DNA from: Streptococcus sp. LPB0220
GTDB lineage: Bacteria; Bacillota; Bacilli; Lactobacillales; Streptococcaceae
Length of the DNA: 64,000 nucleotides
Direction of reading: 5' to 3'
NCBI RefSeq assembly: GCF_008727815.1
Contig: NZ_CP044230.1
Location: forward strand, 1,286,001-1,350,000
Shown: positions 1 through 64,000 of the stretch, piece by piece
Layout of the letters: every line of letters starts with the position of its first letter
Numbering within the stretch: position 1 is the first letter of the stretch
Program-made: the position numbers and the translations under genes
Notes under the pieces: model-generated
The model's database searches: none
The model's input: the letters and a program-made list of their open reading frames with translations, nothing else
What the model was told of the DNA's origin: nothing

Positions 1-338
1 TTTAGCACATGTGAAGTAAAATAAAGATATTTTTCAACAGGAAAGGCCTTCGATAACAGCACGGCAGTTGTACCCATACCAAAAGCTGAAGCAAAACCTT
101 TCTTCCTAGTACCCTTTTTATTGAGAACTTTAGAAAGATCCGAGGGAGCTAGAGTCTGCACTTCTTCCTTAGTTAAAGGATAGGCTCGATGAGGGATGAA
201 GCTTAAAATCCATGGAAAGAAATAGCTAATGAGAAAGGGACGATCGGCATCGACTAAATAAGACTCACCATCCATTTGTAATATCCGGTAACGAAGATTG
301 ATTTTTGATAATTGTTCAATTTTTGCTTTTTTTAGCAT
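1..338 (-). CDS. DUF443-like membrane protein, 3' end outside window
   Basis: This is the N-terminal 112 codons of a gene that runs off the left edge. It starts at the ATG at 338, behind an AAGGAA ribosome site. Residues 15-50 (LRYRILQMDGESYLVDADRP, then a hydrophobic stretch ending FIPHRAYPLT) have the look of the DUF443 'tandem five-TM' family. In S. aureus a DUF443 protein (TsaI) protects against the type VII-secreted membrane toxin TspA; that is established for S. aureus only. It is the downstream member of a three-gene same-strand array, so an immunity role is inference. The family call rests on my reading of motifs. Confidence 0.6.
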   Translation of the reverse strand, partial: MLKKAKIEQLSKINLRYRILQMDGESYLVDADRPFLISYFFPWILSFIPHRAYPLTKEEVQTLAPSDLSKVLNKKGTRKKGFASAFGMGTTAVLLSKAFPVEKYLYFTSHVL

Positions 339-362
339 GCAAAGTTCCTTTTAATTTTCTTT

Positions 363-1040
363 CTAAACAGATTTATCCTCATCCACTGCTTCCAGTCTCT
401 CAAATTCAACACGCCCTTTCTCATATGCATATTCAAATAGAATACTACCTGACTCTATCCAAATACAAAGATAAGCCAACATGCCATTGATATAAAGAAA
501 ACAAGCTTCAGTTCCATCATGAGTATTCATATAGAATCCAAACACAATAAAAATTGGAATAAGAAAAACATAAGCATGAAATTGTCGTTGCTTCTTTACA
601 TTTCGAAAGACGATCTTATATTTTGGACGATTGGGTGTAAGGCGTCTAGCAATTTCCTTTCGAGATCTCCAGAGGATGAATCTATAAATGACAAAAGCTA
701 TCAGAAATGACATTAGAAATAACAAGATTTTTAAATAGAGATTCTGACTAATGCTATAATATCTAAAAATTCCAGCCCCTATTCTATATAGAGCTGAACT
801 AAGTGCAACACTAATACTTATCGCTATCGAACGTCTACCTTCTGGAGCCATTTTAATCTTTTTGTCAAAGTTTCTATTTGAAGCCTCTAACTCTATGATA
901 TCCAACTTGAACTCCTTAGGAGCAAATCCCCAATAGTAACGTTTAGATGTCAACGAATTTGAATCTAAAACATACCTTTTTCCATTCATTTCAAGGATGC
1001 CAAAATAATAGACATCCAAGGCTTTAAAATTAACTTCCAT
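363..1040 (-). CDS. DUF443-like multi-spanning membrane protein
   Basis: A 225-residue protein of unknown function. A soluble N-terminal part (about 1-75) carries the pattern 'KRYVLDSNS...YYWGF', shared with the next gene upstream. It is followed by about four to five hydrophobic segments (roughly 75-95, 103-122, 152-170, 178-205). The segment near the end, DGTEACFLYINGM, matches NGTEGAFLVINGI in the neighbour at 1113-1769, so the two are paralogues. The pair resembles DUF443 proteins in layout, less clearly than the gene at the window edge. The start has only a poor ribosome site. Probably part of an immunity-type array; inference. Confidence 0.6.
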   Translation of the reverse strand: MEVNFKALDVYYFGILEMNGKRYVLDSNSLTSKRYYWGFAPKEFKLDIIELEASNRNFDKKIKMAPEGRRSIAISISVALSSALYRIGAGIFRYYSISQNLYLKILLFLMSFLIAFVIYRFILWRSRKEIARRLTPNRPKYKIVFRNVKKQRQFHAYVFLIPIFIVFGFYMNTHDGTEACFLYINGMLAYLCIWIESGSILFEYAYEKGRVEFERLEAVDEDKSV

Positions 1041-1112
1041 TTATTTTATTCGATCACTTTCTGAATTAATGGTATTTGCCAATTATGTAACTTCTACGAT
1101 ATCACAAAACTT

Positions 1113-1769
1113 CTACTGTTCTTCTATGTTTTCAAGAACAATTTGACCTTGCTTATAGGGAAGAGCAATTGGGAAACTTCCTAGAGTAAACATGAAAAAG
1201 AATAAGCATACGATTCCATTGATTACCAAAAAAGCACCTTCAGTTCCATTATTTTCACCAAGGAAGAAAAGTAAACAAATGAAAATTACCCCTACTAAAG
1301 GATATACTCCTCCGTTACTTTTCTTAATAGTTGTAAAGGTAACTGTGTATTTACGACTGTTTTTAGGAATCCATTTATCTGCTTTTTTATGGGCCAACTT
1401 TAATGAAATCAGAATGGCAAAATAAGAAATCAGCATTGAAATTGCAAAGAGCAATAACTTTAATAACACTTGCTCACTAAGATTGTTTTGAATAAAAAGC
1501 CGCTTTAGAACATCATAACCAACTTTGACAATTGGTTGGACAATGATGGCTGCCATTGTCGTACTGACAGGTGTTGTGGGCTTAATTTCGAAATGATTGT
1601 TATTCTTTTCGATCTCCACCATATCCACTGTAATCGTATCTGTTTTAATTCCCCAGTAGTAACTCTTAGGTCTCATTGTACTCGTATCCATGATATACTT
1701 CTTCGATTCTTGATCTATCTGGACAATCTGAAAACAGGTCATATTTGAATTTTTAAATTTTAATTCCAT
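1113..1769 (-). CDS. DUF443-like multi-spanning membrane protein, paralogue
   Basis: A 218-residue paralogue of the gene just downstream. It shares the N-terminal 'KKYIMDTST...YYWGI' block and the C-terminal NGTEGAFLVINGI block, with about five predicted membrane segments between residues 68 and 205. The two copies differ widely in the connecting regions, as expected if they recognise different partners. A ribosome site (AAGGTGA) lies before the ATG. Function not proven. Confidence 0.6.
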   Translation of the reverse strand: MELKFKNSNMTCFQIVQIDQESKKYIMDTSTMRPKSYYWGIKTDTITVDMVEIEKNNNHFEIKPTTPVSTTMAAIIVQPIVKVGYDVLKRLFIQNNLSEQVLLKLLLFAISMLISYFAILISLKLAHKKADKWIPKNSRKYTVTFTTIKKSNGGVYPLVGVIFICLLFFLGENNGTEGAFLVINGIVCLFFFMFTLGSFPIALPYKQGQIVLENIEEQ

Positions 1770-1835
1770 TGATTTTTCACCTTGCTTCTATTCAGTTATT
1801 TTCTATGTGTACTTCTGAATATAAGAATATTTCAC

Positions 1836-2828
1836 CTATTTTCCAGATTTCGAGAGAACGAATGCCCCTATTTTTTTGAAGACTGCTATTACAACTAAGA
1901 CCATCGCATACAATAAAAACGGCGGGATTAACAGTAAAGCAATTTTCCAGCCTTTGAAAAAAGAAAGTCCTTTTGTGGATTTAGTTGATTTAGCTGGTTT
2001 GACTTCTACCAGCTTCATTCGCAATAATTTCAAAGTAACTTCTTCTTGTCTCGTATCAAGCGAAACACTCTTTTCTCCCGAGTTTTCACTATCTAGATAG
2101 GCCTGAGCCATTCGGACCAGATACAATCCCTCATCTTCTTTCGCAATGGTACGAAATAGCTCCATTGCCTTATTTCTATTCCCTTTGAGGTACTCATTGA
2201 CTGCCTTCAGATACATAGATTCCAATTGTGAGAACTTGTTGTTTGTCACTTCCTTTAGAACGGCATCATTGGACTCTTTTTTGACCAGTAGATCATAGCG
2301 AGCTCTGTATGCCATCTTGAGTGGTTCAACATCTGCCAAATAGTTAGCTAGTAACTCCTCAAACTCATCCTCCTTCAAATCTGGCCTTGAAAATAAGTTT
2401 GCATTCAATAGAATTTCGTTTAATTTTACTTGTTCAACATCTGTAAACTTTTGATTATTTTTGAGTTCGTCTACAACTGCTTCGATGGCAGCAAAGTCAC
2501 CAATCCTATAGGAATAGAAAATAGTGGCAAACTGTACACGCGCTTTAATAGTTTTGATACTCTTTCTTTTTTGGTTCAGAATATAGCTTGCCATCAAGTC
2601 AAGATTTATATCCTGATAGATAAGACTATTCAACTTTTTGACTAAAAGAGTATCTTTAATGATAACTAGAATCAGCTCCATCAGTAAGTAAATCAAAAAA
2701 CAAATAGTCGCGATCCTTTTACTTTGGGTCACTTGCACGATATTTAAAAACGGTAAGGCTAGAATGACCAATAGGACTATCACTGGAATATTGTATCGTC
2801 TTCTTAGTTCTTTATAATCTTTAACCAT
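1836..2828 (-). CDS. membrane protein with helical-repeat cytoplasmic domain
   Basis: A 330-residue protein of no family I can name. Two membrane segments at about residues 14-32 and 40-58 are followed by a long alpha-helical soluble region (60-265). The pattern of paired helices, such as 'AVNEYLKGNRNKAMELFRTIAKED', looks like TPR repeats. A last membrane segment lies near 295-320. AAGGAG lies just before the ATG. It is on the same strand as the DUF443-like genes and may be co-transcribed. Its role is unknown. Confidence 0.55.
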   Translation of the reverse strand: MVKDYKELRRRYNIPVIVLLVILALPFLNIVQVTQSKRIATICFLIYLLMELILVIIKDTLLVKKLNSLIYQDINLDLMASYILNQKRKSIKTIKARVQFATIFYSYRIGDFAAIEAVVDELKNNQKFTDVEQVKLNEILLNANLFSRPDLKEDEFEELLANYLADVEPLKMAYRARYDLLVKKESNDAVLKEVTNNKFSQLESMYLKAVNEYLKGNRNKAMELFRTIAKEDEGLYLVRMAQAYLDSENSGEKSVSLDTRQEEVTLKLLRMKLVEVKPAKSTKSTKGLSFFKGWKIALLLIPPFLLYAMVLVVIAVFKKIGAFVLSKSGK

Positions 2829-2885
2829 AAATCTCCTTTGTTGTTATTGAGATATGACGTGTATCCTATCAACCTCATATCAAAC

Positions 2886-2984
2886 TCATTTGATTTTGCT
2901 TTGAGGAAAACTTTGACAGACATTCGTCCAAATCAGTAACAAAGTTACTAATACTAGTGTTACTATAACACTTTTTCTTTTCAT
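2886..2984 (-). CDS. possible 32-residue membrane peptide
   Basis: A short reading frame encoding a peptide that begins MKRKSVIVTLVLVTLLLIW: a positive start, one hydrophobic segment, then a short polar tail with one Cys. It fills the gap between two larger same-strand genes and has an AAGGGTAAG stretch about 6-14 bases before the ATG. It could be a real small membrane peptide or chance. Confidence 0.35.
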   Translation of the reverse strand: MKRKSVIVTLVLVTLLLIWTNVCQSFPQSKIK

Positions 2985-3001
2985 AATATTTCTTACCCTT
3001 T

Positions 3002-3964
3002 CTAGTCTGTATGATTAGCAGACCAAACCTGCAGTTCATCGTAGGATTTTATTTGTGTTTTCTCACCAGTCTTTGGATCCGTCGCATAGACCTCTAACAC
3101 GTCCTGCCCCTTTGGTGCAAACCAATGAAGAACTGTATCAAACCACTCTTTGGTTGAGTACTGTTTAGGTCTCATATATAAACGAGCTAAATCCTTTATA
3201 TCCTTAGCCATTTCCGGATAGTCTTGGGCAAAGTTTGTATTGGAGATATCTATCTTTTCACGATCTTCTTTTGAAAGTAAGGTATCAATATAACCAGCCG
3301 TGAATTTCAAATGGTACTTCTCTTTCATAGCTTGTCGAATGTTATTATATACATTCCCTTTTGACAATTCCTGCTCAGCGGCAGAAAAAGTTGATTTTCC
3401 ATTATCCTCAAAATTTTCAAGATTTTCAATTTTTTGATTCGTAATATCAACTATGATTTTTCTACTATCATTATTTCCAACTTTATACAAAGTTACCGGT
3501 ATGTAATCCTTGTTATCAGCATAATACTGACTGATATCGTACGCACCTCGATACTCTTTTTTCCCTAATAATTGATATACTTCCGTCTTTTTACTTGGAA
3601 AGCCAGAAGCATTCAAATCATAAGAAATAATATTAAAATACTCATCTTTTGCAATTTTAGGTGAACCATTTTTCTCTCTATCAATCATACTTTGATTGAT
3701 CTCTTTTTGATGGACATCCAAAACTGAAATATAGTCTTGACCGAATGCTATCCCACCTATCCCATCTTTTTGCGCAACAAATACAAATTTATTGTCATCA
3801 AAAACATGAATTGTAGGTTTCTCGGTTTTCGCATCAATATATTTCTGCTCGGTTTCTTGCTGACTCGTTTTTTCATGTTTTTGAACTTGCTTCCACATAT
3901 AGAAAGAGCCTATACTTACTAAAAGGACTAGCACTCCTACTACTTTCTTATTCACTCGTTTCAT
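3002..3964 (-). CDS. signal-anchored extracytoplasmic protein, unknown function
   Basis: About 320 residues: a short basic start, one membrane segment (residues 8-24), then a Lys/Gln-rich linker and a soluble domain predicted to lie outside the membrane. I chose the ATG at 3964 because GGAGG lies 5 bases before it; a GTG 12 bases further up is part of that ribosome site. The domain has many Tyr and Asp and no catalytic motif I recognise. It begins the run of minus-strand membrane genes down to the window edge. Confidence 0.55.
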   Translation of the reverse strand: MKRVNKKVVGVLVLLVSIGSFYMWKQVQKHEKTSQQETEQKYIDAKTEKPTIHVFDDNKFVFVAQKDGIGGIAFGQDYISVLDVHQKEINQSMIDREKNGSPKIAKDEYFNIISYDLNASGFPSKKTEVYQLLGKKEYRGAYDISQYYADNKDYIPVTLYKVGNNDSRKIIVDITNQKIENLENFEDNGKSTFSAAEQELSKGNVYNNIRQAMKEKYHLKFTAGYIDTLLSKEDREKIDISNTNFAQDYPEMAKDIKDLARLYMRPKQYSTKEWFDTVLHWFAPKGQDVLEVYATDPKTGEKTQIKSYDELQVWSANHTD

Positions 3965-4058
3965 TTCAACCTCCACGCTCGTAGTTAACTCCTACCATCA
4001 TACCGAAATTTTGCGACTGGGGCAACTTCCTCACTAGTTGGAAATAGTTGCAAGAAAA

Positions 4059-4080
4059 AACACCACCTCTCGGTGGTGTT
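4059..4080 (-). terminator. intrinsic terminator of the tetR-family gene
   Basis: A hairpin with stem ACACCACC / GGTGGTGT and a short CTCT-C loop, followed on the minus strand by a run of T. It overlaps the stop codon of the regulator gene. Confidence 0.8.
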
Positions 4081-4649
4081 TACTTCTTCTTTTGTGGAAA
4101 GAGGGGCAGACCAAGTGTCGCGATCTTCTCGGCGGGGATCTTCATACCATCCTTAATCCATTTGGAGATGACAGAGACAATGGCTGAGCTCCAGAAGGAA
4201 TTGAGGTAGCTGCCAGCGCCATTCGAGGAGCTGCCATTTCTTTTTTCTAAAAAATCATAAACAGCCTTGGTCAAGAGCCGTTCGAAATTATAATCAATAG
4301 CTAGACTGATGATCTTGGCTTCTTTCTTGACTTCCTTAAAGAGGTAGACCCAGACTTGGTAAAGGTCTGTCTTGAGATTGTAGCCATCTAAAGACTTGGT
4401 AATCTTTGCGATACTAGATTGAAAGATGGACTCTAGAATCTCTTCTTTGGAGTCATAATTACGGTAAAAGGCTGCGCGAGAGACACCCGCACGCTGAACC
4501 AGCTCAGAGATGGTGATCTTTTTCAGATCTTTTTTCTCCAACAATTGCAGGAGAGAGATTTCGATGGATTCTCGTGTAATCGCATTGTTTTCTCGGTTAA
4601 ATCGTTTGAGATTTTCCAAGGATTTCTCGGATATTTTTCTTTCTGCCAT
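4080..4649 (-). CDS. TetR/AcrR-family transcriptional regulator
   Basis: A 189-residue one-component regulator. The N-terminal helix-turn-helix is at about residues 28-70, with the typical TetR core 'ITISELVQRAGVSRAAFYRNYDSKEEIL' (recognition helix around AAFYRNY). The remaining 120 residues form the variable ligand/dimer domain, including a Ser/Asn-rich insert (NGSSSNGAGS). The gene is divergent from degV and the two promoters overlap, so it probably controls itself and degV. Ligand unknown. Confidence 0.85.
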   Translation of the reverse strand: MAERKISEKSLENLKRFNRENNAITRESIEISLLQLLEKKDLKKITISELVQRAGVSRAAFYRNYDSKEEILESIFQSSIAKITKSLDGYNLKTDLYQVWVYLFKEVKKEAKIISLAIDYNFERLLTKAVYDFLEKRNGSSSNGAGSYLNSFWSSAIVSVISKWIKDGMKIPAEKIATLGLPLFPQKKK

Positions 4650-4688
4650 AACATTTACTTTCTATCTGTCTCACCTGATGATATCTGC

Positions 4689-4744
4689 TTGGATAGCATT
4701 GTACTTCATGATATAATTGTAAAAGAAGACATACTACTTGTCAA
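4689..4744. promoter_or_regulatory. overlapping divergent promoters of tetR and degV
   Basis: Minus-strand promoter: -35 TTGACA (4739-4744), 17 bp, -10 TACAAT (4716-4721). Plus-strand promoter: -35 TTGGAT (4689-4694), 17 bp, -10 TATAAT (4712-4717). The two -10 boxes overlap. An inverted pair AATTGTA / TACAATT (4715-4721 and 4757-4763) could be part of a repressor site. Confidence 0.6.
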
Positions 4745-4778
4745 TGTACATTTTTATACAATTATGAGGTATGAACTG

Positions 4779-5621
4779 ATGAAATGGAAAATTATTGCGG
4801 ATTCAGGCTGTGACTACCGCTCTTTGGACAATCTGGCACCGGATACGGAGTTTGTCAGTGTCCCATTGACCATCCAAGTGGGAGAAACTATCTACACAGA
4901 TGATGTCCAACTCAATATCGATCAGATGATGGAAGAGATGTATGCGACTACGACTGCTTCTAAGTCTGCCTGTCCGAGTCCCGATGATTATATGAAGTCC
5001 TTTGAAGGAGCTGAAAATATCGTCGTTGTGACCATCACTGGAACCCTTTCAGGTAGCTACAATAGTGCTGAGGTGGCCAAGAAGATTTATCTAGAAGAGC
5101 ATCCGAATACCAATATCCACGTCATTAATAGCTTGTCAGCTGGGGGTGAGGTGGACCTGATCGTTCGCAAGCTCAATCAGTTGGTCGCTGAAGGCCTCGA
5201 TTTTGATCAAGTAGTCGATGTGATCACGACCTACCAGTCTAAGACGAAGTTGCTCTTTGTTTTGGCCAAGGTTGATAATCTGGTCAAAAATGGGCGTCTC
5301 AGCAAATTGATCGGGACTGTTGTCGGACTCCTCAATATCCGTATGGTCGGGGAAGCTAGTAAGACCGGTACTCTTGAGTTGCTCCAAAAAGCTCGGGGCC
5401 AAAAGAAAGCGATCAAAGCTGCTTTTGATGAATTGATCAAGGCGGGTTATGCTGGCGGTCATATCACCATCGCCCACCGCAACAATGAAAAATTTATTGA
5501 GCAATTCTCTGCATTGGTTCGTGAAAAATTTGCCCATGCAATGATCGAAGTCCTTCCTACTTCTGGACTTTGTAGTTTCTACGCCGAAGAAGGCGGCCTC
5601 CTCATGGGGTATGAAATTTAA
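4779..5621 (+). CDS. DegV family fatty-acid-binding protein
   Basis: A 280-residue DegV protein. Members bind a fatty acid and, in Gram-positive bacteria, deliver exogenous acyl chains to the FakA kinase (as FakB proteins). The start MKWKIIADSGCDYR and the motif TTASKSACPSP near residue 60 are typical; the second domain begins about residue 160. I chose ATG 4779 because a GAGG site sits 9 bases upstream and it gives the usual length. Reading could continue upstream in frame, but that would cross the promoter. Confidence 0.85.
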   Translation: MKWKIIADSGCDYRSLDNLAPDTEFVSVPLTIQVGETIYTDDVQLNIDQMMEEMYATTTASKSACPSPDDYMKSFEGAENIVVVTITGTLSGSYNSAEVAKKIYLEEHPNTNIHVINSLSAGGEVDLIVRKLNQLVAEGLDFDQVVDVITTYQSKTKLLFVLAKVDNLVKNGRLSKLIGTVVGLLNIRMVGEASKTGTLELLQKARGQKKAIKAAFDELIKAGYAGGHITIAHRNNEKFIEQFSALVREKFAHAMIEVLPTSGLCSFYAEEGGLLMGYEI

Positions 5622-5629
5622 GTTACCAC

Positions 5630-5810
5630 TAAAAGAGGCTAGGACAAAAGTCCTAGCCTCTCAATTGTTTTTGGATTGTCGAGCAAGACGCAGCGGTTGA
5701 GTGGGCTCTACTACACTGATTTCATCAGCTTTACAGCCCTACTCAACTGTGCGGAGGTGGGACGACGAAATTGAATTCTAACGAATGACCGATTTCTGTC
5801 CCACTCTCTT
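5630..5810 (+). repeat. hairpin-rich interspersed repeat, copy 1 (long form)
   Basis: About 180 bp shared with two other places in the window. It has a leading perfect hairpin (5635-5660), then one long imperfect stem from about GTTGAGTGGGCT to AGCCCTACTCAAC and a second from GTGGGAC to GTCCCAC, ending in a T-run. Copy 3 (60453-60630, opposite strand) matches the whole length; copy 2 (14855-14984) lacks the first hairpin. It lies between the convergent degV and ABC permease genes. Confidence 0.8.
5635..5660. terminator. two-way terminator hairpin inside repeat copy 1
   Basis: A perfect 11-bp stem, GAGGCTAGGAC / GTCCTAGCCTC, with a four-base AAAA loop, 13 bases after the degV stop. The same hairpin recurs at 60601-60626. 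Confidence 0.75.
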
Positions 5811-5813
5811 TTT

Positions 5814-7460
5814 TTATTCTCCGATCTCTTGGTAGAGGGTACGGATTTTTTTGCGGTAAATGGTATAGCTGATCCCAGCTCCAATTAGCAGTATGACACT
5901 ATAAAGGATCACGGCCAGCAGGGTGCTGACGGAATGATAGGTCCAAATGAAGCTGACAATGATCAGGAGAAACATCACAAAGAGAAAGACAATCAAGAGG
6001 ATAGACTGAAGAACTGCATTCCCACGATGACGGGTCATCAACTCTGTGATATTGGTCCAATTGGTGCTAAAGTTCTGAAAATCTTTGACATAGTCTCGGA
6101 TGCAGATCGGAATGGTCGTTACAACCCAGATCAGTAACATGGCAAGGATAGCCAAGGGATGGACGCCAAAATAGAGACAAACGCCAACTAGAAGAATGAC
6201 AGGAAGAATGGATTGCACCAGATAGAGCAACCAAAATTTCATAAAGAGATAGCGTTTGAAATCAATAGGGAGCGATCTCAAGTATTCAAAGTTTTCGCGC
6301 TCTAGCGAAATACCGATACTGGTCAAGCCTCCAAAACTATTGAAAACACCGATCAAGATGGCAACAAGGGTCAGTGGTACCAGATACTGGGGCGTCAAGT
6401 AAGGACTGAGGCCTCCTATATTTTTCGATGCTCCTGCTGCTCCACTGAGGAGGAAAATATATGGCAGAATGCTCATCATCAAAAGGACTTGTACCATAAG
6501 GGTTCCATCGCTCAAGAGTCTGCGATGATACTGAATGACAAATCGTCTAAAGGAGTCTTTCTGACCCACATGGAGCACTCTCACGCGCTCTTTGACGGTT
6601 TGGTTGGTCGCAACTGCAAGGGCCGCATCATAGAACTGCGGGATCACGATTTTGAGAACCAGGCCGATCAAGACCAGAAGGACCAGGAGCCAGCCCAAGA
6701 GGCCTAGGATCGCTTCTCCATCAAAAGGATGGAGAATGAATTGATGAAAGGCCGTAAAAGGTGGAAATAGAATGGGAATATCTGCGCCACCCGACACTTC
6801 TACTCGATGAGTCTGGACTAGATTGAGATAGAGATAAGCTCCTAGACTCAGAAGGGAACCAATTCCGACCATGATGTTGGAGACCAGGGTCGTGTGTTTT
6901 TTGAAAAACAAAGTCTTGGTGATCAGATGGGATAGGATGATCGTCGCTAAAAAGAGAACGCCTAAGAGAATTAAGGCACAAAAGAGGCCTAGCAGGATCC
7001 CTAACGGATTGAAGCCGCCTGCTTGGACGGGCAGGATCAGAAAATAGCTGATCAAGGGAAGGATAGCCATGAGAAGGGTCAGGATGACCGAGATACTCTT
7101 TCCAGCAATGACTTCCGCATCTGAGAAAGCATAGGGCCGGTAAAACTGGAGGTCCTTGCTTTCATAAAAGACATTGTAAAAGCTCATAAAGCCTTGGGAA
7201 ATGGTCATCAAGGAAAAAAGGGCCACCATATTGACAAAGAAGGCTGGTTGGTTCACAAAATCATAGATGCTAAAGAGCAAGCCAAATATGAGGAAATAGA
7301 CCAGGCCTAAAAAGAGATAGTTGAGCACCGATTTGCGGGCAACATTGAGTTTGACGTCCGGTTTTTTGGCCTGTTTGGCACGTAATTTTGCGATCTGAGC
7401 GGGCTGACTGGCATAGATGATATTAACATTGACCAGCTGCTGGATGATCTTAAGACGCAT
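5814..7460 (-). CDS. ABC-2 type exporter permease
   Basis: A 548-residue integral membrane protein with about twelve hydrophobic segments in two halves, separated by a charged region around residues 280-310. It is the membrane partner of the ATPase encoded immediately upstream. Their reading frames overlap by 11 bases, so they are translationally coupled. I chose ATG 7460 (AAGGTGG ribosome site) over a GTG three codons upstream. Substrate unknown. Confidence 0.8.
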   Translation of the reverse strand: MRLKIIQQLVNVNIIYASQPAQIAKLRAKQAKKPDVKLNVARKSVLNYLFLGLVYFLIFGLLFSIYDFVNQPAFFVNMVALFSLMTISQGFMSFYNVFYESKDLQFYRPYAFSDAEVIAGKSISVILTLLMAILPLISYFLILPVQAGGFNPLGILLGLFCALILLGVLFLATIILSHLITKTLFFKKHTTLVSNIMVGIGSLLSLGAYLYLNLVQTHRVEVSGGADIPILFPPFTAFHQFILHPFDGEAILGLLGWLLVLLVLIGLVLKIVIPQFYDAALAVATNQTVKERVRVLHVGQKDSFRRFVIQYHRRLLSDGTLMVQVLLMMSILPYIFLLSGAAGASKNIGGLSPYLTPQYLVPLTLVAILIGVFNSFGGLTSIGISLERENFEYLRSLPIDFKRYLFMKFWLLYLVQSILPVILLVGVCLYFGVHPLAILAMLLIWVVTTIPICIRDYVKDFQNFSTNWTNITELMTRHRGNAVLQSILLIVFLFVMFLLIIVSFIWTYHSVSTLLAVILYSVILLIGAGISYTIYRKKIRTLYQEIGE

Positions 7461-8193
7461 GATCGCCACCTTCTTCCTTACGACCCGCTAGGCTGAGATA
7501 GATACTTTCCAGACTTTGTTCGGGATGTTGGCCCTTCAATTCCTCGATCGTCCCATAGAAAATGAGATTACCCTTTTTGAGAATGGCGATTTTATCACAG
7601 AGTTGTTCGGCTACTTCTAAAACGTGGGTAGAGAAAATAACCGTCTTGCCCCGATCCGCATGCTGGCGCATCATTTGTTTTAAATCGTAAGAAGCCTGTG
7701 GGTCCAAACCGGTCATTGGTTCGTCCAAGACCCAGATATCTGGATCGGACAAGAGGGCTGCAATGACGAAGACCTTCTGGCGCATCCCATGTGAAAAGGA
7801 TTCAATCACTTCATAGCGGTGGCTCTGAAAATCAAAGATCCTAAGAAGCTCCTCTAAGCGTTGGTCACAGTCTTTCTGACTCATATCATAAGAGGTCGCA
7901 ACCAACTCCCAAAATTCATTGGCTGTGAGACGCAAGAAAAGATCTGGCGAATCTGCCACATAACCGATCTTCTTTTTGATCGCCAGTCGATGGCTATAGA
8001 GGTCCTGACCATCCACTTCAATGGAACCAGTGGTTGGGGTGATGACACTGACCAGGCTCTTGATGGTTGTGGACTTTCCAGCTCCGTTGTGACCAATCAA
8101 GCCGACAATTTGCCCATCCTCGATGGTCAGATCCAAGTGGTTGAGGGCAATGTGCCCATCGTAATCTTTGGTAACTCCGTGAAATGTAATCAT
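7450..8193 (-). CDS. ABC transporter ATP-binding protein
   Basis: A 247-residue ABC ATPase: Walker A GHNGAGKST (about 35-43), signature SHGMRQK (about 134), Walker B VWVLDEP (about 154), switch His in IFSTH. The CcmA-like class has the short 'GLIGHNGAGKSTTIKSL' start typical of export systems. It forms a two-gene unit with the permease at 5814-7460. The gene upstream (an M20 hydrolase) is only 38 bp away and may share the transcript. Confidence 0.9.
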   Translation of the reverse strand: MITFHGVTKDYDGHIALNHLDLTIEDGQIVGLIGHNGAGKSTTIKSLVSVITPTTGSIEVDGQDLYSHRLAIKKKIGYVADSPDLFLRLTANEFWELVATSYDMSQKDCDQRLEELLRIFDFQSHRYEVIESFSHGMRQKVFVIAALLSDPDIWVLDEPMTGLDPQASYDLKQMMRQHADRGKTVIFSTHVLEVAEQLCDKIAILKKGNLIFYGTIEELKGQHPEQSLESIYLSLAGRKEEGGDHAS

Positions 8194-8231
8194 GTTAACT
8201 CCCTAATTGATCCTCATTGGGACCGTTTTTC

Positions 8232-9863
8232 TTATTCTGTTGATAAGCGATCATCGAAATGGTAGAGCAATTCTAGCAGATAGTTTGGAATGGTCTCCAA
8301 GAAGTCTTCTTTGTAGACCCGCTCTCCTCGCTTATGCAATTCTTTACCCCATGGTCCTAGATTAACTGCTGGAACCTGAATTTGGGCAATTTTTTTCAGA
8401 TCCAGATCATAGACCTGAGCTGGTGTGGCTAGGCTATCCAAGACGACTTGATAAGAGGCCACATCCTTTTCCAAGGCACAATAACTGGTGTCGTTAATCC
8501 CCATAAAGTATTCTTCGACTTTTAAGAGGTAACCTCTTGTGTCCAGATACTCGCGGTAATCAGTGATGAGGGACACAATATTGAAATCGGTATTGTCTAA
8601 AAAGCGGCAATTCATGGAAGGATAATAGGGGGGCGCAAAACCGATGACCACCATAGGATCCTTATCTCCGAGAAACTCAAGGAGTCGCTGGATTTGCTGA
8701 ATCGCAAGGCTCTGGTAGCTGGTCCCATTACGAAAATCGTGTTCCGCTTTTTGGTTAGAAGCTTCCCTAAAAGCTTGGTAACCTTCTATGGCTTGGCATC
8801 GTTCCTCTAGTTCTTGATAGGTGATGACTTTTGGCCTTGCAATCATATGGTCTTGGCCAGCCTTATCCTGCAAGTGCTCATACTTCTTGTAAAAGGCATC
8901 CAAGGCCTCCTGACTAAGCTCATAGATTCGTTGCAAGAGCTCTTGAGGTGTTTTCTTCAAATGCAATACACTGAAATAACCAGCCGCATACAGCACGGTC
9001 GATACATCGTACTGCTCCTTCAAATCTCTGAGATAGGACCAAGAAGGAAGGGGAGACGTTTCTCCCAACGCCTGATCTGCCAGATCGGGATGAAGATCTA
9101 GCTGACTTGCGATGGCTACTAAGAGCGACAAGGCATTGATCCCTTTAAGGGGCTCCTTCATATGGGACAAGACGCCTTGCGCCACAACGACTGGCATGAG
9201 TTTGCCGACTGTGCCAATGTGAAGGACCTTTTCTTTTCCTACTTCCGATTCAAAGGGCTCTGAATCCACTGCCAATACATAATTCAGATCAAACTTTTCC
9301 TGCAAATCTGTGAGGAGGCCCAAAGCTCCCCGCATCCCACGTGAATAGGATTCCTCGTCTCCAACAGAGAGATAGAGCAGATTGACCTGACCTTCTGTGG
9401 GGTCTGCTGCATAGGCTTCCAGAACCCCCAATTGCAGGGCTAGGGCTGCTTTCATATCGCAAGACCCTCTGCCAAATTTCCACTCCCCAGAAGCTAAATC
9501 TTCCTGCATATCAGGTCGCATATCCAGTGTTTTCAAGGCTTCTGCTACTTTATCAGAATCGAGTGCGATCCCTGCTAAATTTCCATAGTCTTCTAGATCG
9601 ACTGTATCATGGTGGTGGAAAAGAATAACTGTGTTTCTCTTGCCCTTATCGACCAAGGCCCAATTGACCGACCGATGCAAGTGATCCTGTGGCACCTGAT
9701 AGCGCCCAAACTGGTTCGAATGTTCCTTGAAATAGGGGGTCTGGGCAAGCCGTTGATCCAGGTAGGCCTCAATTCCTTGCTCGGTCTCAGTATTGGTGAA
9801 GCTTGGAATCGCCAAGGCTTCGGTAAAAATTGTTTCGATGCTCTCTCTATTGGTGGTTTTCAC
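8232..9863 (-). CDS. M20-family metallohydrolase, RocB-like
   Basis: A 543-residue member of the M20 zinc peptidase clan, cytoplasmic (no signal peptide). Metal-site motifs are visible: VILFHHHDTVD (about 81), GRGSCDMKA with the bridging Asp (about 132), and the catalytic/metal Glu pair in VGDEESYSRG (about 167). The length and the 'FHHHDTVD' form suit RocB-type proteins, named from arginine use in Bacillus; the substrate of streptococcal members is not known to me. Likely a peptide or acyl-amino-acid hydrolase. Confidence 0.75.
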   Translation of the reverse strand: MKTTNRESIETIFTEALAIPSFTNTETEQGIEAYLDQRLAQTPYFKEHSNQFGRYQVPQDHLHRSVNWALVDKGKRNTVILFHHHDTVDLEDYGNLAGIALDSDKVAEALKTLDMRPDMQEDLASGEWKFGRGSCDMKAALALQLGVLEAYAADPTEGQVNLLYLSVGDEESYSRGMRGALGLLTDLQEKFDLNYVLAVDSEPFESEVGKEKVLHIGTVGKLMPVVVAQGVLSHMKEPLKGINALSLLVAIASQLDLHPDLADQALGETSPLPSWSYLRDLKEQYDVSTVLYAAGYFSVLHLKKTPQELLQRIYELSQEALDAFYKKYEHLQDKAGQDHMIARPKVITYQELEERCQAIEGYQAFREASNQKAEHDFRNGTSYQSLAIQQIQRLLEFLGDKDPMVVIGFAPPYYPSMNCRFLDNTDFNIVSLITDYREYLDTRGYLLKVEEYFMGINDTSYCALEKDVASYQVVLDSLATPAQVYDLDLKKIAQIQVPAVNLGPWGKELHKRGERVYKEDFLETIPNYLLELLYHFDDRLSTE

Positions 9864-9886
9864 TTTCTCTCCATCCTTCTTTTCTA

Positions 9887-12800
9887 TTATTCATCTTTGT
9901 GAGCTTTGCCAAGTGACAACAGGCTGGTGAGCATGAGTCCTAGGAAGCCAAAGAGAGTCCAAGGGCTTGTTACTTGACCTGTTTTTGGAAGGCTTGGTTG
10001 GCTTGTCGCTTCTATCTTATCTTTATCAGCTCTTTGAGCCAATTCTTGTGCCGCCTCTTCTTTTTGTTCCTTACGGAAGTCCATCGGATCTCGACCGTGG
10101 CTTGGTTTTTGAAGAATTTCAGAAGTAGCTGGATTGGTTGGCGTCATTAGATTACTTGGAACAAATGGTTTTTCTGCTTGATCTACTGGACTTGGGTCTT
10201 GTTCAGGATCTACTTTTGGTTGAATGGTTGCAATTGGCAAGATCCGATCTGCCAATGACGCATACTCTGTATCTTTTTCACCTGGTTGATAACGGAACAA
10301 GAGAGACCGACTGTCTTCTACGATTGGAATCGTTGCAGAAATAGAATCTGTCTTGAAGGTCACTTCATAAGGATCTGCAAAATAGATGTAATCCGGATCA
10401 TAGGTGTGCAAACTCAAAACCAGTCGATGGCCTTTTTTCACTGTATAGAGATTTGGTTGCAGATACATGGTGTAATCATGATATTCGTTTTCTTTCAGAT
10501 CAATAGAATGACTAGAACTTGCTGAGTCATAGCGAGATGCTGGATTAGCCAAATTCATCCAACCACGCGCAATCACCACACTCTTAACCTTGTGGGTCTT
10601 GTAACGTTTGAGAGGCAAGGTTTCAAGGTTGCTACCATTCCAGTAGCCTGTCTCATCGATCGTTTCCTTGTCCAATGTGCGTGTGCTGTAACCGTCTTTG
10701 TCATAGGTGATTTCTTCTTTGACCACATCAAAGTCTTCGTCTGAGACATCCATCAAGGTCGCACTGACATGGGCATGGTTTTTGTCTCCCTTGACAAAAG
10801 CAGCGCTAAAATGCACAGGAATATGGCCTTTGATGGTGACATCTTGGTCGACTGGTGCTGCATAGGAAGCCGCTACTTCTGAGGAATGGAAGGCCGCATC
10901 TTGGTTACGTGTAGTCCAGTTATTTCCCGTACCATAGTAATCACCGGTTACTGTCACATCCTCCCGTTTGGAGTAGATTCGAGCAGAGATGGCATTGTTG
11001 GTATCCCATTTATCAAAACGACGCCATTTACTTGGATCTAGATTGTCCTGAGCCGTTACCTGTGGAAGGTTTTCAATCCCATTTTCAATACCGTAGAGGT
11101 AATGGCTATACCAGAGATTCATCAGGTCATTAAAGGCTTGGCCTGCGACTTCTGTCCCTGACCAACGAGTAGATGGATAGATGTGATTGCCCTGGTGGAG
11201 CAAGACCTTGGCATTGATTCCCGCCTTCTTATAGGCTTCTAACATGAGTTCAAAATGTTTGGGTTTAACATTGTCATCATTGAGCCCTTGGATGATGAGA
11301 GGGGCTGCTTTCAAGTTTGCTGCGTTGAGCGTGTAGTCGCGTTTGGCATATTCTTCGTTATAATTATGACCATCCTTGTGTTGGAGCTCATTGAGCTTGG
11401 TAATATAGGCTGCATAGTAATCCTTGACCTTGTCCCAATCTTCTTTATCAAGTATTCGACCTGAGGTATAGACAGATAGCCAAGATAGGTCATTGGAAGC
11501 TCCGGTATCAAGAGGAGATCCTTGGCTGTTGAAATGGTCATACCAACTAGCAATCCCTGCAGCTGGCACAATGGTCTTGAGGCCTTCTACCCCAGTAGAA
11601 GCTACACCAAATGTTGTCGTACCTGCCCAAGACAAACCAGTCATGGCGACGTTTCCGTTGGACCAGTCCGCCTTGACTTCCTGGTTGCTAGTCTTATCTG
11701 AGTAAGCTTTGCGTTTGCCATTGAGCCATTCAACAATATTTTTATAAGCTGCGACTTCAAGGTCAGAGCCGGTCGTATTGATCCCGTCTGATCCTTTTGA
11801 GCCCAAACCACTGCTGGTCACCACTGCATAACCACGAACTAAGAAATAATTGTACCAGTTGAGATTTTCGTAATCATAATGCGTATAATCTTCAGAGCTT
11901 TCACGCGGATTGACGTAGTACCAATCCTTTGGATCAGTCGCTTTGGCTACTTCTTCTGTCGTAACAGTCTTGGTTGCTTGGCGTTTGGCAGGTTTTTCAT
12001 AGAGCTTGGCCATATCGAAGTTTCCACCTTCTTTGAGACCAATTCCCTCTAAGGTACGCTCTTCTGTCGTTCCTGTTACATAAGGGCTGGCTTCAAAGAT
12101 GGTCGCAGCTTTATAGTCCCCATTGACAGCAGCTTTTGGCACCTGCACAAAGGTTTTGACCAAGTCAGGCTTGCCGTCTCCATCCGTATCATAATCGGTT
12201 TCCACATATACAATATAGCGGACGATGTCACTCTTGTCATAGGAGTAATGCTCCGGATCGTCTCCTGGCGTAAATGGGAAAATAGGTTGTGCTTTGCCAT
12301 TCAAAAAGAGAGGTGACTTCTTGTCTGCGCGGTAAGCGGCACGAAGCTGTTTGGCTACATCAACCATTGAAGTGAGATTAGTAACTGGAGCGGATCCCTC
12401 CACTCCTTCCTTGACCATCCCTAGGCTCTTGGCAAAAGCTAATCGGTCTTTATCAGTAGATCCGACTTGATTTTCCTTGGTTGAAGCCCAGTTCAATAGT
12501 TGATTGACTGCTTCCGTCACTGTGACTTCTTTTTCACGATCCTGGTCGGTTACAGTTGCACCAGTAATTTCAGCCAAGTCTCCTTGGGTTACTTTTGGAG
12601 TTTCGCTCACCTCTTGAGTACGAACAGAAGGCGTCGCAGGCACAGGGCTTGGCTGATTGGATAGAGTGGGCTCAACAGTTGGGGCGATCACTACCGCTGG
12701 ACTTGACGCAGGTTCTTCATGTAGCTCAGTCGTCTGAGTAGTTGTCGGAGCGGTTGGCGAAGTGGTTGGTCTGTTAGTTTCTGAAACCTCTTCCACTTTT

Positions 12801-12997
12801 TCAGGCTGTACGATTTCTTTAGTGTATCCTTGTGTTGAGGTCACTGTTTCAGTAACTTCAGGACTTGCCGTAGAAGGAGTCACCGTCTCCTCAGTAGTTG
12901 TGCTACTTACTTGGTCTGCTTGCACATGCTGGGCGAGTACAGCAGGACTAATCAGTAAACCTGCAACGAGTAGAGAAACAAGAGTTGTTTTTTTCAT
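9887..12997 (-). CDS. LPXTG-anchored X-prolyl dipeptidyl-peptidase-like protein A
   Basis: A 1036-residue secreted, wall-anchored serine peptidase of the S15/CocE class, which removes X-Pro dipeptides from N-termini. Order: signal peptide (1-26), Pro/Thr/Ser-rich linker (about 30-150), catalytic domain from about residue 200, nucleophile Ser in GLSWAG, Asp in GLNDDNV, His in GNHIYP, a C-terminal beta domain, then the sortase signal LPKTG, a hydrophobic stretch and a charged tail (KAHKDE). I chose ATG 12997 with its AGGAGA site; an in-frame codon nine residues up lacks one. A paralogue lies at 15395-18424. Confidence 0.88.
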   Translation of the reverse strand: MKKTTLVSLLVAGLLISPAVLAQHVQADQVSSTTTEETVTPSTASPEVTETVTSTQGYTKEIVQPEKVEEVSETNRPTTSPTAPTTTQTTELHEEPASSPAVVIAPTVEPTLSNQPSPVPATPSVRTQEVSETPKVTQGDLAEITGATVTDQDREKEVTVTEAVNQLLNWASTKENQVGSTDKDRLAFAKSLGMVKEGVEGSAPVTNLTSMVDVAKQLRAAYRADKKSPLFLNGKAQPIFPFTPGDDPEHYSYDKSDIVRYIVYVETDYDTDGDGKPDLVKTFVQVPKAAVNGDYKAATIFEASPYVTGTTEERTLEGIGLKEGGNFDMAKLYEKPAKRQATKTVTTEEVAKATDPKDWYYVNPRESSEDYTHYDYENLNWYNYFLVRGYAVVTSSGLGSKGSDGINTTGSDLEVAAYKNIVEWLNGKRKAYSDKTSNQEVKADWSNGNVAMTGLSWAGTTTFGVASTGVEGLKTIVPAAGIASWYDHFNSQGSPLDTGASNDLSWLSVYTSGRILDKEDWDKVKDYYAAYITKLNELQHKDGHNYNEEYAKRDYTLNAANLKAAPLIIQGLNDDNVKPKHFELMLEAYKKAGINAKVLLHQGNHIYPSTRWSGTEVAGQAFNDLMNLWYSHYLYGIENGIENLPQVTAQDNLDPSKWRRFDKWDTNNAISARIYSKREDVTVTGDYYGTGNNWTTRNQDAAFHSSEVAASYAAPVDQDVTIKGHIPVHFSAAFVKGDKNHAHVSATLMDVSDEDFDVVKEEITYDKDGYSTRTLDKETIDETGYWNGSNLETLPLKRYKTHKVKSVVIARGWMNLANPASRYDSASSSHSIDLKENEYHDYTMYLQPNLYTVKKGHRLVLSLHTYDPDYIYFADPYEVTFKTDSISATIPIVEDSRSLLFRYQPGEKDTEYASLADRILPIATIQPKVDPEQDPSPVDQAEKPFVPSNLMTPTNPATSEILQKPSHGRDPMDFRKEQKEEAAQELAQRADKDKIEATSQPSLPKTGQVTSPWTLFGFLGLMLTSLLSLGKAHKDE

Positions 12998-13118
12998 AAA
13001 ATGGTCTCCTTTCACCATTTTCAAAGTCAGTCCTAGCGGGGCTCGACTCTATTATGTTATATTCTTACTTCATTTCTTTCATGTATGCGATTTCTTTTCC
13101 AGAAAGGGCTTGCTTCCA

Positions 13119-13157
13119 GCGCAAACGTTTGTCGCATCCAACTATTTTTGGTAAAAT
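13119..13157 (+). promoter_or_regulatory. amylase promoter with cre-like palindrome
   Basis: -35 TTGTCG (13129-13134), 17 bp, -10 TAAAAT (13152-13157). The palindrome CAAACGTTTG (13122-13131) overlaps the -35 and has the centre of a CcpA site, but the flanks match the consensus poorly. Confidence 0.5.
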
Positions 13158-13187
13158 AGGGACATTCACATGAAAGAAGAAATAACG

Positions 13188-14651
13188 ATGGAAAATCAAA
13201 CCTTAATGCAATATTTTGAGTGGTATTTGCCCGCTGATGGGAACCACTGGACGCGTCTTGCTGAAGATGCGCAACACTTAGCAGACTTGGGTATTCATAA
13301 AGTCTGGATGCCACCTGCCTTTAAAGCTACTTCTAACAATGACGTTGGGTATGGGGTTTATGACCTCTTTGATTTGGGCGAGTTCGATCAAAAAGGAACG
13401 GTTCGCACCAAATATGGTTTCAAAGAAGATTATCTTCAAGCCATTCAAGCCCTCAAAGATGCAGGGATTCAACCAATGGCCGATGTCGTTCTTAACCACA
13501 AAGCTGCTGCAGATGGCCTAGAAGAATTCGAGGTCGTTGAGGTCGATCCGATGGATCGAAACAAGGTTCTCACTGAGCCCTTCACCATTCAAGGATGGAC
13601 CAAATTTACTTTTGATGGCCGAAATGGCGCCTATAATGACTTCCACTGGCATTGGTACCACTTCACCGGTACGGACTACGATGCTTCACGTAATAAGAAT
13701 GGGATCTACCAAATCCAAGGGGACAACAAAGGTTGGGCTCATGGAGATCTGGTAGACAAAGAAAACGGAAACTACGATTACCTCATGTACGCCGATATCG
13801 ATTTCAAACATCCCGAGGTTGTAGAAAATCTCGATCAATGGGCTGAATGGTTTATCGAAACGACAGGGGTTGAGGGCTTCCGTCTGGATGCGGTCAAACA
13901 CATCGACTCCTTCTTTATGAAGAATTTCATCCACAATATTACCCAAAAGTATGGTGAAGATTTCTACGTCTTTGGTGAATTTTGGAATGGCGACACAGAA
14001 ACTAACGATGAGTACTTGGAAAGCATTGATTACCTGTATGACCTGGTCGACGTAGCCCTCCACCAAAACCTCTTCAGAGCTAGTCAGGAGGGTGAAAATT
14101 TCGACCTTCGAACTATTTTTGATGGAACACTAATGCAACATCATCCTGAACAGGCCGTAACCTTTGTAGACAACCATGATACCCAACGAGGGCAAGCCTT
14201 GGAATCTACCATTGAAGAATGGTTTAAGCCTGCAGCCTATGCTTTGATCTTACTTCGTGAAGCTGGTTTGCCTTGTGTCTTCTATGGAGACTACTACGGT
14301 ATCGAGGGCAAATTTGCGCAAGAAAGTTTCCAAGAGGTCCTCGATCGCCTCTTATGGGTTCGTAAAGATCTGGCCTACGGGGATCAAACAGACTACTTCG
14401 ATGATCCTAATTGCATCGGTTGGACACGTTCAGGTACAGAAGAATCAGCACCAATCGCCTGCTTGATTTCCAATAACCAAGCTGCTACAAAAATCATGGA
14501 GATCGGCTCATCCTACGCAGGTCTCACCTACTATGATGTCCTAGAAAATTGTAACGAAACCGTCCAAGTCCAAGAAGACGGTACTGCCGAATTCCCAGTG
14601 GCAGAGCGCTCCGTCAGTGTCTGGGTAGCCCAAAATACAGAGGGGCAATAA
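13188..14651 (+). CDS. cytoplasmic alpha-amylase (GH13)
   Basis: A 487-residue alpha-amylase without signal peptide that hydrolyses alpha-1,4-glucan inside the cell. GH13 motifs: DVVLNHKA (about 104), GFRLDAVKHI with the nucleophile Asp (about 230), the acid/base Glu in FGEFW (about 260) and FVDNHDT with the third Asp (about 325). It resembles the liquefying, cytoplasmic bacterial amylases. I prefer ATG 13188 (MENQTLMQYFEWY, the usual family start) to the ATG 18 bases upstream. A strong terminator follows. Confidence 0.9.
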   Translation: MENQTLMQYFEWYLPADGNHWTRLAEDAQHLADLGIHKVWMPPAFKATSNNDVGYGVYDLFDLGEFDQKGTVRTKYGFKEDYLQAIQALKDAGIQPMADVVLNHKAAADGLEEFEVVEVDPMDRNKVLTEPFTIQGWTKFTFDGRNGAYNDFHWHWYHFTGTDYDASRNKNGIYQIQGDNKGWAHGDLVDKENGNYDYLMYADIDFKHPEVVENLDQWAEWFIETTGVEGFRLDAVKHIDSFFMKNFIHNITQKYGEDFYVFGEFWNGDTETNDEYLESIDYLYDLVDVALHQNLFRASQEGENFDLRTIFDGTLMQHHPEQAVTFVDNHDTQRGQALESTIEEWFKPAAYALILLREAGLPCVFYGDYYGIEGKFAQESFQEVLDRLLWVRKDLAYGDQTDYFDDPNCIGWTRSGTEESAPIACLISNNQAATKIMEIGSSYAGLTYYDVLENCNETVQVQEDGTAEFPVAERSVSVWVAQNTEGQ

Positions 14652-14666
14652 CCTTTATATGTAATG

Positions 14667-14703
14667 TTCTCCTAGGATCTACATCTTCCTAGGAGAATTT
14701 TTT
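14667..14703 (+). terminator. terminator of the amylase gene
   Basis: A perfect 11-bp stem, TTCTCCTAGGA / TCCTAGGAGAA, with a 9-base loop followed by six T. Confidence 0.85.
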
Positions 14704-14806
14704 CCTGTAAAAATTTTATAGGAAATACAGCTTCATTTTAGCACTATAAGAAAGCGCTGTCAATGGGTGTCACATCTATTTGAAAGAAATAAAGAGCATC
14801 AAAAAA

Positions 14807-14829
14807 AGCTGGAAAAATTATCCAGCCTT
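14807..14829 (-). terminator. weak minus-strand terminator
   Basis: A short stem GCTGG / CCAGC, followed on the minus strand by seven T. It lies downstream of repeat copy 2 and would stop read-through from trxA. Confidence 0.45.
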
Positions 14830-14854
14830 CGATATTTGATAGAAATAACTGCAT

Positions 14855-14984
14855 GACGCAGTGGTTGAGTGGGCTCTACTACGCTGATTTCATCAGCTTT
14901 TACAGCCCTACTCAACTGTGCGGAGGTGGGACGACGAAATCGAATTCTAACGAATTACCGATTTCTGTCCCACTCTCTCTTTTT
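14855..14984 (+). repeat. hairpin-rich interspersed repeat, copy 2 (short form)
   Basis: About 130 bp, nearly identical to the second part of copies 1 and 3, starting at GACGCAGTGG and ending at the T-run after GTCCCACTCTC. It lacks the GAGGCTAGGAC hairpin. It lies between the convergent amylase and trxA genes and runs up to the trxA stop. Confidence 0.8.
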
Positions 14985-15297
14985 AGCTCAATTCTGCAAT
15001 GATTTCTTTCAATTGGGCTTTCGTATGAACTCCAGCCACTTGTTTGACAACTTGTCCATCTTTTTTAAAGAGAAGAGTTGGGATCGACATGATACCGAAT
15101 TGACGTGCTGTATTTGGATTTTCATCGACATCCATCTTACAGATTTTCAAATCATCTTCATGTACTTCTTCTGCCAACTGATCCAAGATTGGAGCTTGCA
15201 TGCGGCATGGACCGCACCAAGTTGCCCAAAAGTCAATCAAGACAAGGCCTTGGCTGGTTTCTTGTTCAAAAGTTGCATCTGTGATTACGTGTGCCAT
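14983..15297 (-). CDS. trxA: thioredoxin
   Basis: A 104-residue thioredoxin with the active site WATWCGPCRMQAP at about residues 26-38 and the cis-Pro loop SIPTLL near 76. It is a cytoplasmic disulfide reductase recycled by thioredoxin reductase. AAAGGAGG precedes the ATG. It stands alone between the two peptidase paralogues. Confidence 0.95.
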   Translation of the reverse strand: MAHVITDATFEQETSQGLVLIDFWATWCGPCRMQAPILDQLAEEVHEDDLKICKMDVDENPNTARQFGIMSIPTLLFKKDGQVVKQVAGVHTKAQLKEIIAELS

Positions 15298-15394
15298 ATT
15301 TCCTCCTTTTTCAGTAGTGACTACTGATTCTGCATTTCTACTTTTATTTTACACTAAAAGATGTCATTTTAGAAATATTTGCTACGGGGACTCC

Positions 15395-18300
15395 TTAGGC
15401 ATCTTCTCTCTTTTTGCGCCAAAAGATGAGGCTAGAAGCTGTTAGACTGATCATACCTAAGAGACCCAGAGCATGGTCTTTGCTCCCTGTTTGAGGAAGG
15501 GTATGGTCTACCTGCTCTCCTCCTACTGCAGGAGTCACTTCTTGAGGATCTTCTACAAATCCTTGTGAAACAAATTGAGGTCCATAAGATACAGCTAGTG
15601 TAAGATGAGATTGCTCTTGTCTTGCTGATCCTGTTTGCATCTGTCCATCTTTTTCAGGAAGAGTTTGGCTTGGTTGGACAAGGTGTTCTGGACTTGGAAG
15701 CCTATATTCTTCCTTGTAGTGCACTTCTGGAGCGACTAGAGCAGCTCCTTCTATTTCTGGCAATTTCGCATAGTCAGTATCTGTTGCACTTGGTACATAG
15801 GCTGCCTTTTGGGCGCGGGTCTTTTCAACAATTGGAATCGCAGCCTGGATAGAATCTGTCTTGAAGGTCACTTCATAGGGATGCTCCACCGTTAAATCAG
15901 ACGGGTCATAGGTGTTAAAGACTAGAGCTAACTTGTGACCTTTCTTAACCGTATAGAGATTTGGTTGGAGATAAACCGTGTAATCGTGGTATTCCCCAAC
16001 TTTTGGCTCGATGCTAGCTCGTGAGCTTGCTGAATCGTAGCCAGACTCAGGGTTAGCCAGGTTGATCCACCCTTTTGCGATGACCTTGTACTTGGTCTTG
16101 ATGGTTTCGTATTCGGCTACAGATAAGTTGCTTAAATTGCTTCCCATCCAGAAACCGTCTGCTGTTTTATCTTGCTTGACGCTACCATTTCCTACCACGT
16201 CAAAGTCCTCATCTGCCACGTCTACCAAGAGGGCATTGAGTTGGAAATTCTTTCCTTGACCTTTGGCAACAGCTGCCTTGAAATGAACGGGAATGTGGCC
16301 CTTGATCGTAGTGTCCTCAGTGACATCAGAAACAAAGGTCAGATTAGCCTTAGAAGAGGCTTTGCTGACTGTTTCATTACGATTAGCGATCTCAACACCC
16401 GCAGCCGCATAGTCACTTGAAATGGTTTCTTCCAAGCGTTTCGACTGAGCATTCAAGAAGAGACGTTGACTGCTCTTCCAGTTATCATAGCTGGTCCACT
16501 TACTTGGATCATAGTTGTTTTGAGCTAGAACCGCTGGCAAGCTTTCGACGTGATTGTCCACACCATAGAGGTAATGGGTCAGCCAAGTATTGAGTAGGTC
16601 ATAGAAATCTTGGCCCTTGGCAGTGATGCCGTATCCACGGGACATAGCAGCTGGATAGACGTGGTCTCCTTGGTGGAGATAGAGCTTGACATCTTGGCCC
16701 GCTTTCTTGAGGGCATCGTACATGAGTTCAAAGTGTTTGGTTTTGACATTGTCATCATTCAAGCCATGGACAATCAGCGCGCTGGTCTTGAGATTTTCCG
16801 GATGAAGGGTATAATCCCTCTCCTTCCAGACATCACTGTAGTTGCGATCATGTGCATACTGGTCCTTGTTCAATTGGTTGATGTAGTTGGCATAGTTTTG
16901 CCAAATCCCTGCCCAGTCGTCTTGATCCAGCATCCGAGTGCTAACGTAGAGGGAGAGCCACGAAAGATCACTATAAGGTGCATTGCCAAATTGGGTCCCT
17001 TGGCTATTGAAATAATCATACCAAGAGGCAATCCCAGCAGCTGGAACGATGGTCTTTAGGCCTTCTACGCCTGTTGCCGCCACACCAAAGGTCGTGGTTC
17101 CAGCCCAAGAGAGACCGGTCATTGCGACATTTCCTGTTGCCCAGTCTGCCTTGATTTCGACATTGCTAGTCTTATCGGTGTAGGCCTTGCGCTTGCCATT
17201 GACCCATTCGATAATATTCTTGAAGGCATTGATTTCGAGATCAGATCCTGTTGTATTAAATCCTTCTGATCCCTTGGTACCAAGCCCAGCACTAGAGATA
17301 AAGGCATAGCCTCTGACCAAGAAATAGTCGTACCAGTTGAGATCTTCGTAGTCATAGATATACTCGTAGGGACTGTAGTAATACCAATCCGAAGCCTTGG
17401 CTTTTTTGGCTGCTTCTACTGTTGTTTCACTGCTTACTGGCTGTCTCTTTGCAGGTTGGCTGTGCAGTTTCTTCATGTCGTAGCTACCATCCGTTGGAAG
17501 CCCCAGACTTTCAAGGGTCACGTAGTTTTCATCGAGCGTCCCCGCTACGTAAGGGCGCGCTTCGAGAATAGTGGCTGCCTTAAAATCGCCTTGTGCTACG
17601 GCTTTTGGTAATTGAACAATGGCTTTGACTAAGTCAGGCTTGCCATCTGCATCGGTATCGTAGTCCGTTTCGACATAGACAGGGAAGCGAACAATTTGAC
17701 TGTCCTCATATTTGTAGTCTTGGTCTGCTTTTTCTCCCGTCGTATAAGGGAAAATAGGCTGGGCACGACCATTTAAAAAGAGAGGACTTTTCTTTTCAGC
17801 CCGGTAGGCATCGTAGAGTTTCTTAGCTGTTTCATACATCTTGGCCAATTCTGGCTGACTAACCTTACGAGTCAGATCATCAGATTTTTCAATCAAGCCT
17901 AAACTCTTGGCAAAGCGTTCGCGATCTGCTTGGCTTTGGCCCAATTGGCTAGGATCTGTTGCTGCCCATTGAAGCAAGCCATTAACAGCATCTTGGACCG
18001 TCAACTCTTTAGAGGCCTGATCCGCTGCAAGGGTGCTACCTGTGACCTTGGCCAAATCCTGGGCTGTTGCCGGAGCTTCTGAAGGAGGAGCGGATTGAGG
18101 TGTAGCTTCCCTATTTGTTGCTGCTGGAATTGCTACTGGGACCGTAGGCTCACTTTGTCTTGTGTGTTCTTCTGTAGCAGGTGCTGCTTGATTTGCAACT
18201 GCCGTCCGATCCAGTGATGCCTCATTTGAACTTACAGCTTCTTCACTAGTGACAGTACTTGCGTCACTTGTTGTCGGTCTTGCTTCAGTAGATGGAGCAT

Positions 18301-18424
18301 GGACCACTTCTGTCGATGGGGCTAGCTCTTCTGTCTGCTCATCTGCTGCTGCTACTTGATGCAAGACCATCGGCGCGATCAGTAAGCTCGATGCGACAAT
18401 GGAAACCATTGTTTTCTTTTTCAT
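15395..18424 (-). CDS. LPXTG-anchored X-prolyl dipeptidyl-peptidase-like protein B
   Basis: A 1009-residue paralogue of the protein at 9887-12997 with the same order: signal peptide (MKKKTMVSIVASSLLIAP...), Ser/Ala/Thr-rich linker to about 140, S15-type catalytic domain with GLSWAG (Ser), GLNDDNV (Asp) and GDHVYP (His), and the sortase signal LPQTG, hydrophobic span and KKREDA tail. GAGGAG precedes ATG 18424. The linkers have diverged while the catalytic cores stay close. Likely trims Pro-containing host or salivary peptides at the cell surface, feeding the oligopeptide transporter nearby. Confidence 0.88.
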   Translation of the reverse strand: MKKKTMVSIVASSLLIAPMVLHQVAAADEQTEELAPSTEVVHAPSTEARPTTSDASTVTSEEAVSSNEASLDRTAVANQAAPATEEHTRQSEPTVPVAIPAATNREATPQSAPPSEAPATAQDLAKVTGSTLAADQASKELTVQDAVNGLLQWAATDPSQLGQSQADRERFAKSLGLIEKSDDLTRKVSQPELAKMYETAKKLYDAYRAEKKSPLFLNGRAQPIFPYTTGEKADQDYKYEDSQIVRFPVYVETDYDTDADGKPDLVKAIVQLPKAVAQGDFKAATILEARPYVAGTLDENYVTLESLGLPTDGSYDMKKLHSQPAKRQPVSSETTVEAAKKAKASDWYYYSPYEYIYDYEDLNWYDYFLVRGYAFISSAGLGTKGSEGFNTTGSDLEINAFKNIIEWVNGKRKAYTDKTSNVEIKADWATGNVAMTGLSWAGTTTFGVAATGVEGLKTIVPAAGIASWYDYFNSQGTQFGNAPYSDLSWLSLYVSTRMLDQDDWAGIWQNYANYINQLNKDQYAHDRNYSDVWKERDYTLHPENLKTSALIVHGLNDDNVKTKHFELMYDALKKAGQDVKLYLHQGDHVYPAAMSRGYGITAKGQDFYDLLNTWLTHYLYGVDNHVESLPAVLAQNNYDPSKWTSYDNWKSSQRLFLNAQSKRLEETISSDYAAAGVEIANRNETVSKASSKANLTFVSDVTEDTTIKGHIPVHFKAAVAKGQGKNFQLNALLVDVADEDFDVVGNGSVKQDKTADGFWMGSNLSNLSVAEYETIKTKYKVIAKGWINLANPESGYDSASSRASIEPKVGEYHDYTVYLQPNLYTVKKGHKLALVFNTYDPSDLTVEHPYEVTFKTDSIQAAIPIVEKTRAQKAAYVPSATDTDYAKLPEIEGAALVAPEVHYKEEYRLPSPEHLVQPSQTLPEKDGQMQTGSARQEQSHLTLAVSYGPQFVSQGFVEDPQEVTPAVGGEQVDHTLPQTGSKDHALGLLGMISLTASSLIFWRKKREDA

Positions 18425-18458
18425 GTCAATCTCCTCACTTTTTGTAATCAACACTCCT

Positions 18459-18487
18459 ATTATACTATGTAAGCGTTTTTAGATCAA
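18459..18487 (-). promoter_or_regulatory. promoter with cre site in its spacer
   Basis: On the minus strand: -35 TTGATC (18482-18487), 17 bp, -10 TATAAT (18459-18464). The spacer holds TAAAAACGCTTACA (18468-18481), a good match to the CcpA cre consensus. Catabolite repression of peptidase B is the simplest reading. Confidence 0.65.
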
Positions 18488-18513
18488 ATAGATATTCAAA
18501 TGATCCCACAAAA

Positions 18514-18535
18514 AACCGAGGCATCAGCCTCGGTT
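18514..18535 (-). terminator. terminator of the oligopeptide-binding lipoprotein gene
   Basis: A stem AACCGAGGC / GCCTCGGTT with a 4-base loop, followed on the minus strand by six T. Confidence 0.85.
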
Positions 18536-18543
18536 ATCGATCC

Positions 18544-20529
18544 TTATTTGACGTGTTTCTTAAGATCTTCTTGTGCTTTTTTATTTGACTCTGCTTGTTC
18601 TTTTTGCCATTTTTCAAGGGCTTTGTTGTAATCAGCACTTGTCACAGCTTTGTCTTGGAGTTTCATTCCTTTGTAGATCACGTGGTCTTTTCCTTTACCA
18701 CCAGTCCATGCAAATGGAGCTGAGAATGGTTCGATACGTGTCAAGAATGGACGTCCAGTTGATGAAGAAGTTGGCATAACGAGGGCGCTATCAGTCAACC
18801 AAGCTTGCGCAGCCGCATATTTTTCATAGCGTTTGTTGACGTCTTGTGTTTCTGCACCAGCATCTTTGATCATCTTTTCAAAGTCGTACAGACCAACTTT
18901 TTTAGCTGCTTCATTGTTTTCACTTGGGTCAAATCCAAGGAAAGTCTTAGTATTTTCACCAGATGAAGCTTTCAAGATATCCATGTAAGTTGATGGGTCT
19001 TGGTAGTCAGGGCTCCATCCAACATTATCAGAGAGATCCCAGTCTTCGCCAGCCGCATTTGGCGCAAAGAGGGTCACATTTTGAAGGTCTTCTTTCGAAA
19101 GCATTTGGATATCGATGATGACATTTTCTTTACCAAGCGCTTCTTCAACTGATTGTTTGAAAGATTGCACCCGTTGAACTCTTGATGGAGTGGTTTGGTC
19201 CACAGGCATATCGATGTGAATTGGGAATTTCACACCTTCTGCTTCCAAGGCAGTCTTCGCTTTTGCAAACTCTTCCTTCGCTTTCTTCGCATCGAAGAGA
19301 CCGTTTTGACCATCATCTAGTTTAGTAGATTTCCACTCATCTCCATAGGTATCCAATTGTGTTTTTACCATTTCACCGAAGGTCTTACCATCAGCTTGGA
19401 CAAATGTTGGTGGAATGTAGAGGTTACGGATGATCTTGCTTGCTCCGTCTTTTCCGTTCAATTGAGCAGCATACGCTTCACGGTTGAAGGCAAAGCTGAT
19501 CGCTTGACGGAAGTCCTTGTTCAAGAGAGCTTTCTTAGTAGATTGTTTTTCTTCATCGGTTTTCTTAGCTGTGTGTTTGTAAGATTGACGGTCGATGTTG
19601 GTACCAATAACATAAGAAGCAGCATCTTGAGGAGTGTAGGTGATTTCGTCTTTGAATTCTTTAGCTTGCTCTGAGTATCCAGATCCAGTTGGGAAGAGTT
19701 TAGCTAAGCTAAGAGCATTTTCACCGAATGATTTAGCCAATTTACTTTGGTCTTGTCCATCGTAGAATTCCAATTTCACATCTGAGATGTAGACCTTGTC
19801 TTTATCCCAGTAGTTTTCATTCTTGGTCATTTCGATAGAAGATTTTGAAGTAAAGCTCTTCAAGATGTAAGGACCATTGTAAAGAAGGGAGCTAGTATCA
19901 CTTGCTTGAGCGAATTTATCCCCTTTTGATTTCACGAATTTTTCGTTGACAGGGAAAGTGATCCCAAGAGTCAATTTAGAGTTCCAGTAAGATTCTGGTT
20001 GGTTCAAAGTGATTTGAAGGGTATGATCATCAACTGCTTTTACTCCTACAGCTGAGAAATCTTTATTTTTACCACTGACGTAGTCATTCAAGCCTTTGAT
20101 AGAATCTTGGATGATGTAGAGCATTTCTGATTTGTTATCAGCCGCATATTTGATCCCTGTGACGAAATCTTTAGCTGTTACATCCGCATACTCTTCGCCT
20201 TCTGAATCATACCATTTAGCATCGTCACGAAGTTTATAAGTATAAGTCAAGCCATCTTGCGAAACTGTCCAATCTTTTGCAAGAGATGGAATCAAGTTCC
20301 CGTATTTATCATTTTCAAACAAACCATCAATCAAGTTTCCAGTGATATCGTGGGTTGCTGCTTTACCAGATGTGATATAGTTTAGGTTTTCTGGCTCAGT
20401 CTCATAGACATATGAGAATTTTTGACCGTTGCTTGAGCTAGATGATTTAGAACCACCCGAACAAGCTGCTAGGATACCTGCTGAAAGGAGGGCAACTCCC
20501 GCAAGTGCAATGACATTTCTTTTTTTCAT
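18544..20529 (-). CDS. oligopeptide ABC transporter substrate-binding lipoprotein (AliA/AmiA type)
   Basis: A 661-residue lipoprotein: basic start, hydrophobic core and lipobox LAACSGG (lipidated Cys about 23), a Ser-rich linker, then an SBP_bac_5 domain (YVYETEPENLNYITSG...). The start at ATG 20529 has AAGGAG in front. Streptococci carry several such solo binding proteins (AmiA, AliA, AliB) sharing one Ami permease; none of the permease genes is in this window, so this is a solo copy. I cannot tell which subtype. Confidence 0.88.
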   Translation of the reverse strand: MKKRNVIALAGVALLSAGILAACSGGSKSSSSSNGQKFSYVYETEPENLNYITSGKAATHDITGNLIDGLFENDKYGNLIPSLAKDWTVSQDGLTYTYKLRDDAKWYDSEGEEYADVTAKDFVTGIKYAADNKSEMLYIIQDSIKGLNDYVSGKNKDFSAVGVKAVDDHTLQITLNQPESYWNSKLTLGITFPVNEKFVKSKGDKFAQASDTSSLLYNGPYILKSFTSKSSIEMTKNENYWDKDKVYISDVKLEFYDGQDQSKLAKSFGENALSLAKLFPTGSGYSEQAKEFKDEITYTPQDAASYVIGTNIDRQSYKHTAKKTDEEKQSTKKALLNKDFRQAISFAFNREAYAAQLNGKDGASKIIRNLYIPPTFVQADGKTFGEMVKTQLDTYGDEWKSTKLDDGQNGLFDAKKAKEEFAKAKTALEAEGVKFPIHIDMPVDQTTPSRVQRVQSFKQSVEEALGKENVIIDIQMLSKEDLQNVTLFAPNAAGEDWDLSDNVGWSPDYQDPSTYMDILKASSGENTKTFLGFDPSENNEAAKKVGLYDFEKMIKDAGAETQDVNKRYEKYAAAQAWLTDSALVMPTSSSTGRPFLTRIEPFSAPFAWTGGKGKDHVIYKGMKLQDKAVTSADYNKALEKWQKEQAESNKKAQEDLKKHVK

Positions 20530-20623
20530 GTAAAACTCCTTAAGAAATTTTAAGTTTATTTTAAGATTATACCACAAAGGTTTTCAGAAGAAAAGGAATT
20601 TTCAGAAAATTTTAGTTTATGAA

Positions 20624-20647
20624 AAAACTACTCCGAAGAGTAGTTTT
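20624..20647 (-). terminator. hairpin terminator
   Basis: A perfect stem AAAACTACTC / GAGTAGTTTT with loop CGAA and six T on the minus strand, downstream of the M42 peptidase gene. Confidence 0.7.
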
Positions 20648-20735
20648 GAATAGAATCAAATCCTTTTAAAATCAAGTGACATAGTGATACATAATAATTG
20701 AAATCATTGATTTTAGATCCAAACAAAAGTATACT

Positions 20736-20872
20736 GAAACTTTCCGCAGTGAGAAAAGTGCTTGAAACAGTACGTTTCAAGCACTCGGGAGTTTTGAAAC
20801 CTTAGGTTCAAAACTAAGTCATGGAACTTCGGAGAAGTTCGCTGACGTCCGTATTCATCCAAGGAAAGTTTC
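20736..20872. other. multi-branched inverted-repeat element, candidate structured RNA or MITE
   Basis: An outer stem GAAACTTTCC (20736-20745) / GGAAAGTTTC (20863-20872) encloses three separate hairpins: 20758-20784 (11-bp perfect stem, GTGCTTGAAAC / GTTTCAAGCAC), 20791-20814 (GTTTTGAA / TTCAAAAC) and 20824-20840 (GAACTTC / GAAGTTC). No reading frame fills it. It could fold on either strand. No second copy is in the window. Confidence 0.55.
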
Positions 20873-20923
20873 TAAAATAACTCTCTCTTCAATCTAAACC
20901 ACTACGTAATATAGTTGTTATTT

Positions 20924-21961
20924 TTAATCTACCAAGTCGCTCTTGAGGTAGGCATCGACCATGCGCTCTGTTGCGACTACAGAATCCAAGTGAGTCCGCT
21001 CATATGAGTGGCTAGATTCGATCCCTGCTCCAAGAAGGGCATGTTTGACTTCTGCTCCTGCGCTCATGGCTGCAGAGGCATCTGATCCATAGAAAGGATA
21101 GATGTCCAACTTATAAGGGATTTCTTGGGCTTTTGCAAGAGCCACCAAATGCTGACGGAACTCATAGTGATATGGTCCAGAAGCGTCTTTGACACAGATG
21201 GATACCGTGTATTCATCCGTCGCTTGGTCATCTCCCATAGCTCCCATGTCCACTGCCAAGTATTCGATCACTTCAGCTGGAATACTAGAATTAGCCCCAT
21301 GCCCCACTTCTTCAAAGACTGAAAAGGCAAAGGTGGTCGTTACTGGCAATTGGATCTTCTCTTCCTTGTACACGCGCAGAAGATTCAAGAGAATCGCCGC
21401 ACTCACCTTGTCATCTAAGTGACGAGATTTGATAAAGCCGGTGTCTGTCACAATGGTCCGGGGATCAAAGCTGACAAAATCACCCACTTCAATGCCAAGG
21501 GCAAGGGTTTCTTTTTCATTGGTCACTTTTTCATCCAGACGGACTTCCATATTGTCCTGGGTCCGCTCGACAGTCCCCGCATCCTTGTAGACATGGCAAG
21601 AAGTCTGATGAACCAAAATCGTCCCAGAATGGGTCTTTCCTGTATTAGCCACATGGACTGTACAGTTTTCCCCTTCAATCATATTCCAAGGGAAACCACC
21701 GATACGGTCCAGCTTGAGTCGACCATCTGCTTTCACAGCGCGGACAATAGCCCCCAAGGTATCCACATGGGCTGTGACATAGCGTTGTTTGTCTGTGATC
21801 ACACCAGGCACGGTCACATTCACGCCACCCTTAGCAGTCCGAATTACTTCGTACCCAAAGCCTTCAATGGTTTTGACCAAGTAGTCTGCAATCTCCCGTG
21901 TAAAACCGGTCGGTGAAGGAATGGCTGTCAATTCCTGCAAATAAGTCACTGTCTGATTCAT
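20924..21961 (-). CDS. M42-family glutamyl/general aminopeptidase
   Basis: A 345-residue cytoplasmic metallo-aminopeptidase. M42 features: AHVDTLG (metal His and Asp, about 68), HLDDKVSAA (about 181, bridging Asp), FEEVGHGAN with the catalytic Glu pair (about 216), VDMGAMG, and a late His in ERTHLDS. These enzymes form large dodecamers and finish the breakdown of imported peptides. That fits the neighbouring peptide-binding lipoprotein and surface peptidases. Confidence 0.88.
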   Translation of the reverse strand: MNQTVTYLQELTAIPSPTGFTREIADYLVKTIEGFGYEVIRTAKGGVNVTVPGVITDKQRYVTAHVDTLGAIVRAVKADGRLKLDRIGGFPWNMIEGENCTVHVANTGKTHSGTILVHQTSCHVYKDAGTVERTQDNMEVRLDEKVTNEKETLALGIEVGDFVSFDPRTIVTDTGFIKSRHLDDKVSAAILLNLLRVYKEEKIQLPVTTTFAFSVFEEVGHGANSSIPAEVIEYLAVDMGAMGDDQATDEYTVSICVKDASGPYHYEFRQHLVALAKAQEIPYKLDIYPFYGSDASAAMSAGAEVKHALLGAGIESSHSYERTHLDSVVATERMVDAYLKSDLVD

Positions 21962-22024
21962 AATGCCTCCAAATGTGTTTTTCTTTATTCTAGCATGAAA
22001 TAGGTGGAATAGCTAGAGGAGAGT

Positions 22025-22544
22025 TTACAGGTTAGCGTTTTTCAACTCTTCCCTTACTTACATTAAGAGAAGGCCTAGCTTGTTTTTTTCCAGTGATATC
22101 TCTCCCATCAGCCCAGTAGTCGTCATTTTGTGTATGTTCGATGAGGATGGCATCTCCTGTCGCGAGCAATTCTTTCGCGATTTCTGGATTTTGGCTAAAT
22201 TTCATTCGAAGGGCCTGGAGCATCACTTTATTTTTGACCTCTTCCCAATCTGGTCTCAAGGGATTTTGACGATTACGTCCCTCTAAAGCAGCATCCATTG
22301 GAGATGCTATCTGACGAATTTTCTCTTGAATTTGGGGCACTAATACAGTATCTGATGACAAAATGCTGGCTTTTTCTTCTGCTTGTTTATCCTCTACAAG
22401 TTTAGCTTCAGCCAATTCAATCTCTTTGCAACTTTGTTTAGCAGTAGAATGTTGACCAGCAGTATATCCCATCATGAGAATAAAGCTAGTTGCAGCTACT
22501 GTTCCAACACTAATTAAGGCTTTAGTTTTGACTTTATTTAACAT
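22025..22544 (-). pseudogene. membrane-anchored remnant of a NADAR (YbiA-like) protein
   Basis: An open frame of 170 residues (22032-22544) starts with a basic stretch and a membrane segment (about 10-28), then a charged linker. It then carries only the C-terminal half of a NADAR domain: LRPDWEEVKNKVMLQAL, KFSQNPEIAKELLATGDAI and DDYWADG. Removing one A from the seven-A run near 22082-22088 restores a NADAR-like tail (GKNKLGLLLM, a stop, VREELKNANL) ending at 22025. The gene therefore looks truncated, fused, frameshifted and interrupted by a stop. NADAR enzymes remove ADP-ribose; the half with part of the active site is missing here. Confidence 0.6.
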
Positions 22545-22571
22545 CTTAGACCTTCTTTCTATAAAAACTAA

Positions 22572-22609
22572 GTCAAGAATACCAGATAAAGCTTGAAAAA
22601 AGTATCACA
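22572..22609. repeat. 38-bp imperfect direct repeat, left copy
   Basis: The first 24 bases match 28667-28690 at 23 positions; after a 7-base unlike stretch both copies have TATCACA. The two copies have the same orientation and equal length and are each followed by a small hairpin terminator. Together they bracket the regulator/transporter/precursor block. Confidence 0.7.
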
Positions 22610-22620
22610 GAAGTAAAAAT

Positions 22621-22636
22621 GCCACCCGAAGGTGGC
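22621..22636 (-). terminator. hairpin terminator after the 10-codon frame
   Basis: Stem GCCACC / GGTGGC with loop CGAA, followed on the minus strand by A and then five T. Confidence 0.65.
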
Positions 22637-22678
22637 CAATATAACTTACAAAATTAGTAATCCGTCTGATAAATTTTT

Positions 22679-22711
22679 TTATACAAACCATTTTTCAGAT
22701 ATCATAGACAT
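22679..22711 (-). CDS. possible 10-residue peptide (MSMISEKWFV)
   Basis: A ten-codon frame with a consensus ribosome site (AAGGAGG, 8 bases before the ATG), its own upstream promoter with the shared ATGAGTA-N4-GTGCA box, and a terminator behind. A one-base shift at the end would add ten more residues. It may be a signal peptide, a leader, or the start of a broken gene. Nothing in the sequence decides between these. Confidence 0.35.
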   Translation of the reverse strand: MSMISEKWFV

Positions 22712-22738
22712 AATGATTTCCTCCTTAATTACTAATAG

Positions 22739-22779
22739 ATTATCAAATTTACTGTTTATTAGAATGAGTAATATGTGCA
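22739..22779 (-). promoter_or_regulatory. promoter with shared regulator box, site 1
   Basis: The box ATGAGTA-ATAT-GTGCA (22764-22779, read on the plus strand) lies 19 bp upstream of a GATAAT -10 (22739-22744) for the minus-strand 10-codon frame. There is no good -35, as expected for an activator-dependent promoter. Confidence 0.55.
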
Positions 22780-22800
22780 ATTTTTGTAAATAAATTAAAA

Positions 22801-22821
22801 AAGCTGCATCTTCTGCAACTT
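22801..22821 (-). terminator. terminator of the LuxR-type two-component operon
   Basis: Stem AAGCTGCA / TGCAACTT (one wobble pair) with a 5-base loop and a T-run on the minus strand, two bases beyond the response-regulator stop. Confidence 0.65.
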
Positions 22822-22822
22822 T

Positions 22823-23419
22823 TTAATCTGGTGGAAAATAGCCCAACTGCTCAGCGATGTGAATCGCCTCCTGCCTGTTAGTCACTCCCAATTTTGAAAA
22901 GATATTGGCCAAGTGATTGGAAACTGTACGTTTACTCACATAGACCTTGTCACAGACATCATCAATGGTCAAGCCATTTCTAACCAGTTCTAGTATCTCG
23001 ATTTCTCGTGGTGTTAGCACCTCTACCATCACTTCATCTGAAAAGACCTTACCACCTAAATAAATCTTTTCCAGTTTTTTCACCAACTCATCTGGGTCCA
23101 CACTTTTGTCCAGAAAGCCATAAGCCCCCATAACTTTAGCTCGGTGTTCATACATTTTTTTACTGTAACCTGTCAAAATCACAACCTTACTAGAACAACC
23201 ATTATCGATAATCTCTTGTGCCAAGGTCAGCCCATCATCTTGATACAGACTCGTCAGGTTGATGTCAATCAAAATAATGTCGTAGTCATTAAAAGCAATC
23301 TCCGAAATAGTCGAAAAATTATCCACTAACTGGACCTTTTTAATGTTTTCCGATAACTCTAAAATCATCTTGATACTTTGGCTAAATAATTTATGATCAT
23401 CAATTAACAAAATTTTCAT
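22823..23419 (-). CDS. LuxR/NarL-type response regulator
   Basis: A 198-residue regulator. The receiver domain has the acidic pair in LLIDDH, the phospho-acceptor Asp in IILIDINL (about 54) and the switch Lys in FLDKS. The C-terminal LuxR helix-turn-helix is at about 132-190 (LTPREIEILELV ... VSKRTVSNHLANIFSKLGV). I prefer the ATG at 23419 to one six codons up. It overlaps the kinase gene by 20 bases. It is the likely reader of the ATGAGTA-N4-GTGCA boxes nearby (inference). Confidence 0.88.
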   Translation of the reverse strand: MKILLIDDHKLFSQSIKMILELSENIKKVQLVDNFSTISEIAFNDYDIILIDINLTSLYQDDGLTLAQEIIDNGCSSKVVILTGYSKKMYEHRAKVMGAYGFLDKSVDPDELVKKLEKIYLGGKVFSDEVMVEVLTPREIEILELVRNGLTIDDVCDKVYVSKRTVSNHLANIFSKLGVTNRQEAIHIAEQLGYFPPD

Positions 23420-24974
23420 AACACAACTCCTTATCAATCGGGAGAGTAATTTCTACACGAAATCTCTTATTATTTTCAAAAATCTGCATTTGACCACCTA
23501 AAACACTAATTTTATTAGACATATTTTTCAAGCCATAACCTAAGGATTTTTCTGTTTGAAGGCAGTCATTTTCAGAAATGATAAAAATAGCGTCATCATG
23601 CACATCAATCTTCAAAGAAATCCTTCCACCACTAGCATACTTAACGGCATTGGTCGCCAACTCCTCAACCAGACGATAGGCAATTTTATCGTAAGGAGAT
23701 AAAAGCCTAAAGTGGGCAGGAAACTGTGTGACTACTTCATTTTCTGCGTGATAGCGTTTGACAATCCGATTAATCAGCCCTTGATACTGGATGTCTAACT
23801 GCTCGTCTGTTTCTACCATTGGCTGATAATAATCCATCCGCTCACGAATCCGCTGAACCAACTCCTCTGTTACCAGATTGATCTGTTCACCAAAAACTTG
23901 ATTACTACTATATTTATTGAAATTTTTTATTGCCATAACATTTTGCAGGATTTCATTGTGAAGAAATTCGGAGAACTGTTGTTCTGTATCTTCATTTGCC
24001 AGCAGATTTTTCACCATACGGTTACGCTTTAAAAAGAGAACTTTTACATAATCCCTAGAATCTAGCATTTCAGCAGAACGAAAGAGGCGAATTAATTCTT
24101 CCGAACAAATCCCGAACAATAGTAACATGATATTCAAGACCAAAAAGCTCGTGTTTAAATCTAGACGAAAGATGATGAAAATGCCTACTAACAAAAACAT
24201 AACCAGTAAAAACAAGCGTGAAAAAGCTTTTATATAGGACAATTTTAACTCTGATACCTTTTTTTGAAAAGAGCTGATAATTGTTTTGAAGTGTAAAAAA
24301 GCTAAAATGCCAACAATTTCCAGATACCAGACTAGGTTCATCACTCCTGAGCCCGTCGTATTGATATACAAAAAGAAATAAGAAAGAGGCAATATCAAAG
24401 CTAATATCCACAAATTTCGTCTCTGATACTTGAGTTTACTTTTCAACTCTTTATGATATAAAATCAGTAAAATCAAGGGAACAAGGTTTAAAAAGAAAGA
24501 CGCAAACAAGGACAGAAATAGAAAAATTGAAGGACTTAACAGATATGAACTAATGGTGATTAGTGTCAACACAAAGGACACACTCAACAGTTCTTCTCCT
24601 ATTTTCTCTCCCAGAAAGATAATAGACAGAGAACTATACAGCAATAAAAAAGAGTTGAGCGGATGAAGAATATCAAAAAAGTGCAACAGGGTGCTCGCAA
24701 CTCCTTGATTAAATATGGATTGCCAGCTAATGAGAAACATCATCAGGAGCAACCAAAGTTTCAACTCACTATACCGAAAGGTCACAATATTACAAATATA
24801 GCTAAATACAATTAAAGCAATAATCAGCAATAAAACCATCTGCAAGGAAAAATCTGTCGAAAAGTCCAGAGGGATCCTATGATAAATATAAATCATTAAA
24901 GCTAGATGATTCAAAATCGTCAACCACCACAATAAAAGTGAGTTTTTCGAGAACAATTTGACAAACTGTTTCAT
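23400..24974 (-). CDS. multi-spanning sensor histidine kinase (HisKA_3 type)
   Basis: A 524-residue kinase. About ten hydrophobic segments fill residues 1-285 with almost no extracellular domain. They are followed by a HisKA_3-like phosphotransfer helix (FLHNEILQNVMAIKN, His about 341) and an HATPase domain with N-box ELATNAVKYA and GYGLKNM. It pairs with the overlapping LuxR-type regulator. Kinases with buried sensors next to a Bce-type transporter often sense antimicrobial peptides through the transporter; here that is inference from position. Confidence 0.87.
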   Translation of the reverse strand: MKQFVKLFSKNSLLLWWLTILNHLALMIYIYHRIPLDFSTDFSLQMVLLLIIALIVFSYICNIVTFRYSELKLWLLLMMFLISWQSIFNQGVASTLLHFFDILHPLNSFLLLYSSLSIIFLGEKIGEELLSVSFVLTLITISSYLLSPSIFLFLSLFASFFLNLVPLILLILYHKELKSKLKYQRRNLWILALILPLSYFFLYINTTGSGVMNLVWYLEIVGILAFLHFKTIISSFQKKVSELKLSYIKAFSRLFLLVMFLLVGIFIIFRLDLNTSFLVLNIMLLLFGICSEELIRLFRSAEMLDSRDYVKVLFLKRNRMVKNLLANEDTEQQFSEFLHNEILQNVMAIKNFNKYSSNQVFGEQINLVTEELVQRIRERMDYYQPMVETDEQLDIQYQGLINRIVKRYHAENEVVTQFPAHFRLLSPYDKIAYRLVEELATNAVKYASGGRISLKIDVHDDAIFIISENDCLQTEKSLGYGLKNMSNKISVLGGQMQIFENNKRFRVEITLPIDKELCYENFVN

Positions 24975-25017
24975 ATGTATCTACTTCCTGAACTACTTTA
25001 ATATTATTATAACACAA

Positions 25018-25048
25018 TACCAGAATTGCAGGATAGGCAACTCTGGTA
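25018..25048. other. intergenic hairpin between permease and kinase genes
   Basis: Stem ACCAGAATTGC / GCAACTCTGGT (one mismatch) with a 7-base loop and no T-run on the minus strand. It may slow transcription or protect an mRNA end between the transporter and kinase genes. A TATAAT-like box follows at about 25006-25011. Confidence 0.4.
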
Positions 25049-25054
25049 TTTGAC

Positions 25055-27070
25055 TTAATTTTCAATAATTTGCCAACTTACTCTGTAAGTCACTAGCAAG
25101 TAAAGGACAAAGAGTAAAACCGCTACTCCCAGATAGGTGATATCAATAGAAATACTGGTATTAGCGAAATTCTCAAAATAGCCCAAAAGAGCGGTACTCA
25201 AGGCAAATGCTAGCGGACCTGCGATGACCAGCGGAACCAAGAAATAACTTAGAATCTGTTGCAAAAGAATAGAGCGATTTTGCTTCCTCTTATTCCCAAG
25301 AAGATATAAGATTTGATAATCATTGACACTATCCAAAGCACTTGTAGAAGTTTGAAGGGACAAGATACTGAGGGAAATAATGATAAAAATAACACTGACA
25401 AAAATCATGACAAAGACAATGACGCCCATAAATCCAAGATAAATCTCAAAAATTCTTCCTTTGGTTTGATAGGTGAACGGATTCAACTCTGCTCCATCAC
25501 GAATGAAGTAGTATTTTTCTATCCACTGACTTAAGAATGTTTCTACTTTCCGTTTGTCGATATTTTCTTTGAAATTGGCAACATAGGTCGTGTGGTCTTC
25601 CGTCAATCCAACTACTACCTTATCTGGTACAATTAAGGTTCCTGTATCATTTGTACCCACTGACGATAAAAAGTAAACTGTTTCAAGTGGATTCGAAGAG
25701 GCAAGGTTGAGAGAATGACCGTTAATCATGAGGGTTTTGGTCGTTGATAGAAAGTCCTGGATCTGCTTGGCAGTTCCTTTATAGTTTGCATTGACCAGAA
25801 ATTGGTTATCTGCCAAGTCAACCGCTTTTTCCCCTTGCAGTTTGCGGAGATGATTGTAGGCAGAAATTCCTAAAATCGGTACTTTTGATTCAGGAAGTTC
25901 CTTATCATGCGCCCAGAGATTGCTAGTATCAATCAAATCTTTATAGGTTAAATCACTAGAATAGATAGGATAGCTGTACTCCTCTTTGATAAGGTTAAAG
26001 TCAAATCCATCTGCTTTCAATCTGTCTTTGACAGATTCCTGAGAAAACTGGAACTCTTGACCACGATAAAGATTGACAGTTACATCATAAGGTGAGTATT
26101 TGTTCAGCTCTCGGTTCATAGTCGTATAGGCACTACCACTAAAAACTAGTAAGCTGAGAGCCAGTGTCAAGGTCAAGGATAAGACAGCCAACGTTACCGA
26201 ATTACTATCAGCTTGTTTTGAAAATTGACGAATTTTAAAACTGTTTAGTTTGTTATAGTAGGTTTGAGGCAGTTTTCTAAGGGAAACCAAGATAAAATGG
26301 CTCAAGGTATTGTAAAATAAAATCACAAAAATCACGAAGACAGATACCAGCAAGATACCCCAGCTTTTCAAGAATGATAGATGGTGATAGTCTGAAAAAT
26401 AGAGAGCACCAAAACCGATAACAGCTGTCGAAAGAATAAAGAGAAGTGCTTGAAGAACTGGCTTGCCTTTTGCCAAGACAGATTTCTTGACCCCATTTTC
26501 TTGAATGAGTGCAATGATATTTTGCTTTCTAAAGGTAAGAATGTCCATGACACCAACAATAAAACTGGTTACCAAATAGGAATAAACTAGTAAGATGACA
26601 GACTTGCTATCAAAAAAAAACAGACTACCAAAGTAATTGGCCATAAAAAACTCAGATGCAACCTTAGATAGAATGACCAGTAAAATCAAGCCAAGCAAGA
26701 AACCTAGAATCAAGGAAAAGATATTGACCAGCATGGTTTCAAAGAACAGGGTACGGATAATCTGCTTCTTCTTCATTCCCAGCGTTGCATAAAGTCCCAG
26801 CTCTTTCTTACGACGTCCCAGGACAAAGTTTGTGGAATAAACGACGAGAAAGGCAATCGCCGATAGAATCAGATAGGAAAGCAAGCCCATGTACTGACTC
26901 ATCACCGTCGTCAACATTTCCTTTGCCCCTGATAAACTTTGCATCACTGGATGGCTTGGTAAAGCATTAAAAGCATAGAGCAAGCTATAAATCAAGGTTA
27001 GACTGAAAAAGTAGATGGTGTAAGTCTGTAAATTTCGAAATACATTTCGTAAAATTAATTTTGGATACAT
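25055..27070 (-). CDS. FtsX-type ABC transporter permease, BceB-like
   Basis: A 671-residue permease: one N-terminal membrane helix, three more by about residue 170, paired helices at about 200-250 and 280-315, a large extracellular domain (about 315-520), and three C-terminal helices. This ten-helix layout with one big outer domain is that of BceB-type permeases, which free lipid II-bound peptide antibiotics. GAGGAAG precedes the ATG. It pairs with the ATPase 12 bp upstream. Confidence 0.82.
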   Translation of the reverse strand: MYPKLILRNVFRNLQTYTIYFFSLTLIYSLLYAFNALPSHPVMQSLSGAKEMLTTVMSQYMGLLSYLILSAIAFLVVYSTNFVLGRRKKELGLYATLGMKKKQIIRTLFFETMLVNIFSLILGFLLGLILLVILSKVASEFFMANYFGSLFFFDSKSVILLVYSYLVTSFIVGVMDILTFRKQNIIALIQENGVKKSVLAKGKPVLQALLFILSTAVIGFGALYFSDYHHLSFLKSWGILLVSVFVIFVILFYNTLSHFILVSLRKLPQTYYNKLNSFKIRQFSKQADSNSVTLAVLSLTLTLALSLLVFSGSAYTTMNRELNKYSPYDVTVNLYRGQEFQFSQESVKDRLKADGFDFNLIKEEYSYPIYSSDLTYKDLIDTSNLWAHDKELPESKVPILGISAYNHLRKLQGEKAVDLADNQFLVNANYKGTAKQIQDFLSTTKTLMINGHSLNLASSNPLETVYFLSSVGTNDTGTLIVPDKVVVGLTEDHTTYVANFKENIDKRKVETFLSQWIEKYYFIRDGAELNPFTYQTKGRIFEIYLGFMGVIVFVMIFVSVIFIIISLSILSLQTSTSALDSVNDYQILYLLGNKRKQNRSILLQQILSYFLVPLVIAGPLAFALSTALLGYFENFANTSISIDITYLGVAVLLFVLYLLVTYRVSWQIIEN

Positions 27071-27082
27071 ACTCTCTTCCTC

Positions 27083-27820
27083 CTATCTGGTACAGCTGTA
27101 AATCTCTTGCAAATACTGTTCATTAGATAAGCTGTTACGTTCCAAATCATCCATAATCTTTCCATCGCTAAGTAGCACCATCCGTGAAGAGTACTTGGCT
27201 GCGGCAGGGTCATGCGTAACCAGTAAAATGGTAATACCAAAACTTTTATTGATTTCCTGCAAAAGTGCCATCAGTTTTTCAGAATTGGCAGAGTCCAAGG
27301 CTCCTGTCGGCTCATCTGCGATAATCAGTTTAGAATCATCAATCAAGGCTCTAGCAGTTGCCACACGTTGTCGCTGGCCACCTGATAACTGATTAGGAAA
27401 CTTATCTTTTAAGTTTTGAATGGCCAACTTATCCAAAATTTCCTCAATCTTATACTGATGTTTTTTGATATTTTTCCCCTGAATTTGAAGAGGTAGAATG
27501 ATATTTTCATAGACCGTCAAGGTTTCCACCAAGTTGTAGGCTTGGAAAATATAGGAAATGTTTTTAGCACGATAGTCAGCTAGTTCATTTTCCTTGGCAT
27601 GGATGATGTCAAAATCTTCAAATCGAATCTCACCTGATGTTGGTTTATCAATCGTTGAAATACAGTTGAGGAGTGTTGTTTTTCCACTACCACTGGCACC
27701 CATAATTGCCAGAAATTCACCTTTTTCAACGGACAAGTTCACATCTAATAAAGCATGAACGATATTATCCCCTTGACCAAATGTTTTCGTTAATCCTGTC
27801 ACAATAAGCTGTTTCATCAT
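27083..27820 (-). CDS. ABC transporter ATP-binding protein, BceA-like
   Basis: A 245-residue ATPase of the MacB/BceA class: Walker A GASGSGKTT (about 40), Q-loop FQAYNLVET, signature LSGGQRQR (about 147), Walker B LIIADEPTGALD. GGAGG precedes tandem ATG codons. It has its own promoter with the shared ATGAGTA-N4-GTGCA box, so its level probably follows the LuxR-type system encoded downstream. Confidence 0.9.
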   Translation of the reverse strand: MMKQLIVTGLTKTFGQGDNIVHALLDVNLSVEKGEFLAIMGASGSGKTTLLNCISTIDKPTSGEIRFEDFDIIHAKENELADYRAKNISYIFQAYNLVETLTVYENIILPLQIQGKNIKKHQYKIEEILDKLAIQNLKDKFPNQLSGGQRQRVATARALIDDSKLIIADEPTGALDSANSEKLMALLQEINKSFGITILLVTHDPAAAKYSSRMVLLSDGKIMDDLERNSLSNEQYLQEIYSCTR

Positions 27821-27850
27821 TTCATTCCTCCGTTTCTTTATTACTCTCTC

Positions 27851-27893
27851 ATTATACGGTTTCTTTCAAGGTTTTCCATGAGTATTTTGTGCA
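27851..27893 (-). promoter_or_regulatory. promoter with shared regulator box, site 3
   Basis: The box ATGAGTA-TTTT-GTGCA (27878-27893, plus-strand reading) lies 21 bp from a perfect TATAAT -10 (27851-27856) for the BceA-like gene. No -35 hexamer is correctly spaced. Confidence 0.6.
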
Positions 27894-27913
27894 GTATATT
27901 CAAGTTATAAAAA

Positions 27914-27938
27914 ACCGATACCTTTTTCAGGTATCGGT
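27914..27938 (-). terminator. terminator after the 35-residue peptide gene
   Basis: A 9-bp perfect stem ACCGATACC / GGTATCGGT with seven-base loop, followed on the minus strand by six T. It separates the precursor transcript from the transporter operon. Confidence 0.85.
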
Positions 27939-27947
27939 CGATGTTGA

Positions 27948-28055
27948 TTATTTGCGATCGTTTCTTTTTTTCATAAAGTAAACAATCCCTATGACAATAA
28001 CTCCTAAGACCAGTACAGGTGCATAGAATTCTAGTGTTCCAATAATTCCTTCCAT
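27948..28055 (-). CDS. 35-residue single-span membrane peptide
   Basis: It encodes a peptide beginning MEGIIGTLEFYAPVLVLGVI, with one membrane segment (about 10-28) and a basic tail KKRNDRK. A full AGGAGG lies five bases before the ATG, so translation is likely. It follows the first broken precursor with a 31-bp gap and precedes a terminator, so the two share a transcript. Small, basic, one-helix proteins beside bacteriocin genes are often immunity or accessory peptides; that role is inferred. Confidence 0.65.
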   Translation of the reverse strand: MEGIIGTLEFYAPVLVLGVIVIGIVYFMKKRNDRK

Positions 28056-28086
28056 TTTATCCTCCTATCAAAAAATAGAGGTAGTT

Positions 28087-28263
28087 TTATCCACAGCGCA
28101 CGTTTGGCGAAGTACATTCATAAGAATATGTAAACCACCAACCACAGCGACCTTGTACTGTTAATCTAACAGTCGTACGTCACCCAGCAGTATATTTAAT
28201 ATTTAACTCTTGGCTATTAATTTCATAATCCAAAGAATCAATCTCAAAATGGTCTTGTTTCAT
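28087..28263 (-). pseudogene. lantibiotic-like precursor 1, stop at leader/core junction
   Basis: The frame starts MKQDHFEIDSLDYEIN, continues to YTAG (27 codons), meets TGA (28180-28182), and then runs on without a gap for 30 codons to a Cys-rich end that includes GRCGWWFTYSYECTSP and NVRCG. The leader has the acidic 'EIDSL...QEL' pattern and would end in a Gly-Gly-like site if TGA were GGA. TYSYEC fits the TxSxEC ring motif of lacticin 481/mersacidin-type lantibiotics. A strong promoter and AGGAGA site precede it. As written it yields only the leader. Confidence 0.6.
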
Positions 28264-28280
28264 TTGTATTTCTCCTCGTA

Positions 28281-28309
28281 AATATAACACCAAATCAAAG
28301 TGTTGTCAA
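28281..28309 (-). promoter_or_regulatory. strong promoter of precursor 1
   Basis: -35 TTGACA (28304-28309), 17 bp, -10 TATATT (28281-28286) on the minus strand. It lacks the shared regulator box, so it looks constitutive, unlike precursor 2. Confidence 0.75.
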
Positions 28310-28349
28310 TGCTTTGTAATAAAACTCAAGAATTTTCCTTTTGTTTTAT

Positions 28350-28528
28350 CTAACAACAAACATTATTTCTCGTATACTCATAGGAACAGGTGAAACACAA
28401 TCCACAGCGACCTGCTAGTGTCATTTTAAAAGCTATGCACCACTAGCTCCTGATTTCCCGGAAAGTTCTTGGTTTTCAACCTCGAAACTTAGAGAATCAA
28501 TCTCTGGACGACTTGTATTTTTAGACAT
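28350..28528 (-). pseudogene. lantibiotic-like precursor 2, frameshift at leader/core junction
   Basis: A leader MSKNTSRPEIDSLSFE...NQEL...GASG (30 codons) is followed by GCA and a stop (28433-28435). The next frame then continues CIAFKMTLAGRCGLCF, TCSYEYTR, NNVCC and stop. The region is 179 bp, one base short of 60 codons, so a single deletion explains it. The core aligns with precursor 1 (GRCG, FT.SYE, NV.C). GAAGGAGG precedes the ATG, and the promoter carries the shared regulator box. Confidence 0.6.
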
Positions 28529-28574
28529 AAGGTTGCCTCCTTCCTTCTTTTAGATGATCATCATTACAGTAACT

Positions 28575-28617
28575 AGTATAAACTCTAGTATTGGCTAAGT
28601 AATGAGTAAATCGTGCA
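28575..28617 (-). promoter_or_regulatory. promoter with shared regulator box, site 2
   Basis: The box ATGAGTA-AATC-GTGCA (28602-28617, plus-strand reading) lies 21 bp from a TATACT -10 (28575-28580) for precursor 2. The spacing is the same as at site 3. Confidence 0.6.
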
Positions 28618-28666
28618 AGTTTCTTATTTTCGAGAAAAATTTTTATAGTGCCCAATTAAAAAGTAG

Positions 28667-28704
28667 GTCAAGCATACCAGATAAAGCTTGGAGCTTTTAT
28701 CACA
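28667..28704. repeat. 38-bp imperfect direct repeat, right copy
   Basis: Same orientation and length as the copy at 22572-22609: 23 of the first 24 bases identical and TATCACA at the end. It sits between the precursor 2 promoter and the LanG-type gene terminator. Confidence 0.7.
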
Positions 28705-28707
28705 AGA

Positions 28708-28727
28708 AAAAGACTCCGAAGAGTCTT
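28708..28727 (-). terminator. terminator of the LanFEG-type operon
   Basis: Stem AAGACTC / GAGTCTT with a CGAA loop and T-rich tail on the minus strand, just after the last transporter gene. Confidence 0.7.
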
Positions 28728-28731
28728 CGCA

Positions 28732-29460
28732 TTACTTATGCAATTCTTTATTACTCAATGTATGAAAAATCCCCCACAGAAGAATATTTACAATGATAAA
28801 CAGCAATATTTCCACTAAATTAAAGTCTATCAAATTCCGTGACCGCATTGCCACCATAGCTTGGGAGTAGGGATAGATTAAAGATAATTTATCAGATACA
28901 AAAATCATCATGAATCCTACGAAAGTACCAATAGAACCAATTCCCACAGATTTACTAAAAACACGAGTTTTAGCTGTCACAAAAAACTGTACTGCCATCA
29001 TACTAATTGTTCCAAAAATCCCCAATAAATCCCACTTAAGGTAGGTGAACAAATTAGAAATTTCTAAATGAATTAGGTGAGCACTGACATAAAAAATACC
29101 AAACAAGAACAACTGTAAAACAGCAATAAACAAGATAATTACTATTTCTTTTGCCAACAATAATTTCCCAAGACTGACATTATTAGCTCTGAGAAATTCA
29201 ATATTTTTCCTATCAAACTCTTTTCCTAACATCATGGCTACATAAATGCTGACTAAAATCGGAAAGAAAAGCTGGCTATAATAGAAGGTCAATTGTCCCC
29301 ATAAAACAGGCACTTTTTCACTTTCTGCAACCATAGAATAAGCTGCACCTAAGTAAATCCCAAGACCAATCAGGCTACAAAAAGCTAAGAAGAAAATACC
29401 AATCATCAACATGGAAAATTTTTGGGTTTTCCGCCATTCTACTGATAGATAAGACATCAT
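28732..29460 (-). CDS. lantibiotic immunity ABC permease, LanG-type
   Basis: A 242-residue ABC-2 permease with six hydrophobic segments. Start MMSYLSVEWRKTQKFS and size match the LanG subunit of LanFEG self-protection pumps, which expel lantibiotics from the membrane. It is translationally coupled: its ATG overlaps the stop of the LanE-type gene, with AAAGGAGG in front. It is the last gene of the operon and a terminator follows. Confidence 0.78.
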   Translation of the reverse strand: MMSYLSVEWRKTQKFSMLMIGIFFLAFCSLIGLGIYLGAAYSMVAESEKVPVLWGQLTFYYSQLFFPILVSIYVAMMLGKEFDRKNIEFLRANNVSLGKLLLAKEIVIILFIAVLQLFLFGIFYVSAHLIHLEISNLFTYLKWDLLGIFGTISMMAVQFFVTAKTRVFSKSVGIGSIGTFVGFMMIFVSDKLSLIYPYSQAMVAMRSRNLIDFNLVEILLFIIVNILLWGIFHTLSNKELHK

Positions 29461-30206
29461 AGCTTGCCTCCTTTCTTTTCAACTAGATAGAGAGATAAGA
29501 AGAGATAGATTAGGGCTATTGGCAAATATGTAAAGAGTTTAAATCCTAGATTTGTCGCAAAAACATAACTCACTTGACTGGCGACTTTCTGGTAATCCAC
29601 CAGAGACAGATATGCTATACCACCAAATGGGAAAATCAGCTGTAGAAAAGCTGTTGCATGACCAAATCCAACTCCAAGAAATCCTCCGAAAATCCCTAAT
29701 GCCATTATCAATGCCTGCTTTTTCAGTAAAAACTGCAAAGTCAAAAACAGACAGGTTAAGACAAAAGATGCTAGCAAGAAAATGACGATTTGCCAGAGGA
29801 TTAGGCTAACAGGCATTTCTAGACCAGAAAAGTTTGCAATCAACTGGACTACTACTCCCTCCAAAATAGCGAGAAAGGTCAAAACGAACATAGTCAGGGC
29901 TAGCTTACTCAGAAAGATATGCCGTAGATTTTCACCATTTGCCAAAAGCAGTTTGAAAGTGTTGCCCTCCTTCTCGTTCTTGACAATCCGGGATACAAAG
30001 AGAGCGACCACGATAGGGAGAATCAAGCCATTTACTTCTTTTATCATATAGAAAATTAGGTTAATCTGGTGCATGGCTGGATTACTTAGGTAACGTGTAG
30101 CGGCTACAATTGCCCAAGCAAATCCGACTCCCATAACTAGTATGCTAATGAGGAAGGATTTGGTTCGTTTTGCCTTGAGCAATTCAATAGACAAATTATT
30201 CAACAT
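29457..30206 (-). CDS. lantibiotic immunity ABC permease, LanE-type
   Basis: A 249-residue ABC-2 permease with six membrane segments. The N-terminus 'LSIELLKAKRTKSFLISI' and the cytosolic 'KNEKEGNTFKLLLANG' loop are typical of LanE/MutE proteins. I chose ATG 30206 (AAGGAG eight bases before) over a GTG three codons up that overlaps the LanF stop. It forms the pump with the LanF and LanG partners. Confidence 0.8.
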   Translation of the reverse strand: MLNNLSIELLKAKRTKSFLISILVMGVGFAWAIVAATRYLSNPAMHQINLIFYMIKEVNGLILPIVVALFVSRIVKNEKEGNTFKLLLANGENLRHIFLSKLALTMFVLTFLAILEGVVVQLIANFSGLEMPVSLILWQIVIFLLASFVLTCLFLTLQFLLKKQALIMALGIFGGFLGVGFGHATAFLQLIFPFGGIAYLSLVDYQKVASQVSYVFATNLGFKLFTYLPIALIYLFLSLYLVEKKGGKL

Positions 30207-30211
30207 AAGAC

Positions 30212-31123
30212 TCACTCCTTGGTTAAGTTAAGGAAGATAGATTCCAAGGTTTCTTGTTCTTGCTTCACTTCATAAATTGGAACTTTCTCGACTATTAAAT
30301 CTCGTAACAAACTAGAAATCTGCTGATCGGCAAGGTTAGTCAGCTTGAGTTTATCCTCTTGTATCTCTAACATCTTGCACGGATAACCAAATAACACTTG
30401 GCTAATGACTTCACGTCGATCTCTAAAATCCCCACGCACTTCCAGCCATTTATTGGACTGAATTTTACGAATTTCTCCCTCGTAAACCAGTTGACCATGA
30501 TTGATAATCCCCACACGGTCAGCGATATGCTCAACTTCAGAAAGGATATGGGTAGAGATGAAGACAGTAATGCCCTGTTCTTTTGCCAACTTGATAATCA
30601 GTTCCCGAATTTCATGAATCCCTGCTGGGTCTAGCCCGTTTGTTGGCTCATCCAGTATCAACAAACGCGGTTTCTTGACTAAGGCAAAGGCTAAAGCCAA
30701 ACGCTGTTTCATACCCAGAGAATAATCTTTAACCAATTTTTTCTTGTTTTTAGGTTGATCTAACCCTACAATTTTCAAGGTTTCCTGAATATTTTTCTTA
30801 TCAAATCCAAGGATTTTTTGAAAGACCAAGAGATTTTCATAGCCTGTCAAATTAGGATAATAAGACGGTTCTTCAATCATAGAGCCAATCTGATTAAGAT
30901 ACTGCTTGTCCGTACCTATAGATTGACCGAACACTTCAATCTCCCCAGCTGTACGAGAAATCAAAGACAAAATCATCTTCATGGTTGTTGTTTTCCCAGC
31001 TCCATTTGGACCTAGAAAACCATAAATCTCACCTTGTTGAACTGATAAGGAACTAAGGTTAACTACCTGAGTGTCCTTAAATACCTTTTGTAAGTTTTTT
31101 ATCTGTAAAACATTACTAATCAT
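30212..31123 (-). CDS. lantibiotic immunity ABC ATPase, LanF-type
   Basis: A 303-residue ATPase: Walker A GPNGAGKTTT (about 37), signature YSLGMKQRL (about 134), Walker B LLILDEPTNGLDP, switch ISTH, plus a 90-residue C-terminal extension typical of the LanF/BcrA class. The ATG at 31123 has GAGGAGG upstream; an upstream TTG is part of that site and is unlikely. First gene of lanFEG, divergent from the LanR-type regulator. Confidence 0.85.
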   Translation of the reverse strand: MISNVLQIKNLQKVFKDTQVVNLSSLSVQQGEIYGFLGPNGAGKTTTMKMILSLISRTAGEIEVFGQSIGTDKQYLNQIGSMIEEPSYYPNLTGYENLLVFQKILGFDKKNIQETLKIVGLDQPKNKKKLVKDYSLGMKQRLALAFALVKKPRLLILDEPTNGLDPAGIHEIRELIIKLAKEQGITVFISTHILSEVEHIADRVGIINHGQLVYEGEIRKIQSNKWLEVRGDFRDRREVISQVLFGYPCKMLEIQEDKLKLTNLADQQISSLLRDLIVEKVPIYEVKQEQETLESIFLNLTKE

Positions 31124-31315
31124 TATGAACTTCCTCCTCAACGAGATTCATTTGTTGTTTAGCCATTTGGAAATACCTCACTGATTAAAATTTATTTGAG
31201 AAGTATCTCTATCTAGGTTATGTCTTTATTATAGACATGCTAGATTAATTTTAAACTAAGCTAACCTTAATTTTACATTAAGATTAAAGTGTCTTACTTT
31301 TTTCACTCTTTTAAA

Positions 31316-31324
31316 TGGTATAAT
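31316..31324 (+). promoter_or_regulatory. extended -10 of the LanRK-type operon
   Basis: TGGTATAAT has the TGn extension and a perfect -10, 21 bp before the regulator ATG. A weak TTACTT lies 19 bp upstream. On the other strand TATAAT at about 31229-31234 could serve lanFEG. Confidence 0.55.
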
Positions 31325-31345
31325 ATAGATAAGCGAGGTAAGATT

Positions 31346-32044
31346 ATGAATTTCGAACAACAGCTCCTGAATAAGCACATCCTTATCATTGATGACGATA
31401 AAATTTTAAACTCTTCCATAAGAGATATTCTCACTGCCCACGGATTTTCCAATCTAACATCAGCCTATGATATAGAATCTAGTTTGGACATGATTGAAAA
31501 AGATCAGTTCGACCTTTTCCTTTTGGACATTATGCTCCCCGATGGTGATGGCTACACATTAGCAAAACATATCCGAAAAAAAGGCGATACACCTATCCTC
31601 TTTCTGACTGCCAAAAATAATCCTGAAGATGAGGTAGCTGGTTTCAATGCTGGTGGTGATGATTATGTCATGAAACCCTTCATTCCAAAAAATCTTATCT
31701 ATCGCATTATGGCTCTGCTCCGGAGAAGCTATAAATTAGAACAGGAAGCAATACAGATTGGACAGACTTTGGTGAGTTTTCGGAATGCAACAGTACAAAA
31801 AAATGGAGCAGAAATTTCTATTACCCCAATTGAAATTCAGATTTTGAAAAAACTTTACGATAATAAAAATTACATCGTTTCAACCGAATCTCTCTGTGAT
31901 ACGATTTGGGGAGTGGATAGCTTTGGTTATGAAAACTCTTTGACTGTACATATTCGGAAAATTCGAGAAAAAATAGAAGAAAATCCTTCAAAGCCTCAAT
32001 ATTTAAAGACAGCTAAAGGGCTGGGATATAAATTGTTATCATGA
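31346..32044 (+). CDS. OmpR-type response regulator, LanR-like
   Basis: A 232-residue regulator. The receiver has IIDDDK (acidic pair), the phospho-acceptor Asp in LFLLDIMLP (about 60) and switch Lys in VMKPF. The C-terminal winged helix ends 'SLTVHIRKIREKIEENPSKPQYLKTAKGLGYKL'. I chose ATG 31346 with GAGG in front. Its stop overlaps the kinase start (ATGA). Divergent from lanFEG, so that pump is its likely target. Confidence 0.87.
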   Translation: MNFEQQLLNKHILIIDDDKILNSSIRDILTAHGFSNLTSAYDIESSLDMIEKDQFDLFLLDIMLPDGDGYTLAKHIRKKGDTPILFLTAKNNPEDEVAGFNAGGDDYVMKPFIPKNLIYRIMALLRRSYKLEQEAIQIGQTLVSFRNATVQKNGAEISITPIEIQILKKLYDNKNYIVSTESLCDTIWGVDSFGYENSLTVHIRKIREKIEENPSKPQYLKTAKGLGYKLLS

Positions 32045-33411
32045 TTATGAACCAAACCAAAATTTTAAGGTATTCACTAAAAAGATTTATCTTTTTTTCC
32101 ATCATTATCTTTATTACCAATATTATTCTAATTGCCAGTTTTGTTTTCTACATTAGGGAAAAGCAAACTGCTACTGAGACTGTGAAAATAATTTCTGAAC
32201 ACATTACCATCACAAAAGATAACGTCCACATACCTAAAAATGATGTTTCTAGTCTAAAAGAACAAAAGTTATGGCTCATGATATTGGATAAGCAGACTGG
32301 AAAACAAGTGTTCGAACAGTATAAACCTACAGAAGTTCCTTCGCAATTTGACTATGGGGACATTTTACAGTTTTCTCGCTATTATCTTTCAGATTATCCT
32401 GTTTTTAGTCAGATAAAAGGTGACTACATCATTGTTGTTGGTTTTCCAAAAGATAAAATTGCTCGTTATACTTATAATTACTTAGATATAGATAGTATTC
32501 GCCTGATTCCGCTAGTAGCATTTGGAGTATTGCTTTTCAACTGCCTCTATTTCGCTTTTCTTTACTACTATTGTGTGACGCATATCAATCGTAAAATTGC
32601 GCCTCTTGTAACTGCTATTCAGAATCTCCCGGATGGTCTGAAAAATCCAATAAATTCTATATCAGAACTAGAATATCTTACAACTGCAATTAATCAAACC
32701 GATACTCTACTCAAAGAGAATGAAGTCTTTAAAGAGCAATGGATTTCAGGTATTGCACACGATATCAAAACACCTCTTTCTGTCATCATTTCTAACGCGT
32801 CCTTGTTAAATGATTCTGAACTAGATACACAGTCTAAAAAACATATTCCCCCAATATTGACGGAATCCTATTACATCCAAAATATTTTAAATGATCTAAA
32901 TATAGTAGCTCGCCTTTCATCCGGTCATCTTCAATTAAATCAGACTGAAACAAAAATTATCCCCTTCTTCAAAGACATTCTCATCCATATTTTAAATCAA
33001 GAAATCTGGAATGATTTTGAATTTGAATTTGATTACGATAATTCACTTGTTAATCAATCTATCATGATTGAGCAGTTTTTAATCACAAGAGTTATCCATA
33101 ATATCATCTACAACTCTGTTTTACATAACGAAAAGGGTTGCACAATAAGAATCCACTTATTCAAAAAAGATACAAATGTAATTGTCGAAATCAAAGATAA
33201 TGGACAGGGAGCTTCACCAGAAAAAATTGCTGAACTTAATGAATTATCTTTTAAAAGCATTGATATTTCTAAAATTAGAACGACTGGAATTGGGCTAAAA
33301 ATTTCAAAACAAATTGTTGATTTGCATCAGGGCTCTATTTCATTTGCTAGTGTCCAAAATGAATTCTTTGAAAGTATCATTTCACTTCCGATTTTCAACA
33401 TTACCAATTAG
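32041..33411 (+). CDS. sensor histidine kinase, LanK-like
   Basis: A 456-residue kinase: membrane segment about 14-36, an extracellular domain of about 120 residues, a second membrane segment about 158-180, then HisKA with GIAHDIKTPLS (His about 241), N-box VIHNIIYNSV and G-box TGIGLKISKQI. The sensor length suits LanK kinases of the NisK/SpaK type, which detect extracellular lantibiotics. It forms a two-gene operon with the overlapping regulator. Confidence 0.85.
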   Translation: MIMNQTKILRYSLKRFIFFSIIIFITNIILIASFVFYIREKQTATETVKIISEHITITKDNVHIPKNDVSSLKEQKLWLMILDKQTGKQVFEQYKPTEVPSQFDYGDILQFSRYYLSDYPVFSQIKGDYIIVVGFPKDKIARYTYNYLDIDSIRLIPLVAFGVLLFNCLYFAFLYYYCVTHINRKIAPLVTAIQNLPDGLKNPINSISELEYLTTAINQTDTLLKENEVFKEQWISGIAHDIKTPLSVIISNASLLNDSELDTQSKKHIPPILTESYYIQNILNDLNIVARLSSGHLQLNQTETKIIPFFKDILIHILNQEIWNDFEFEFDYDNSLVNQSIMIEQFLITRVIHNIIYNSVLHNEKGCTIRIHLFKKDTNVIVEIKDNGQGASPEKIAELNELSFKSIDISKIRTTGIGLKISKQIVDLHQGSISFASVQNEFFESIISLPIFNITN

Positions 33412-33413
33412 AT

Positions 33414-33452
33414 AAAAAAATGGAGAAGAATCATTAGAGTTTTCTCCATTTT
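33414..33452 (+). terminator. terminator of the LanRK-type operon
   Basis: Stem AAAAATGGAGAA / TTTTCTCCATTTTT (one bulge) with a 12-base loop and T-run, directly after the kinase stop. Confidence 0.8.
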
Positions 33453-33454
33453 TT

Positions 33455-33578
33455 TCATCTTATCTTCCACTTATACCCTGCCCAGCCCGCCAAGACAAGC
33501 AAAGCAAGGTTAAAGATGATAAAGAAAGTCGTAAAACCAATTAATCCATTCTGTGCCAAATCTTCCGTGTTGGAATTC
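33455..33578 (-). pseudogene. C-terminal fragment of a membrane protein cut by the IS
   Basis: In one minus-strand frame a segment reads EDLAQNGLIGFTTFF, continues IIFNLALLVLAGWAGY and ends KWKIR at a TGA (33455-33457). It has one clear membrane span and ends at the IS edge. The rest of the gene is not recognisable beyond the other IS end. Confidence 0.45.
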
Positions 33579-33609
33579 TGTCAATATTTTGGACACATTT
33601 TGGGAGGAA

Positions 33610-34483
33610 AATTTGAAGGGTAGCGCCCTTCGGTTGCTGGACCCTTTCTACGACCAATTCTCTGTACTCTACAGGGGACTAGTCATTCAATTTTTGTTGA
33701 ATTCTAGTTTCATTATAAAATATGATGTAATTTTTGACAATATCTGTTATACTATCTCCAGTTATGTTTCTTCACTTATGGAGAGAGAAGGTTTCAGACT
33801 TGAAAACAGAGTGAAACCATTCGATACAGGCATTATCTGCTGGTGTTCCTTTTCGGGACATGGAGCGGGTGATGCCTTTTTCTGTACAAGGCTGATAGTA
33901 GGCTTTTGAGGTGTAGACAGATCCCTGATCGCTGTGTAAAAGTACCCCTTGAGGTAGCTCAAGTTGATGAAGTGTATCGAGTACAAAGTTAGTATCTTGG
34001 CAATCGGAGATGGTATAAGCTACAATTTCGCGATTATAGAGATCCATAATCGAAGATAGATAAAGTCTACAGTTTCCAAAGTAGAGGTAAGTGATGTCTA
34101 TGACAAGCTTCTCCATAGGCTTGTCTGCCTGAAAATCACGATCCAGTTTATTGTCTGTTACATGGTAAGCCTTCCCTAATTTAGGTCCCTTCTTAGGACG
34201 GACACGGCAAAGGCAACCCTTTTCCTTCATAATACGATAGACCTTCTTTCGATTAACGACAAGATTATACACTTTCTTGAGCAAGCGAGTGATGGTTCGA
34301 TAGCCATAAATAAAGTGATTTCTCATATAGAGTTGTTCAATTTTATCTGCTATTTCGCCTCTTTTCTGAGAATTCTTACACTCCTGTTTCCAGCGATAAA
34401 GGTGGAGCGTTTGACGCCGAAACATTCTAAAATAATAGATACAGCGCACGTTTTCTTATACTCTTCTACTAGCTTGATAAGAC
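33610..34483 (-). pseudogene. IS3-family transposase orfB with frameshift and stops
   Basis: DDE transposase remains: GYRTITRLLKK, DITYLYFG (first Asp), MDLYNREIVAY (second Asp), HSDQGSVYTS, and the Glu region IEWFHSVFKSE. Damage: near 34395 one T is missing from the run before YRWKQE, separating the N-terminal helix; a TGA follows FSLHK (33772); a TAG interrupts the usual tail as LND-stop-SPVEYR. Three lesions make it non-functional. Confidence 0.75.
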
Positions 34484-34774
34484 TTACTTTGTCGATTCTC
34501 TTATCAAGCTCTGATACTTTTTTAGTAATTCTACCTGCAAACGTAACTGTTCCACTTCAGATAACTGTTTCATCCCATTACCATAAGTATATTGTTTCCC
34601 CACGGGTTGGTGGAAACGGTACAATTCATCATTCTGATACCATCGCAACCAGTTCTTGGCCTGACTAGCATTTTTGATACTGAGGGTATCCATGATAACT
34701 TTATTTGATTTGCCTGCCTTCTTCATTTCGATACAGGCTAACTTAGTTTCTACCGAATATGCTTTTTTGACCAT
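34484..34774 (-). CDS. IS3-family orfA (transposase N-terminal part)
   Basis: A 96-residue helix-turn-helix protein with a leucine-zipper-like end (SEVEQLRLQVELLKKYQ). Near its end lies the slippery heptamer A AAA AAG, the usual -1 frameshift site that fuses orfA to orfB in this family. The downstream orfB is broken, so only OrfA could be made. The start codon lies just after a hairpin that hides its ribosome site. Confidence 0.75.
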   Translation of the reverse strand: MVKKAYSVETKLACIEMKKAGKSNKVIMDTLSIKNASQAKNWLRWYQNDELYRFHQPVGKQYTYGNGMKQLSEVEQLRLQVELLKKYQSLIRESTK

Positions 34775-35108
34775 AACAAAACACTCCTGTTTCTAGTTTA
34801 CCAGATTTCAACAGGAGTGTTTTCTTGTGTCTCATTTTATGGGTGCAGTGCCGACCCTAGGGATTCTTTCGTTCTCATATATACGTCATTAGTATAGGCT
34901 AATTTGATTTAAATTCCAAGAGAAATAACATTTTACATAAAAATCAGTGGGTATTTTACAATTTTTCCATATAATATAGCTAAAAAACAACTGGTTTTAA
35001 GAATTCTTATCTGAAACATTCGGAAATTTCCCTTAACCGTAGCGGAAAGTTGTTTTCTTCTCCTATTTATAATAGACTATCACTAACATTAGATGAAAAG
35101 GTGACTCT

Positions 35109-37373
35109 ATGACTATAAATCAACTGCTTCAAAAGCTGGAGCCTACTAGCCCTATCCTTCAAGCTAACTTTGGAATTGAACGCGAAAGTCTTCGTGTCGA
35201 TAGACAGGGAAAATTAGCACATACGCCTCACCCTTCCTGCCTAGGAGCTCGAAGTTTCCACCCTTATATTCAAACAGATTTTTGTGAGTTTCAGATGGAA
35301 CTCATCACACCAGTTGCTAAATCTACCACTGAGGCTCGTCGATTTCTTGGAGCCATTACCGATGTAGCTGGACGTTCCATCAGTAAAGATGAACTTCTCT
35401 GGCCCTTGTCCATGCCTCCTCGTATCAACGCCCAAGAAATCCAAGTTGCCCAACTGGAAAATGAATTTGAACGCCATTATCGTAACTACCTGGCCGAAAA
35501 ATACGGAACTAAACTACAAGCTATCTCAGGTATCCACTATAATATGGAACTAGGGAAAGATTTGGTTGAAGCCCTATTCCAAGAAAGTGACCAGATTGAT
35601 ATAATTGCTTTCAAAAACGCCCTCTATCTTAAGCTGGCTCAAAACTACTTGCGCTACCGTTGGGTGATTACCTATCTTTTTGGGGCTGCACCTATTGCTG
35701 AGCAAGGCTTCTTCGACCAAGAAGTGCCAGAACTCGTGCGTTCCTTCCGAAACAGCGACCATGGTTATGTCAATAAGGAAGAAATACAAGTATCTTTTGC
35801 AAGCCTAGAAGACTATGTCTCTGCCATCGAAAACTATATCGAACAAGGTGATTTGATTGCGGAAAAGGAATTTTACTCGGCTGTTCGTTTCCGTGGACAA
35901 AAGGTTAATCGCTCCTTCCTTGACAAGGGAATCACCTACCTAGAATTCCGTAACTTCGACCTCAACCCCTTTGAGCGTATCGGTATTAGCCAAACTACCA
36001 TGGATACCGTACACCTACTCCTTCTAGCCTTCCTCTGGCTGGATGCCCCTGAAAATGTTGATCAGGCTCTGGCTCAAGGTCACGCGCTGAATGAAAAAAT
36101 TGCCCTCTCTCATCCTTTAGAACCTCTACCTTCTGAAGCTGAAACTCAGAACATTACGACAGCTCTAGACCAACTGGTGCAACATTTTGGGCTTGGTGAC
36201 TATCATCAAGGGCTGGTCAAACAAGTTAAAGATGCCTTTGCAGATTCCAGTCAGACACTAGCTGCTCAACTTCTTCCTCATATCAAAGACAAGTCCCTTT
36301 CTGACTTTGCCCTTGACAAGGCGCTTGCCTATCATGATTACGACTGGACTGCCCACTATGCCCTTAAGGGTTATGAGGAGATGGAACTTTCTACCCAGAT
36401 GCTGCTCTTTGATGCCATTCAAAAAGGGCTTCATTTTGAAATCCTAGATGAGCAGGATCAATTCCTTAAACTCTGGCATAAAGATCATGTTGAGTACGTC
36501 AAAAATGGTAACATGACCTCAAAAGACAACTATGTAGTTCCTCTTGCCATGGCTAATAAAACCGTGACCAAAAAAATCCTGGCTGATGCTGGCTTCCCTG
36601 TCCCTGCCGGCGACGAATTTACCAGTCTAGAACAAGGTCTAGCCTACTATCCTCTTATCAAGGGCAAGCAAATTGTGGTTAAACCAAAATCAACCAACTT
36701 CGGGCTGGGCATTTCCATTTTCCAAAAGCCTGCCAGCCTTGATAACTATAAGAAAGCTCTCGAGATTGCCTTTGAAGAAGATACAGCTGTTCTTGTTGAA
36801 GAATTTATCCCAGGAACCGAATACCGTTTCTTCATTCTGGACGGGCGTTGTGAGTCTGTCCTCCTTCGTGTCGCTGCTAATGTTGTCGGTGATGGCAAAC
36901 ACACCATTCGTGAATTAGTCGCTCAGAAAAATGCCAATCCATTGCGAGGCCGTGACCACCGCTCACCTCTGGAAATCATTAAGCTAGGAGACATCGAACA
37001 ATTGATGTTGACTCAGCAAGGTTATGCACCTGATGATATTCTCCCAGAAGGGAAAAAGGTCAATCTCCGCCGTAACTCCAACATTTCTACGGGTGGTGAC
37101 TCTATTGATGTCACTGAGACAATAGATTCCTCTTACCAAGAATTGGCAGCAGCTATGGCAACTAGCATGGGGGCCTGGGCTTGCGGGGTTGACCTCATCA
37201 TTCCAGATAAAACTCAGCCTGCTAGCAAGGAAAAACCTCATTTCACTTGTATCGAGCTCAACTTCAATCCCGCTATGTATATTCACACCTATTGTGCTGA
37301 AGGTTCTGGACAAGCTATCACTCCAAAAATTCTAGACAAGCTTTTTCCAGAAGTTGCCACAAGTCAAACCTAA
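35109..37373 (+). CDS. gshAB: bifunctional glutamate-cysteine ligase / glutathione synthetase
   Basis: A 754-residue fusion that makes glutathione in two ATP-dependent steps: Glu plus Cys, then addition of Gly. The N-terminal ligase half (about 1-480) begins 'LQANFGIERESLRV' and includes YLRYRWVITYLFGAAP; the C-terminal ATP-grasp half (about 485-754) includes 'VVKPKSTNFGLGISIF', EEFIPGTEYRFFILDG and ELNFNPAMYIH. The length is normal. AAGGTGA precedes the ATG, and TATAAT lies at 35069-35074. It stands alone, between two IS remnants. Confidence 0.93.
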   Translation: MTINQLLQKLEPTSPILQANFGIERESLRVDRQGKLAHTPHPSCLGARSFHPYIQTDFCEFQMELITPVAKSTTEARRFLGAITDVAGRSISKDELLWPLSMPPRINAQEIQVAQLENEFERHYRNYLAEKYGTKLQAISGIHYNMELGKDLVEALFQESDQIDIIAFKNALYLKLAQNYLRYRWVITYLFGAAPIAEQGFFDQEVPELVRSFRNSDHGYVNKEEIQVSFASLEDYVSAIENYIEQGDLIAEKEFYSAVRFRGQKVNRSFLDKGITYLEFRNFDLNPFERIGISQTTMDTVHLLLLAFLWLDAPENVDQALAQGHALNEKIALSHPLEPLPSEAETQNITTALDQLVQHFGLGDYHQGLVKQVKDAFADSSQTLAAQLLPHIKDKSLSDFALDKALAYHDYDWTAHYALKGYEEMELSTQMLLFDAIQKGLHFEILDEQDQFLKLWHKDHVEYVKNGNMTSKDNYVVPLAMANKTVTKKILADAGFPVPAGDEFTSLEQGLAYYPLIKGKQIVVKPKSTNFGLGISIFQKPASLDNYKKALEIAFEEDTAVLVEEFIPGTEYRFFILDGRCESVLLRVAANVVGDGKHTIRELVAQKNANPLRGRDHRSPLEIIKLGDIEQLMLTQQGYAPDDILPEGKKVNLRRNSNISTGGDSIDVTETIDSSYQELAAAMATSMGAWACGVDLIIPDKTQPASKEKPHFTCIELNFNPAMYIHTYCAEGSGQAITPKILDKLFPEVATSQT

Positions 37374-37493
37374 AACCTCATTCTTAGGAACAAACAAATC
37401 ACCTTTATCTCGATGATATGATACCTCTTAAGTAGACAAGGTAAATACCTAAAATCTACGGCTTTTTGTCAACTTTAGTGGGTTGAAGAAAAG

Positions 37494-37877
37494 CTAAGCT
37501 CGAGAAAGGACAAATTTCGTCCTTTCTTTTTTGATATTCAGAGCGATGAAAATTCGCTTCTTGAAGTTTTCAAAGTTCCGAAAACCAAAGGCATTGCGTT
37601 TGATAAGTTTGATGAGATTATTAGTCGCTTCCAATTTTGCGTTGGAATAGGATAACTGAAGGTCATTGATGATTTTCCCTTTGTCCTTTAGAAATGTTTT
37701 AAAGACAGTCTGAAAAAGAGAATGAACCTTCTTTATATTGTCTTCAATGAGTCCAAAAAATTTCTCTGGTTCCTTATTCTGAAGGTGAAAAAGCAAGAGC
37801 TGATAGAGATTATAGTGGTATTTCAAGTCTTCTGAATAGCTCAAAAGCTTGTCTAGGATTTCTTTATTGCCTAAATT
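37494..37877 (-). pseudogene. C-terminal fragment of an ISL3-family transposase
   Basis: About 127 codons of transposase tail: LLSYSEDLKYHYNLYQLLLF, then SNAKLEATNNLIKLIKRNAF and GFRNFENFKKRIFIALN, a signature of ISL3-type (IS1167/IS1193) transposases. The first two thirds are missing; the frame closes upstream at 37878. Only the 3' end of the element remains, and it cuts into the immunity-like remnant next to it. Confidence 0.75.
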
Positions 37878-37883
37878 GTCAAA

Positions 37884-38093
37884 TTAAGTTAGACTTTTCA
37901 AGTAACTCAGAAAAACTTGGTAGGGTGATTGAAATAGTTCTAATGGTAATTCATAGACTATCCTCTGTTCAGCTATTCCTCCTTCATCAGTAACAAAAAA
38001 ATATTTCTCATGATGTCGCCAAATATGTTGTCCATAACCTTTTATTTCCTCAAACTTACTAACTTCTTCTCATTGTAGTCTTGTTGGTTTCAT
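37884..38093 (-). pseudogene. decayed, truncated paralogue of the gene at 38106-38528
   Basis: Begins MKPTRLQ then TGA (38070-38072), and continues in frame EEVSKFEEIKGYGQHIW and IVYELPLELF. This mirrors MKPTKLEWEDVTQFEEIEGY and VVYELPQELF of the intact copy; the intact Trp codon TGG is TGA here apart from an adjacent change. Similarity ends where the ISL3 fragment begins. Confidence 0.65.
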
Positions 38094-38105
38094 TTTATAC
38101 CTTCC

Positions 38106-38528
38106 TTATTTAAGCGGTGATACATAATCATCTGGAAGTTTCCCTCTCCAGTCAATCCACATTTGCTCAGCAATCGGAATTAATCTTTTAAGCTCTTCCT
38201 GAGTAAATAATTCTCTAGTTTCAGGTATATCAATTAATGATGTGGGACTCTCTTCTATGAATCGTTTCTCACTAGCTTTCTTTTCTTCTTCCGTCGGTGG
38301 CCAACAGTCATTTTGAACTTTCCAGGAAACTTCTTGGAACGTTCTCTCTCCACTCTCTAATAGAGCAAATAATTCTTGTGGGAGTTCATAGACCACTAAC
38401 CAAGAAGCCACGGTGCCTTCTTCTAAAACTAAATAATATTTGTCCTCATTTTTCCAAATGGATTTTCCATATCCTTCAATTTCCTCAAATTGGGTAACAT
38501 CTTCCCATTCAAGTTTTGTTGGTTTCAT
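38106..38528 (-). CDS. small acidic protein of an immunity-like array
   Basis: A 140-residue cytoplasmic protein of no family I can name, acidic and rich in Trp and Glu, without signal or membrane segment. It is the intact member of a three-copy set: a broken copy lies downstream and the tail of a third lies upstream. Small, repeated, diverging genes of this kind are typical of immunity proteins to polymorphic toxins. That role is inference. Confidence 0.55.
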   Translation of the reverse strand: MKPTKLEWEDVTQFEEIEGYGKSIWKNEDKYYLVLEEGTVASWLVVYELPQELFALLESGERTFQEVSWKVQNDCWPPTEEEKKASEKRFIEESPTSLIDIPETRELFTQEELKRLIPIAEQMWIDWRGKLPDDYVSPLK

Positions 38529-38539
38529 TTATACATTCC

Positions 38540-38614
38540 TTACTTAAGTGGTGATACATAATCATTTGGAAGTTCTCCTTCAGATTCAATCCACTGCTTC
38601 TCAGCAATGGGAAT
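38540..38614 (-). pseudogene. C-terminal remnant of a third paralogue
   Basis: About 24 codons reading IIPIAEKQWIESEGELPNDY then VSPLK and stop, matching LIPIAEQMWIDWRGKLPDDY and VSPLK at the end of the intact gene. It lacks a start and the N-terminal part, and abuts the next immunity-like gene. Confidence 0.65.
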
Positions 38615-38622
38615 TATACGAA

Positions 38623-39054
38623 TTATTCATGCTCTCTTTTGTACCATGAAGTATATAATGGACTGATCTTTTCAAATAATTCCATTTCATATCTAAATCT
38701 ATTCACTTGGACTTTCTCAACTAATTGACTAACTTTTTCAAATTCATTATTTCTGATCAATTTTTCAATTAAGTCTACATCCTTTTTATCAATGGTATGT
38801 GAGGAAATATTTTTAATGATTATCTTTAAAATTTGATAAGTTACCTCATTATCATCTAATTTAGAAATCTCGGATCTTATTTCCCCTCGTTCAGTAAAAG
38901 CCAGATTATATCTTCCATTTCCATCCTCTATTACAGAAATTCCCTCTGGAAAGTAGGGAGGTTGTTTTGAAAAATAAATTCCAAATTCATCTAATTTTAA
39001 ATTTCCAATTTTTGCAACTTCGGATTCAATTTTGTTTTTTAATTTTATTAGCAT
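38623..39054 (-). CDS. small cytoplasmic protein, possibly Imm63-like immunity protein
   Basis: A 143-residue protein without signal or membrane segment. The pattern 'GRYNLAFTERGEIRSEISKLDDNEVTYQILKIIIKNIS' and the helical C-terminus recall Imm63-type proteins, but I cannot confirm this by eye. Very low GC (many AAT/AAA codons), as for its neighbours. It sits in the immunity-like array. Confidence 0.5.
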   Translation of the reverse strand: MLIKLKNKIESEVAKIGNLKLDEFGIYFSKQPPYFPEGISVIEDGNGRYNLAFTERGEIRSEISKLDDNEVTYQILKIIIKNISSHTIDKKDVDLIEKLIRNNEFEKVSQLVEKVQVNRFRYEMELFEKISPLYTSWYKREHE

Positions 39055-39158
39055 TTTATTATTCCTATTACAAACTAAGTAAAAATCTACCTTTTTCTAA
39101 TTCATCAATCGAGTTTTAATTTTAATGGCTTTACATAATTCGTTAATATCAGCAAAGG

Positions 39159-39467
39159 TTACCTTTCCAATAAATAATTAGCAATAACCAATTTTAATTC
39201 GGTAATAGTCTCATTCGTTACTTTTCTTATTTCAACATCATTATTCCAATAGTAAATGTCAGTTAATCCCCCTTGCGGTGGGAAAAGTGCTTGATATATT
39301 GTCAATTTATCTCTTAAACTCATTCCCTTATTAGTATTTGCATATTCTTTCAAAATATGTAGCTCATCCACTTGTGGACCAATATTTTTAATATTATATT
39401 TGTCAATGATAGACAACAAATGATCGATGGCTTCTAAAAAAGTTTCTTTCATACTACTGTTCATCAT
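39159..39467 (-). CDS. small hypothetical protein of the immunity-like array
   Basis: A 102-residue soluble protein. I chose the tandem ATG at 39467 (GAGG eight bases before) over a TTG 13 codons up. It contains LRDKLTIYQALFPPQGGLTD and no motif I can name. After the stop another frame reads 'GKVTFADINELCKAIKIKT' to a stop near 39110, which looks like the tail of a further gene, so this region has been rearranged. Confidence 0.5.
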   Translation of the reverse strand: MMNSSMKETFLEAIDHLLSIIDKYNIKNIGPQVDELHILKEYANTNKGMSLRDKLTIYQALFPPQGGLTDIYYWNNDVEIRKVTNETITELKLVIANYLLER

Positions 39468-39591
39468 TAGAAAAACCTCATTAACTACTGCTATTTTTTC
39501 ATACAACAGTTAAGTTAAATTTCTTTAAACTCACTTTTCCTTAAATCCTATTCTACCAGAATATACCCATGAATTCATTCTAAAACAAAAA

Positions 39592-39616
39592 GAGAGCAGC
39601 AAACTGAGCTACTCTC
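39592..39616 (-). terminator. terminator of the DUF1307-like lipoprotein gene
   Basis: Stem GAGAGCAGC / GCTACTCTC (one mismatch), 7-base loop, then five T on the minus strand. Confidence 0.75.
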
Positions 39617-39624
39617 CATTTGGT

Positions 39625-40209
39625 TTATTTTTCGACCATTCCGCCCTTGATAAGACTGTCTTTCGTTACTGAATAACTGACTGTTTTGTCATCTAGGGGA
39701 TTAAAGCCTGGGACGATTTCTTTTAATTTATTAAAATCGATTTTTGTGTAATCAATGGTATTGCGGATATAAAAGATTCCGTCTTTGTATTCTGATGTTA
39801 GTTCAAATCCATGGCCCATCAGATCTTTGAATTTTTCTTGGCTCTTGGCGACGGCTTCTTTCATGGTTTCAAGAGGGTTCTCACCAGGCACTTTTGAGAC
39901 GTCGTAATCATCAACTTTTTCTTGTAACAACAAGGTATCTCCCTTGTAATACAAGGTTACAGTGGACTTACCTGCTTCATCACTCGTTTCAAGAACAGTT
40001 TTTTGAGCACCTGCTAGTGCATCTTCTTTTTTGCTTTCATCAGTTGATGACTCTTTTGTCTTCTCTTTAGCGGATGATTTGGTTGTAGCTTTACTGGTCG
40101 CCTTAGTAGACGATGGACTAGTAGATTTTGTACTCTCTTTTTGGGCGCAACCAGCTAAAAGAAGACCCGCTGTCAAGAAGACGGCTAACATTTTTGTGGT
40201 TTTATTCAT
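39625..40209 (-). CDS. YehR-like (DUF1307) lipoprotein
   Basis: A 194-residue lipoprotein: signal peptide with lipobox LLAGCAQK (Cys about 21), a long Ser/Thr/Lys-rich linker (about 25-65), then a domain 'STVTLYYKGDTLLLQEKVDD ...' of the DUF1307/YehR type. I chose ATG 40209 with a GAGG site in front. Function of the family is unknown. It lies downstream of galE with its own short leader region. Confidence 0.75.
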   Translation of the reverse strand: MNKTTKMLAVFLTAGLLLAGCAQKESTKSTSPSSTKATSKATTKSSAKEKTKESSTDESKKEDALAGAQKTVLETSDEAGKSTVTLYYKGDTLLLQEKVDDYDVSKVPGENPLETMKEAVAKSQEKFKDLMGHGFELTSEYKDGIFYIRNTIDYTKIDFNKLKEIVPGFNPLDDKTVSYSVTKDSLIKGGMVEK

Positions 40210-40336
40210 TTTGAATACCTCACTTTTTATGATGGTTAAGAAAATGACTGACGTCTGAAACGAGTCATTTAGCAAGATCAACTGTTGTTTTAAATGTTAT
40301 TAGAAAAGTCTCAAAAATGATGTCCGCAGTCCCTCC

Positions 40337-41335
40337 TTATCGATCATTGTAGCCATCTGGGTGGCTGGAATGCCAAGCCCAGGCTGTTTGGATGATGGTT
40401 TCGATATTGTCAAATTTGGGTTGCCAGCCGAGGATGGCACGCGCCTTCTCAGAGGATGCGATCAGGGTATCTGGATCTCCTGGTCTGCGATCGGCCAGCT
40501 CCAGTGGAATCGGATGACCCGTCACCTTGCGGGCCGCATCAACGATTTGAAGATTAGAGAATCCTGTCGATGAGCCCAGATTAAAGGCGGTAGAAGGGTT
40601 GCCATTACGCAGATACTCCACTGCTAAAAGATGGGCATCTGCCAAGTCAAATGGATGGACGTAGTCCCGAACATTGGTCCCATCTGGTGTCTGGTAGTCA
40701 TCTCCAAAAATAGAGATCTTCTCGCGTTTGCCTTGGGCTACTTGTAAGACGATCGGCAAGAGATGGGTCTCTGGTCCATGGTCTTCTCCGATGGATCCAT
40801 CTGGCTTAGCACCCGCAACATTAAAGTAACGAAGGGGCACGTACTTGATCCCGTAGGCTTGATCGGCCCAGCGCATAATGGTTTCCATCATGAGCTTGCT
40901 TTCGCCATAAGGATTGATTGGTTTTTGTGGAGTGGTTTCAAGAATCGGAATTTCTTCTGGAATGCCGTAGGTGGCAGCAGTTGAAGAAAAGACGATGTAG
41001 TGCACTCCACATTCATGCATGACTTCCAAGAGCTTGACCATGCCTGCTGTATTGTTATCAAAATATTTCAATGGATCGGCCATGGATTCAGCGACCAGTG
41101 AGTAGGCAGCAAAGTGGATGACCGCATCGATATCTGCATGTTCCTTAAAAACAGTGCGCATAAAGTCTTGATCCGCCAGGTCTCCTTGGTAAAAGACGGC
41201 ATCTGGATGCACCGCTGCACGGTGGCCTGTGACCAGGCTATCGACCACGACGACTTTTTCCTGTCCTTCATTGACCAAGCGGTCCACCATGTGGGAACCG
41301 ATATAGCCAGCTCCTCCGAGTACGAGTATTGCCAT
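40337..41335 (-). CDS. galE: UDP-glucose 4-epimerase
   Basis: A 332-residue short-chain dehydrogenase/reductase that interconverts UDP-galactose and UDP-glucose with bound NAD. It has the Rossmann motif GGAGYIGSH (about 7-15), the catalytic Ser-Ser-Ala-Ala in [10 protein letters not shown] and the Tyr/Lys pair in [10 protein letters not shown] set the start at ATG 41335 (AAAGGA site); the frame is open much further up but overlaps galT. Last Leloir gene of the operon. Confidence 0.93.
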
Positions 41336-41399
41336 TTGTTTTCCTTTCGCTTCTTTGTCTTCTCTCTTATTGTACCAAATTTCTGCCTCTTCTCCACAC

Positions 41400-42872
41400 T
41401 TAAAGTGTCGCGACAAAGCGTCTAAAGGCTGCTTGGCCTTCTGCTGTTCGCTTGTAGACACCGGCATCTTCGAGCACGCGCGCAAAGATCTGGCCGACTG
41501 ATTCACGAACAATAGCTTCCGCTTCTGCTTCGTCTGTGAGGAATGGGTGAGTGGCTTTCAAGTCAGTAACCCAGTCCTGGTGGTAACTAGCCACACTGCT
41601 TTCTCGTCCAAGTAGATAATCTTGGACTTGCTTGAGCTCTTTCTTGAGTCGAGGTGGCAATATCGCCAAGCCCATGACTTCGATCAGGCCGATGTTTTCT
41701 TTTTTGATGTGTTGCACATCCGCATGTGGGTGATAAATACCATCTGGATGCTCTGGTGAGGTTTGGTTGTCACGGAGCACCAAGTCCAGTTCATAATGCC
41801 CATCGCGGATTCGTGCAATGGGGGTAATGGTATGATGGGGTTGACCGTCAGATGTGGCTAAGACTTGCACAGCTGGATCCGAGTAGCCTCGCCAGGCTGT
41901 TAGGATATGGTCTGCCAGGGCAATCAATTGCGCCTTGTCGTCCGATTGCAAGCGGAGAACCGACATGGGCCAGTTGACAATTCCTACCGATACAGCCTCA
42001 AATCCCTCAACGCTAAAGCTTTCCTCAACAGGAGCTAGCTCCATAGGGAAGGTGTGCCGTCCGCCTTGGTAATGGTCATGAGTCAGGATAGATCCCCCTA
42101 CAATGGGCAGATCTGCATTAGACCCTGCAAAATAGCCTGGAAAAGTCTCGACAATGGTCAAGAGTCGCTCAAAGGTCTTGCGACTAATGGCCATGGGCAC
42201 ATGCTGGCTATCGAGGAAAATGCAGTGTTCATTGAAGTAGGCATAAGGGGAATACTGAAAGCCCCAGTCATGACCGTCCATGTCAAAACGGATAATCCGA
42301 TGATTGGCCCGGGCTGGATGGTCTAGGCGACCTTGATAGCCTTCATTTTCAAAGCACAATTGGCAGGCTGGATAATGACTGGCTTTGGCAAGCTTGGCCG
42401 CTGCAATGTCTTTAGGATCTTTTTCAGGTTTTGACAGATTGATGGTGATTTCAAGAGAACCGTAGGGAGTTTCAGCCTCAAAGGCAATGTTTTGCGCAAT
42501 GGCTTTGACCTTGATGTAATCATTGCGCTTAGAGAGGTCATAGAAATCAGCAATCGCGTCTTCCTTGGACTGACGGTAGGTCTCCCAAAAGCGATGGTTG
42601 ACCTGACTAGGGCTAGGGGTAATCCAATCCATCAACTCCGCACCCAAGCTGTCCTTGGCGGCCATACTGTCCTGGATCTTGCTATTCGCAACCGCAATCT
42701 CCACCAACTGATCTTTGAGTGCAATCAAGTCTTCTTTTTTGGCTGGGGCATCTAGCCCTTCTTCTCCAACGCGACTCATGACGCGATTTTTTAGATAAAT
42801 CCGATCCATCTCTTCGTAGTCACTCGCCGCAATGACGGCTGTGACAAATGCGTCTAAAATTCCCTGATTCAT
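41400..42872 (-). CDS. galT: galactose-1-phosphate uridylyltransferase (class II)
   Basis: A 490-residue enzyme of the long Gram-positive GalT class, exchanging UMP between UDP-glucose and galactose-1-phosphate. Conserved blocks include [20 protein letters not shown] '[17 protein letters not shown]' (about 255) and '[21 protein letters not shown]'. Its ATG overlaps the stop of the HAD gene by four bases, so they are coupled. Confidence 0.92.
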
Positions 42873-43528
42873 TGATTCTCCTTCTTACGTTTTAAATAGT
42901 CTCTGACAGCATCCAAATCCTGGAAAACTTGTTCTGCTTTAGTTAAGAAAGACTGTGCTGGTACTTTTAAATCTGGAACACATATGACTGGGATTCCAGC
43001 CCGATAGGCTGCTTCAATCCCTGCCTCACTATCCTCTAGTACTAAGCAATTCTCTGGTAAAGCATTCAAATCACTACAAGCCTTTAAAAATATATCTGGG
43101 TAAGGTTTACTTCGTTTGACATCTTTTGCAAAAACTAAATGGTCAAATAGGGACAGAACCCCATTGCTATCCAAGATCATTCTAGCTCGAGATTCAACAC
43201 TTGAAGTTGCTAGGGCGATTGGAATGCCCTCTGTTTTCAAAAAAGTAAGTAAATTCTTAGCACCTTTTTTTAAATGAACACCTTGGGCTAAGATTCGACC
43301 TTCTAGTTCATAAACTTTAGCCAAGGTTTGGTCAAAGTTCCAAGGTAAATCATAGGTATCCAAAAATCGTTGAACATTTTCCTCTTCTCTGTGTCCACTG
43401 TAGTCTCTAGAATAAGTTTCTTCTGTGAAAGGAATTCCAAAATCTCTAAGTAATTCTTGATAAACTTTTAGAGAAATGATTTCAGTATCGGCTAATAAGC
43501 CATCTAAATCAAATATTACAGCTTCCAT
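42869..43528 (-). CDS. HAD-superfamily sugar phosphatase / phosphomutase-like protein
   Basis: A 219-residue HAD enzyme of the beta-phosphoglucomutase-like group: motif [12 protein letters not shown] (nucleophile Asp about 7), motif II ALATSS, motif III Lys in KRSKPYPD, motif [12 protein letters not shown]. It lies between galK (9 bp away) and galT (overlapping). It may remove a stalled sugar phosphate such as galactose-1-phosphate, but the substrate is inference. I chose ATG 43528 over a GTG three codons earlier. Confidence 0.82.
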
Positions 43529-43537
43529 TATTATCAC

Positions 43538-44716
43538 CTAGTCTAAAACTCGTGTCCCTGCCGCAACTTCTGCAATATAAAAGCTTGGCGCATAGCCAAC
43601 GACTTCTTCATAGCGTTTGCCAACAGCTTCTTTAAAGGCTTCAACTTTATCTTTGTTTACAAGGGCGATGGCGCAACCACCAAAGCCTGCTCCTGTCATA
43701 CGAGCGCCCAAGACGCCTTCTTGTTCCCAGGCTGTATGCACCAAGGTATCTAATTCTAGACCAGTCACTTCGTAGTCATGCTCCAATGATACGTGAGAAG
43801 CATTCATGAGACGACCAAAGCCTTCCAAATCACCTGCTTCAAGAGCCTTACGTGCTTGGAGGGTCCGTTGATTTTCAAGAACTGCATGGCGAGCCCGTTT
43901 AATGCGGTTTTCATCCTTGATCAAGTAGCTGTAGGCATCAAAGGCCCAGAGATCCAATTCCCCTAAGGTTTGGATATCTAGTTTTTCTTGAAGTTCAGAA
44001 ACGGCTGTTTCACATTCTGCACGGCGTTCATTGTATTTGGAATCAGCCAATTCACGGCGTTTGTTGGTGTTCATAATCACCACGACATTGTCTTTAAGGT
44101 CCAGCGGTACCAGATCATATTCTAGGGTATTGGTATCGAGATAAATAGCCCGTTGATCCGCTCCCATACCGATGGCAAATTGGTCCATGATCCCAGAGTT
44201 GACTCCGATGAAGTGATTTTCGGTTTGTTTCCCGATCTTGACCAGATCTAGACGATCTAAGTGAAGATCATATAGTTTCTCAGCGATGACGCCAATCAAG
44301 AGCTCAAGAGAAGCTGAAGAAGAAAGACCAGATCCATTTGGAATATTGCCATAGACATAGACGTCCATTCCGCTATCAATGACATGACCCGCTTCTTGCA
44401 AGAAATGGAGCACGCCTTTTGGATAGTTGGTCCAGTTGTGCTCTTTTTCAAACTGAAGGTTTTCAAGAGGAACTTCAATGATCCCCTTGTCTTCAAAGTT
44501 TCCTGAGAAGAAACGCAAGACCTTATCCTCACGCTTTCTTGCAGCTCCGTAAGTGCCGAGTGTGATAGCTGCTGGGAAGACATGGCCTCCATTATAGTCC
44601 GTGTGTTCACCGATCAGATTAATCCGTCCTGGTGAAAAGAAAGTGTGGTCAGCCTTTTCCCCAAAGACAGCCTGGAATTTTGCTTGTAAATCTTGAGATG
44701 TGATTGTTGTCGTCAT
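43538..44716 (-). CDS. galK: galactokinase
   Basis: A 392-residue GHMP kinase making galactose-1-phosphate. Motifs: [15 protein letters not shown] (about 26-40, sugar binding), [11 protein letters not shown] (about 119, ATP loop), [16 protein letters not shown] (about 340). I set the start at ATG 44716 with AAAGGAGT in front. First gene of galK-HAD-galT-galE. Confidence 0.95.
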
Positions 44717-44734
44717 GAGAAACTCCTTTAGTTT

Positions 44735-44808
44735 TGTAAACGTTTTTATACTTGTATTATATCTGATCACAAGTAAAACTTCAAGTGTTTTTAGTAAAAT
44801 TTTATTAA
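44735..44808 (-). promoter_or_regulatory. gal operon promoter with cre-like and putative GalR sites
   Basis: Minus strand: -35 TTGAAG (44779-44784), 17 bp, -10 TATAAT (44756-44761). Downstream of the start lies TAAAAACGTTTACA (44735-44748), a cre/LacI-type site. Upstream lies the near palindrome TTAGTAAAATTTTATTAA (44791-44808), whose first 16 bases recur before galR at 52853-52868. A related GTAAATTTTTAC lies at 44899-44910. Confidence 0.6.
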
Positions 44809-44916
44809 TTTTTTATTTTGTGTCCGAAAAGGCTATAACAAAGGGTTTTCCTCCGATTATAACTTCTATTCCACTCTTGCTATTTCGAGTTAATTTTAGT
44901 AAATTTTTACCAAAAA

Positions 44917-44946
44917 ATCTCAATTGGGAGATTACCCAATTGAGAT
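44917..44946 (-). terminator. terminator of the raffinose operon
   Basis: A perfect 12-bp stem ATCTCAATTGGG / CCCAATTGAGAT with 6-base loop and T-run on the minus strand, just after gtfA. Confidence 0.88.
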
Positions 44947-44957
44947 TCTTAAAGGTT

Positions 44958-46400
44958 TTAAAACACCATTTCTTGACCGTTTTCTGTCACTTGGTAAGTG
45001 CCCTCAGCAAGATCAATTCGGGCTACTGCTGTGACAGTCTGGTCTTTATTTTGGCGCGTGATGACAATGGTATGATCATCTGGTGTTTCCACCTCAATGC
45101 TTCCTTCTAGGTCAAAAGCTTGCGAGTTATTCCGGAAGCTAAAGAGCTTGAGAAGGGATTTCACGACTGGACGCTCTACTTCTTGAGCAATTTCTTCGTT
45201 GCTGTAGTAATGACGGTTGATATTGCGGCCTTCTTTGGTGTTTTCTAAGAGTTCCAAATCATTCTTCCCAGCTAGGAATCCAACATAATAAACTTGTGGA
45301 ATACCTGGTGCAAAGGCTTGAATTAAACGGGCTAGGAAGTACTTACGATCGTCATCTCCAAGCGCAGAATAGTAGGTCGAATTGATTTGGTAGATATCCA
45401 AGTTGTTGTACTCTGCTGTGGAATATTTGCGTTTAACATTTGCCCCAACCTTATAAAGCTCATTTGAAGCATAGTCAATCTCTTCATCAGTCAAGATATC
45501 CTTGACATCGACCACCCCAATCCCGTCATGGGTGTCCAGCGTCGTGAACTGCTTCATCGGACTCATCTTCAACCACTTGGCAAGGCGATCCACTTTTGAA
45601 CTATAGAGGGTATAGAGGGTTACCATGGGTAGCGCGAAGTCATAGACATAATAGTCGTGATCGGCAATCTTAAATTGGATGGAATAGTGCTCATGAATCT
45701 CTGGAAGAAGCTCAGCACCGTAGCCTGCCGCCATATCGCGCACCTTATCCAACAAATCCCAAATGTCTGGTTCCACAAAGAAATCATTGGTATCCAATTT
45801 CTTGACCGCATAGGCAAAGGCGTCCAAACGAATGAGGTCACAGCCATTACTTGCCAGGTGTTCGATGGTCTTGCGAATAAAGTCCATGGTCACGTCCTTG
45901 GTCACGTCTAGGTCAATCTGCTCTTCCCCGAAAGTATTCCAGAGATGCTCGGTCGTCCCATCCGCAAAAGTGATTTCTTGCTTGGGAGCTCGGTCTTTGC
46001 GCTTATAAATCAAATCTACATCTGCTTGAGTAGGACGATTCTCCGGCCAGAACTTGTCCCAGTTGAGAAAGAGGTCCTTGTAGGCACTTTGGTCGTGCTT
46101 TTCTTGGTAGTCCTTGTAGTATTTAGACTGACGAGAAATGTGATTGATCATAAAGTCAAACATAAGATAGTACTTGTCGCCCAAGCGTTTGACATCTTCC
46201 CAATCTCCAAAGGCTGGATCCACTTGGTCATAGTCGACAGGCGCAAAGCCACGGTCACCAGTTGATGGGAAAAATGGCAAGAGGTGAACCCCACCTACTG
46301 CATCCCCAAAGTGCTTCTCCAGATTTTCATAGAGATCCTTCAGGTTATTTCCTAAGCTATCTGAGTAAGTAATTAACATTGTTTTGTTTTGAATTGGCAT
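44958..46400 (-). CDS. gtfA: sucrose phosphorylase
   Basis: A 480-residue GH13 enzyme that splits sucrose with phosphate to glucose-1-phosphate and fructose in the cytoplasm. Motifs: [14 protein letters not shown] near the start, nucleophile Asp in IRLDAFAYA (about 192), acid/base Glu in LPEIHEHY (about 232), Asp in LDTHDGIG (about 290). It uses the sucrose left after Aga removes galactose from raffinose. Last gene of the aga-msmEFG-gtfA operon, after a 297-bp spacer. Confidence 0.93.
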
Positions 46401-46419
46401 AATGGTTCCCTTTCTTTTT

Positions 46420-46451
46420 TGAAAGCCAAGTCTTTGAGGACCTGGCTTTCA
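46420..46451. other. hairpin just before the gtfA ribosome site
   Basis: Stem TGAAAGCCAAGTC / GACCTGGCTTTCA (one mismatch). On the minus strand no T-run follows, so it is more likely an mRNA processing or stability hairpin between msmG and gtfA than a terminator. Confidence 0.5.
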
Positions 46452-46495
46452 TGAGTTTTTCTATTTTAGAATTGCTTCATAGGATACGATTGAAA

Positions 46496-46698
46496 TCAGC
46501 AAGCTGAATCGTCCCTTTGTATCTGGAATTGAACACGCCCTAAGCTCTGTGTGAAAAAGATGAATCTTCAAAGAAGCCAAGGCTTCTTATTCAGATTCCC
46601 TGGTTTTCCACAGCCGTTGCTACTTCAGTAGTCTACAGATGTGGATGCCCTAGGGTACTACAGAAATTTTCAGCAAGCTGAATCGTCCCTTTGTATCT
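46496..46698. repeat. msmG-gtfA spacer with a 29-bp exact direct repeat
   Basis: The spacer of 297 bp holds two identical 29-bp units at 46496-46524 and 46670-46698, 174 bp apart. Each contains the palindrome TCAGC-AA-GCTGA. The right copy ends on the first base of the msmG stop codon. I see no gene between them. Confidence 0.75.
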
Positions 46699-47531
46699 TA
46701 TTTCACTGCGCCGTTGCTCATTCCTGCGATGATATGGCGTTGGAAGAAGAGATAGACAATAGTAATACTGATAATGCCGACAACGTAGGAAGCAAAGCTT
46801 GGTCCGTAGTCGTTGAAATATTGGCCTGCGTAGTTGTATTGGAACAAAGGCAGGGTCCACATTTTGGAATCCCGGTTCAAGACAAGGAGTGGCAACATGA
46901 AGTCATTCCAGAACCAAAGGGCATTGATGATCATGGTTGTCGCATGCATGGGTTTCATCATTGGGAAGATGATGCGGAAATAGGTTGTGAATTTATTAGC
47001 CCCATCGATCTCTGCTGCTTCATCCAAACTTTCTGGGATAGAGATTTTGATATACCCCACATAGAGAAAGAGGGTCTGTGGAATCGCATAGGTCAAGTAG
47101 AGCAAGATCAAACCAAAGGTGTTAGCCAAACCGAGTTTACTCATCATAACCGTAATCGGAATCATGATGACTTGGAAAGGTACGAAAATCCCAAGAATCA
47201 AGAGGGTGTACATGATGGTAAAGGCTTTTCTCTTACTCATATTACGTGCGATGGAGTAGGCTGCCATGGGGATAAAGATCATTACTGCAAGTAAAGACAA
47301 GACAGTGATGACGACAGAGTTCCAATAATAGCCTCCGATCCCATCAGCCAAGAGACGGCTGAAGTTGTCCCATGTGAAGTTGGTTGGAAATCCAAAGAAA
47401 TTGTCTACGATATCCTTGGTTGGTTTGAAGGAACTAAAGAGGGTGGCAAGGAGTGGCACTAAAATCAGAACCGATCCTAGAATCAATAGAATGTATTTGC
47501 CAATCAAGGCTTTTCTTTCATCTTGTTTCAT
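46698..47531 (-). CDS. msmG: raffinose/multiple-sugar ABC transporter permease, MsmG/RafG
   Basis: A 277-residue permease with six membrane segments. The MalG-type EAA loop is SLDEAAEIDGANKFTTYFRI (about 177-196). The start at ATG 47531 has AGGAGA; the stretch upstream in frame overlaps msmF. Imports raffinose, melibiose and similar sugars with MsmE and MsmF. No ATPase gene is in the operon, so a shared MsmK-type ATPase elsewhere is expected. Confidence 0.9.
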   Translation of the reverse strand: MKQDERKALIGKYILLILGSVLILVPLLATLFSSFKPTKDIVDNFFGFPTNFTWDNFSRLLADGIGGYYWNSVVITVLSLLAVMIFIPMAAYSIARNMSKRKAFTIMYTLLILGIFVPFQVIMIPITVMMSKLGLANTFGLILLYLTYAIPQTLFLYVGYIKISIPESLDEAAEIDGANKFTTYFRIIFPMMKPMHATTMIINALWFWNDFMLPLLVLNRDSKMWTLPLFQYNYAGQYFNDYGPSFASYVVGIISITIVYLFFQRHIIAGMSNGAVK

Positions 47532-47544
47532 CGTGCTTCTCCTC

Positions 47545-48411
47545 TTAAATTTCAAATTTCTTAGATACTCTCAATTGGATGATCGAAATCACTACAATCA
47601 AGAAGAACAAGATTACGGCAATGGCATTGGCATAACCGAATTGGTTATTTTTAAAGGCATAGTTATAAACCAAGAGTCCAAGTGAGGTTGTGGCATTGTT
47701 TGGACCCCCACCAGTCATGGCAAAGACTTGGTCAAAGGCGGTAAGCCCACCTTTTAGGGCTAGGATAAAGACCATAGAGACACTTGGTAGTAAGTAAGGC
47801 AATTCAACATTCCAGAAGACTTGCTTGCTCGTCGCACCATCGATTCTTGCTGCTTCTGTAATTTCAGATGGGATAGATTGCAGACCAGCTAGGAAGATAA
47901 TGATGGGCATAGCTACTCCTTGCCAAAGAAGGACAAAGACAGCCGCGAAGATCGCTCCCCACTTAGTCCCTAAAAGACTGGTTTGAAGAAACTCGATATG
48001 AAGGGCATTCCCAATTGCTGGAAGACCGTAGTTGAAGACTTGTTTGAAAATCAGAGCCACTGTCAAACCAGACAAAACTGCTGGGAAGAAGAACCAAGCA
48101 CGAAAGAAGGTTTGGCCTTTGATCTTAGAGTTCAAGACACGCGCAATGAAGATCCCAAGGGCAATCTCACCAACTACCATAGCAATCGTGATGATTGCAG
48201 TAAAGCCAATAGCATTCATGAATTTTGGATCCATAAAGAGGAGCTTAAAGTTGTTCAAGCCGACAAACTTGTAGTTATAGGTCAAACCTGTCCAGTTGGT
48301 AAAACTGTAAAAGGCTCCTTGGAACATTGGCACATAGAAGAAAATTGCTTGTAATAAGAGGGGAATGACCACAAAAGCCCATGCCCAATATTTTTGTAAT
48401 ACTTTTTTCAT
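47545..48411 (-). CDS. msmF: raffinose/multiple-sugar ABC transporter permease, MsmF/RafF
   Basis: A 288-residue MalF-type permease with six membrane segments and the EAA loop 'EITEAARIDGATSKQVFWNVELPYL' at about residues 183-207. The ATG at 48411 has AGGAG upstream. Thirteen bp separate it from msmG and from msmE. Confidence 0.9.
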   Translation of the reverse strand: MKKVLQKYWAWAFVVIPLLLQAIFFYVPMFQGAFYSFTNWTGLTYNYKFVGLNNFKLLFMDPKFMNAIGFTAIITIAMVVGEIALGIFIARVLNSKIKGQTFFRAWFFFPAVLSGLTVALIFKQVFNYGLPAIGNALHIEFLQTSLLGTKWGAIFAAVFVLLWQGVAMPIIIFLAGLQSIPSEITEAARIDGATSKQVFWNVELPYLLPSVSMVFILALKGGLTAFDQVFAMTGGGPNNATTSLGLLVYNYAFKNNQFGYANAIAVILFFLIVVISIIQLRVSKKFEI

Positions 48412-48424
48412 TGTCTCTCTACTC

Positions 48425-49684
48425 CTAATCCACATCCGCTTTCATCGGGTTAAAGAAGGCATTCAAATCATTGACCATTCCTTGTTTATCACCTGTCAAG
48501 ACATAGTTCATCGTCAAGGTATGGAAGTCTGCTTCACTGGTCCAGTATTGTTGCAACCACACCAAGTGACGATCCGTAAAGGCATATTTGGTCATCCCAG
48601 CAAGCGGTGAATCCTCTCCTGCTTGTTTGACCCCTTCGATCGCTGTTGGAGATCCGTCCACATCATAGTACTTTTGCATGACTTCTGGACGGGTCATGTA
48701 TTCCACAAAGGCATTGGCTTCTTTTGGATGTTTGGTAGTAGCAGAGATAGACCATGCTAAGTCTCCCGCACCAACGGTTAAGCTTTGTCCTTTTTCTTTC
48801 CCTGGAATCATGAAGGTCCCAATCTTAAAATTCGGTTTTTGTTCATTGATCGCGGTGATAGCCCAAGATCCATTTGGTGTCATGAGGACATCCCCACGCG
48901 CGAAGGCTCCGATAACGTCTGTATAACCTGCACCTTCCCAGTTCTTTTGCTTCGAACCTTTAATGCGAAGGATATCCATCACCTTGATGTCATCTTTCAT
49001 AATCGGATCAGACAATTTAATGGAATTTGGCTTAGAATAACGAAGGTATTGGTTGGCTTCTTTTCCTCCACCTGCTGCTGTCGCAAAGGCCAATTGATTG
49101 TAACCATTGAGGGTCCAAGCTTCTGCTCCTGCAATCCCAAATGGGGTTTGTCCTTTGGCAACGATGTCTTTTACTAACTGTTCAAATTCGTCCCAAGTTT
49201 CAGGAACCTTCAAGCCCAATTCTTCGAATTTATCTTTGTTGTAGTAGATTCCGTAAGCATTGGCTGTGAAAGGAACGTTGTAGACTTTTCCATTTACGGC
49301 ATATTTTTCAGCGTAGCCGTTTTTCACGCGTTTGAGATAGTCTTTATTGCTTAAATCTTCGAAGACACCCGCTTTTGCCCATTCTTGCAATTCGATGGAC
49401 TGTGGGTAAATATTGACCACATCTGGCACATCTCCTGCGAGGATACGTGTCTTCAACACCTCACCAGCGTTTGGTACATTGACAACTTTGACCTTGACCT
49501 TTGGATTTTCCTTTTCAAAATCACGCGCGATTTCTTCCAAGGTTTTGGTCATTTCTTTTTTCTGGTTGAAATACTCGATGGTCACTGTACCATCCGCAGA
49601 TTTTCCATCGTTGGAGCAAGCACCGAGCCCAAACAAGGCTAGGCCTGTAGTCGCAAGAAGTCCGATTTTTTTATACCATTTCAT
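48425..49684 (-). CDS. msmE: raffinose/multiple-sugar-binding lipoprotein, MsmE/RafE
   Basis: A 419-residue solute-binding lipoprotein. Signal peptide with lipobox GLGACSN (Cys about 23), then an SBP_bac_1 fold ('VTIEYFNQKKEMTKTLEEIARDFEKENP...'). It delivers alpha-galactosides to MsmF/MsmG. It follows aga by 14 bp. Confidence 0.92.
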   Translation of the reverse strand: MKWYKKIGLLATTGLALFGLGACSNDGKSADGTVTIEYFNQKKEMTKTLEEIARDFEKENPKVKVKVVNVPNAGEVLKTRILAGDVPDVVNIYPQSIELQEWAKAGVFEDLSNKDYLKRVKNGYAEKYAVNGKVYNVPFTANAYGIYYNKDKFEELGLKVPETWDEFEQLVKDIVAKGQTPFGIAGAEAWTLNGYNQLAFATAAGGGKEANQYLRYSKPNSIKLSDPIMKDDIKVMDILRIKGSKQKNWEGAGYTDVIGAFARGDVLMTPNGSWAITAINEQKPNFKIGTFMIPGKEKGQSLTVGAGDLAWSISATTKHPKEANAFVEYMTRPEVMQKYYDVDGSPTAIEGVKQAGEDSPLAGMTKYAFTDRHLVWLQQYWTSEADFHTLTMNYVLTGDKQGMVNDLNAFFNPMKADVD

Positions 49685-49698
49685 TTGGCTGTCTCCTT

Positions 49699-51861
49699 TT
49701 ATTTTTTGACAAAAACATATTGTTTGCTGAGGAAATCTCCCTGAGGAAGAACGACGGTTAAGCCGGCATACATGAGCTCAGCTCCTGAATAGACTTGGTC
49801 CGTCCCTTCTAAGCGATAGAGCGCATCTTCTTCCAATCCTTTGAGTTTCAGGGTCGGCTCGATCTCCTCAACCGTTGATAAGACCCGTACATAAGTTACC
49901 ACCGTGCGATCTTGATAAGTGAACTGGACGGCTGCTTGATTGCTACCTTGGCTTGGATTGATCAAGCGGTAGTGTTTTCCGAATTGAACAAGTGGTCGAA
50001 TCGTTTTGTAATGAGCGACTTGGTCTGCGATCCGATCCAACTCTTCTTGAGAAAGACTAGTCAAATCCAATTCATAGCCTAGATTTCCCATCATGGCTAC
50101 ATGTCCACGCGTTTCTAGTGGTGTGATCCGTCCCATCTGGTGATTTGGCACCGCTGATACGTGAGCGCCCATGGAAATAGTTGGATAGAGATAACTAGAT
50201 CCATACTGGATCGGAAGTCTGGCCATGGCGTCCGTATTATCACTTGCCCAGACCTGCGGGAAGTAACGCATCATCCCCAGGTCATTACGACCACCACCAC
50301 CGGAGCAAGACTCAAAGAGGATGTTCTCGTACTTCTCTGTTAAGGAAGAAACCACTTCATAGAGACCCAAGATATAAGCATGGGATTGCATCTTGGTTTC
50401 CAGGTAGGTTTTCCCATTTCCAAGCTTGGTGATATTGCGGTTCATATCCCATTTGATATAGTCGATCTCATGCTTTCCAAGTAAGTCATCCAAGACCTGC
50501 TTGATATAGTCCACTACTTCTCTATTTGAGAAATCGAGTACCAGTTGATTCCGTGAATAGGTGTGTTCGTAACCTGGGACTTGAATAGCCCAGTCCGGAT
50601 GAGCCCGATAGAGGTCACTATCTACAGAAATCATTTCTGGCTCCACCCAAAGGCCAAATTGAAGTCCCTTGTCATGGATGCCTTGGATCAATTCTGCTAG
50701 ACTTCCACCTAATTTTTCTTCATTGACAGTCCAATCACCAAGGGCCCGATTGTCATCATAACGATTGCCAAACCAGCCATCATCCAGAACAAAGAGTTCG
50801 ATCCCCACTTTTTGAGCTTCGTCTGCTAGCTCCAATAATTTTTCTTTCTTGAAATCAAAGTAGGTTGCTTCCCAGTTGTTGATAAGAATTGGACGTTCTT
50901 TATGGGCAAACTGGCTAGGAATGATATGGTCTTGGACAAATGCTTGACTCTCTTGACTGATACCGGTCAATCCCTCATGTGAGTAGCTGATCATTGCTAC
51001 CGGCGTATCAAAGCTCTGATTCGGTGCCAACTCCCAGGAGAAGTTTTCTGGATTGATTCCCAATCCAACCCGAATTTCATTGATTTGATTCTTTTGAATA
51101 AATCCTTCAAAATTCCCACTGTAGAGCAGTTGGAAGGCAAGGGCTGAACCGGCATCTTCGGTCACTTCATGATCTGCTAGGATAAGAGCAGGAGTCTGGG
51201 CGTGTCCAGAAGCACCACGGTTGGAGCTGATGGAGAAGATTCCTTGTTCCACTTGTTGACGGCGGACTGTTTTTTCTCTCGCATAGGCCCCTTGAAGGGT
51301 GATGACATCATAGTCACCTGCTGGGACATCGGCCAACACACTAAGAGCCTTGTGGATCACGACGGTTTCATCACTACAGTTTTCAATTTTTGAAAAGCTG
51401 GTGATGGTTGCCCGATCCTCGTAGGCTGTGTAATAGAGGGTCAAACGCAGGGCCGCTTGATCATCTTCAAAGACCAAGGCCAAGGTTTCAGTACTATCTA
51501 CTGTATGTGGATTGGGAAGACCAGTTGCCTCGACACTGCCAGAGTAGATATTGGCTCCGACATAGAGGAAATCCGTCACCTCTGTGGCGCCGTGCTGGAT
51601 TTGAATAGACGGCTTTCGGAAATCTCCAAGCCCGTGCTGTCCTAGGATCTGACGCTGGGTATCCAAGCTGAAGGTTCGATTGTCAGGTGTTGGATTTCCA
51701 GAGAAAGCATGATCCTTCTCATGCACGGTATTGGAAAAATGATAAGACGGGATCGGACGCCCCAGATGCTTAAGCATCAGGTAGCCATCTCGATTTTCAA
51801 GGATCAGGCTCAGTCCCTTACTTTCTACATAGAACAAATTCTGTTCAATACGAATTGCCAT
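49699..51861 (-). CDS. aga: alpha-galactosidase (GH36)
   Basis: A 720-residue enzyme that removes alpha-1,6-linked galactose from raffinose, melibiose and stachyose. GH36 motifs: [20 protein letters not shown] (about 369), nucleophile Asp in [10 protein letters not shown] (about 480), acid/base Asp in WASDNTDA (about 545). No signal peptide. I set the start at ATG 51861 behind GGAGGAAG, giving the length usual for streptococcal Aga. First gene of the raffinose operon, divergent from msmR. Confidence 0.93.
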
Positions 51862-51954
51862 ATCTTCCTCCATTGGGCCCGAAATAATATCACTATGTAT
51901 TTTTAAATTCGGTTCCAATAACTTTCTTTTTTAGCATGTCTTTATTTTACTCAT

Positions 51955-51968
51955 TGTAAACGCTTCCG
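51955..51968. promoter_or_regulatory. cre-like site between aga and msmR
   Basis: TGTAAACGCTTCCG fits the CcpA cre consensus and lies in the 161-bp divergent region, where it could repress either promoter. I could not place a convincing -35/-10 pair for either gene. Confidence 0.6.
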
Positions 51969-52022
51969 AAAATAGAATTTTGTTGCACATATATGGTAAA
52001 ATGTTAGGTAGGAGGTTCAACC

Positions 52023-52856
52023 ATGTCAGTCTTTTCTGAATACCAAACCGACACTATTGACCTAGCCCTTGATTTTTATGGCTACGAAGATTGTCCGAAG
52101 AATTATGAATTTGGTCCTAGCGTCCGAGATAATTTTGTACTGCATTTTGTTACCAAGGGAAAGGGAGTCTTCCACTTCAATAAAAAAGAAATCCACCTAG
52201 AGGCCGGGGATCTCTTTCTTCTCCCCAAAAATAAAGTGACCTACTACAAGGCCGATGCCGAAGAACCTTGGTCCTACTACTGGATTGGCATCAGTGGCAC
52301 CAAGGTGAGTGATTTCATGCGTTTTTCAACCCTGCATGAAAAAGGCTTTTTAAAGAAAACAGAAGTGGAAACAGAAAAGATCGGCCAGTTTATGGAGCGA
52401 CTCGTCCACAAGGCAGAGGCTTCGAAAATGACTTCTCACTACCAACTCCATCTCCTCTCGCAGATCTATGAACTACTATTTCTAATCAGTGAAGTGGCTC
52501 CCGATATCCATCGGAGTCATCCATCTCCCACCTATCAGCTCTATCTGACCTGTAAGCATGTGATTGAGACGCACTACGCTAAAGAACACTTGAGTATTCA
52601 AGAGATCGCCGATGACCTCAATGTCCATCGCTCCTATCTGACAACTGTCTTTAAGGAGTTTCACCAGATCTCTCCCAAGGAATTCTTGCACTCGGTCCGC
52701 ATGCAGCGTGCCCAGCAGTTACTGACCAACACAGACGAAAGCATTAAGATTGTAGCTTACTCGGTGGGCTTTTCAGATCCCCTCTATTTTTCAAAGGCTT
52801 TTAAGGCCTATAGCCAACTGACTCCTAGCCAATATCGTAGCAAACATAAAATTTAG
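52023..52856 (+). CDS. msmR: AraC-family regulator of the raffinose operon, MsmR/RafR
   Basis: A 277-residue regulator: N-terminal cupin-like sensor (about 20-130; GVFHFNKKEIHLEAGDLFLL) and C-terminal double helix-turn-helix (about 178-275; LSIQEIADDLNVHRSYLTTVFKEF, SIKIVAYSVGFSDPLYFSKAFK). MsmR/RafR proteins activate aga and msmEFG in response to the sugar. Divergent from aga; AGGAGG precedes the ATG. Confidence 0.9.
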   Translation: MSVFSEYQTDTIDLALDFYGYEDCPKNYEFGPSVRDNFVLHFVTKGKGVFHFNKKEIHLEAGDLFLLPKNKVTYYKADAEEPWSYYWIGISGTKVSDFMRFSTLHEKGFLKKTEVETEKIGQFMERLVHKAEASKMTSHYQLHLLSQIYELLFLISEVAPDIHRSHPSPTYQLYLTCKHVIETHYAKEHLSIQEIADDLNVHRSYLTTVFKEFHQISPKEFLHSVRMQRAQQLLTNTDESIKIVAYSVGFSDPLYFSKAFKAYSQLTPSQYRSKHKI

Positions 52857-52868
52857 TAAAATTTTATT
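52853..52868 (+). promoter_or_regulatory. putative GalR operator before galR
   Basis: TTAGTAAAATTTTATT overlaps the msmR stop and matches the motif upstream of galK (44791-44806) base for base. A TATACT -10 for galR lies about 25 bp further on. Shared motif plus gene content suggests the GalR operator; inference. Confidence 0.5.
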
Positions 52869-52887
52869 TCTTTTTACTAGTTTTTAG

Positions 52888-53931
<1,044 letters not shown>

Positions 53932-53939
53932 GAGGTCTT

Positions 53940-54875
53940 ATGAAAACACACGAAATCCTCTTTCAAACCCTTTCTCAGGCAGATGATTATGTCAACGGGG
54001 AGCAGCTGGCAAAAGAACTAGGTGTTTCCCGCACCTCTATCTGGAAGGCTATCCAACGGCTAGAAAAAGATGGGGTCGTTATCGAATCCCTCAAAAAGAA
54101 GGGCTACAAACTGGTCTCAGGCGATATTCTGCTACCTGATGTGATCGCAAAAAATACCCAATTGACCGTTTCCTTAAACGAACAATGTAGCTCCACCCAA
54201 TTGGACGCCAAATTAGGCATAGAAAGCCATCAAGAAGGCAAGGCCCTCTACCTAGCTAATTCGCAGGCTGCTGGAAAAGGTCGCTTTGGTCGTGACTACT
54301 ACTGTCCCGATCAAGGGGGCATCTACATGTCCCTTCATCTCAAGCCTCAACTGCCCCCTGCGGAGCTCCCCCCTTATACCCTCATGGTCGCTGGAGCCAT
54401 CTTCAAGGCTATTAAAAACCTGACCCTGATCGATATCGATATCAAGTGGGTCAACGATATTTACTACCGCCATAAAAAAATTGGGGGAATCCTCACCGAA
54501 GCTATCACCTCGATTGAGACTGGTCTCGTCACGGATGTCATTATCGGAGTCGGTCTCAATTTAGCCATTCCTACTTTCCCAGAAGAGCTAGAAAGTAAGG
54601 CAGGTTCCTTATTTGAAGGGCCTTGTCCCATCACCCGCAATGACCTCATCAGTGAGATCTGGAAGGAATTCTTCCAAACAGATGTCGATGAACTGGTCTA
54701 CCTCTACAAAGAGCGCTCCCTGGTCCTAGGACGAACCGTTACTTTTGATCAGAACCAACAGACCTATCAAGGCCTCGCCAAAGATATCTCTGATACCGGC
54801 CAACTCTTGGTCCAATTAGACAATCAGGAAGAAATCTGGCTCAATAGCGGAGAAATCTCTTTGACGAAATGGTGA
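53940..54875 (+). CDS. birA: biotin protein ligase / biotin repressor
   Basis: A 311-residue bifunctional BirA: N-terminal winged helix (about 5-60; NGEQLAKELGVSRTSIWKAI) that binds DNA, catalytic domain with the biotinyl-AMP loop AAGKGRFGRD (about 112-121), KWVNDIY and GGILTEA, and a C-terminal SH3-like cap. It attaches biotin to acetyl-CoA carboxylase. Nine bp behind galR, so probably co-transcribed. Confidence 0.92.
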   Translation: MKTHEILFQTLSQADDYVNGEQLAKELGVSRTSIWKAIQRLEKDGVVIESLKKKGYKLVSGDILLPDVIAKNTQLTVSLNEQCSSTQLDAKLGIESHQEGKALYLANSQAAGKGRFGRDYYCPDQGGIYMSLHLKPQLPPAELPPYTLMVAGAIFKAIKNLTLIDIDIKWVNDIYYRHKKIGGILTEAITSIETGLVTDVIIGVGLNLAIPTFPEELESKAGSLFEGPCPITRNDLISEIWKEFFQTDVDELVYLYKERSLVLGRTVTFDQNQQTYQGLAKDISDTGQLLVQLDNQEEIWLNSGEISLTKW

Positions 54876-54891
54876 GAACGAGTATAGAAAA

Positions 54892-54913
54892 AAGCCACCC
54901 GAAGGTGGTTTTT
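54892..54913 (+). terminator. terminator of msmR/galR/birA transcripts
   Basis: Stem CCACC / GGTGG within AAGCCACCCGAAGGTGGTTT followed by T; the A-run before it allows use from the other side too. Confidence 0.75.
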
Positions 54914-54985
54914 TTGATCTATTTTGAAAGCTCCTTCTAACCAAAGACTACGGAACTTCATTCTTTTTAAGATATCCAAAACTTG

Positions 54986-55498
54986 TTACGTCTTTAGCTC
55001 TTGCTCCATTTTTTCTACAAAGCGATTTAATGCTGTTTGCACTTTTTCTAGGAGCTCTGTTTGCTGAGAATCACTGACCTCAACTTGGTTAGTGATCCCA
55101 TCTTTCTCCGTATGGAAATAACTAGCATGTAGTAATACCCACTTTTTATCTAATGAAAAGGCTACATCTATTTTTTCACCCTCAATGATCGTTGAAGAGG
55201 TAATCAAGATTTTATTGTCATCTGGACTAGGAACTCGTACCATCCATTTCAAATCCCCATCCATTTCCAGTTGGTCTATGCCACCCACACGTCTGATCTC
55301 TGCGTCTGAAGGAATCCCATAGCCAGCTTCTCTAATGGTATTGGCATTACGATGATCAAGTATTCTTGCCAGCAATTCAATTTTATTTTTAGATGAAAAA
55401 TTTGGAGTTGGTTGTTCATCCGGAACAAAGAGAAGCCAAGCTACTAACACAGTCATTCCTAATAATAGAAAGATCAATCCTTTTTTTAGCACAGACAT
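54986..55498 (-). CDS. membrane-anchored protein of unknown function
   Basis: A 170-residue protein: basic start, one membrane segment (about 7-25), then an outer domain without Cys and without a motif I recognise (middle part 'LKWMVRVPSPDDNKILITSST', helical end). GAGGATG-like AGGAGG precedes the ATG. A hairpin with stem ACCACC / GGTGGT lies just upstream at 55556-55572. Confidence 0.55.
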   Translation of the reverse strand: MSVLKKGLIFLLLGMTVLVAWLLFVPDEQPTPNFSSKNKIELLARILDHRNANTIREAGYGIPSDAEIRRVGGIDQLEMDGDLKWMVRVPSPDDNKILITSSTIIEGEKIDVAFSLDKKWVLLHASYFHTEKDGITNQVEVSDSQQTELLEKVQTALNRFVEKMEQELKT

Positions 55499-55592
55499 CC
55501 TCCTTTCCTCACTTCTTTTCTAGCTCCGCTTCGATGTATGTCTAGTATAGAACAAACCACCGCGAGGGTGGTCTGTTATTATCATAATTAAA

Positions 55593-55632
55593 AACACCCC
55601 AAAAGTTAGAAAAATTTAGCTTTTGGGGTGTT
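55593..55632 (-). terminator. terminator of binding-repeat protein 1
   Basis: A 13-bp stem AACACCCCAAAAG / CTTTTGGGGTGTT, 14-base loop and T-run on the minus strand. Confidence 0.85.
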
Positions 55633-55638
55633 GATATA

Positions 55639-56799
55639 TTAAGGCTTATTAGTAATAAGTGCCCCATTATCAGAGAAAGAGTATGAAACACCGTTTATTA
55701 TTAAAGTTTTATTTAATGCAAGTGCTCCACCATCATTTGGGTCTGCATAACGTTTTGTTCCGTTATATTCAAACCATCCTGTTATTAATTCACAAGTAAC
55801 TGGATCGAAATAATATTCTTTTCCATCTATAGTATAAGTATAACCACAATATGCCCCTTCTGATGTAAGGTAATACTTCTTCCCATCTATGTCTTGCCAA
55901 CCTAACAGTCGTTCTCCACTTTTTGGATCATAATAATACCATTTTTTAACATCAACTTGTTGGGATATCCAACCTGTCTTCATATCGGCATTAACTGGGT
56001 CGAAATAATATTCTTTTCCATCTATCTTATTGAAACCTTTTAATGCATAATTATAAGTAGAATAGTCTATAAAGTAATACCATTTACCATCTATCTGTTG
56101 CCACCCCTTTAATCGGGCTCCACTTACAGGATCGTAATAAGACCAATCTGTACCATTAAGTCCTGGCGTAGATATCCAACCTGTCTTCATATCGGCATTA
56201 ACTGGGTCGAAATAATATTCTTTTCCATCTATCTTATTGAAACCTTTTAATGCATAATTATAAGTAGAATAGTCTATAAAGTAATACCATTTACCATCTA
56301 TCTGTTGCCACCCCTTTAATCGGGCTCCACTTACAGGATCGTAATAAGACCAATCTGTACCATTAAGTCCTGGCGTAGATATCCAACCTGTTTTCATATC
56401 ACCATTAACTAGGTCAAAATAATAATCTTTTCCATCAATATTTTGCTTACCTTGAGCCATCCAACCTGAATTAAAATAATACCATTTTCCATCTATCTGT
56501 TGCCACCCCTCTAATCGGGCTCCACTCACTGGATCAAAATAAGACCATTCTTTGTATAGACTACCATTAGTATTCCTATGCTCCTCTAAATACCAGCCGG
56601 TTATCATATAACCTCTTTCATCAAATCTATAAATATTGTTGTCAATATAAGCTAATGTATCTTTATAATAAGATCCATTATTTGTTGAATACCACCAACC
56701 AATATTATCTTGATGCCAATCAGCCTTAACTTGAGATGGTAGAGCTAAAAGCAATATTACTAATGCACCACCTAACAAAAGCTTAGTTATTTTTTTCAT
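55639..56799 (-). CDS. secreted choline/glucan-binding repeat protein 1
   Basis: A 386-residue secreted protein: signal peptide (1-27, ending VKA), then cell-wall-binding repeats throughout (GWQQIDGKWYYF, GKEYYFDP, WSYYDPVSGARLKGW) and no separate catalytic domain. These aromatic-rich repeats bind choline on teichoic acid or glucans; which cannot be told here. A 69-residue block is repeated exactly in tandem (DNA offset 207 bp, about 55981-56395). ATG 56799 has AAGGAGG in front. Paralogue of 57181-58128. Confidence 0.85.
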   Translation of the reverse strand: MKKITKLLLGGALVILLLALPSQVKADWHQDNIGWWYSTNNGSYYKDTLAYIDNNIYRFDERGYMITGWYLEEHRNTNGSLYKEWSYFDPVSGARLEGWQQIDGKWYYFNSGWMAQGKQNIDGKDYYFDLVNGDMKTGWISTPGLNGTDWSYYDPVSGARLKGWQQIDGKWYYFIDYSTYNYALKGFNKIDGKEYYFDPVNADMKTGWISTPGLNGTDWSYYDPVSGARLKGWQQIDGKWYYFIDYSTYNYALKGFNKIDGKEYYFDPVNADMKTGWISQQVDVKKWYYYDPKSGERLLGWQDIDGKKYYLTSEGAYCGYTYTIDGKEYYFDPVTCELITGWFEYNGTKRYADPNDGGALALNKTLIINGVSYSFSDNGALITNKP

Positions 56800-56823
56800 T
56801 TTTTTCCTCCTTATATCACCAGA

Positions 56824-56865
56824 TGTATACGCTTTCATTGTAGCATCTTTATTACTTTAAATCAA
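56824..56865 (-). promoter_or_regulatory. promoter and cre site of binding-repeat protein 1
   Basis: Minus strand: -35 TTGATT (56860-56865), 17 bp, -10 TACAAT (56837-56842), then TGAAAGCGTATACA (56824-56837), a full cre match sharing one base with the -10. The paralogue has the same arrangement. The rest of the 340-bp gap up to 57180 shows only the next terminator. Confidence 0.7.
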
Positions 56866-57134
56866 ATAATGTGTGGATAGAGTGAGGTCATAATCACCAA
56901 AATAAAATATAAAGTCTGTCACTGTACGTTTTTAAATAAAACAAGAGAAAATGTCATCTGGAATAGAACTCAAAAGTTAGTTTAAAAAATAACGTTCCCT
57001 ACGTATTTAGAAATTATCAAAAGTTTAGCAACTAGTTTTATCAAAAACTAGCTATAAGTAAGGATCTAAATGAAGCTTCTTAACTACCAAATAACTCACT
57101 CTATTGTATAACGTAATTCTTTTTCATAGTTAAA

Positions 57135-57174
57135 AACACCTCAAAAGTTAGAAAAAATTGACTTTTGAGGTGTT
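57135..57174 (-). terminator. terminator of binding-repeat protein 2
   Basis: A 13-bp stem AACACCTCAAAAG / CTTTTGAGGTGTT with T-run on the minus strand; closely like the terminator of protein 1. Confidence 0.85.
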
Positions 57175-57180
57175 GACCAT

Positions 57181-58128
57181 TTAAGGCGCATTATTGATAA
57201 GAATGCAATTGTAATCGAATGTGTATGAAATACCATCTATAATTAAAGTTTTATTTGATGCAAGTGCCCCACCATCGTTAGGATCTGCATAATATTTGTT
57301 TCCCAACGCCTCAAACCAGCCTATCTTCAATTCACAAGTATCTGGATCAAAATAATAATCTTTTCCATCTATTTTTCTATGATTTCTCAATGCCCCATTC
57401 CAACCAAAGTAATACTTTTTCCCATCTATTTCTTGCCAACCTTCTACTTTGGCTCCACTTACAGGGTCGAAATACAACTTTTCTGTCCCATAATGGTATT
57501 GTTTAGATACCCATCCTGTTTGCATATCACAATTAATCGGGTCGAAATAATAATCTTTTCCATCTATACTCCAGAAACCAGTTACTGCATGGTAATATTT
57601 AGGAAAGTAATACCATTTACCATCTATATTTTTCCAACCTTCTACTTTGGCTCCACTTTCAGGGTCAAAATAATTCCAAATTGTATTTGAATTTTGTTGT
57701 TCGGATCGCCAACCCGTTTTCATATCACCATTAACAGGATCAAAATAATATTTTTTCCCATCTATGTTTTGATCACCCATAAGTGCCCCGTCTTTAGTAA
57801 GATAATACCACTTTCCATCTATATTTTGCCAGCCCAGTTTTTTATCACCATTTACTGGATCAAAATAAGACCAGTTTTTGATAATCCCATAATTACTATC
57901 ATTACGCTCCCATATTAGCTGCCAGCCGGTCATCATATAGCCTCTATCATCAAATTTATACCACTTCTCGTTAATCTTAGCTTCCGTGTTTTTATAATAA
58001 GAACCATCGTTTAGTGAATACCACCAACCAACATTATCTTGATGCCAATCAGCCTTAACTTGAGATACTGGAGTTAAAAACAATATTACTAATGAACCAC
58101 CTAGCAAAAACTTAGTTGTTTTTTTCAT
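57181..58128 (-). CDS. secreted choline/glucan-binding repeat protein 2
   Basis: A 315-residue paralogue of protein 1: signal peptide (ending QVKA), the same N-terminal segment ADWHQDN-GWWYS, then binding repeats (GWKNIDGKWYYF, GKKYYFDPVNGDMKTGW) to the end, with the same closing segment (ADPNDGGALASNKTLIIDG). I take ATG 58128, eight bases after GGAGG, over the ATG two codons earlier, which is too close to that site. No enzyme domain. Confidence 0.85.
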   Translation of the reverse strand: MKKTTKFLLGGSLVILFLTPVSQVKADWHQDNVGWWYSLNDGSYYKNTEAKINEKWYKFDDRGYMMTGWQLIWERNDSNYGIIKNWSYFDPVNGDKKLGWQNIDGKWYYLTKDGALMGDQNIDGKKYYFDPVNGDMKTGWRSEQQNSNTIWNYFDPESGAKVEGWKNIDGKWYYFPKYYHAVTGFWSIDGKDYYFDPINCDMQTGWVSKQYHYGTEKLYFDPVSGAKVEGWQEIDGKKYYFGWNGALRNHRKIDGKDYYFDPDTCELKIGWFEALGNKYYADPNDGGALASNKTLIIDGISYTFDYNCILINNAP

Positions 58129-58151
58129 TTTCATTTCCTCCTTATGTTTTT

Positions 58152-58193
58152 TGTATACGCTTTCATTGTAGCATGTTTATTTCTCTAAATCAA
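58152..58193 (-). promoter_or_regulatory. promoter and cre site of binding-repeat protein 2
   Basis: Minus strand: -35 TTGATT (58188-58193), 17 bp, -10 TACAAT (58165-58170), then TGAAAGCGTATACA (58152-58165). Same boxes, spacing and cre overlap as the paralogue. Confidence 0.7.
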
Positions 58194-58199
58194 ATAATG

Positions 58200-58570
58200 T
58201 GTGAATATAAGGAGAGCTACTATCAATGAATTTAAGGACAAACTAAAAAAATTCTCACATTTTTTTATAACAACAGAGGCACTTACTCCTCTACTTATTT
58301 TCTTCCAAAACATTGCCAATGTCCATTTAATGTCAAATACAATCTGACTTATCTATCAATTGTTTATTTATCGATTGCGAAATTCCCTAAAACTAGTAAT
58401 TTGAAAAATAATAAAATTTTAAAAATCTTAAATTAAGTCTTGAATATTCATCATAACAAACTCTCAACTTTTCGGAAATCGTTTCTTTTTTTAGAAAAAT
58501 ATAATTTCATTATTTATCATTCAATAATTTTTGATACCTTCATACTTCCCCAAACACCATCCCCCTATTA
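58200..58570. other. AT-rich gap without a recognisable gene
   Basis: About 370 bp between the divergent binding-repeat and ABC permease genes. I see no credible reading frame, RNA gene or clear hairpin, only A/T-rich sequence. A small hairpin AGCAC / GTGCT (58623-58636) lies just before the permease ribosome site. Confidence 0.5.
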
Positions 58571-58651
58571 TCCCCCCACTTGTGGTATGATGGTAGAGTA
58601 TGTTTAGGTGCCAAGCTACTTGAGCACCTCCGTGCTAAAAGGAGAACGAAT

Positions 58652-59755
58652 ATGAAAATCGCATGGAATGAAATGAAATACCAACCCAAGAAGTTTATCC
58701 TGATTGAACTCCTCATTACCATCCTCATGTTTATGGTGGTATTCTTGTCCGGTCTGACAAATGGACTGGGCCGGTCGGTATCGGCCCAAATCGATAACTA
58801 TGGGTCGCTACATTACATCCTTTCAACAGATTCAGAAGGGATTATCCCCTTTTCAACTATTACGGCGAAAGATGTAGATGAGGTCCAAAAGATAGAGGGG
58901 GTGGACTATTCTGGCTTGTCCATCCAGCGGGCAACCGTCTCAAAATCAGAGGATTCCAACACTCTGGATATCACCTACTTCGCAACCGATCACAATGAAA
59001 AAGAGATCCTCAATCCAATCATGGAAGATACAGACCTCAAGATCTCCGACTTAAAGAAAAACGAGGTCATTTTGGACAGTTCTTTCAAAGAGGATGAGGG
59101 GATCCAAGTCGGTGATCAAGTGATCGATAAAACCTCTAAGCAAAAACTCAAGGTCGTGGCCTTCGCGAAAAATGCCAAATACGGCTACAGCGAGATTGGC
59201 TTTATCAGCTCTGAAACCTACACAGGTATGCGGCAAAAAACAGATCCAAGCTATCAATGGCAAGCCCAAACCCTAGTGACTAAGAAAAACATCCCTTCTA
59301 GCGATCTAGCCAGCAACTTAATGGTGGCGGATAAGAAGCAGGTGATCGATAAAATCCCTGGCTACAAGGCTCAAAATCTGACGCTACGGATGATCACGTG
59401 GGTGCTCTTACTCGCTTCTTCTGCTATCCTTGGGGTTTTCTTCTATATCCTCACCCTGCAGAAGTTGAAACAGTTCGGCGTCTTGAAGGCCATTGGCATG
59501 TCCATGAGCCAGATTACCTATGTCCAACTATCCCAGCTCACCATTATCTCCCTCATCGGAGTGCTGCTGGGACTTGGCTTGGCAACCATAATGGCGCCAT
59601 TTTTACCCAATAGCGTCCCTTCCTTTATGACCCTGAAAGACAACCTCACCATCTCGGTTAGCTTTATCCTAACTTCTATTTTGTGTGGTGCCTTGTCCCT
59701 TGTCAAAATAAAAAAAGTAGATCCAATCGAAGTCATTGGTGGAAATGGAGAATAA
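58652..59755 (+). CDS. FtsX-type ABC exporter permease
   Basis: A 367-residue permease of the MacB/DevC class: one membrane helix at about 17-40, an extracellular domain (about 45-240), then three helices (about 250-275, 295-320, 330-350). AAAGGAG precedes ATG 58652; the open frame upstream lacks a ribosome site. The layout resembles HrtB haem exporters, but substrate is not shown. Coupled to the ATPase one base downstream. Confidence 0.82.
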   Translation: MKIAWNEMKYQPKKFILIELLITILMFMVVFLSGLTNGLGRSVSAQIDNYGSLHYILSTDSEGIIPFSTITAKDVDEVQKIEGVDYSGLSIQRATVSKSEDSNTLDITYFATDHNEKEILNPIMEDTDLKISDLKKNEVILDSSFKEDEGIQVGDQVIDKTSKQKLKVVAFAKNAKYGYSEIGFISSETYTGMRQKTDPSYQWQAQTLVTKKNIPSSDLASNLMVADKKQVIDKIPGYKAQNLTLRMITWVLLLASSAILGVFFYILTLQKLKQFGVLKAIGMSMSQITYVQLSQLTIISLIGVLLGLGLATIMAPFLPNSVPSFMTLKDNLTISVSFILTSILCGALSLVKIKKVDPIEVIGGNGE

Positions 59756-59756
59756 G

Positions 59757-60446
59757 ATGGCCATTATTGCATTAGAAAATATCAGAAAATCCTACGCCGA
59801 TGGTAGCCAGATGCACCATGTCCTAAACCAGCTGAATTTAAACGTCGAACCCAACGAATTTGTCGCGATCTTGGGCCCTTCAGGATCCGGTAAATCCACT
59901 CTCTTAGCTATCGCTGGTTTGCTTTTATCAGCGGACGAGGGGCGGATTTCTATCGTTGGCCAAGACTTGACCGGCCTCAACCAAGGCCAGTGGACGCAAA
60001 AACGGCTGGAATTGCTCGGCTTTATCTTTCAAGATCACCAGCTCCTCTCCTATATGAAAATCGGTGACCAGTTAGAACTGGTGGCCAAATTAAAAGGGGA
60101 GAAGGACAAGAAAAAACGCCAAGAGGAAGTCAAAGCCTTGTTGGCAGATCTAGGCATCGAAGCTTGTTACCACCAATACCCGAATCAGATGTCCGGTGGG
60201 CAAAAACAACGGGCAGCCATCGCTCGGGCCTTCATCGGAAATCCACAGGTCATTTTAGCCGATGAACCAACGGCTAGCCTAGACCCAGATCGAGGGCAAG
60301 AAATCGCCCAGTTGATCCAGAAAGAAGTCAAATCCAAAAACAAGAGCGCCATCATGGTGACCCATGACCGCTCCATCCTGACCTATGTGGATACCATTTA
60401 TGAATTAAAACATGGCCAACTGCTAAAGGTAGAAAAGGTTGATTAA
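59757..60446 (+). CDS. ABC exporter ATP-binding protein
   Basis: A 229-residue LolD/MacB-type ATPase: Walker A GPSGSGKST (about 39), Q-loop FQDHQLL, signature MSGGQKQR (about 140), Walker B VILADEPTASLD, switch VTHD. The ATG at 59757 comes one base after the permease stop. The first codons of an earlier in-frame start lie inside the permease gene and are unlikely. Confidence 0.9.
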   Translation: MAIIALENIRKSYADGSQMHHVLNQLNLNVEPNEFVAILGPSGSGKSTLLAIAGLLLSADEGRISIVGQDLTGLNQGQWTQKRLELLGFIFQDHQLLSYMKIGDQLELVAKLKGEKDKKKRQEEVKALLADLGIEACYHQYPNQMSGGQKQRAAIARAFIGNPQVILADEPTASLDPDRGQEIAQLIQKEVKSKNKSAIMVTHDRSILTYVDTIYELKHGQLLKVEKVD

Positions 60447-60452
60447 ATACAA

Positions 60453-60630
60453 GAGAGTGGGACAGAAATCGGTAATTCGTTAGAATTCGATTTCGTCGTC
60501 CCACCTCCGCACAGTTGAGTAGGGCTGTAAAAGCTGATGAAATCAGCGTAGTAGAGCCCACTCAACCACTGCGTCTTGCTCGACAATCCAAAAATAATTG
60601 AGAGGCTAGGACTTTTGTCCTAGCCTCTTT
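60453..60630 (-). repeat. hairpin-rich interspersed repeat, copy 3 (long form, inverted)
   Basis: The reverse complement of copy 1 over its full length, with the perfect hairpin GAGGCTAGGAC / GTCCTAGCCTC at 60601-60626 next to the vncS stop. Like the other copies it lies between two convergent genes. Confidence 0.8.
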
Positions 60631-61956
60631 TTATTCTTGTGGATCTTTGGGCAGTTCCATACGGAAGCGCAAGCCCATAGCTGTTTTATCAAATTGGTAG
60701 GCCAGTTCTTCATGGTCTAGCAAGTGTTGGACCACAAAGAGTCCCAAGCCGCCTTCCTTCTTCTGACGGCTAGCGGTCATTGGCAGCTCAGCGGTCTCTA
60801 CCATTTCCTGGCTGGTATTTTCAACAGCCAAGTTCGTCCCTTCCCCTTCGAGTCGGAGCTGGATCTCTCCTCCGGCATCCGAATGCTTGACGGCATTACT
60901 GATGACATTTGAGAGGACCAATTTCAGAATCGCTGGGTCCATATAGACTGGTTTGGCTGGGATCTGATTGTCAATCGTGAGCGAGCGAGATTGAGCCAAG
61001 ACCTTATACTGGTCGAGGATCTGCTCTACGACCTGATCCAACTGGATCCACTCCTTATCTCCGGCCAATTCTTGGAAAGAGGAGAGAGACAGGATTTCTA
61101 GGACGATCTGGTTCATCTCATCGACGATATCGAGGGAGACCGACAGATAGCGGTCCCGGTCCTTGTAGCGGCCGATCTTATCCCGCATATTTTCAAGGAT
61201 AATCTTCAAGCTGGCTAGCGGCGTCTTGAGCTCATGCGAGGCTCCCCGTAGGAATTCAACCTTCATCTGCTCCAACCTCAGATTTTCCTGTTTTTGCTGT
61301 TCTAGATTGTCGATCACTTCTAGGAGATGGTGATAGAGATCGTTGATCTGTTGCTTGAGGACGCCAATCTCATCCTGCGAATGAATGGGAAGACTGGCTG
61401 TCCGATCCAAGCGCTTCATCCGCTTGGTCATCTGCTTGATCTCCAGGATCGGAGCAGAAATCAGGCGGGCATAGAGATAGGAAGCAATCACTGACAGGAC
61501 AAAGGAAGCAAGAAGACTATAGGGAAGAAAGCCCAGACTGATGTCCCGCGCTTCCTTTTGCGAATCGACGGTCGCTAAGAATTGCAAGGTCAAGTCCTTT
61601 CCCTCTTTGGTCTGGATTTTTCGCTCTTCAATGACCAGGGAATTGTTCTGGCTATCAGGGTTCAGGAGCAGGTCATCCTTGACCTCTAGGGCATTCTGTT
61701 TTTCCTTGCCCTTGATCGAGACCTTGATATCATTGGTCTTGGAATAAAGGTCGATGACCGACTCAATGGTTCCTTCTTCCTGCCCTTGGAAACTCTTGGC
61801 CAGGGCCTGCGATTTCTTCAAAATCGTCTGGCGCTGGGACTCGATATAGGTCGACGGGAAAATAAAGTAAACCGAAGCATGTAGAAGGATGACTAAGCCA
61901 CTAAATAGGGCAAAGGTGATCAGAAAGATCTTTGCAAAGATACTCCGTTTGGTCAT
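60631..61956 (-). CDS. vncS: sensor histidine kinase VncS-like
   Basis: A 441-residue kinase: membrane segment about 10-32, outer domain of about 110 residues, second segment about 145-165, HAMP, HisKA with GASHELKTPLASLK (His about 240), N-box NVISNAVKHSD and G-box GGLGLFVVQ. It overlaps the regulator gene by four bases. In S. pneumoniae vncRS follows vex123; the same order is seen here. Confidence 0.85.
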   Translation of the reverse strand: MTKRSIFAKIFLITFALFSGLVILLHASVYFIFPSTYIESQRQTILKKSQALAKSFQGQEEGTIESVIDLYSKTNDIKVSIKGKEKQNALEVKDDLLLNPDSQNNSLVIEERKIQTKEGKDLTLQFLATVDSQKEARDISLGFLPYSLLASFVLSVIASYLYARLISAPILEIKQMTKRMKRLDRTASLPIHSQDEIGVLKQQINDLYHHLLEVIDNLEQQKQENLRLEQMKVEFLRGASHELKTPLASLKIILENMRDKIGRYKDRDRYLSVSLDIVDEMNQIVLEILSLSSFQELAGDKEWIQLDQVVEQILDQYKVLAQSRSLTIDNQIPAKPVYMDPAILKLVLSNVISNAVKHSDAGGEIQLRLEGEGTNLAVENTSQEMVETAELPMTASRQKKEGGLGLFVVQHLLDHEELAYQFDKTAMGLRFRMELPKDPQE

Positions 61957-62606
61957 GGTCTCTCCAATTTATAGCCGACATTGCGTACCGTTACGATACA
62001 GTCCAGCTCTAGTTTTTTTCGTAGTTCCTTGATATAGACATCGATCACCCGGTCAAAAGGAATCTCCTCCGTCTCCTTCCAGACGGCATCGAGGATCTGA
62101 GAGCGGGTCCGGGCCTTGCCTTCATGCTGGAGCAAGTATTCCAAGATTTCCAACTCCTTGGCATTCATGGAGATGGCTTGCCCAGCTAGACTGGCTGTAT
62201 AGCTCTCAAAATCCACCCGTGCCTCTCCATAGGTGAAGACCCGGGAAGGCTGGAGCTTTTTAAAAATAGCTTCGATACGGACCTTCAAGAGGGACAAGGA
62301 AAAGGGTTTTTCCAGGTAGCCGTCCGCCAACTCTCCAAAGGCCGTCAACTTATAGTCTTCGTCATGGAAGGCCGTCAGCATGAGGACAGGGACCGAGCTG
62401 GTCTTCCGGATGGTCTTAAGGACCTCCAAGCCATTGAGGATAGGGAGCTGGATATCCAGCAAGACCAGATCTGGCGCTTCTCTGTGAAAGAGGTCTAGGG
62501 CCTCCTGCCCATCGCCTGCTTCAAAGATCTCATAGCCACATTCCATGAGATAGTCGCTCATCCCTTCGCGAATCAGGACTTCATCTTCTACGATTAGTAT
62601 CTTCAT
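61953..62606 (-). CDS. vncR: OmpR-type response regulator VncR-like
   Basis: A 217-residue regulator: receiver with IVEDEV, phospho-acceptor Asp in LVLLDIQLP (about 51) and Lys in YLEKPFS; winged helix to the end (VIDVYIKELRKKLELDCIVTVRNVGYKLE). The C-terminal block is very close to pneumococcal VncR as I know it. It has its own promoter overlapping the end of the permease gene. Confidence 0.87.
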   Translation of the reverse strand: MKILIVEDEVLIREGMSDYLMECGYEIFEAGDGQEALDLFHREAPDLVLLDIQLPILNGLEVLKTIRKTSSVPVLMLTAFHDEDYKLTAFGELADGYLEKPFSLSLLKVRIEAIFKKLQPSRVFTYGEARVDFESYTASLAGQAISMNAKELEILEYLLQHEGKARTRSQILDAVWKETEEIPFDRVIDVYIKELRKKLELDCIVTVRNVGYKLERP

Positions 62607-62644
62607 ACACTTTCCTTTTATCTAAGAAACTTCTTCTACCTCCT

Positions 62645-62674
62645 ATTATACCCTATTTCTATTTTAGGAAACAA
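62645..62674 (-). promoter_or_regulatory. promoter of vncRS
   Basis: -35 TTGTTT (62669-62674), 18 bp, -10 TATAAT (62645-62650), in the 72-bp gap between the permease and vncR. Confidence 0.6.
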
Positions 62675-62678
62675 TCTC

Positions 62679-64000
62679 TTATTCGACATCCACCAAGAGA
62701 TCTTTTGGTTTCTTATGCAAGAGCCATTGAGAAGAAAGGATGGATACCAGAATCAAGAGGAGGCCGCCAACCAAAACAATCACCAGCAATTGGCTCGGTT
62801 GGATGTCCATATGGAGGTCTGTCAGGGTCTTACTGAAGCTTTCTGCCTCAGCTCCACCACCAAGGTTGGCTGCAGAGGATTCTTGAGCCATTTGTTTGGC
62901 AATGCCACTGGTTACGTTCTTAAGCACCGTATCTCCCACAGCTTTGGCAAGAAGTCCTGCAACTCCATAGGAAAGGAGGAAGGCTGGGATGGAAATCATG
63001 ACCAATTCTGCTACGAATTGTCCCGCAATCTGTACCTTAGAGAGTCCTAGAGCCAATAAGATTCCCACTTCTCTGCGACGGGCATTGAGCCACAAGACGA
63101 GGAGAAGGGTGAGAAGCAAGCTAGCAAAGACGAGGCTACCGATAAACAAGTAGTCCGCCACTTGGAACATGCTGCTGATCGATTTTTGCAAGGCCGGGTA
63201 GTTGGAAGAGCTCTTAACCAAGTCATAGAGGTTCCAGTCAATGTCGAGTGCTTTGATTTTTTCGATCAAGGCATCCAGGTCCTGATCCCCCTTGGCAAAG
63301 AAGGTCGCATCCTCATAGGTAGCTGTTTGAACAGTATTGCCATAGAGCTTGGCAGCTGTATCTAGGTCAGAAATGAGCGTATCTTCATACAACTCTTGGG
63401 CGTAAGTCAGAGGAGCTTGGTTCTTCCCTGAGAACAGACCCTTAATGGTCACTTCGACGGTTTCATTGGCCCCTTTTTCATTGTCAGCATCATAGAGATT
63501 GGACTTGAGACGCACCTTATCGCCCACCTTGAGGCCATTCTTTTTCGCCAAATCTTCGTGCATGAGGATTTGGTTTTTATCCTTATCCGTCAGGTGCTCC
63601 CCTTGGACCAGCTTGTAGGCTCCAGAGACAAATTTATCTTCTTTTGAAGAGTCATTGACCCCCGTCACCATCAAGGTGTTCTTGAAGTATTTGGCCCGCT
63701 CTGGAGATTGATTTTGCAGGGTTTCTTCAGTCTCAATGATCTCGTGATCTAGGATATCTGCGATGGCATTGATCCGCTTGATAGAGGAGGTGATCCCCTC
63801 TACCTGGCTGATTTTTTCGATATCTTCTCCTCTGAGATTCCCAGCTCCCCGAGGGGTTCCCGGATTGGTCCTGCGGTTGATCTGCATGGAGAAGCTATTG
63901 GTGATGGATCCCAGGCTTTCCGATGAAGCTTTTTGGGTTGCCCCCTTCATGGAGAGTCCGATCAAGCTCAAGGTCCCCATGAGGAGAATGATGGCAAAGA
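62679..64000 (-). CDS. Vex-type ABC permease, 5' end outside window
   Basis: About 440 C-terminal residues of an FtsX-type permease. Visible: a membrane helix at the window edge (FAIILLMGTLSLIGLSMKGA), the segment FSMQINRRTNPGTPRGAGN, a large outer domain, three helices, and a late Gly/Ala/Ser-rich loop (SSAANLGGGAEAESF). The sequence matches pneumococcal Vex1/Vex3 permeases as I know them; lying directly before vncR it is in the vex3 position. The frame is open to the window end, so the start lies beyond it. Confidence 0.8.
   Translation of the reverse strand, partial: FAIILLMGTLSLIGLSMKGATQKASSESLGSITNSFSMQINRRTNPGTPRGAGNLRGEDIEKISQVEGITSSIKRINAIADILDHEIIETEETLQNQSPERAKYFKNTLMVTGVNDSSKEDKFVSGAYKLVQGEHLTDKDKNQILMHEDLAKKNGLKVGDKVRLKSNLYDADNEKGANETVEVTIKGLFSGKNQAPLTYAQELYEDTLISDLDTAAKLYGNTVQTATYEDATFFAKGDQDLDALIEKIKALDIDWNLYDLVKSSSNYPALQKSISSMFQVADYLFIGSLVFASLLLTLLLVLWLNARRREVGILLALGLSKVQIAGQFVAELVMISIPAFLLSYGVAGLLAKAVGDTVLKNVTSGIAKQMAQESSAANLGGGAEAESFSKTLTDLHMDIQPSQLLVIVLVGGLLLILVSILSSQWLLHKKPKDLLVDVE

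Follow-up and report, generated by a model that had tools for sequence, protein, structure and literature searches.

A probable immunity-and-sensing remnant of a pneumolancidin lantibiotic cluster in Streptococcus sp. LPB0220, with two decayed precursor genes and a conserved 35-residue ORF

The window analysed here is a stretch of 64,000 nucleotides from Streptococcus sp. LPB0220 (assembly GCF_008727815.1, contig NZ_CP044230.1, positions 1,286,001-1,350,000 of the forward strand), and its coordinates count from its first letter; the genome that carries it is called G000. Two precursor genes lie on the minus strand, B ahead of A, together with a 35-residue ORF, four genes of the PldF, PldE, PldK and PldR types (F, E, K and R below) and a stub of lanM (Table 1). 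The original prediction had described A and B as two lantibiotic-like precursors, each broken between leader and core with the core still readable, and the minus strand indeed carries the two leaders, each followed by its break and by a readable core, at the coordinates given. In A the leader is followed by a stop codon and then, in the same frame, by a core ending in GRCGWWFTYSYECTSPNVRCG. In B the leader ends after SGASGA, and the core, AGRCGLCFTCSYEYTRNNVCC, stands in a different frame.

Table 1. Features of the pld-type locus in the window
Feature	Position	Strand	Remark
Precursor B, chimeric frame-broken pld precursor gene (indicated PldA1-type upstream region and leader, PldA3-type core)	28350..28528	-	
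Indicated crossover (28448-28454) at the SGSG leader/core junction and adjoining frame break	28437..28454	-	
Sigma-70-like promoter TTGACA-17-TATATT, upstream of A and the small ORF	28281..28309	-	consensus match
Precursor A, PldA4-type pseudogene, nonsense codon at the leader/core junction	28087..28263	-	
35-residue membrane-peptide ORF preceded by the ribosome site AGGAGGA; candidate for a third immunity component	27948..28055	-	
Intrinsic-terminator-like hairpin, 11-pair stem and U-run, directly 3' of the small ORF	27913..27939	-	
ABC ATPase, PldF-type	27083..27820	-	intact in 20/20 close relatives
FtsX-type permease, PldE-type	25055..27070	-	intact in 20/20 close relatives
Histidine kinase, PldK-type	23400..24974	-	UhpB-like; HATPase_c weak; intact in 20/20 close relatives
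LuxR-type response regulator, PldR-type	22823..23437	-	full length in 20/20 close relatives (tblastn)
lanM stub: the 5' flank plus roughly 10 initial codons, ended by a stop	22664..22780	-	

Window DNA 28060-28560 is matched in 30 of 284 genomes of the genus, and the 20 matches that cover at least 445 of the 501 bases, the window's own genome among them, form our close set. No full-length precursor stands at the locus in 18 of these 20 genomes, which we refer to as the remnants (G000 included). The search for intact homologues that the original prediction had proposed was successful, since in G132 and G170 the locus is complete: besides four intact precursors it encodes LanM and LanT, and the ATPase, permease, kinase and regulator stand there in the same order as in the window, with F, E, K and R proteins 95-98% identical to the window's. 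All four G132 precursors match the salivaricin M family of NCBIfam (NF040663) at 106.7-118.2 bits against a cut-off of 60, and the lantibiotic-like peptide family first suspected is therefore real. Alignment indicates that A and B of the window are decayed precursors of this pneumolancidin (pld/salivaricin M) family.

Beyond the close relatives, G109, G079, G201, G107, G255 and G160 hold two to five full-length precursors with LanM, as counted by an HMM on stop-free stretches in which a start codon was not required and with a seed that includes precursors of three of the searched genomes; a stop is present in LanM of G079 and in LanT of G201. Of the 32 carriers examined, 7 have a complete and open LanM at the locus. 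Full-length precursors occur at the locus without a full LanM in G210 (two), G220 (one) and G254 (two), and G099, which has no LanM match, carries an intact PldA1-like ORF at another genomic site (L043:9639-9821). Thus, precursor loss did not always follow the loss of LanM. In G254, a 97-residue ORF (L041:9176-9469) begins with roughly the first 48 residues of LanM and continues in frame into a PldA3-type precursor; it is another deletion product of the cluster. Named records that carry the kinase (17 loci) include S. mitis, S. pseudopneumoniae, S. parasanguinis, S. oralis and S. rubneri. Since a tree of F, E and K leaves the remnants without one supported clade (support 39), it does not prove a single loss.

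The biosynthetic part of the cluster is gone from the window. No LanM beyond the stub was found across the G000 genome by a search that detects the full protein in G132 and G170, and no lanT was found at the locus (window 19001-36000), the region in which it was sought. Over that same region there is no full-length precursor, LanM or LanT, as a functional class II lanthipeptide cluster would have. The ATPase, FtsX permease, kinase and LuxR-type regulator, in contrast to this loss, are present as a pld immunity and regulation module, in the order of the complete clusters and orthologous to their genes. The match of the window kinase to Pfam HATPase_c is weak and below the cut-off. Among the close relatives, R passes a strict intactness test in 16 of 20, while by tblastn it extends over its full length without a stop in every one.

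Precursor B is not simply one paralogue with a missing base. With G132 as reference, all 57 sites that distinguish PldA1 from PldA3 in the upstream region and the leader, down to 28454, are of the A1 kind, and the 33 from 28448 onwards to the end of the gene are without exception of the A3 kind. These sites indicate that B is a recombinant of a PldA1 leader and a PldA3 core with its crossover at 28448-28454. The frame is lost at the crossover or at most about 15 bases from it, the gap being placeable no more exactly, and the deletion and the frame loss could be two events. The SGSG junction, from codon 26, is where the two genes share their best 15-mer match (13 of 15 bases), and a deletion between the tandem genes is therefore expected to fall there. 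All 18 remnants have the B break, and all keep the B start codon; in G179, the leader has been fused to the end of the last core by an additional deletion. The original prediction of two paralogues with small junction lesions thus holds for the breaks themselves, but B as a simple paralogue gives way to a recombinant of two.

The lesion of A is separate from that of B, which agrees with the earlier suggestion that production had been lost twice, by distinct lesions in two lantibiotic precursors. A nonsense codon occupies the junction of A in 14 of the 18 remnants and comes in two kinds, seven genomes with the window's kind and seven with the other, so that more than one mutation has probably struck this codon. 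The seven genomes with the other kind have also lost the frame and the start codon of the A leader, and the start codon of A is gone from 11 of the 18 altogether. In an intact A4 homologue, two of the nine transitions that create a stop fall in the junction codon, and the coincidence of the A and B lesions is therefore not remarkable. Their shared position had been called striking and had led to the thought that an unusual recoding, with stop readthrough in A and frameshifting in B, might still produce both precursors. The cores are still readable in G000, as this would require, but recoding is highly improbable, because the lesions of A vary from one relative to another (a single codon with two kinds of stop, frameshifts in the leader, further stops that pile up in the core, a lost start), no constraint is seen in the cores, LanM is only a stub and the intact relatives do without recoding; the best A1/A3 match and a stop codon one step away account for the position. 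A sequencing or assembly error, also offered at the outset, might be suspected where breaks sit in small paralogous genes. However, its probability is practically negligible given that the same B break recurs in 18/18 genomes and the same A stop in 7/18, and that G179 is deleted even further.

The precursors differ from F, E, K and R in their substitution patterns. Counted as distinct silent, replacement and nonsense changes, the A leader has 7:15:1, the B leader 4:10:0, the A core 5:20:5 and the B core 8:17:0, and none of these four segments has a silent excess in the 18 remnant genomes (P 0.40 and 0.70 for the two leaders). A strong silent excess is found in F (68:26:0), E (178:112:0) and K (112:77:0), each counted in all 18 genomes, and in R (43:22:0), counted in the 14 of 18 that pass the intactness test; the zero nonsense changes of R are a selection artefact, since only genomes passing that test were counted. 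Pooled pairwise pN/pS is 1.06 and 1.09 in the cores, 0.41 and 0.48 in the leaders, and 0.09-0.20 in F, E, K and R. The precursors therefore show no sign of constraint, whereas purifying selection acts on F, E, K and R. It had been proposed that the leaders were kept as signals for the two-component systems after the cores were lost, and the B start codon retained in every remnant and the leader pN/pS values below those of the cores would fit such a role. This is nevertheless very unlikely, because neither leader has a silent excess, A has so often lost its start codon and LanM is only a stub; in addition, no LanT beside the locus would export a leader, and a review, in the part available, names the PldA1-3 peptides as the inducers acting through PldK (PMC7595303). 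It is similarly unlikely, if by a slightly smaller degree, that the whole segment including F, E, K and R is decaying baggage too young to have broken. Recombination may move young copies around, and the F-E-K tree is poorly resolved, but the silent excess of the four genes has no counterpart in the cores of the same genomes, and F, E and K are intact in all 20 close relatives.

The promoter, the ribosome site and the leader frame, all of which the original prediction had seen as retained, are truly present in this genome, but a downstream ORF explains the promoter better than the leader does. The promoter matches 11 of 12 consensus positions, with TG ahead of the second hexamer, and both hexamers are identical in all 18 remnants. 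It leads through the dead A into a 35-residue ORF, MEGIIGTLEFYAPVLVLGVIVIGIVYFMKKRNDRK, whose ribosome site is kept in 17 of the 18 and which is followed by a hairpin of -17.5 kcal/mol (z -4.87). Read from sequence, the peptide consists of a hydrophobic span followed by MKKRNDRK. Pfam contained no family that it matched, and NCBIfam only two sorting-signal models, both below the cut-off; we take these matches as a shared hydrophobic-basic pattern and reject a sorting-signal identity. Of 279 genomes, 31 have the ORF, and exactly these 31 encode the permease (E below 1e-60); in each of them the two lie on one strand, with the ORF 0.88-1.79 kb upstream. The copy in G047 is detected by tblastn, though missed by a regular expression. 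In G084 there are two tandem copies (L044:9730-9834 and L044:9240-9344) and only one partial precursor fragment.

Among 11 segments compared, the small ORF is the least variable, with a pairwise difference of 0.011 against 0.080 and 0.084 in the cores and with 5 variable sites in 108 against 24 in 92 and 28 in 98 (P below 1e-4); its pooled pN/pS is 0.21. Against six distant clusters, pS is 0.52-0.66 and pN 0.03-0.13, while the comparison with the close G132 reveals no constraint (pS 0.039, pN 0.038). Likewise, identity to 11 distant clusters is 74-94% for the small ORF, 75-82% for F and 62-76% for E, but identity to G132 is 91%, lower than that of F (97%) and E (96%). Constraint on the ORF thus rests on the low diversity among remnants and on the comparison with distant clusters. 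As a small peptide with a single predicted span and a basic C-terminus that is genetically tied to a transporter, it has the features of a VraH-like protein, and we propose it, by analogy, as a VraH-like third part of pneumolancidin immunity. That this peptide, covered by no curated family model and, across distant clusters, mostly better conserved than the transporter, routinely forms the third part of pneumolancidin-type immunity in streptococci, with the dead A as the 5' untranslated region of its transcript, is a tentative reading on which we stand close to evenly divided.

Taken together, the locus is very probably the immunity-and-sensing remnant of a class II lantibiotic cluster of the pneumolancidin (salivaricin M) family. 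In the course of events that we favor, a deletion between tandem precursors would have joined the PldA1 leader to the PldA3 core out of frame to give B, and the PldA4-type precursor A would have gained a nonsense codon at the same junction. A cell that no longer produces the lantibiotic may then, judging from the literature, sense the pneumolancidin-type peptides of its neighbours through PldKR, and PldFE, presumably with the proposed 35-residue VraH-like membrane peptide, would protect it. Because the small ORF would keep the upstream promoter in use, A would survive as a 5' untranslated region. The double lesion would then be ordinary gene decay with a concrete cause, namely recombination of tandem precursors at their best-matching stretch; non-producing streptococci would keep a kit for sensing and resisting pneumolancidin, and a very short ORF is now a direct candidate for a role in lantibiotic immunity.

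Other features border the pld remnant. A direct repeat of 34 bases (22562-22595 and 28657-28690, 91% identical) lies at both of its edges and may mark insertion or exchange of the pld segment; of the 17 other remnant genomes, 14 cease to match the window close to the right copy, at 28645-28666. Directly abutting the remnant is a second lantibiotic immunity and regulation module (window 28732-33411) with permeases weakly resembling MutE and MutG and an ABC ATPase; the opposite strand encodes its OmpR-type regulator and kinase. This module is seen in 3 of 20 fetched stretches from close relatives, and in G099 a copy of it lies near the intact PldA1-like ORF (L043). Further along, at window 33772-34449, is an IS3-family transposase that is probably truncated, as it matches only positions 116-332 of a 369-position model.

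Among known systems, the staphylococcal transporter VraDEH is BceAB-like, and the gene for VraH is placed differently from the position upstream of the ATPase gene that the small ORF occupies in the window. The likeness to VraH is an analogy of features: in VraDEH of S. aureus, as far as the accessible description goes, a small transmembrane peptide with a basic C-terminus is tied to an FtsX-type transporter, as in the window, and the positively charged C-terminus of VraH, the small transmembrane part of the complex, matters for gallidermin resistance (PMC5786555). In the available parts of the literature searched, Maricic et al. (2016) excepted, no peptide of this sort is described for pld loci. 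The pld locus itself, in the accessible text of a review, has PldA1-4 in tandem; killing requires PldA1-3, which also signal through PldK, and immunity to pneumolancidin comes from PldFE (PMC7595303). According to the available portion of its description, the pld locus of S. pneumoniae P174 (Maricic et al. 2016) shares with the window its gene set of tandem precursors, PldFE transporter and PldKR regulators and includes the exporter PldT; compared with it, the window has two dead precursors, only a stub of lanM and no lanT beside them. Closest of all is a remnant already in print. Two of three S. mitis genomes were described in 2017 as carrying pldFEKR with two upstream fragments disrupted by stops and similar to pldA1-3 and pldA4 (PMC5729180), and, on the accessible part of that report, the window locus is another instance of it, with the same genes kept and the same number and type of precursor fragments. 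Relative to that portion of the report, what is new here is the explanation of B as a chimera, the tallies from 18 genomes and the description of the 35-residue ORF.
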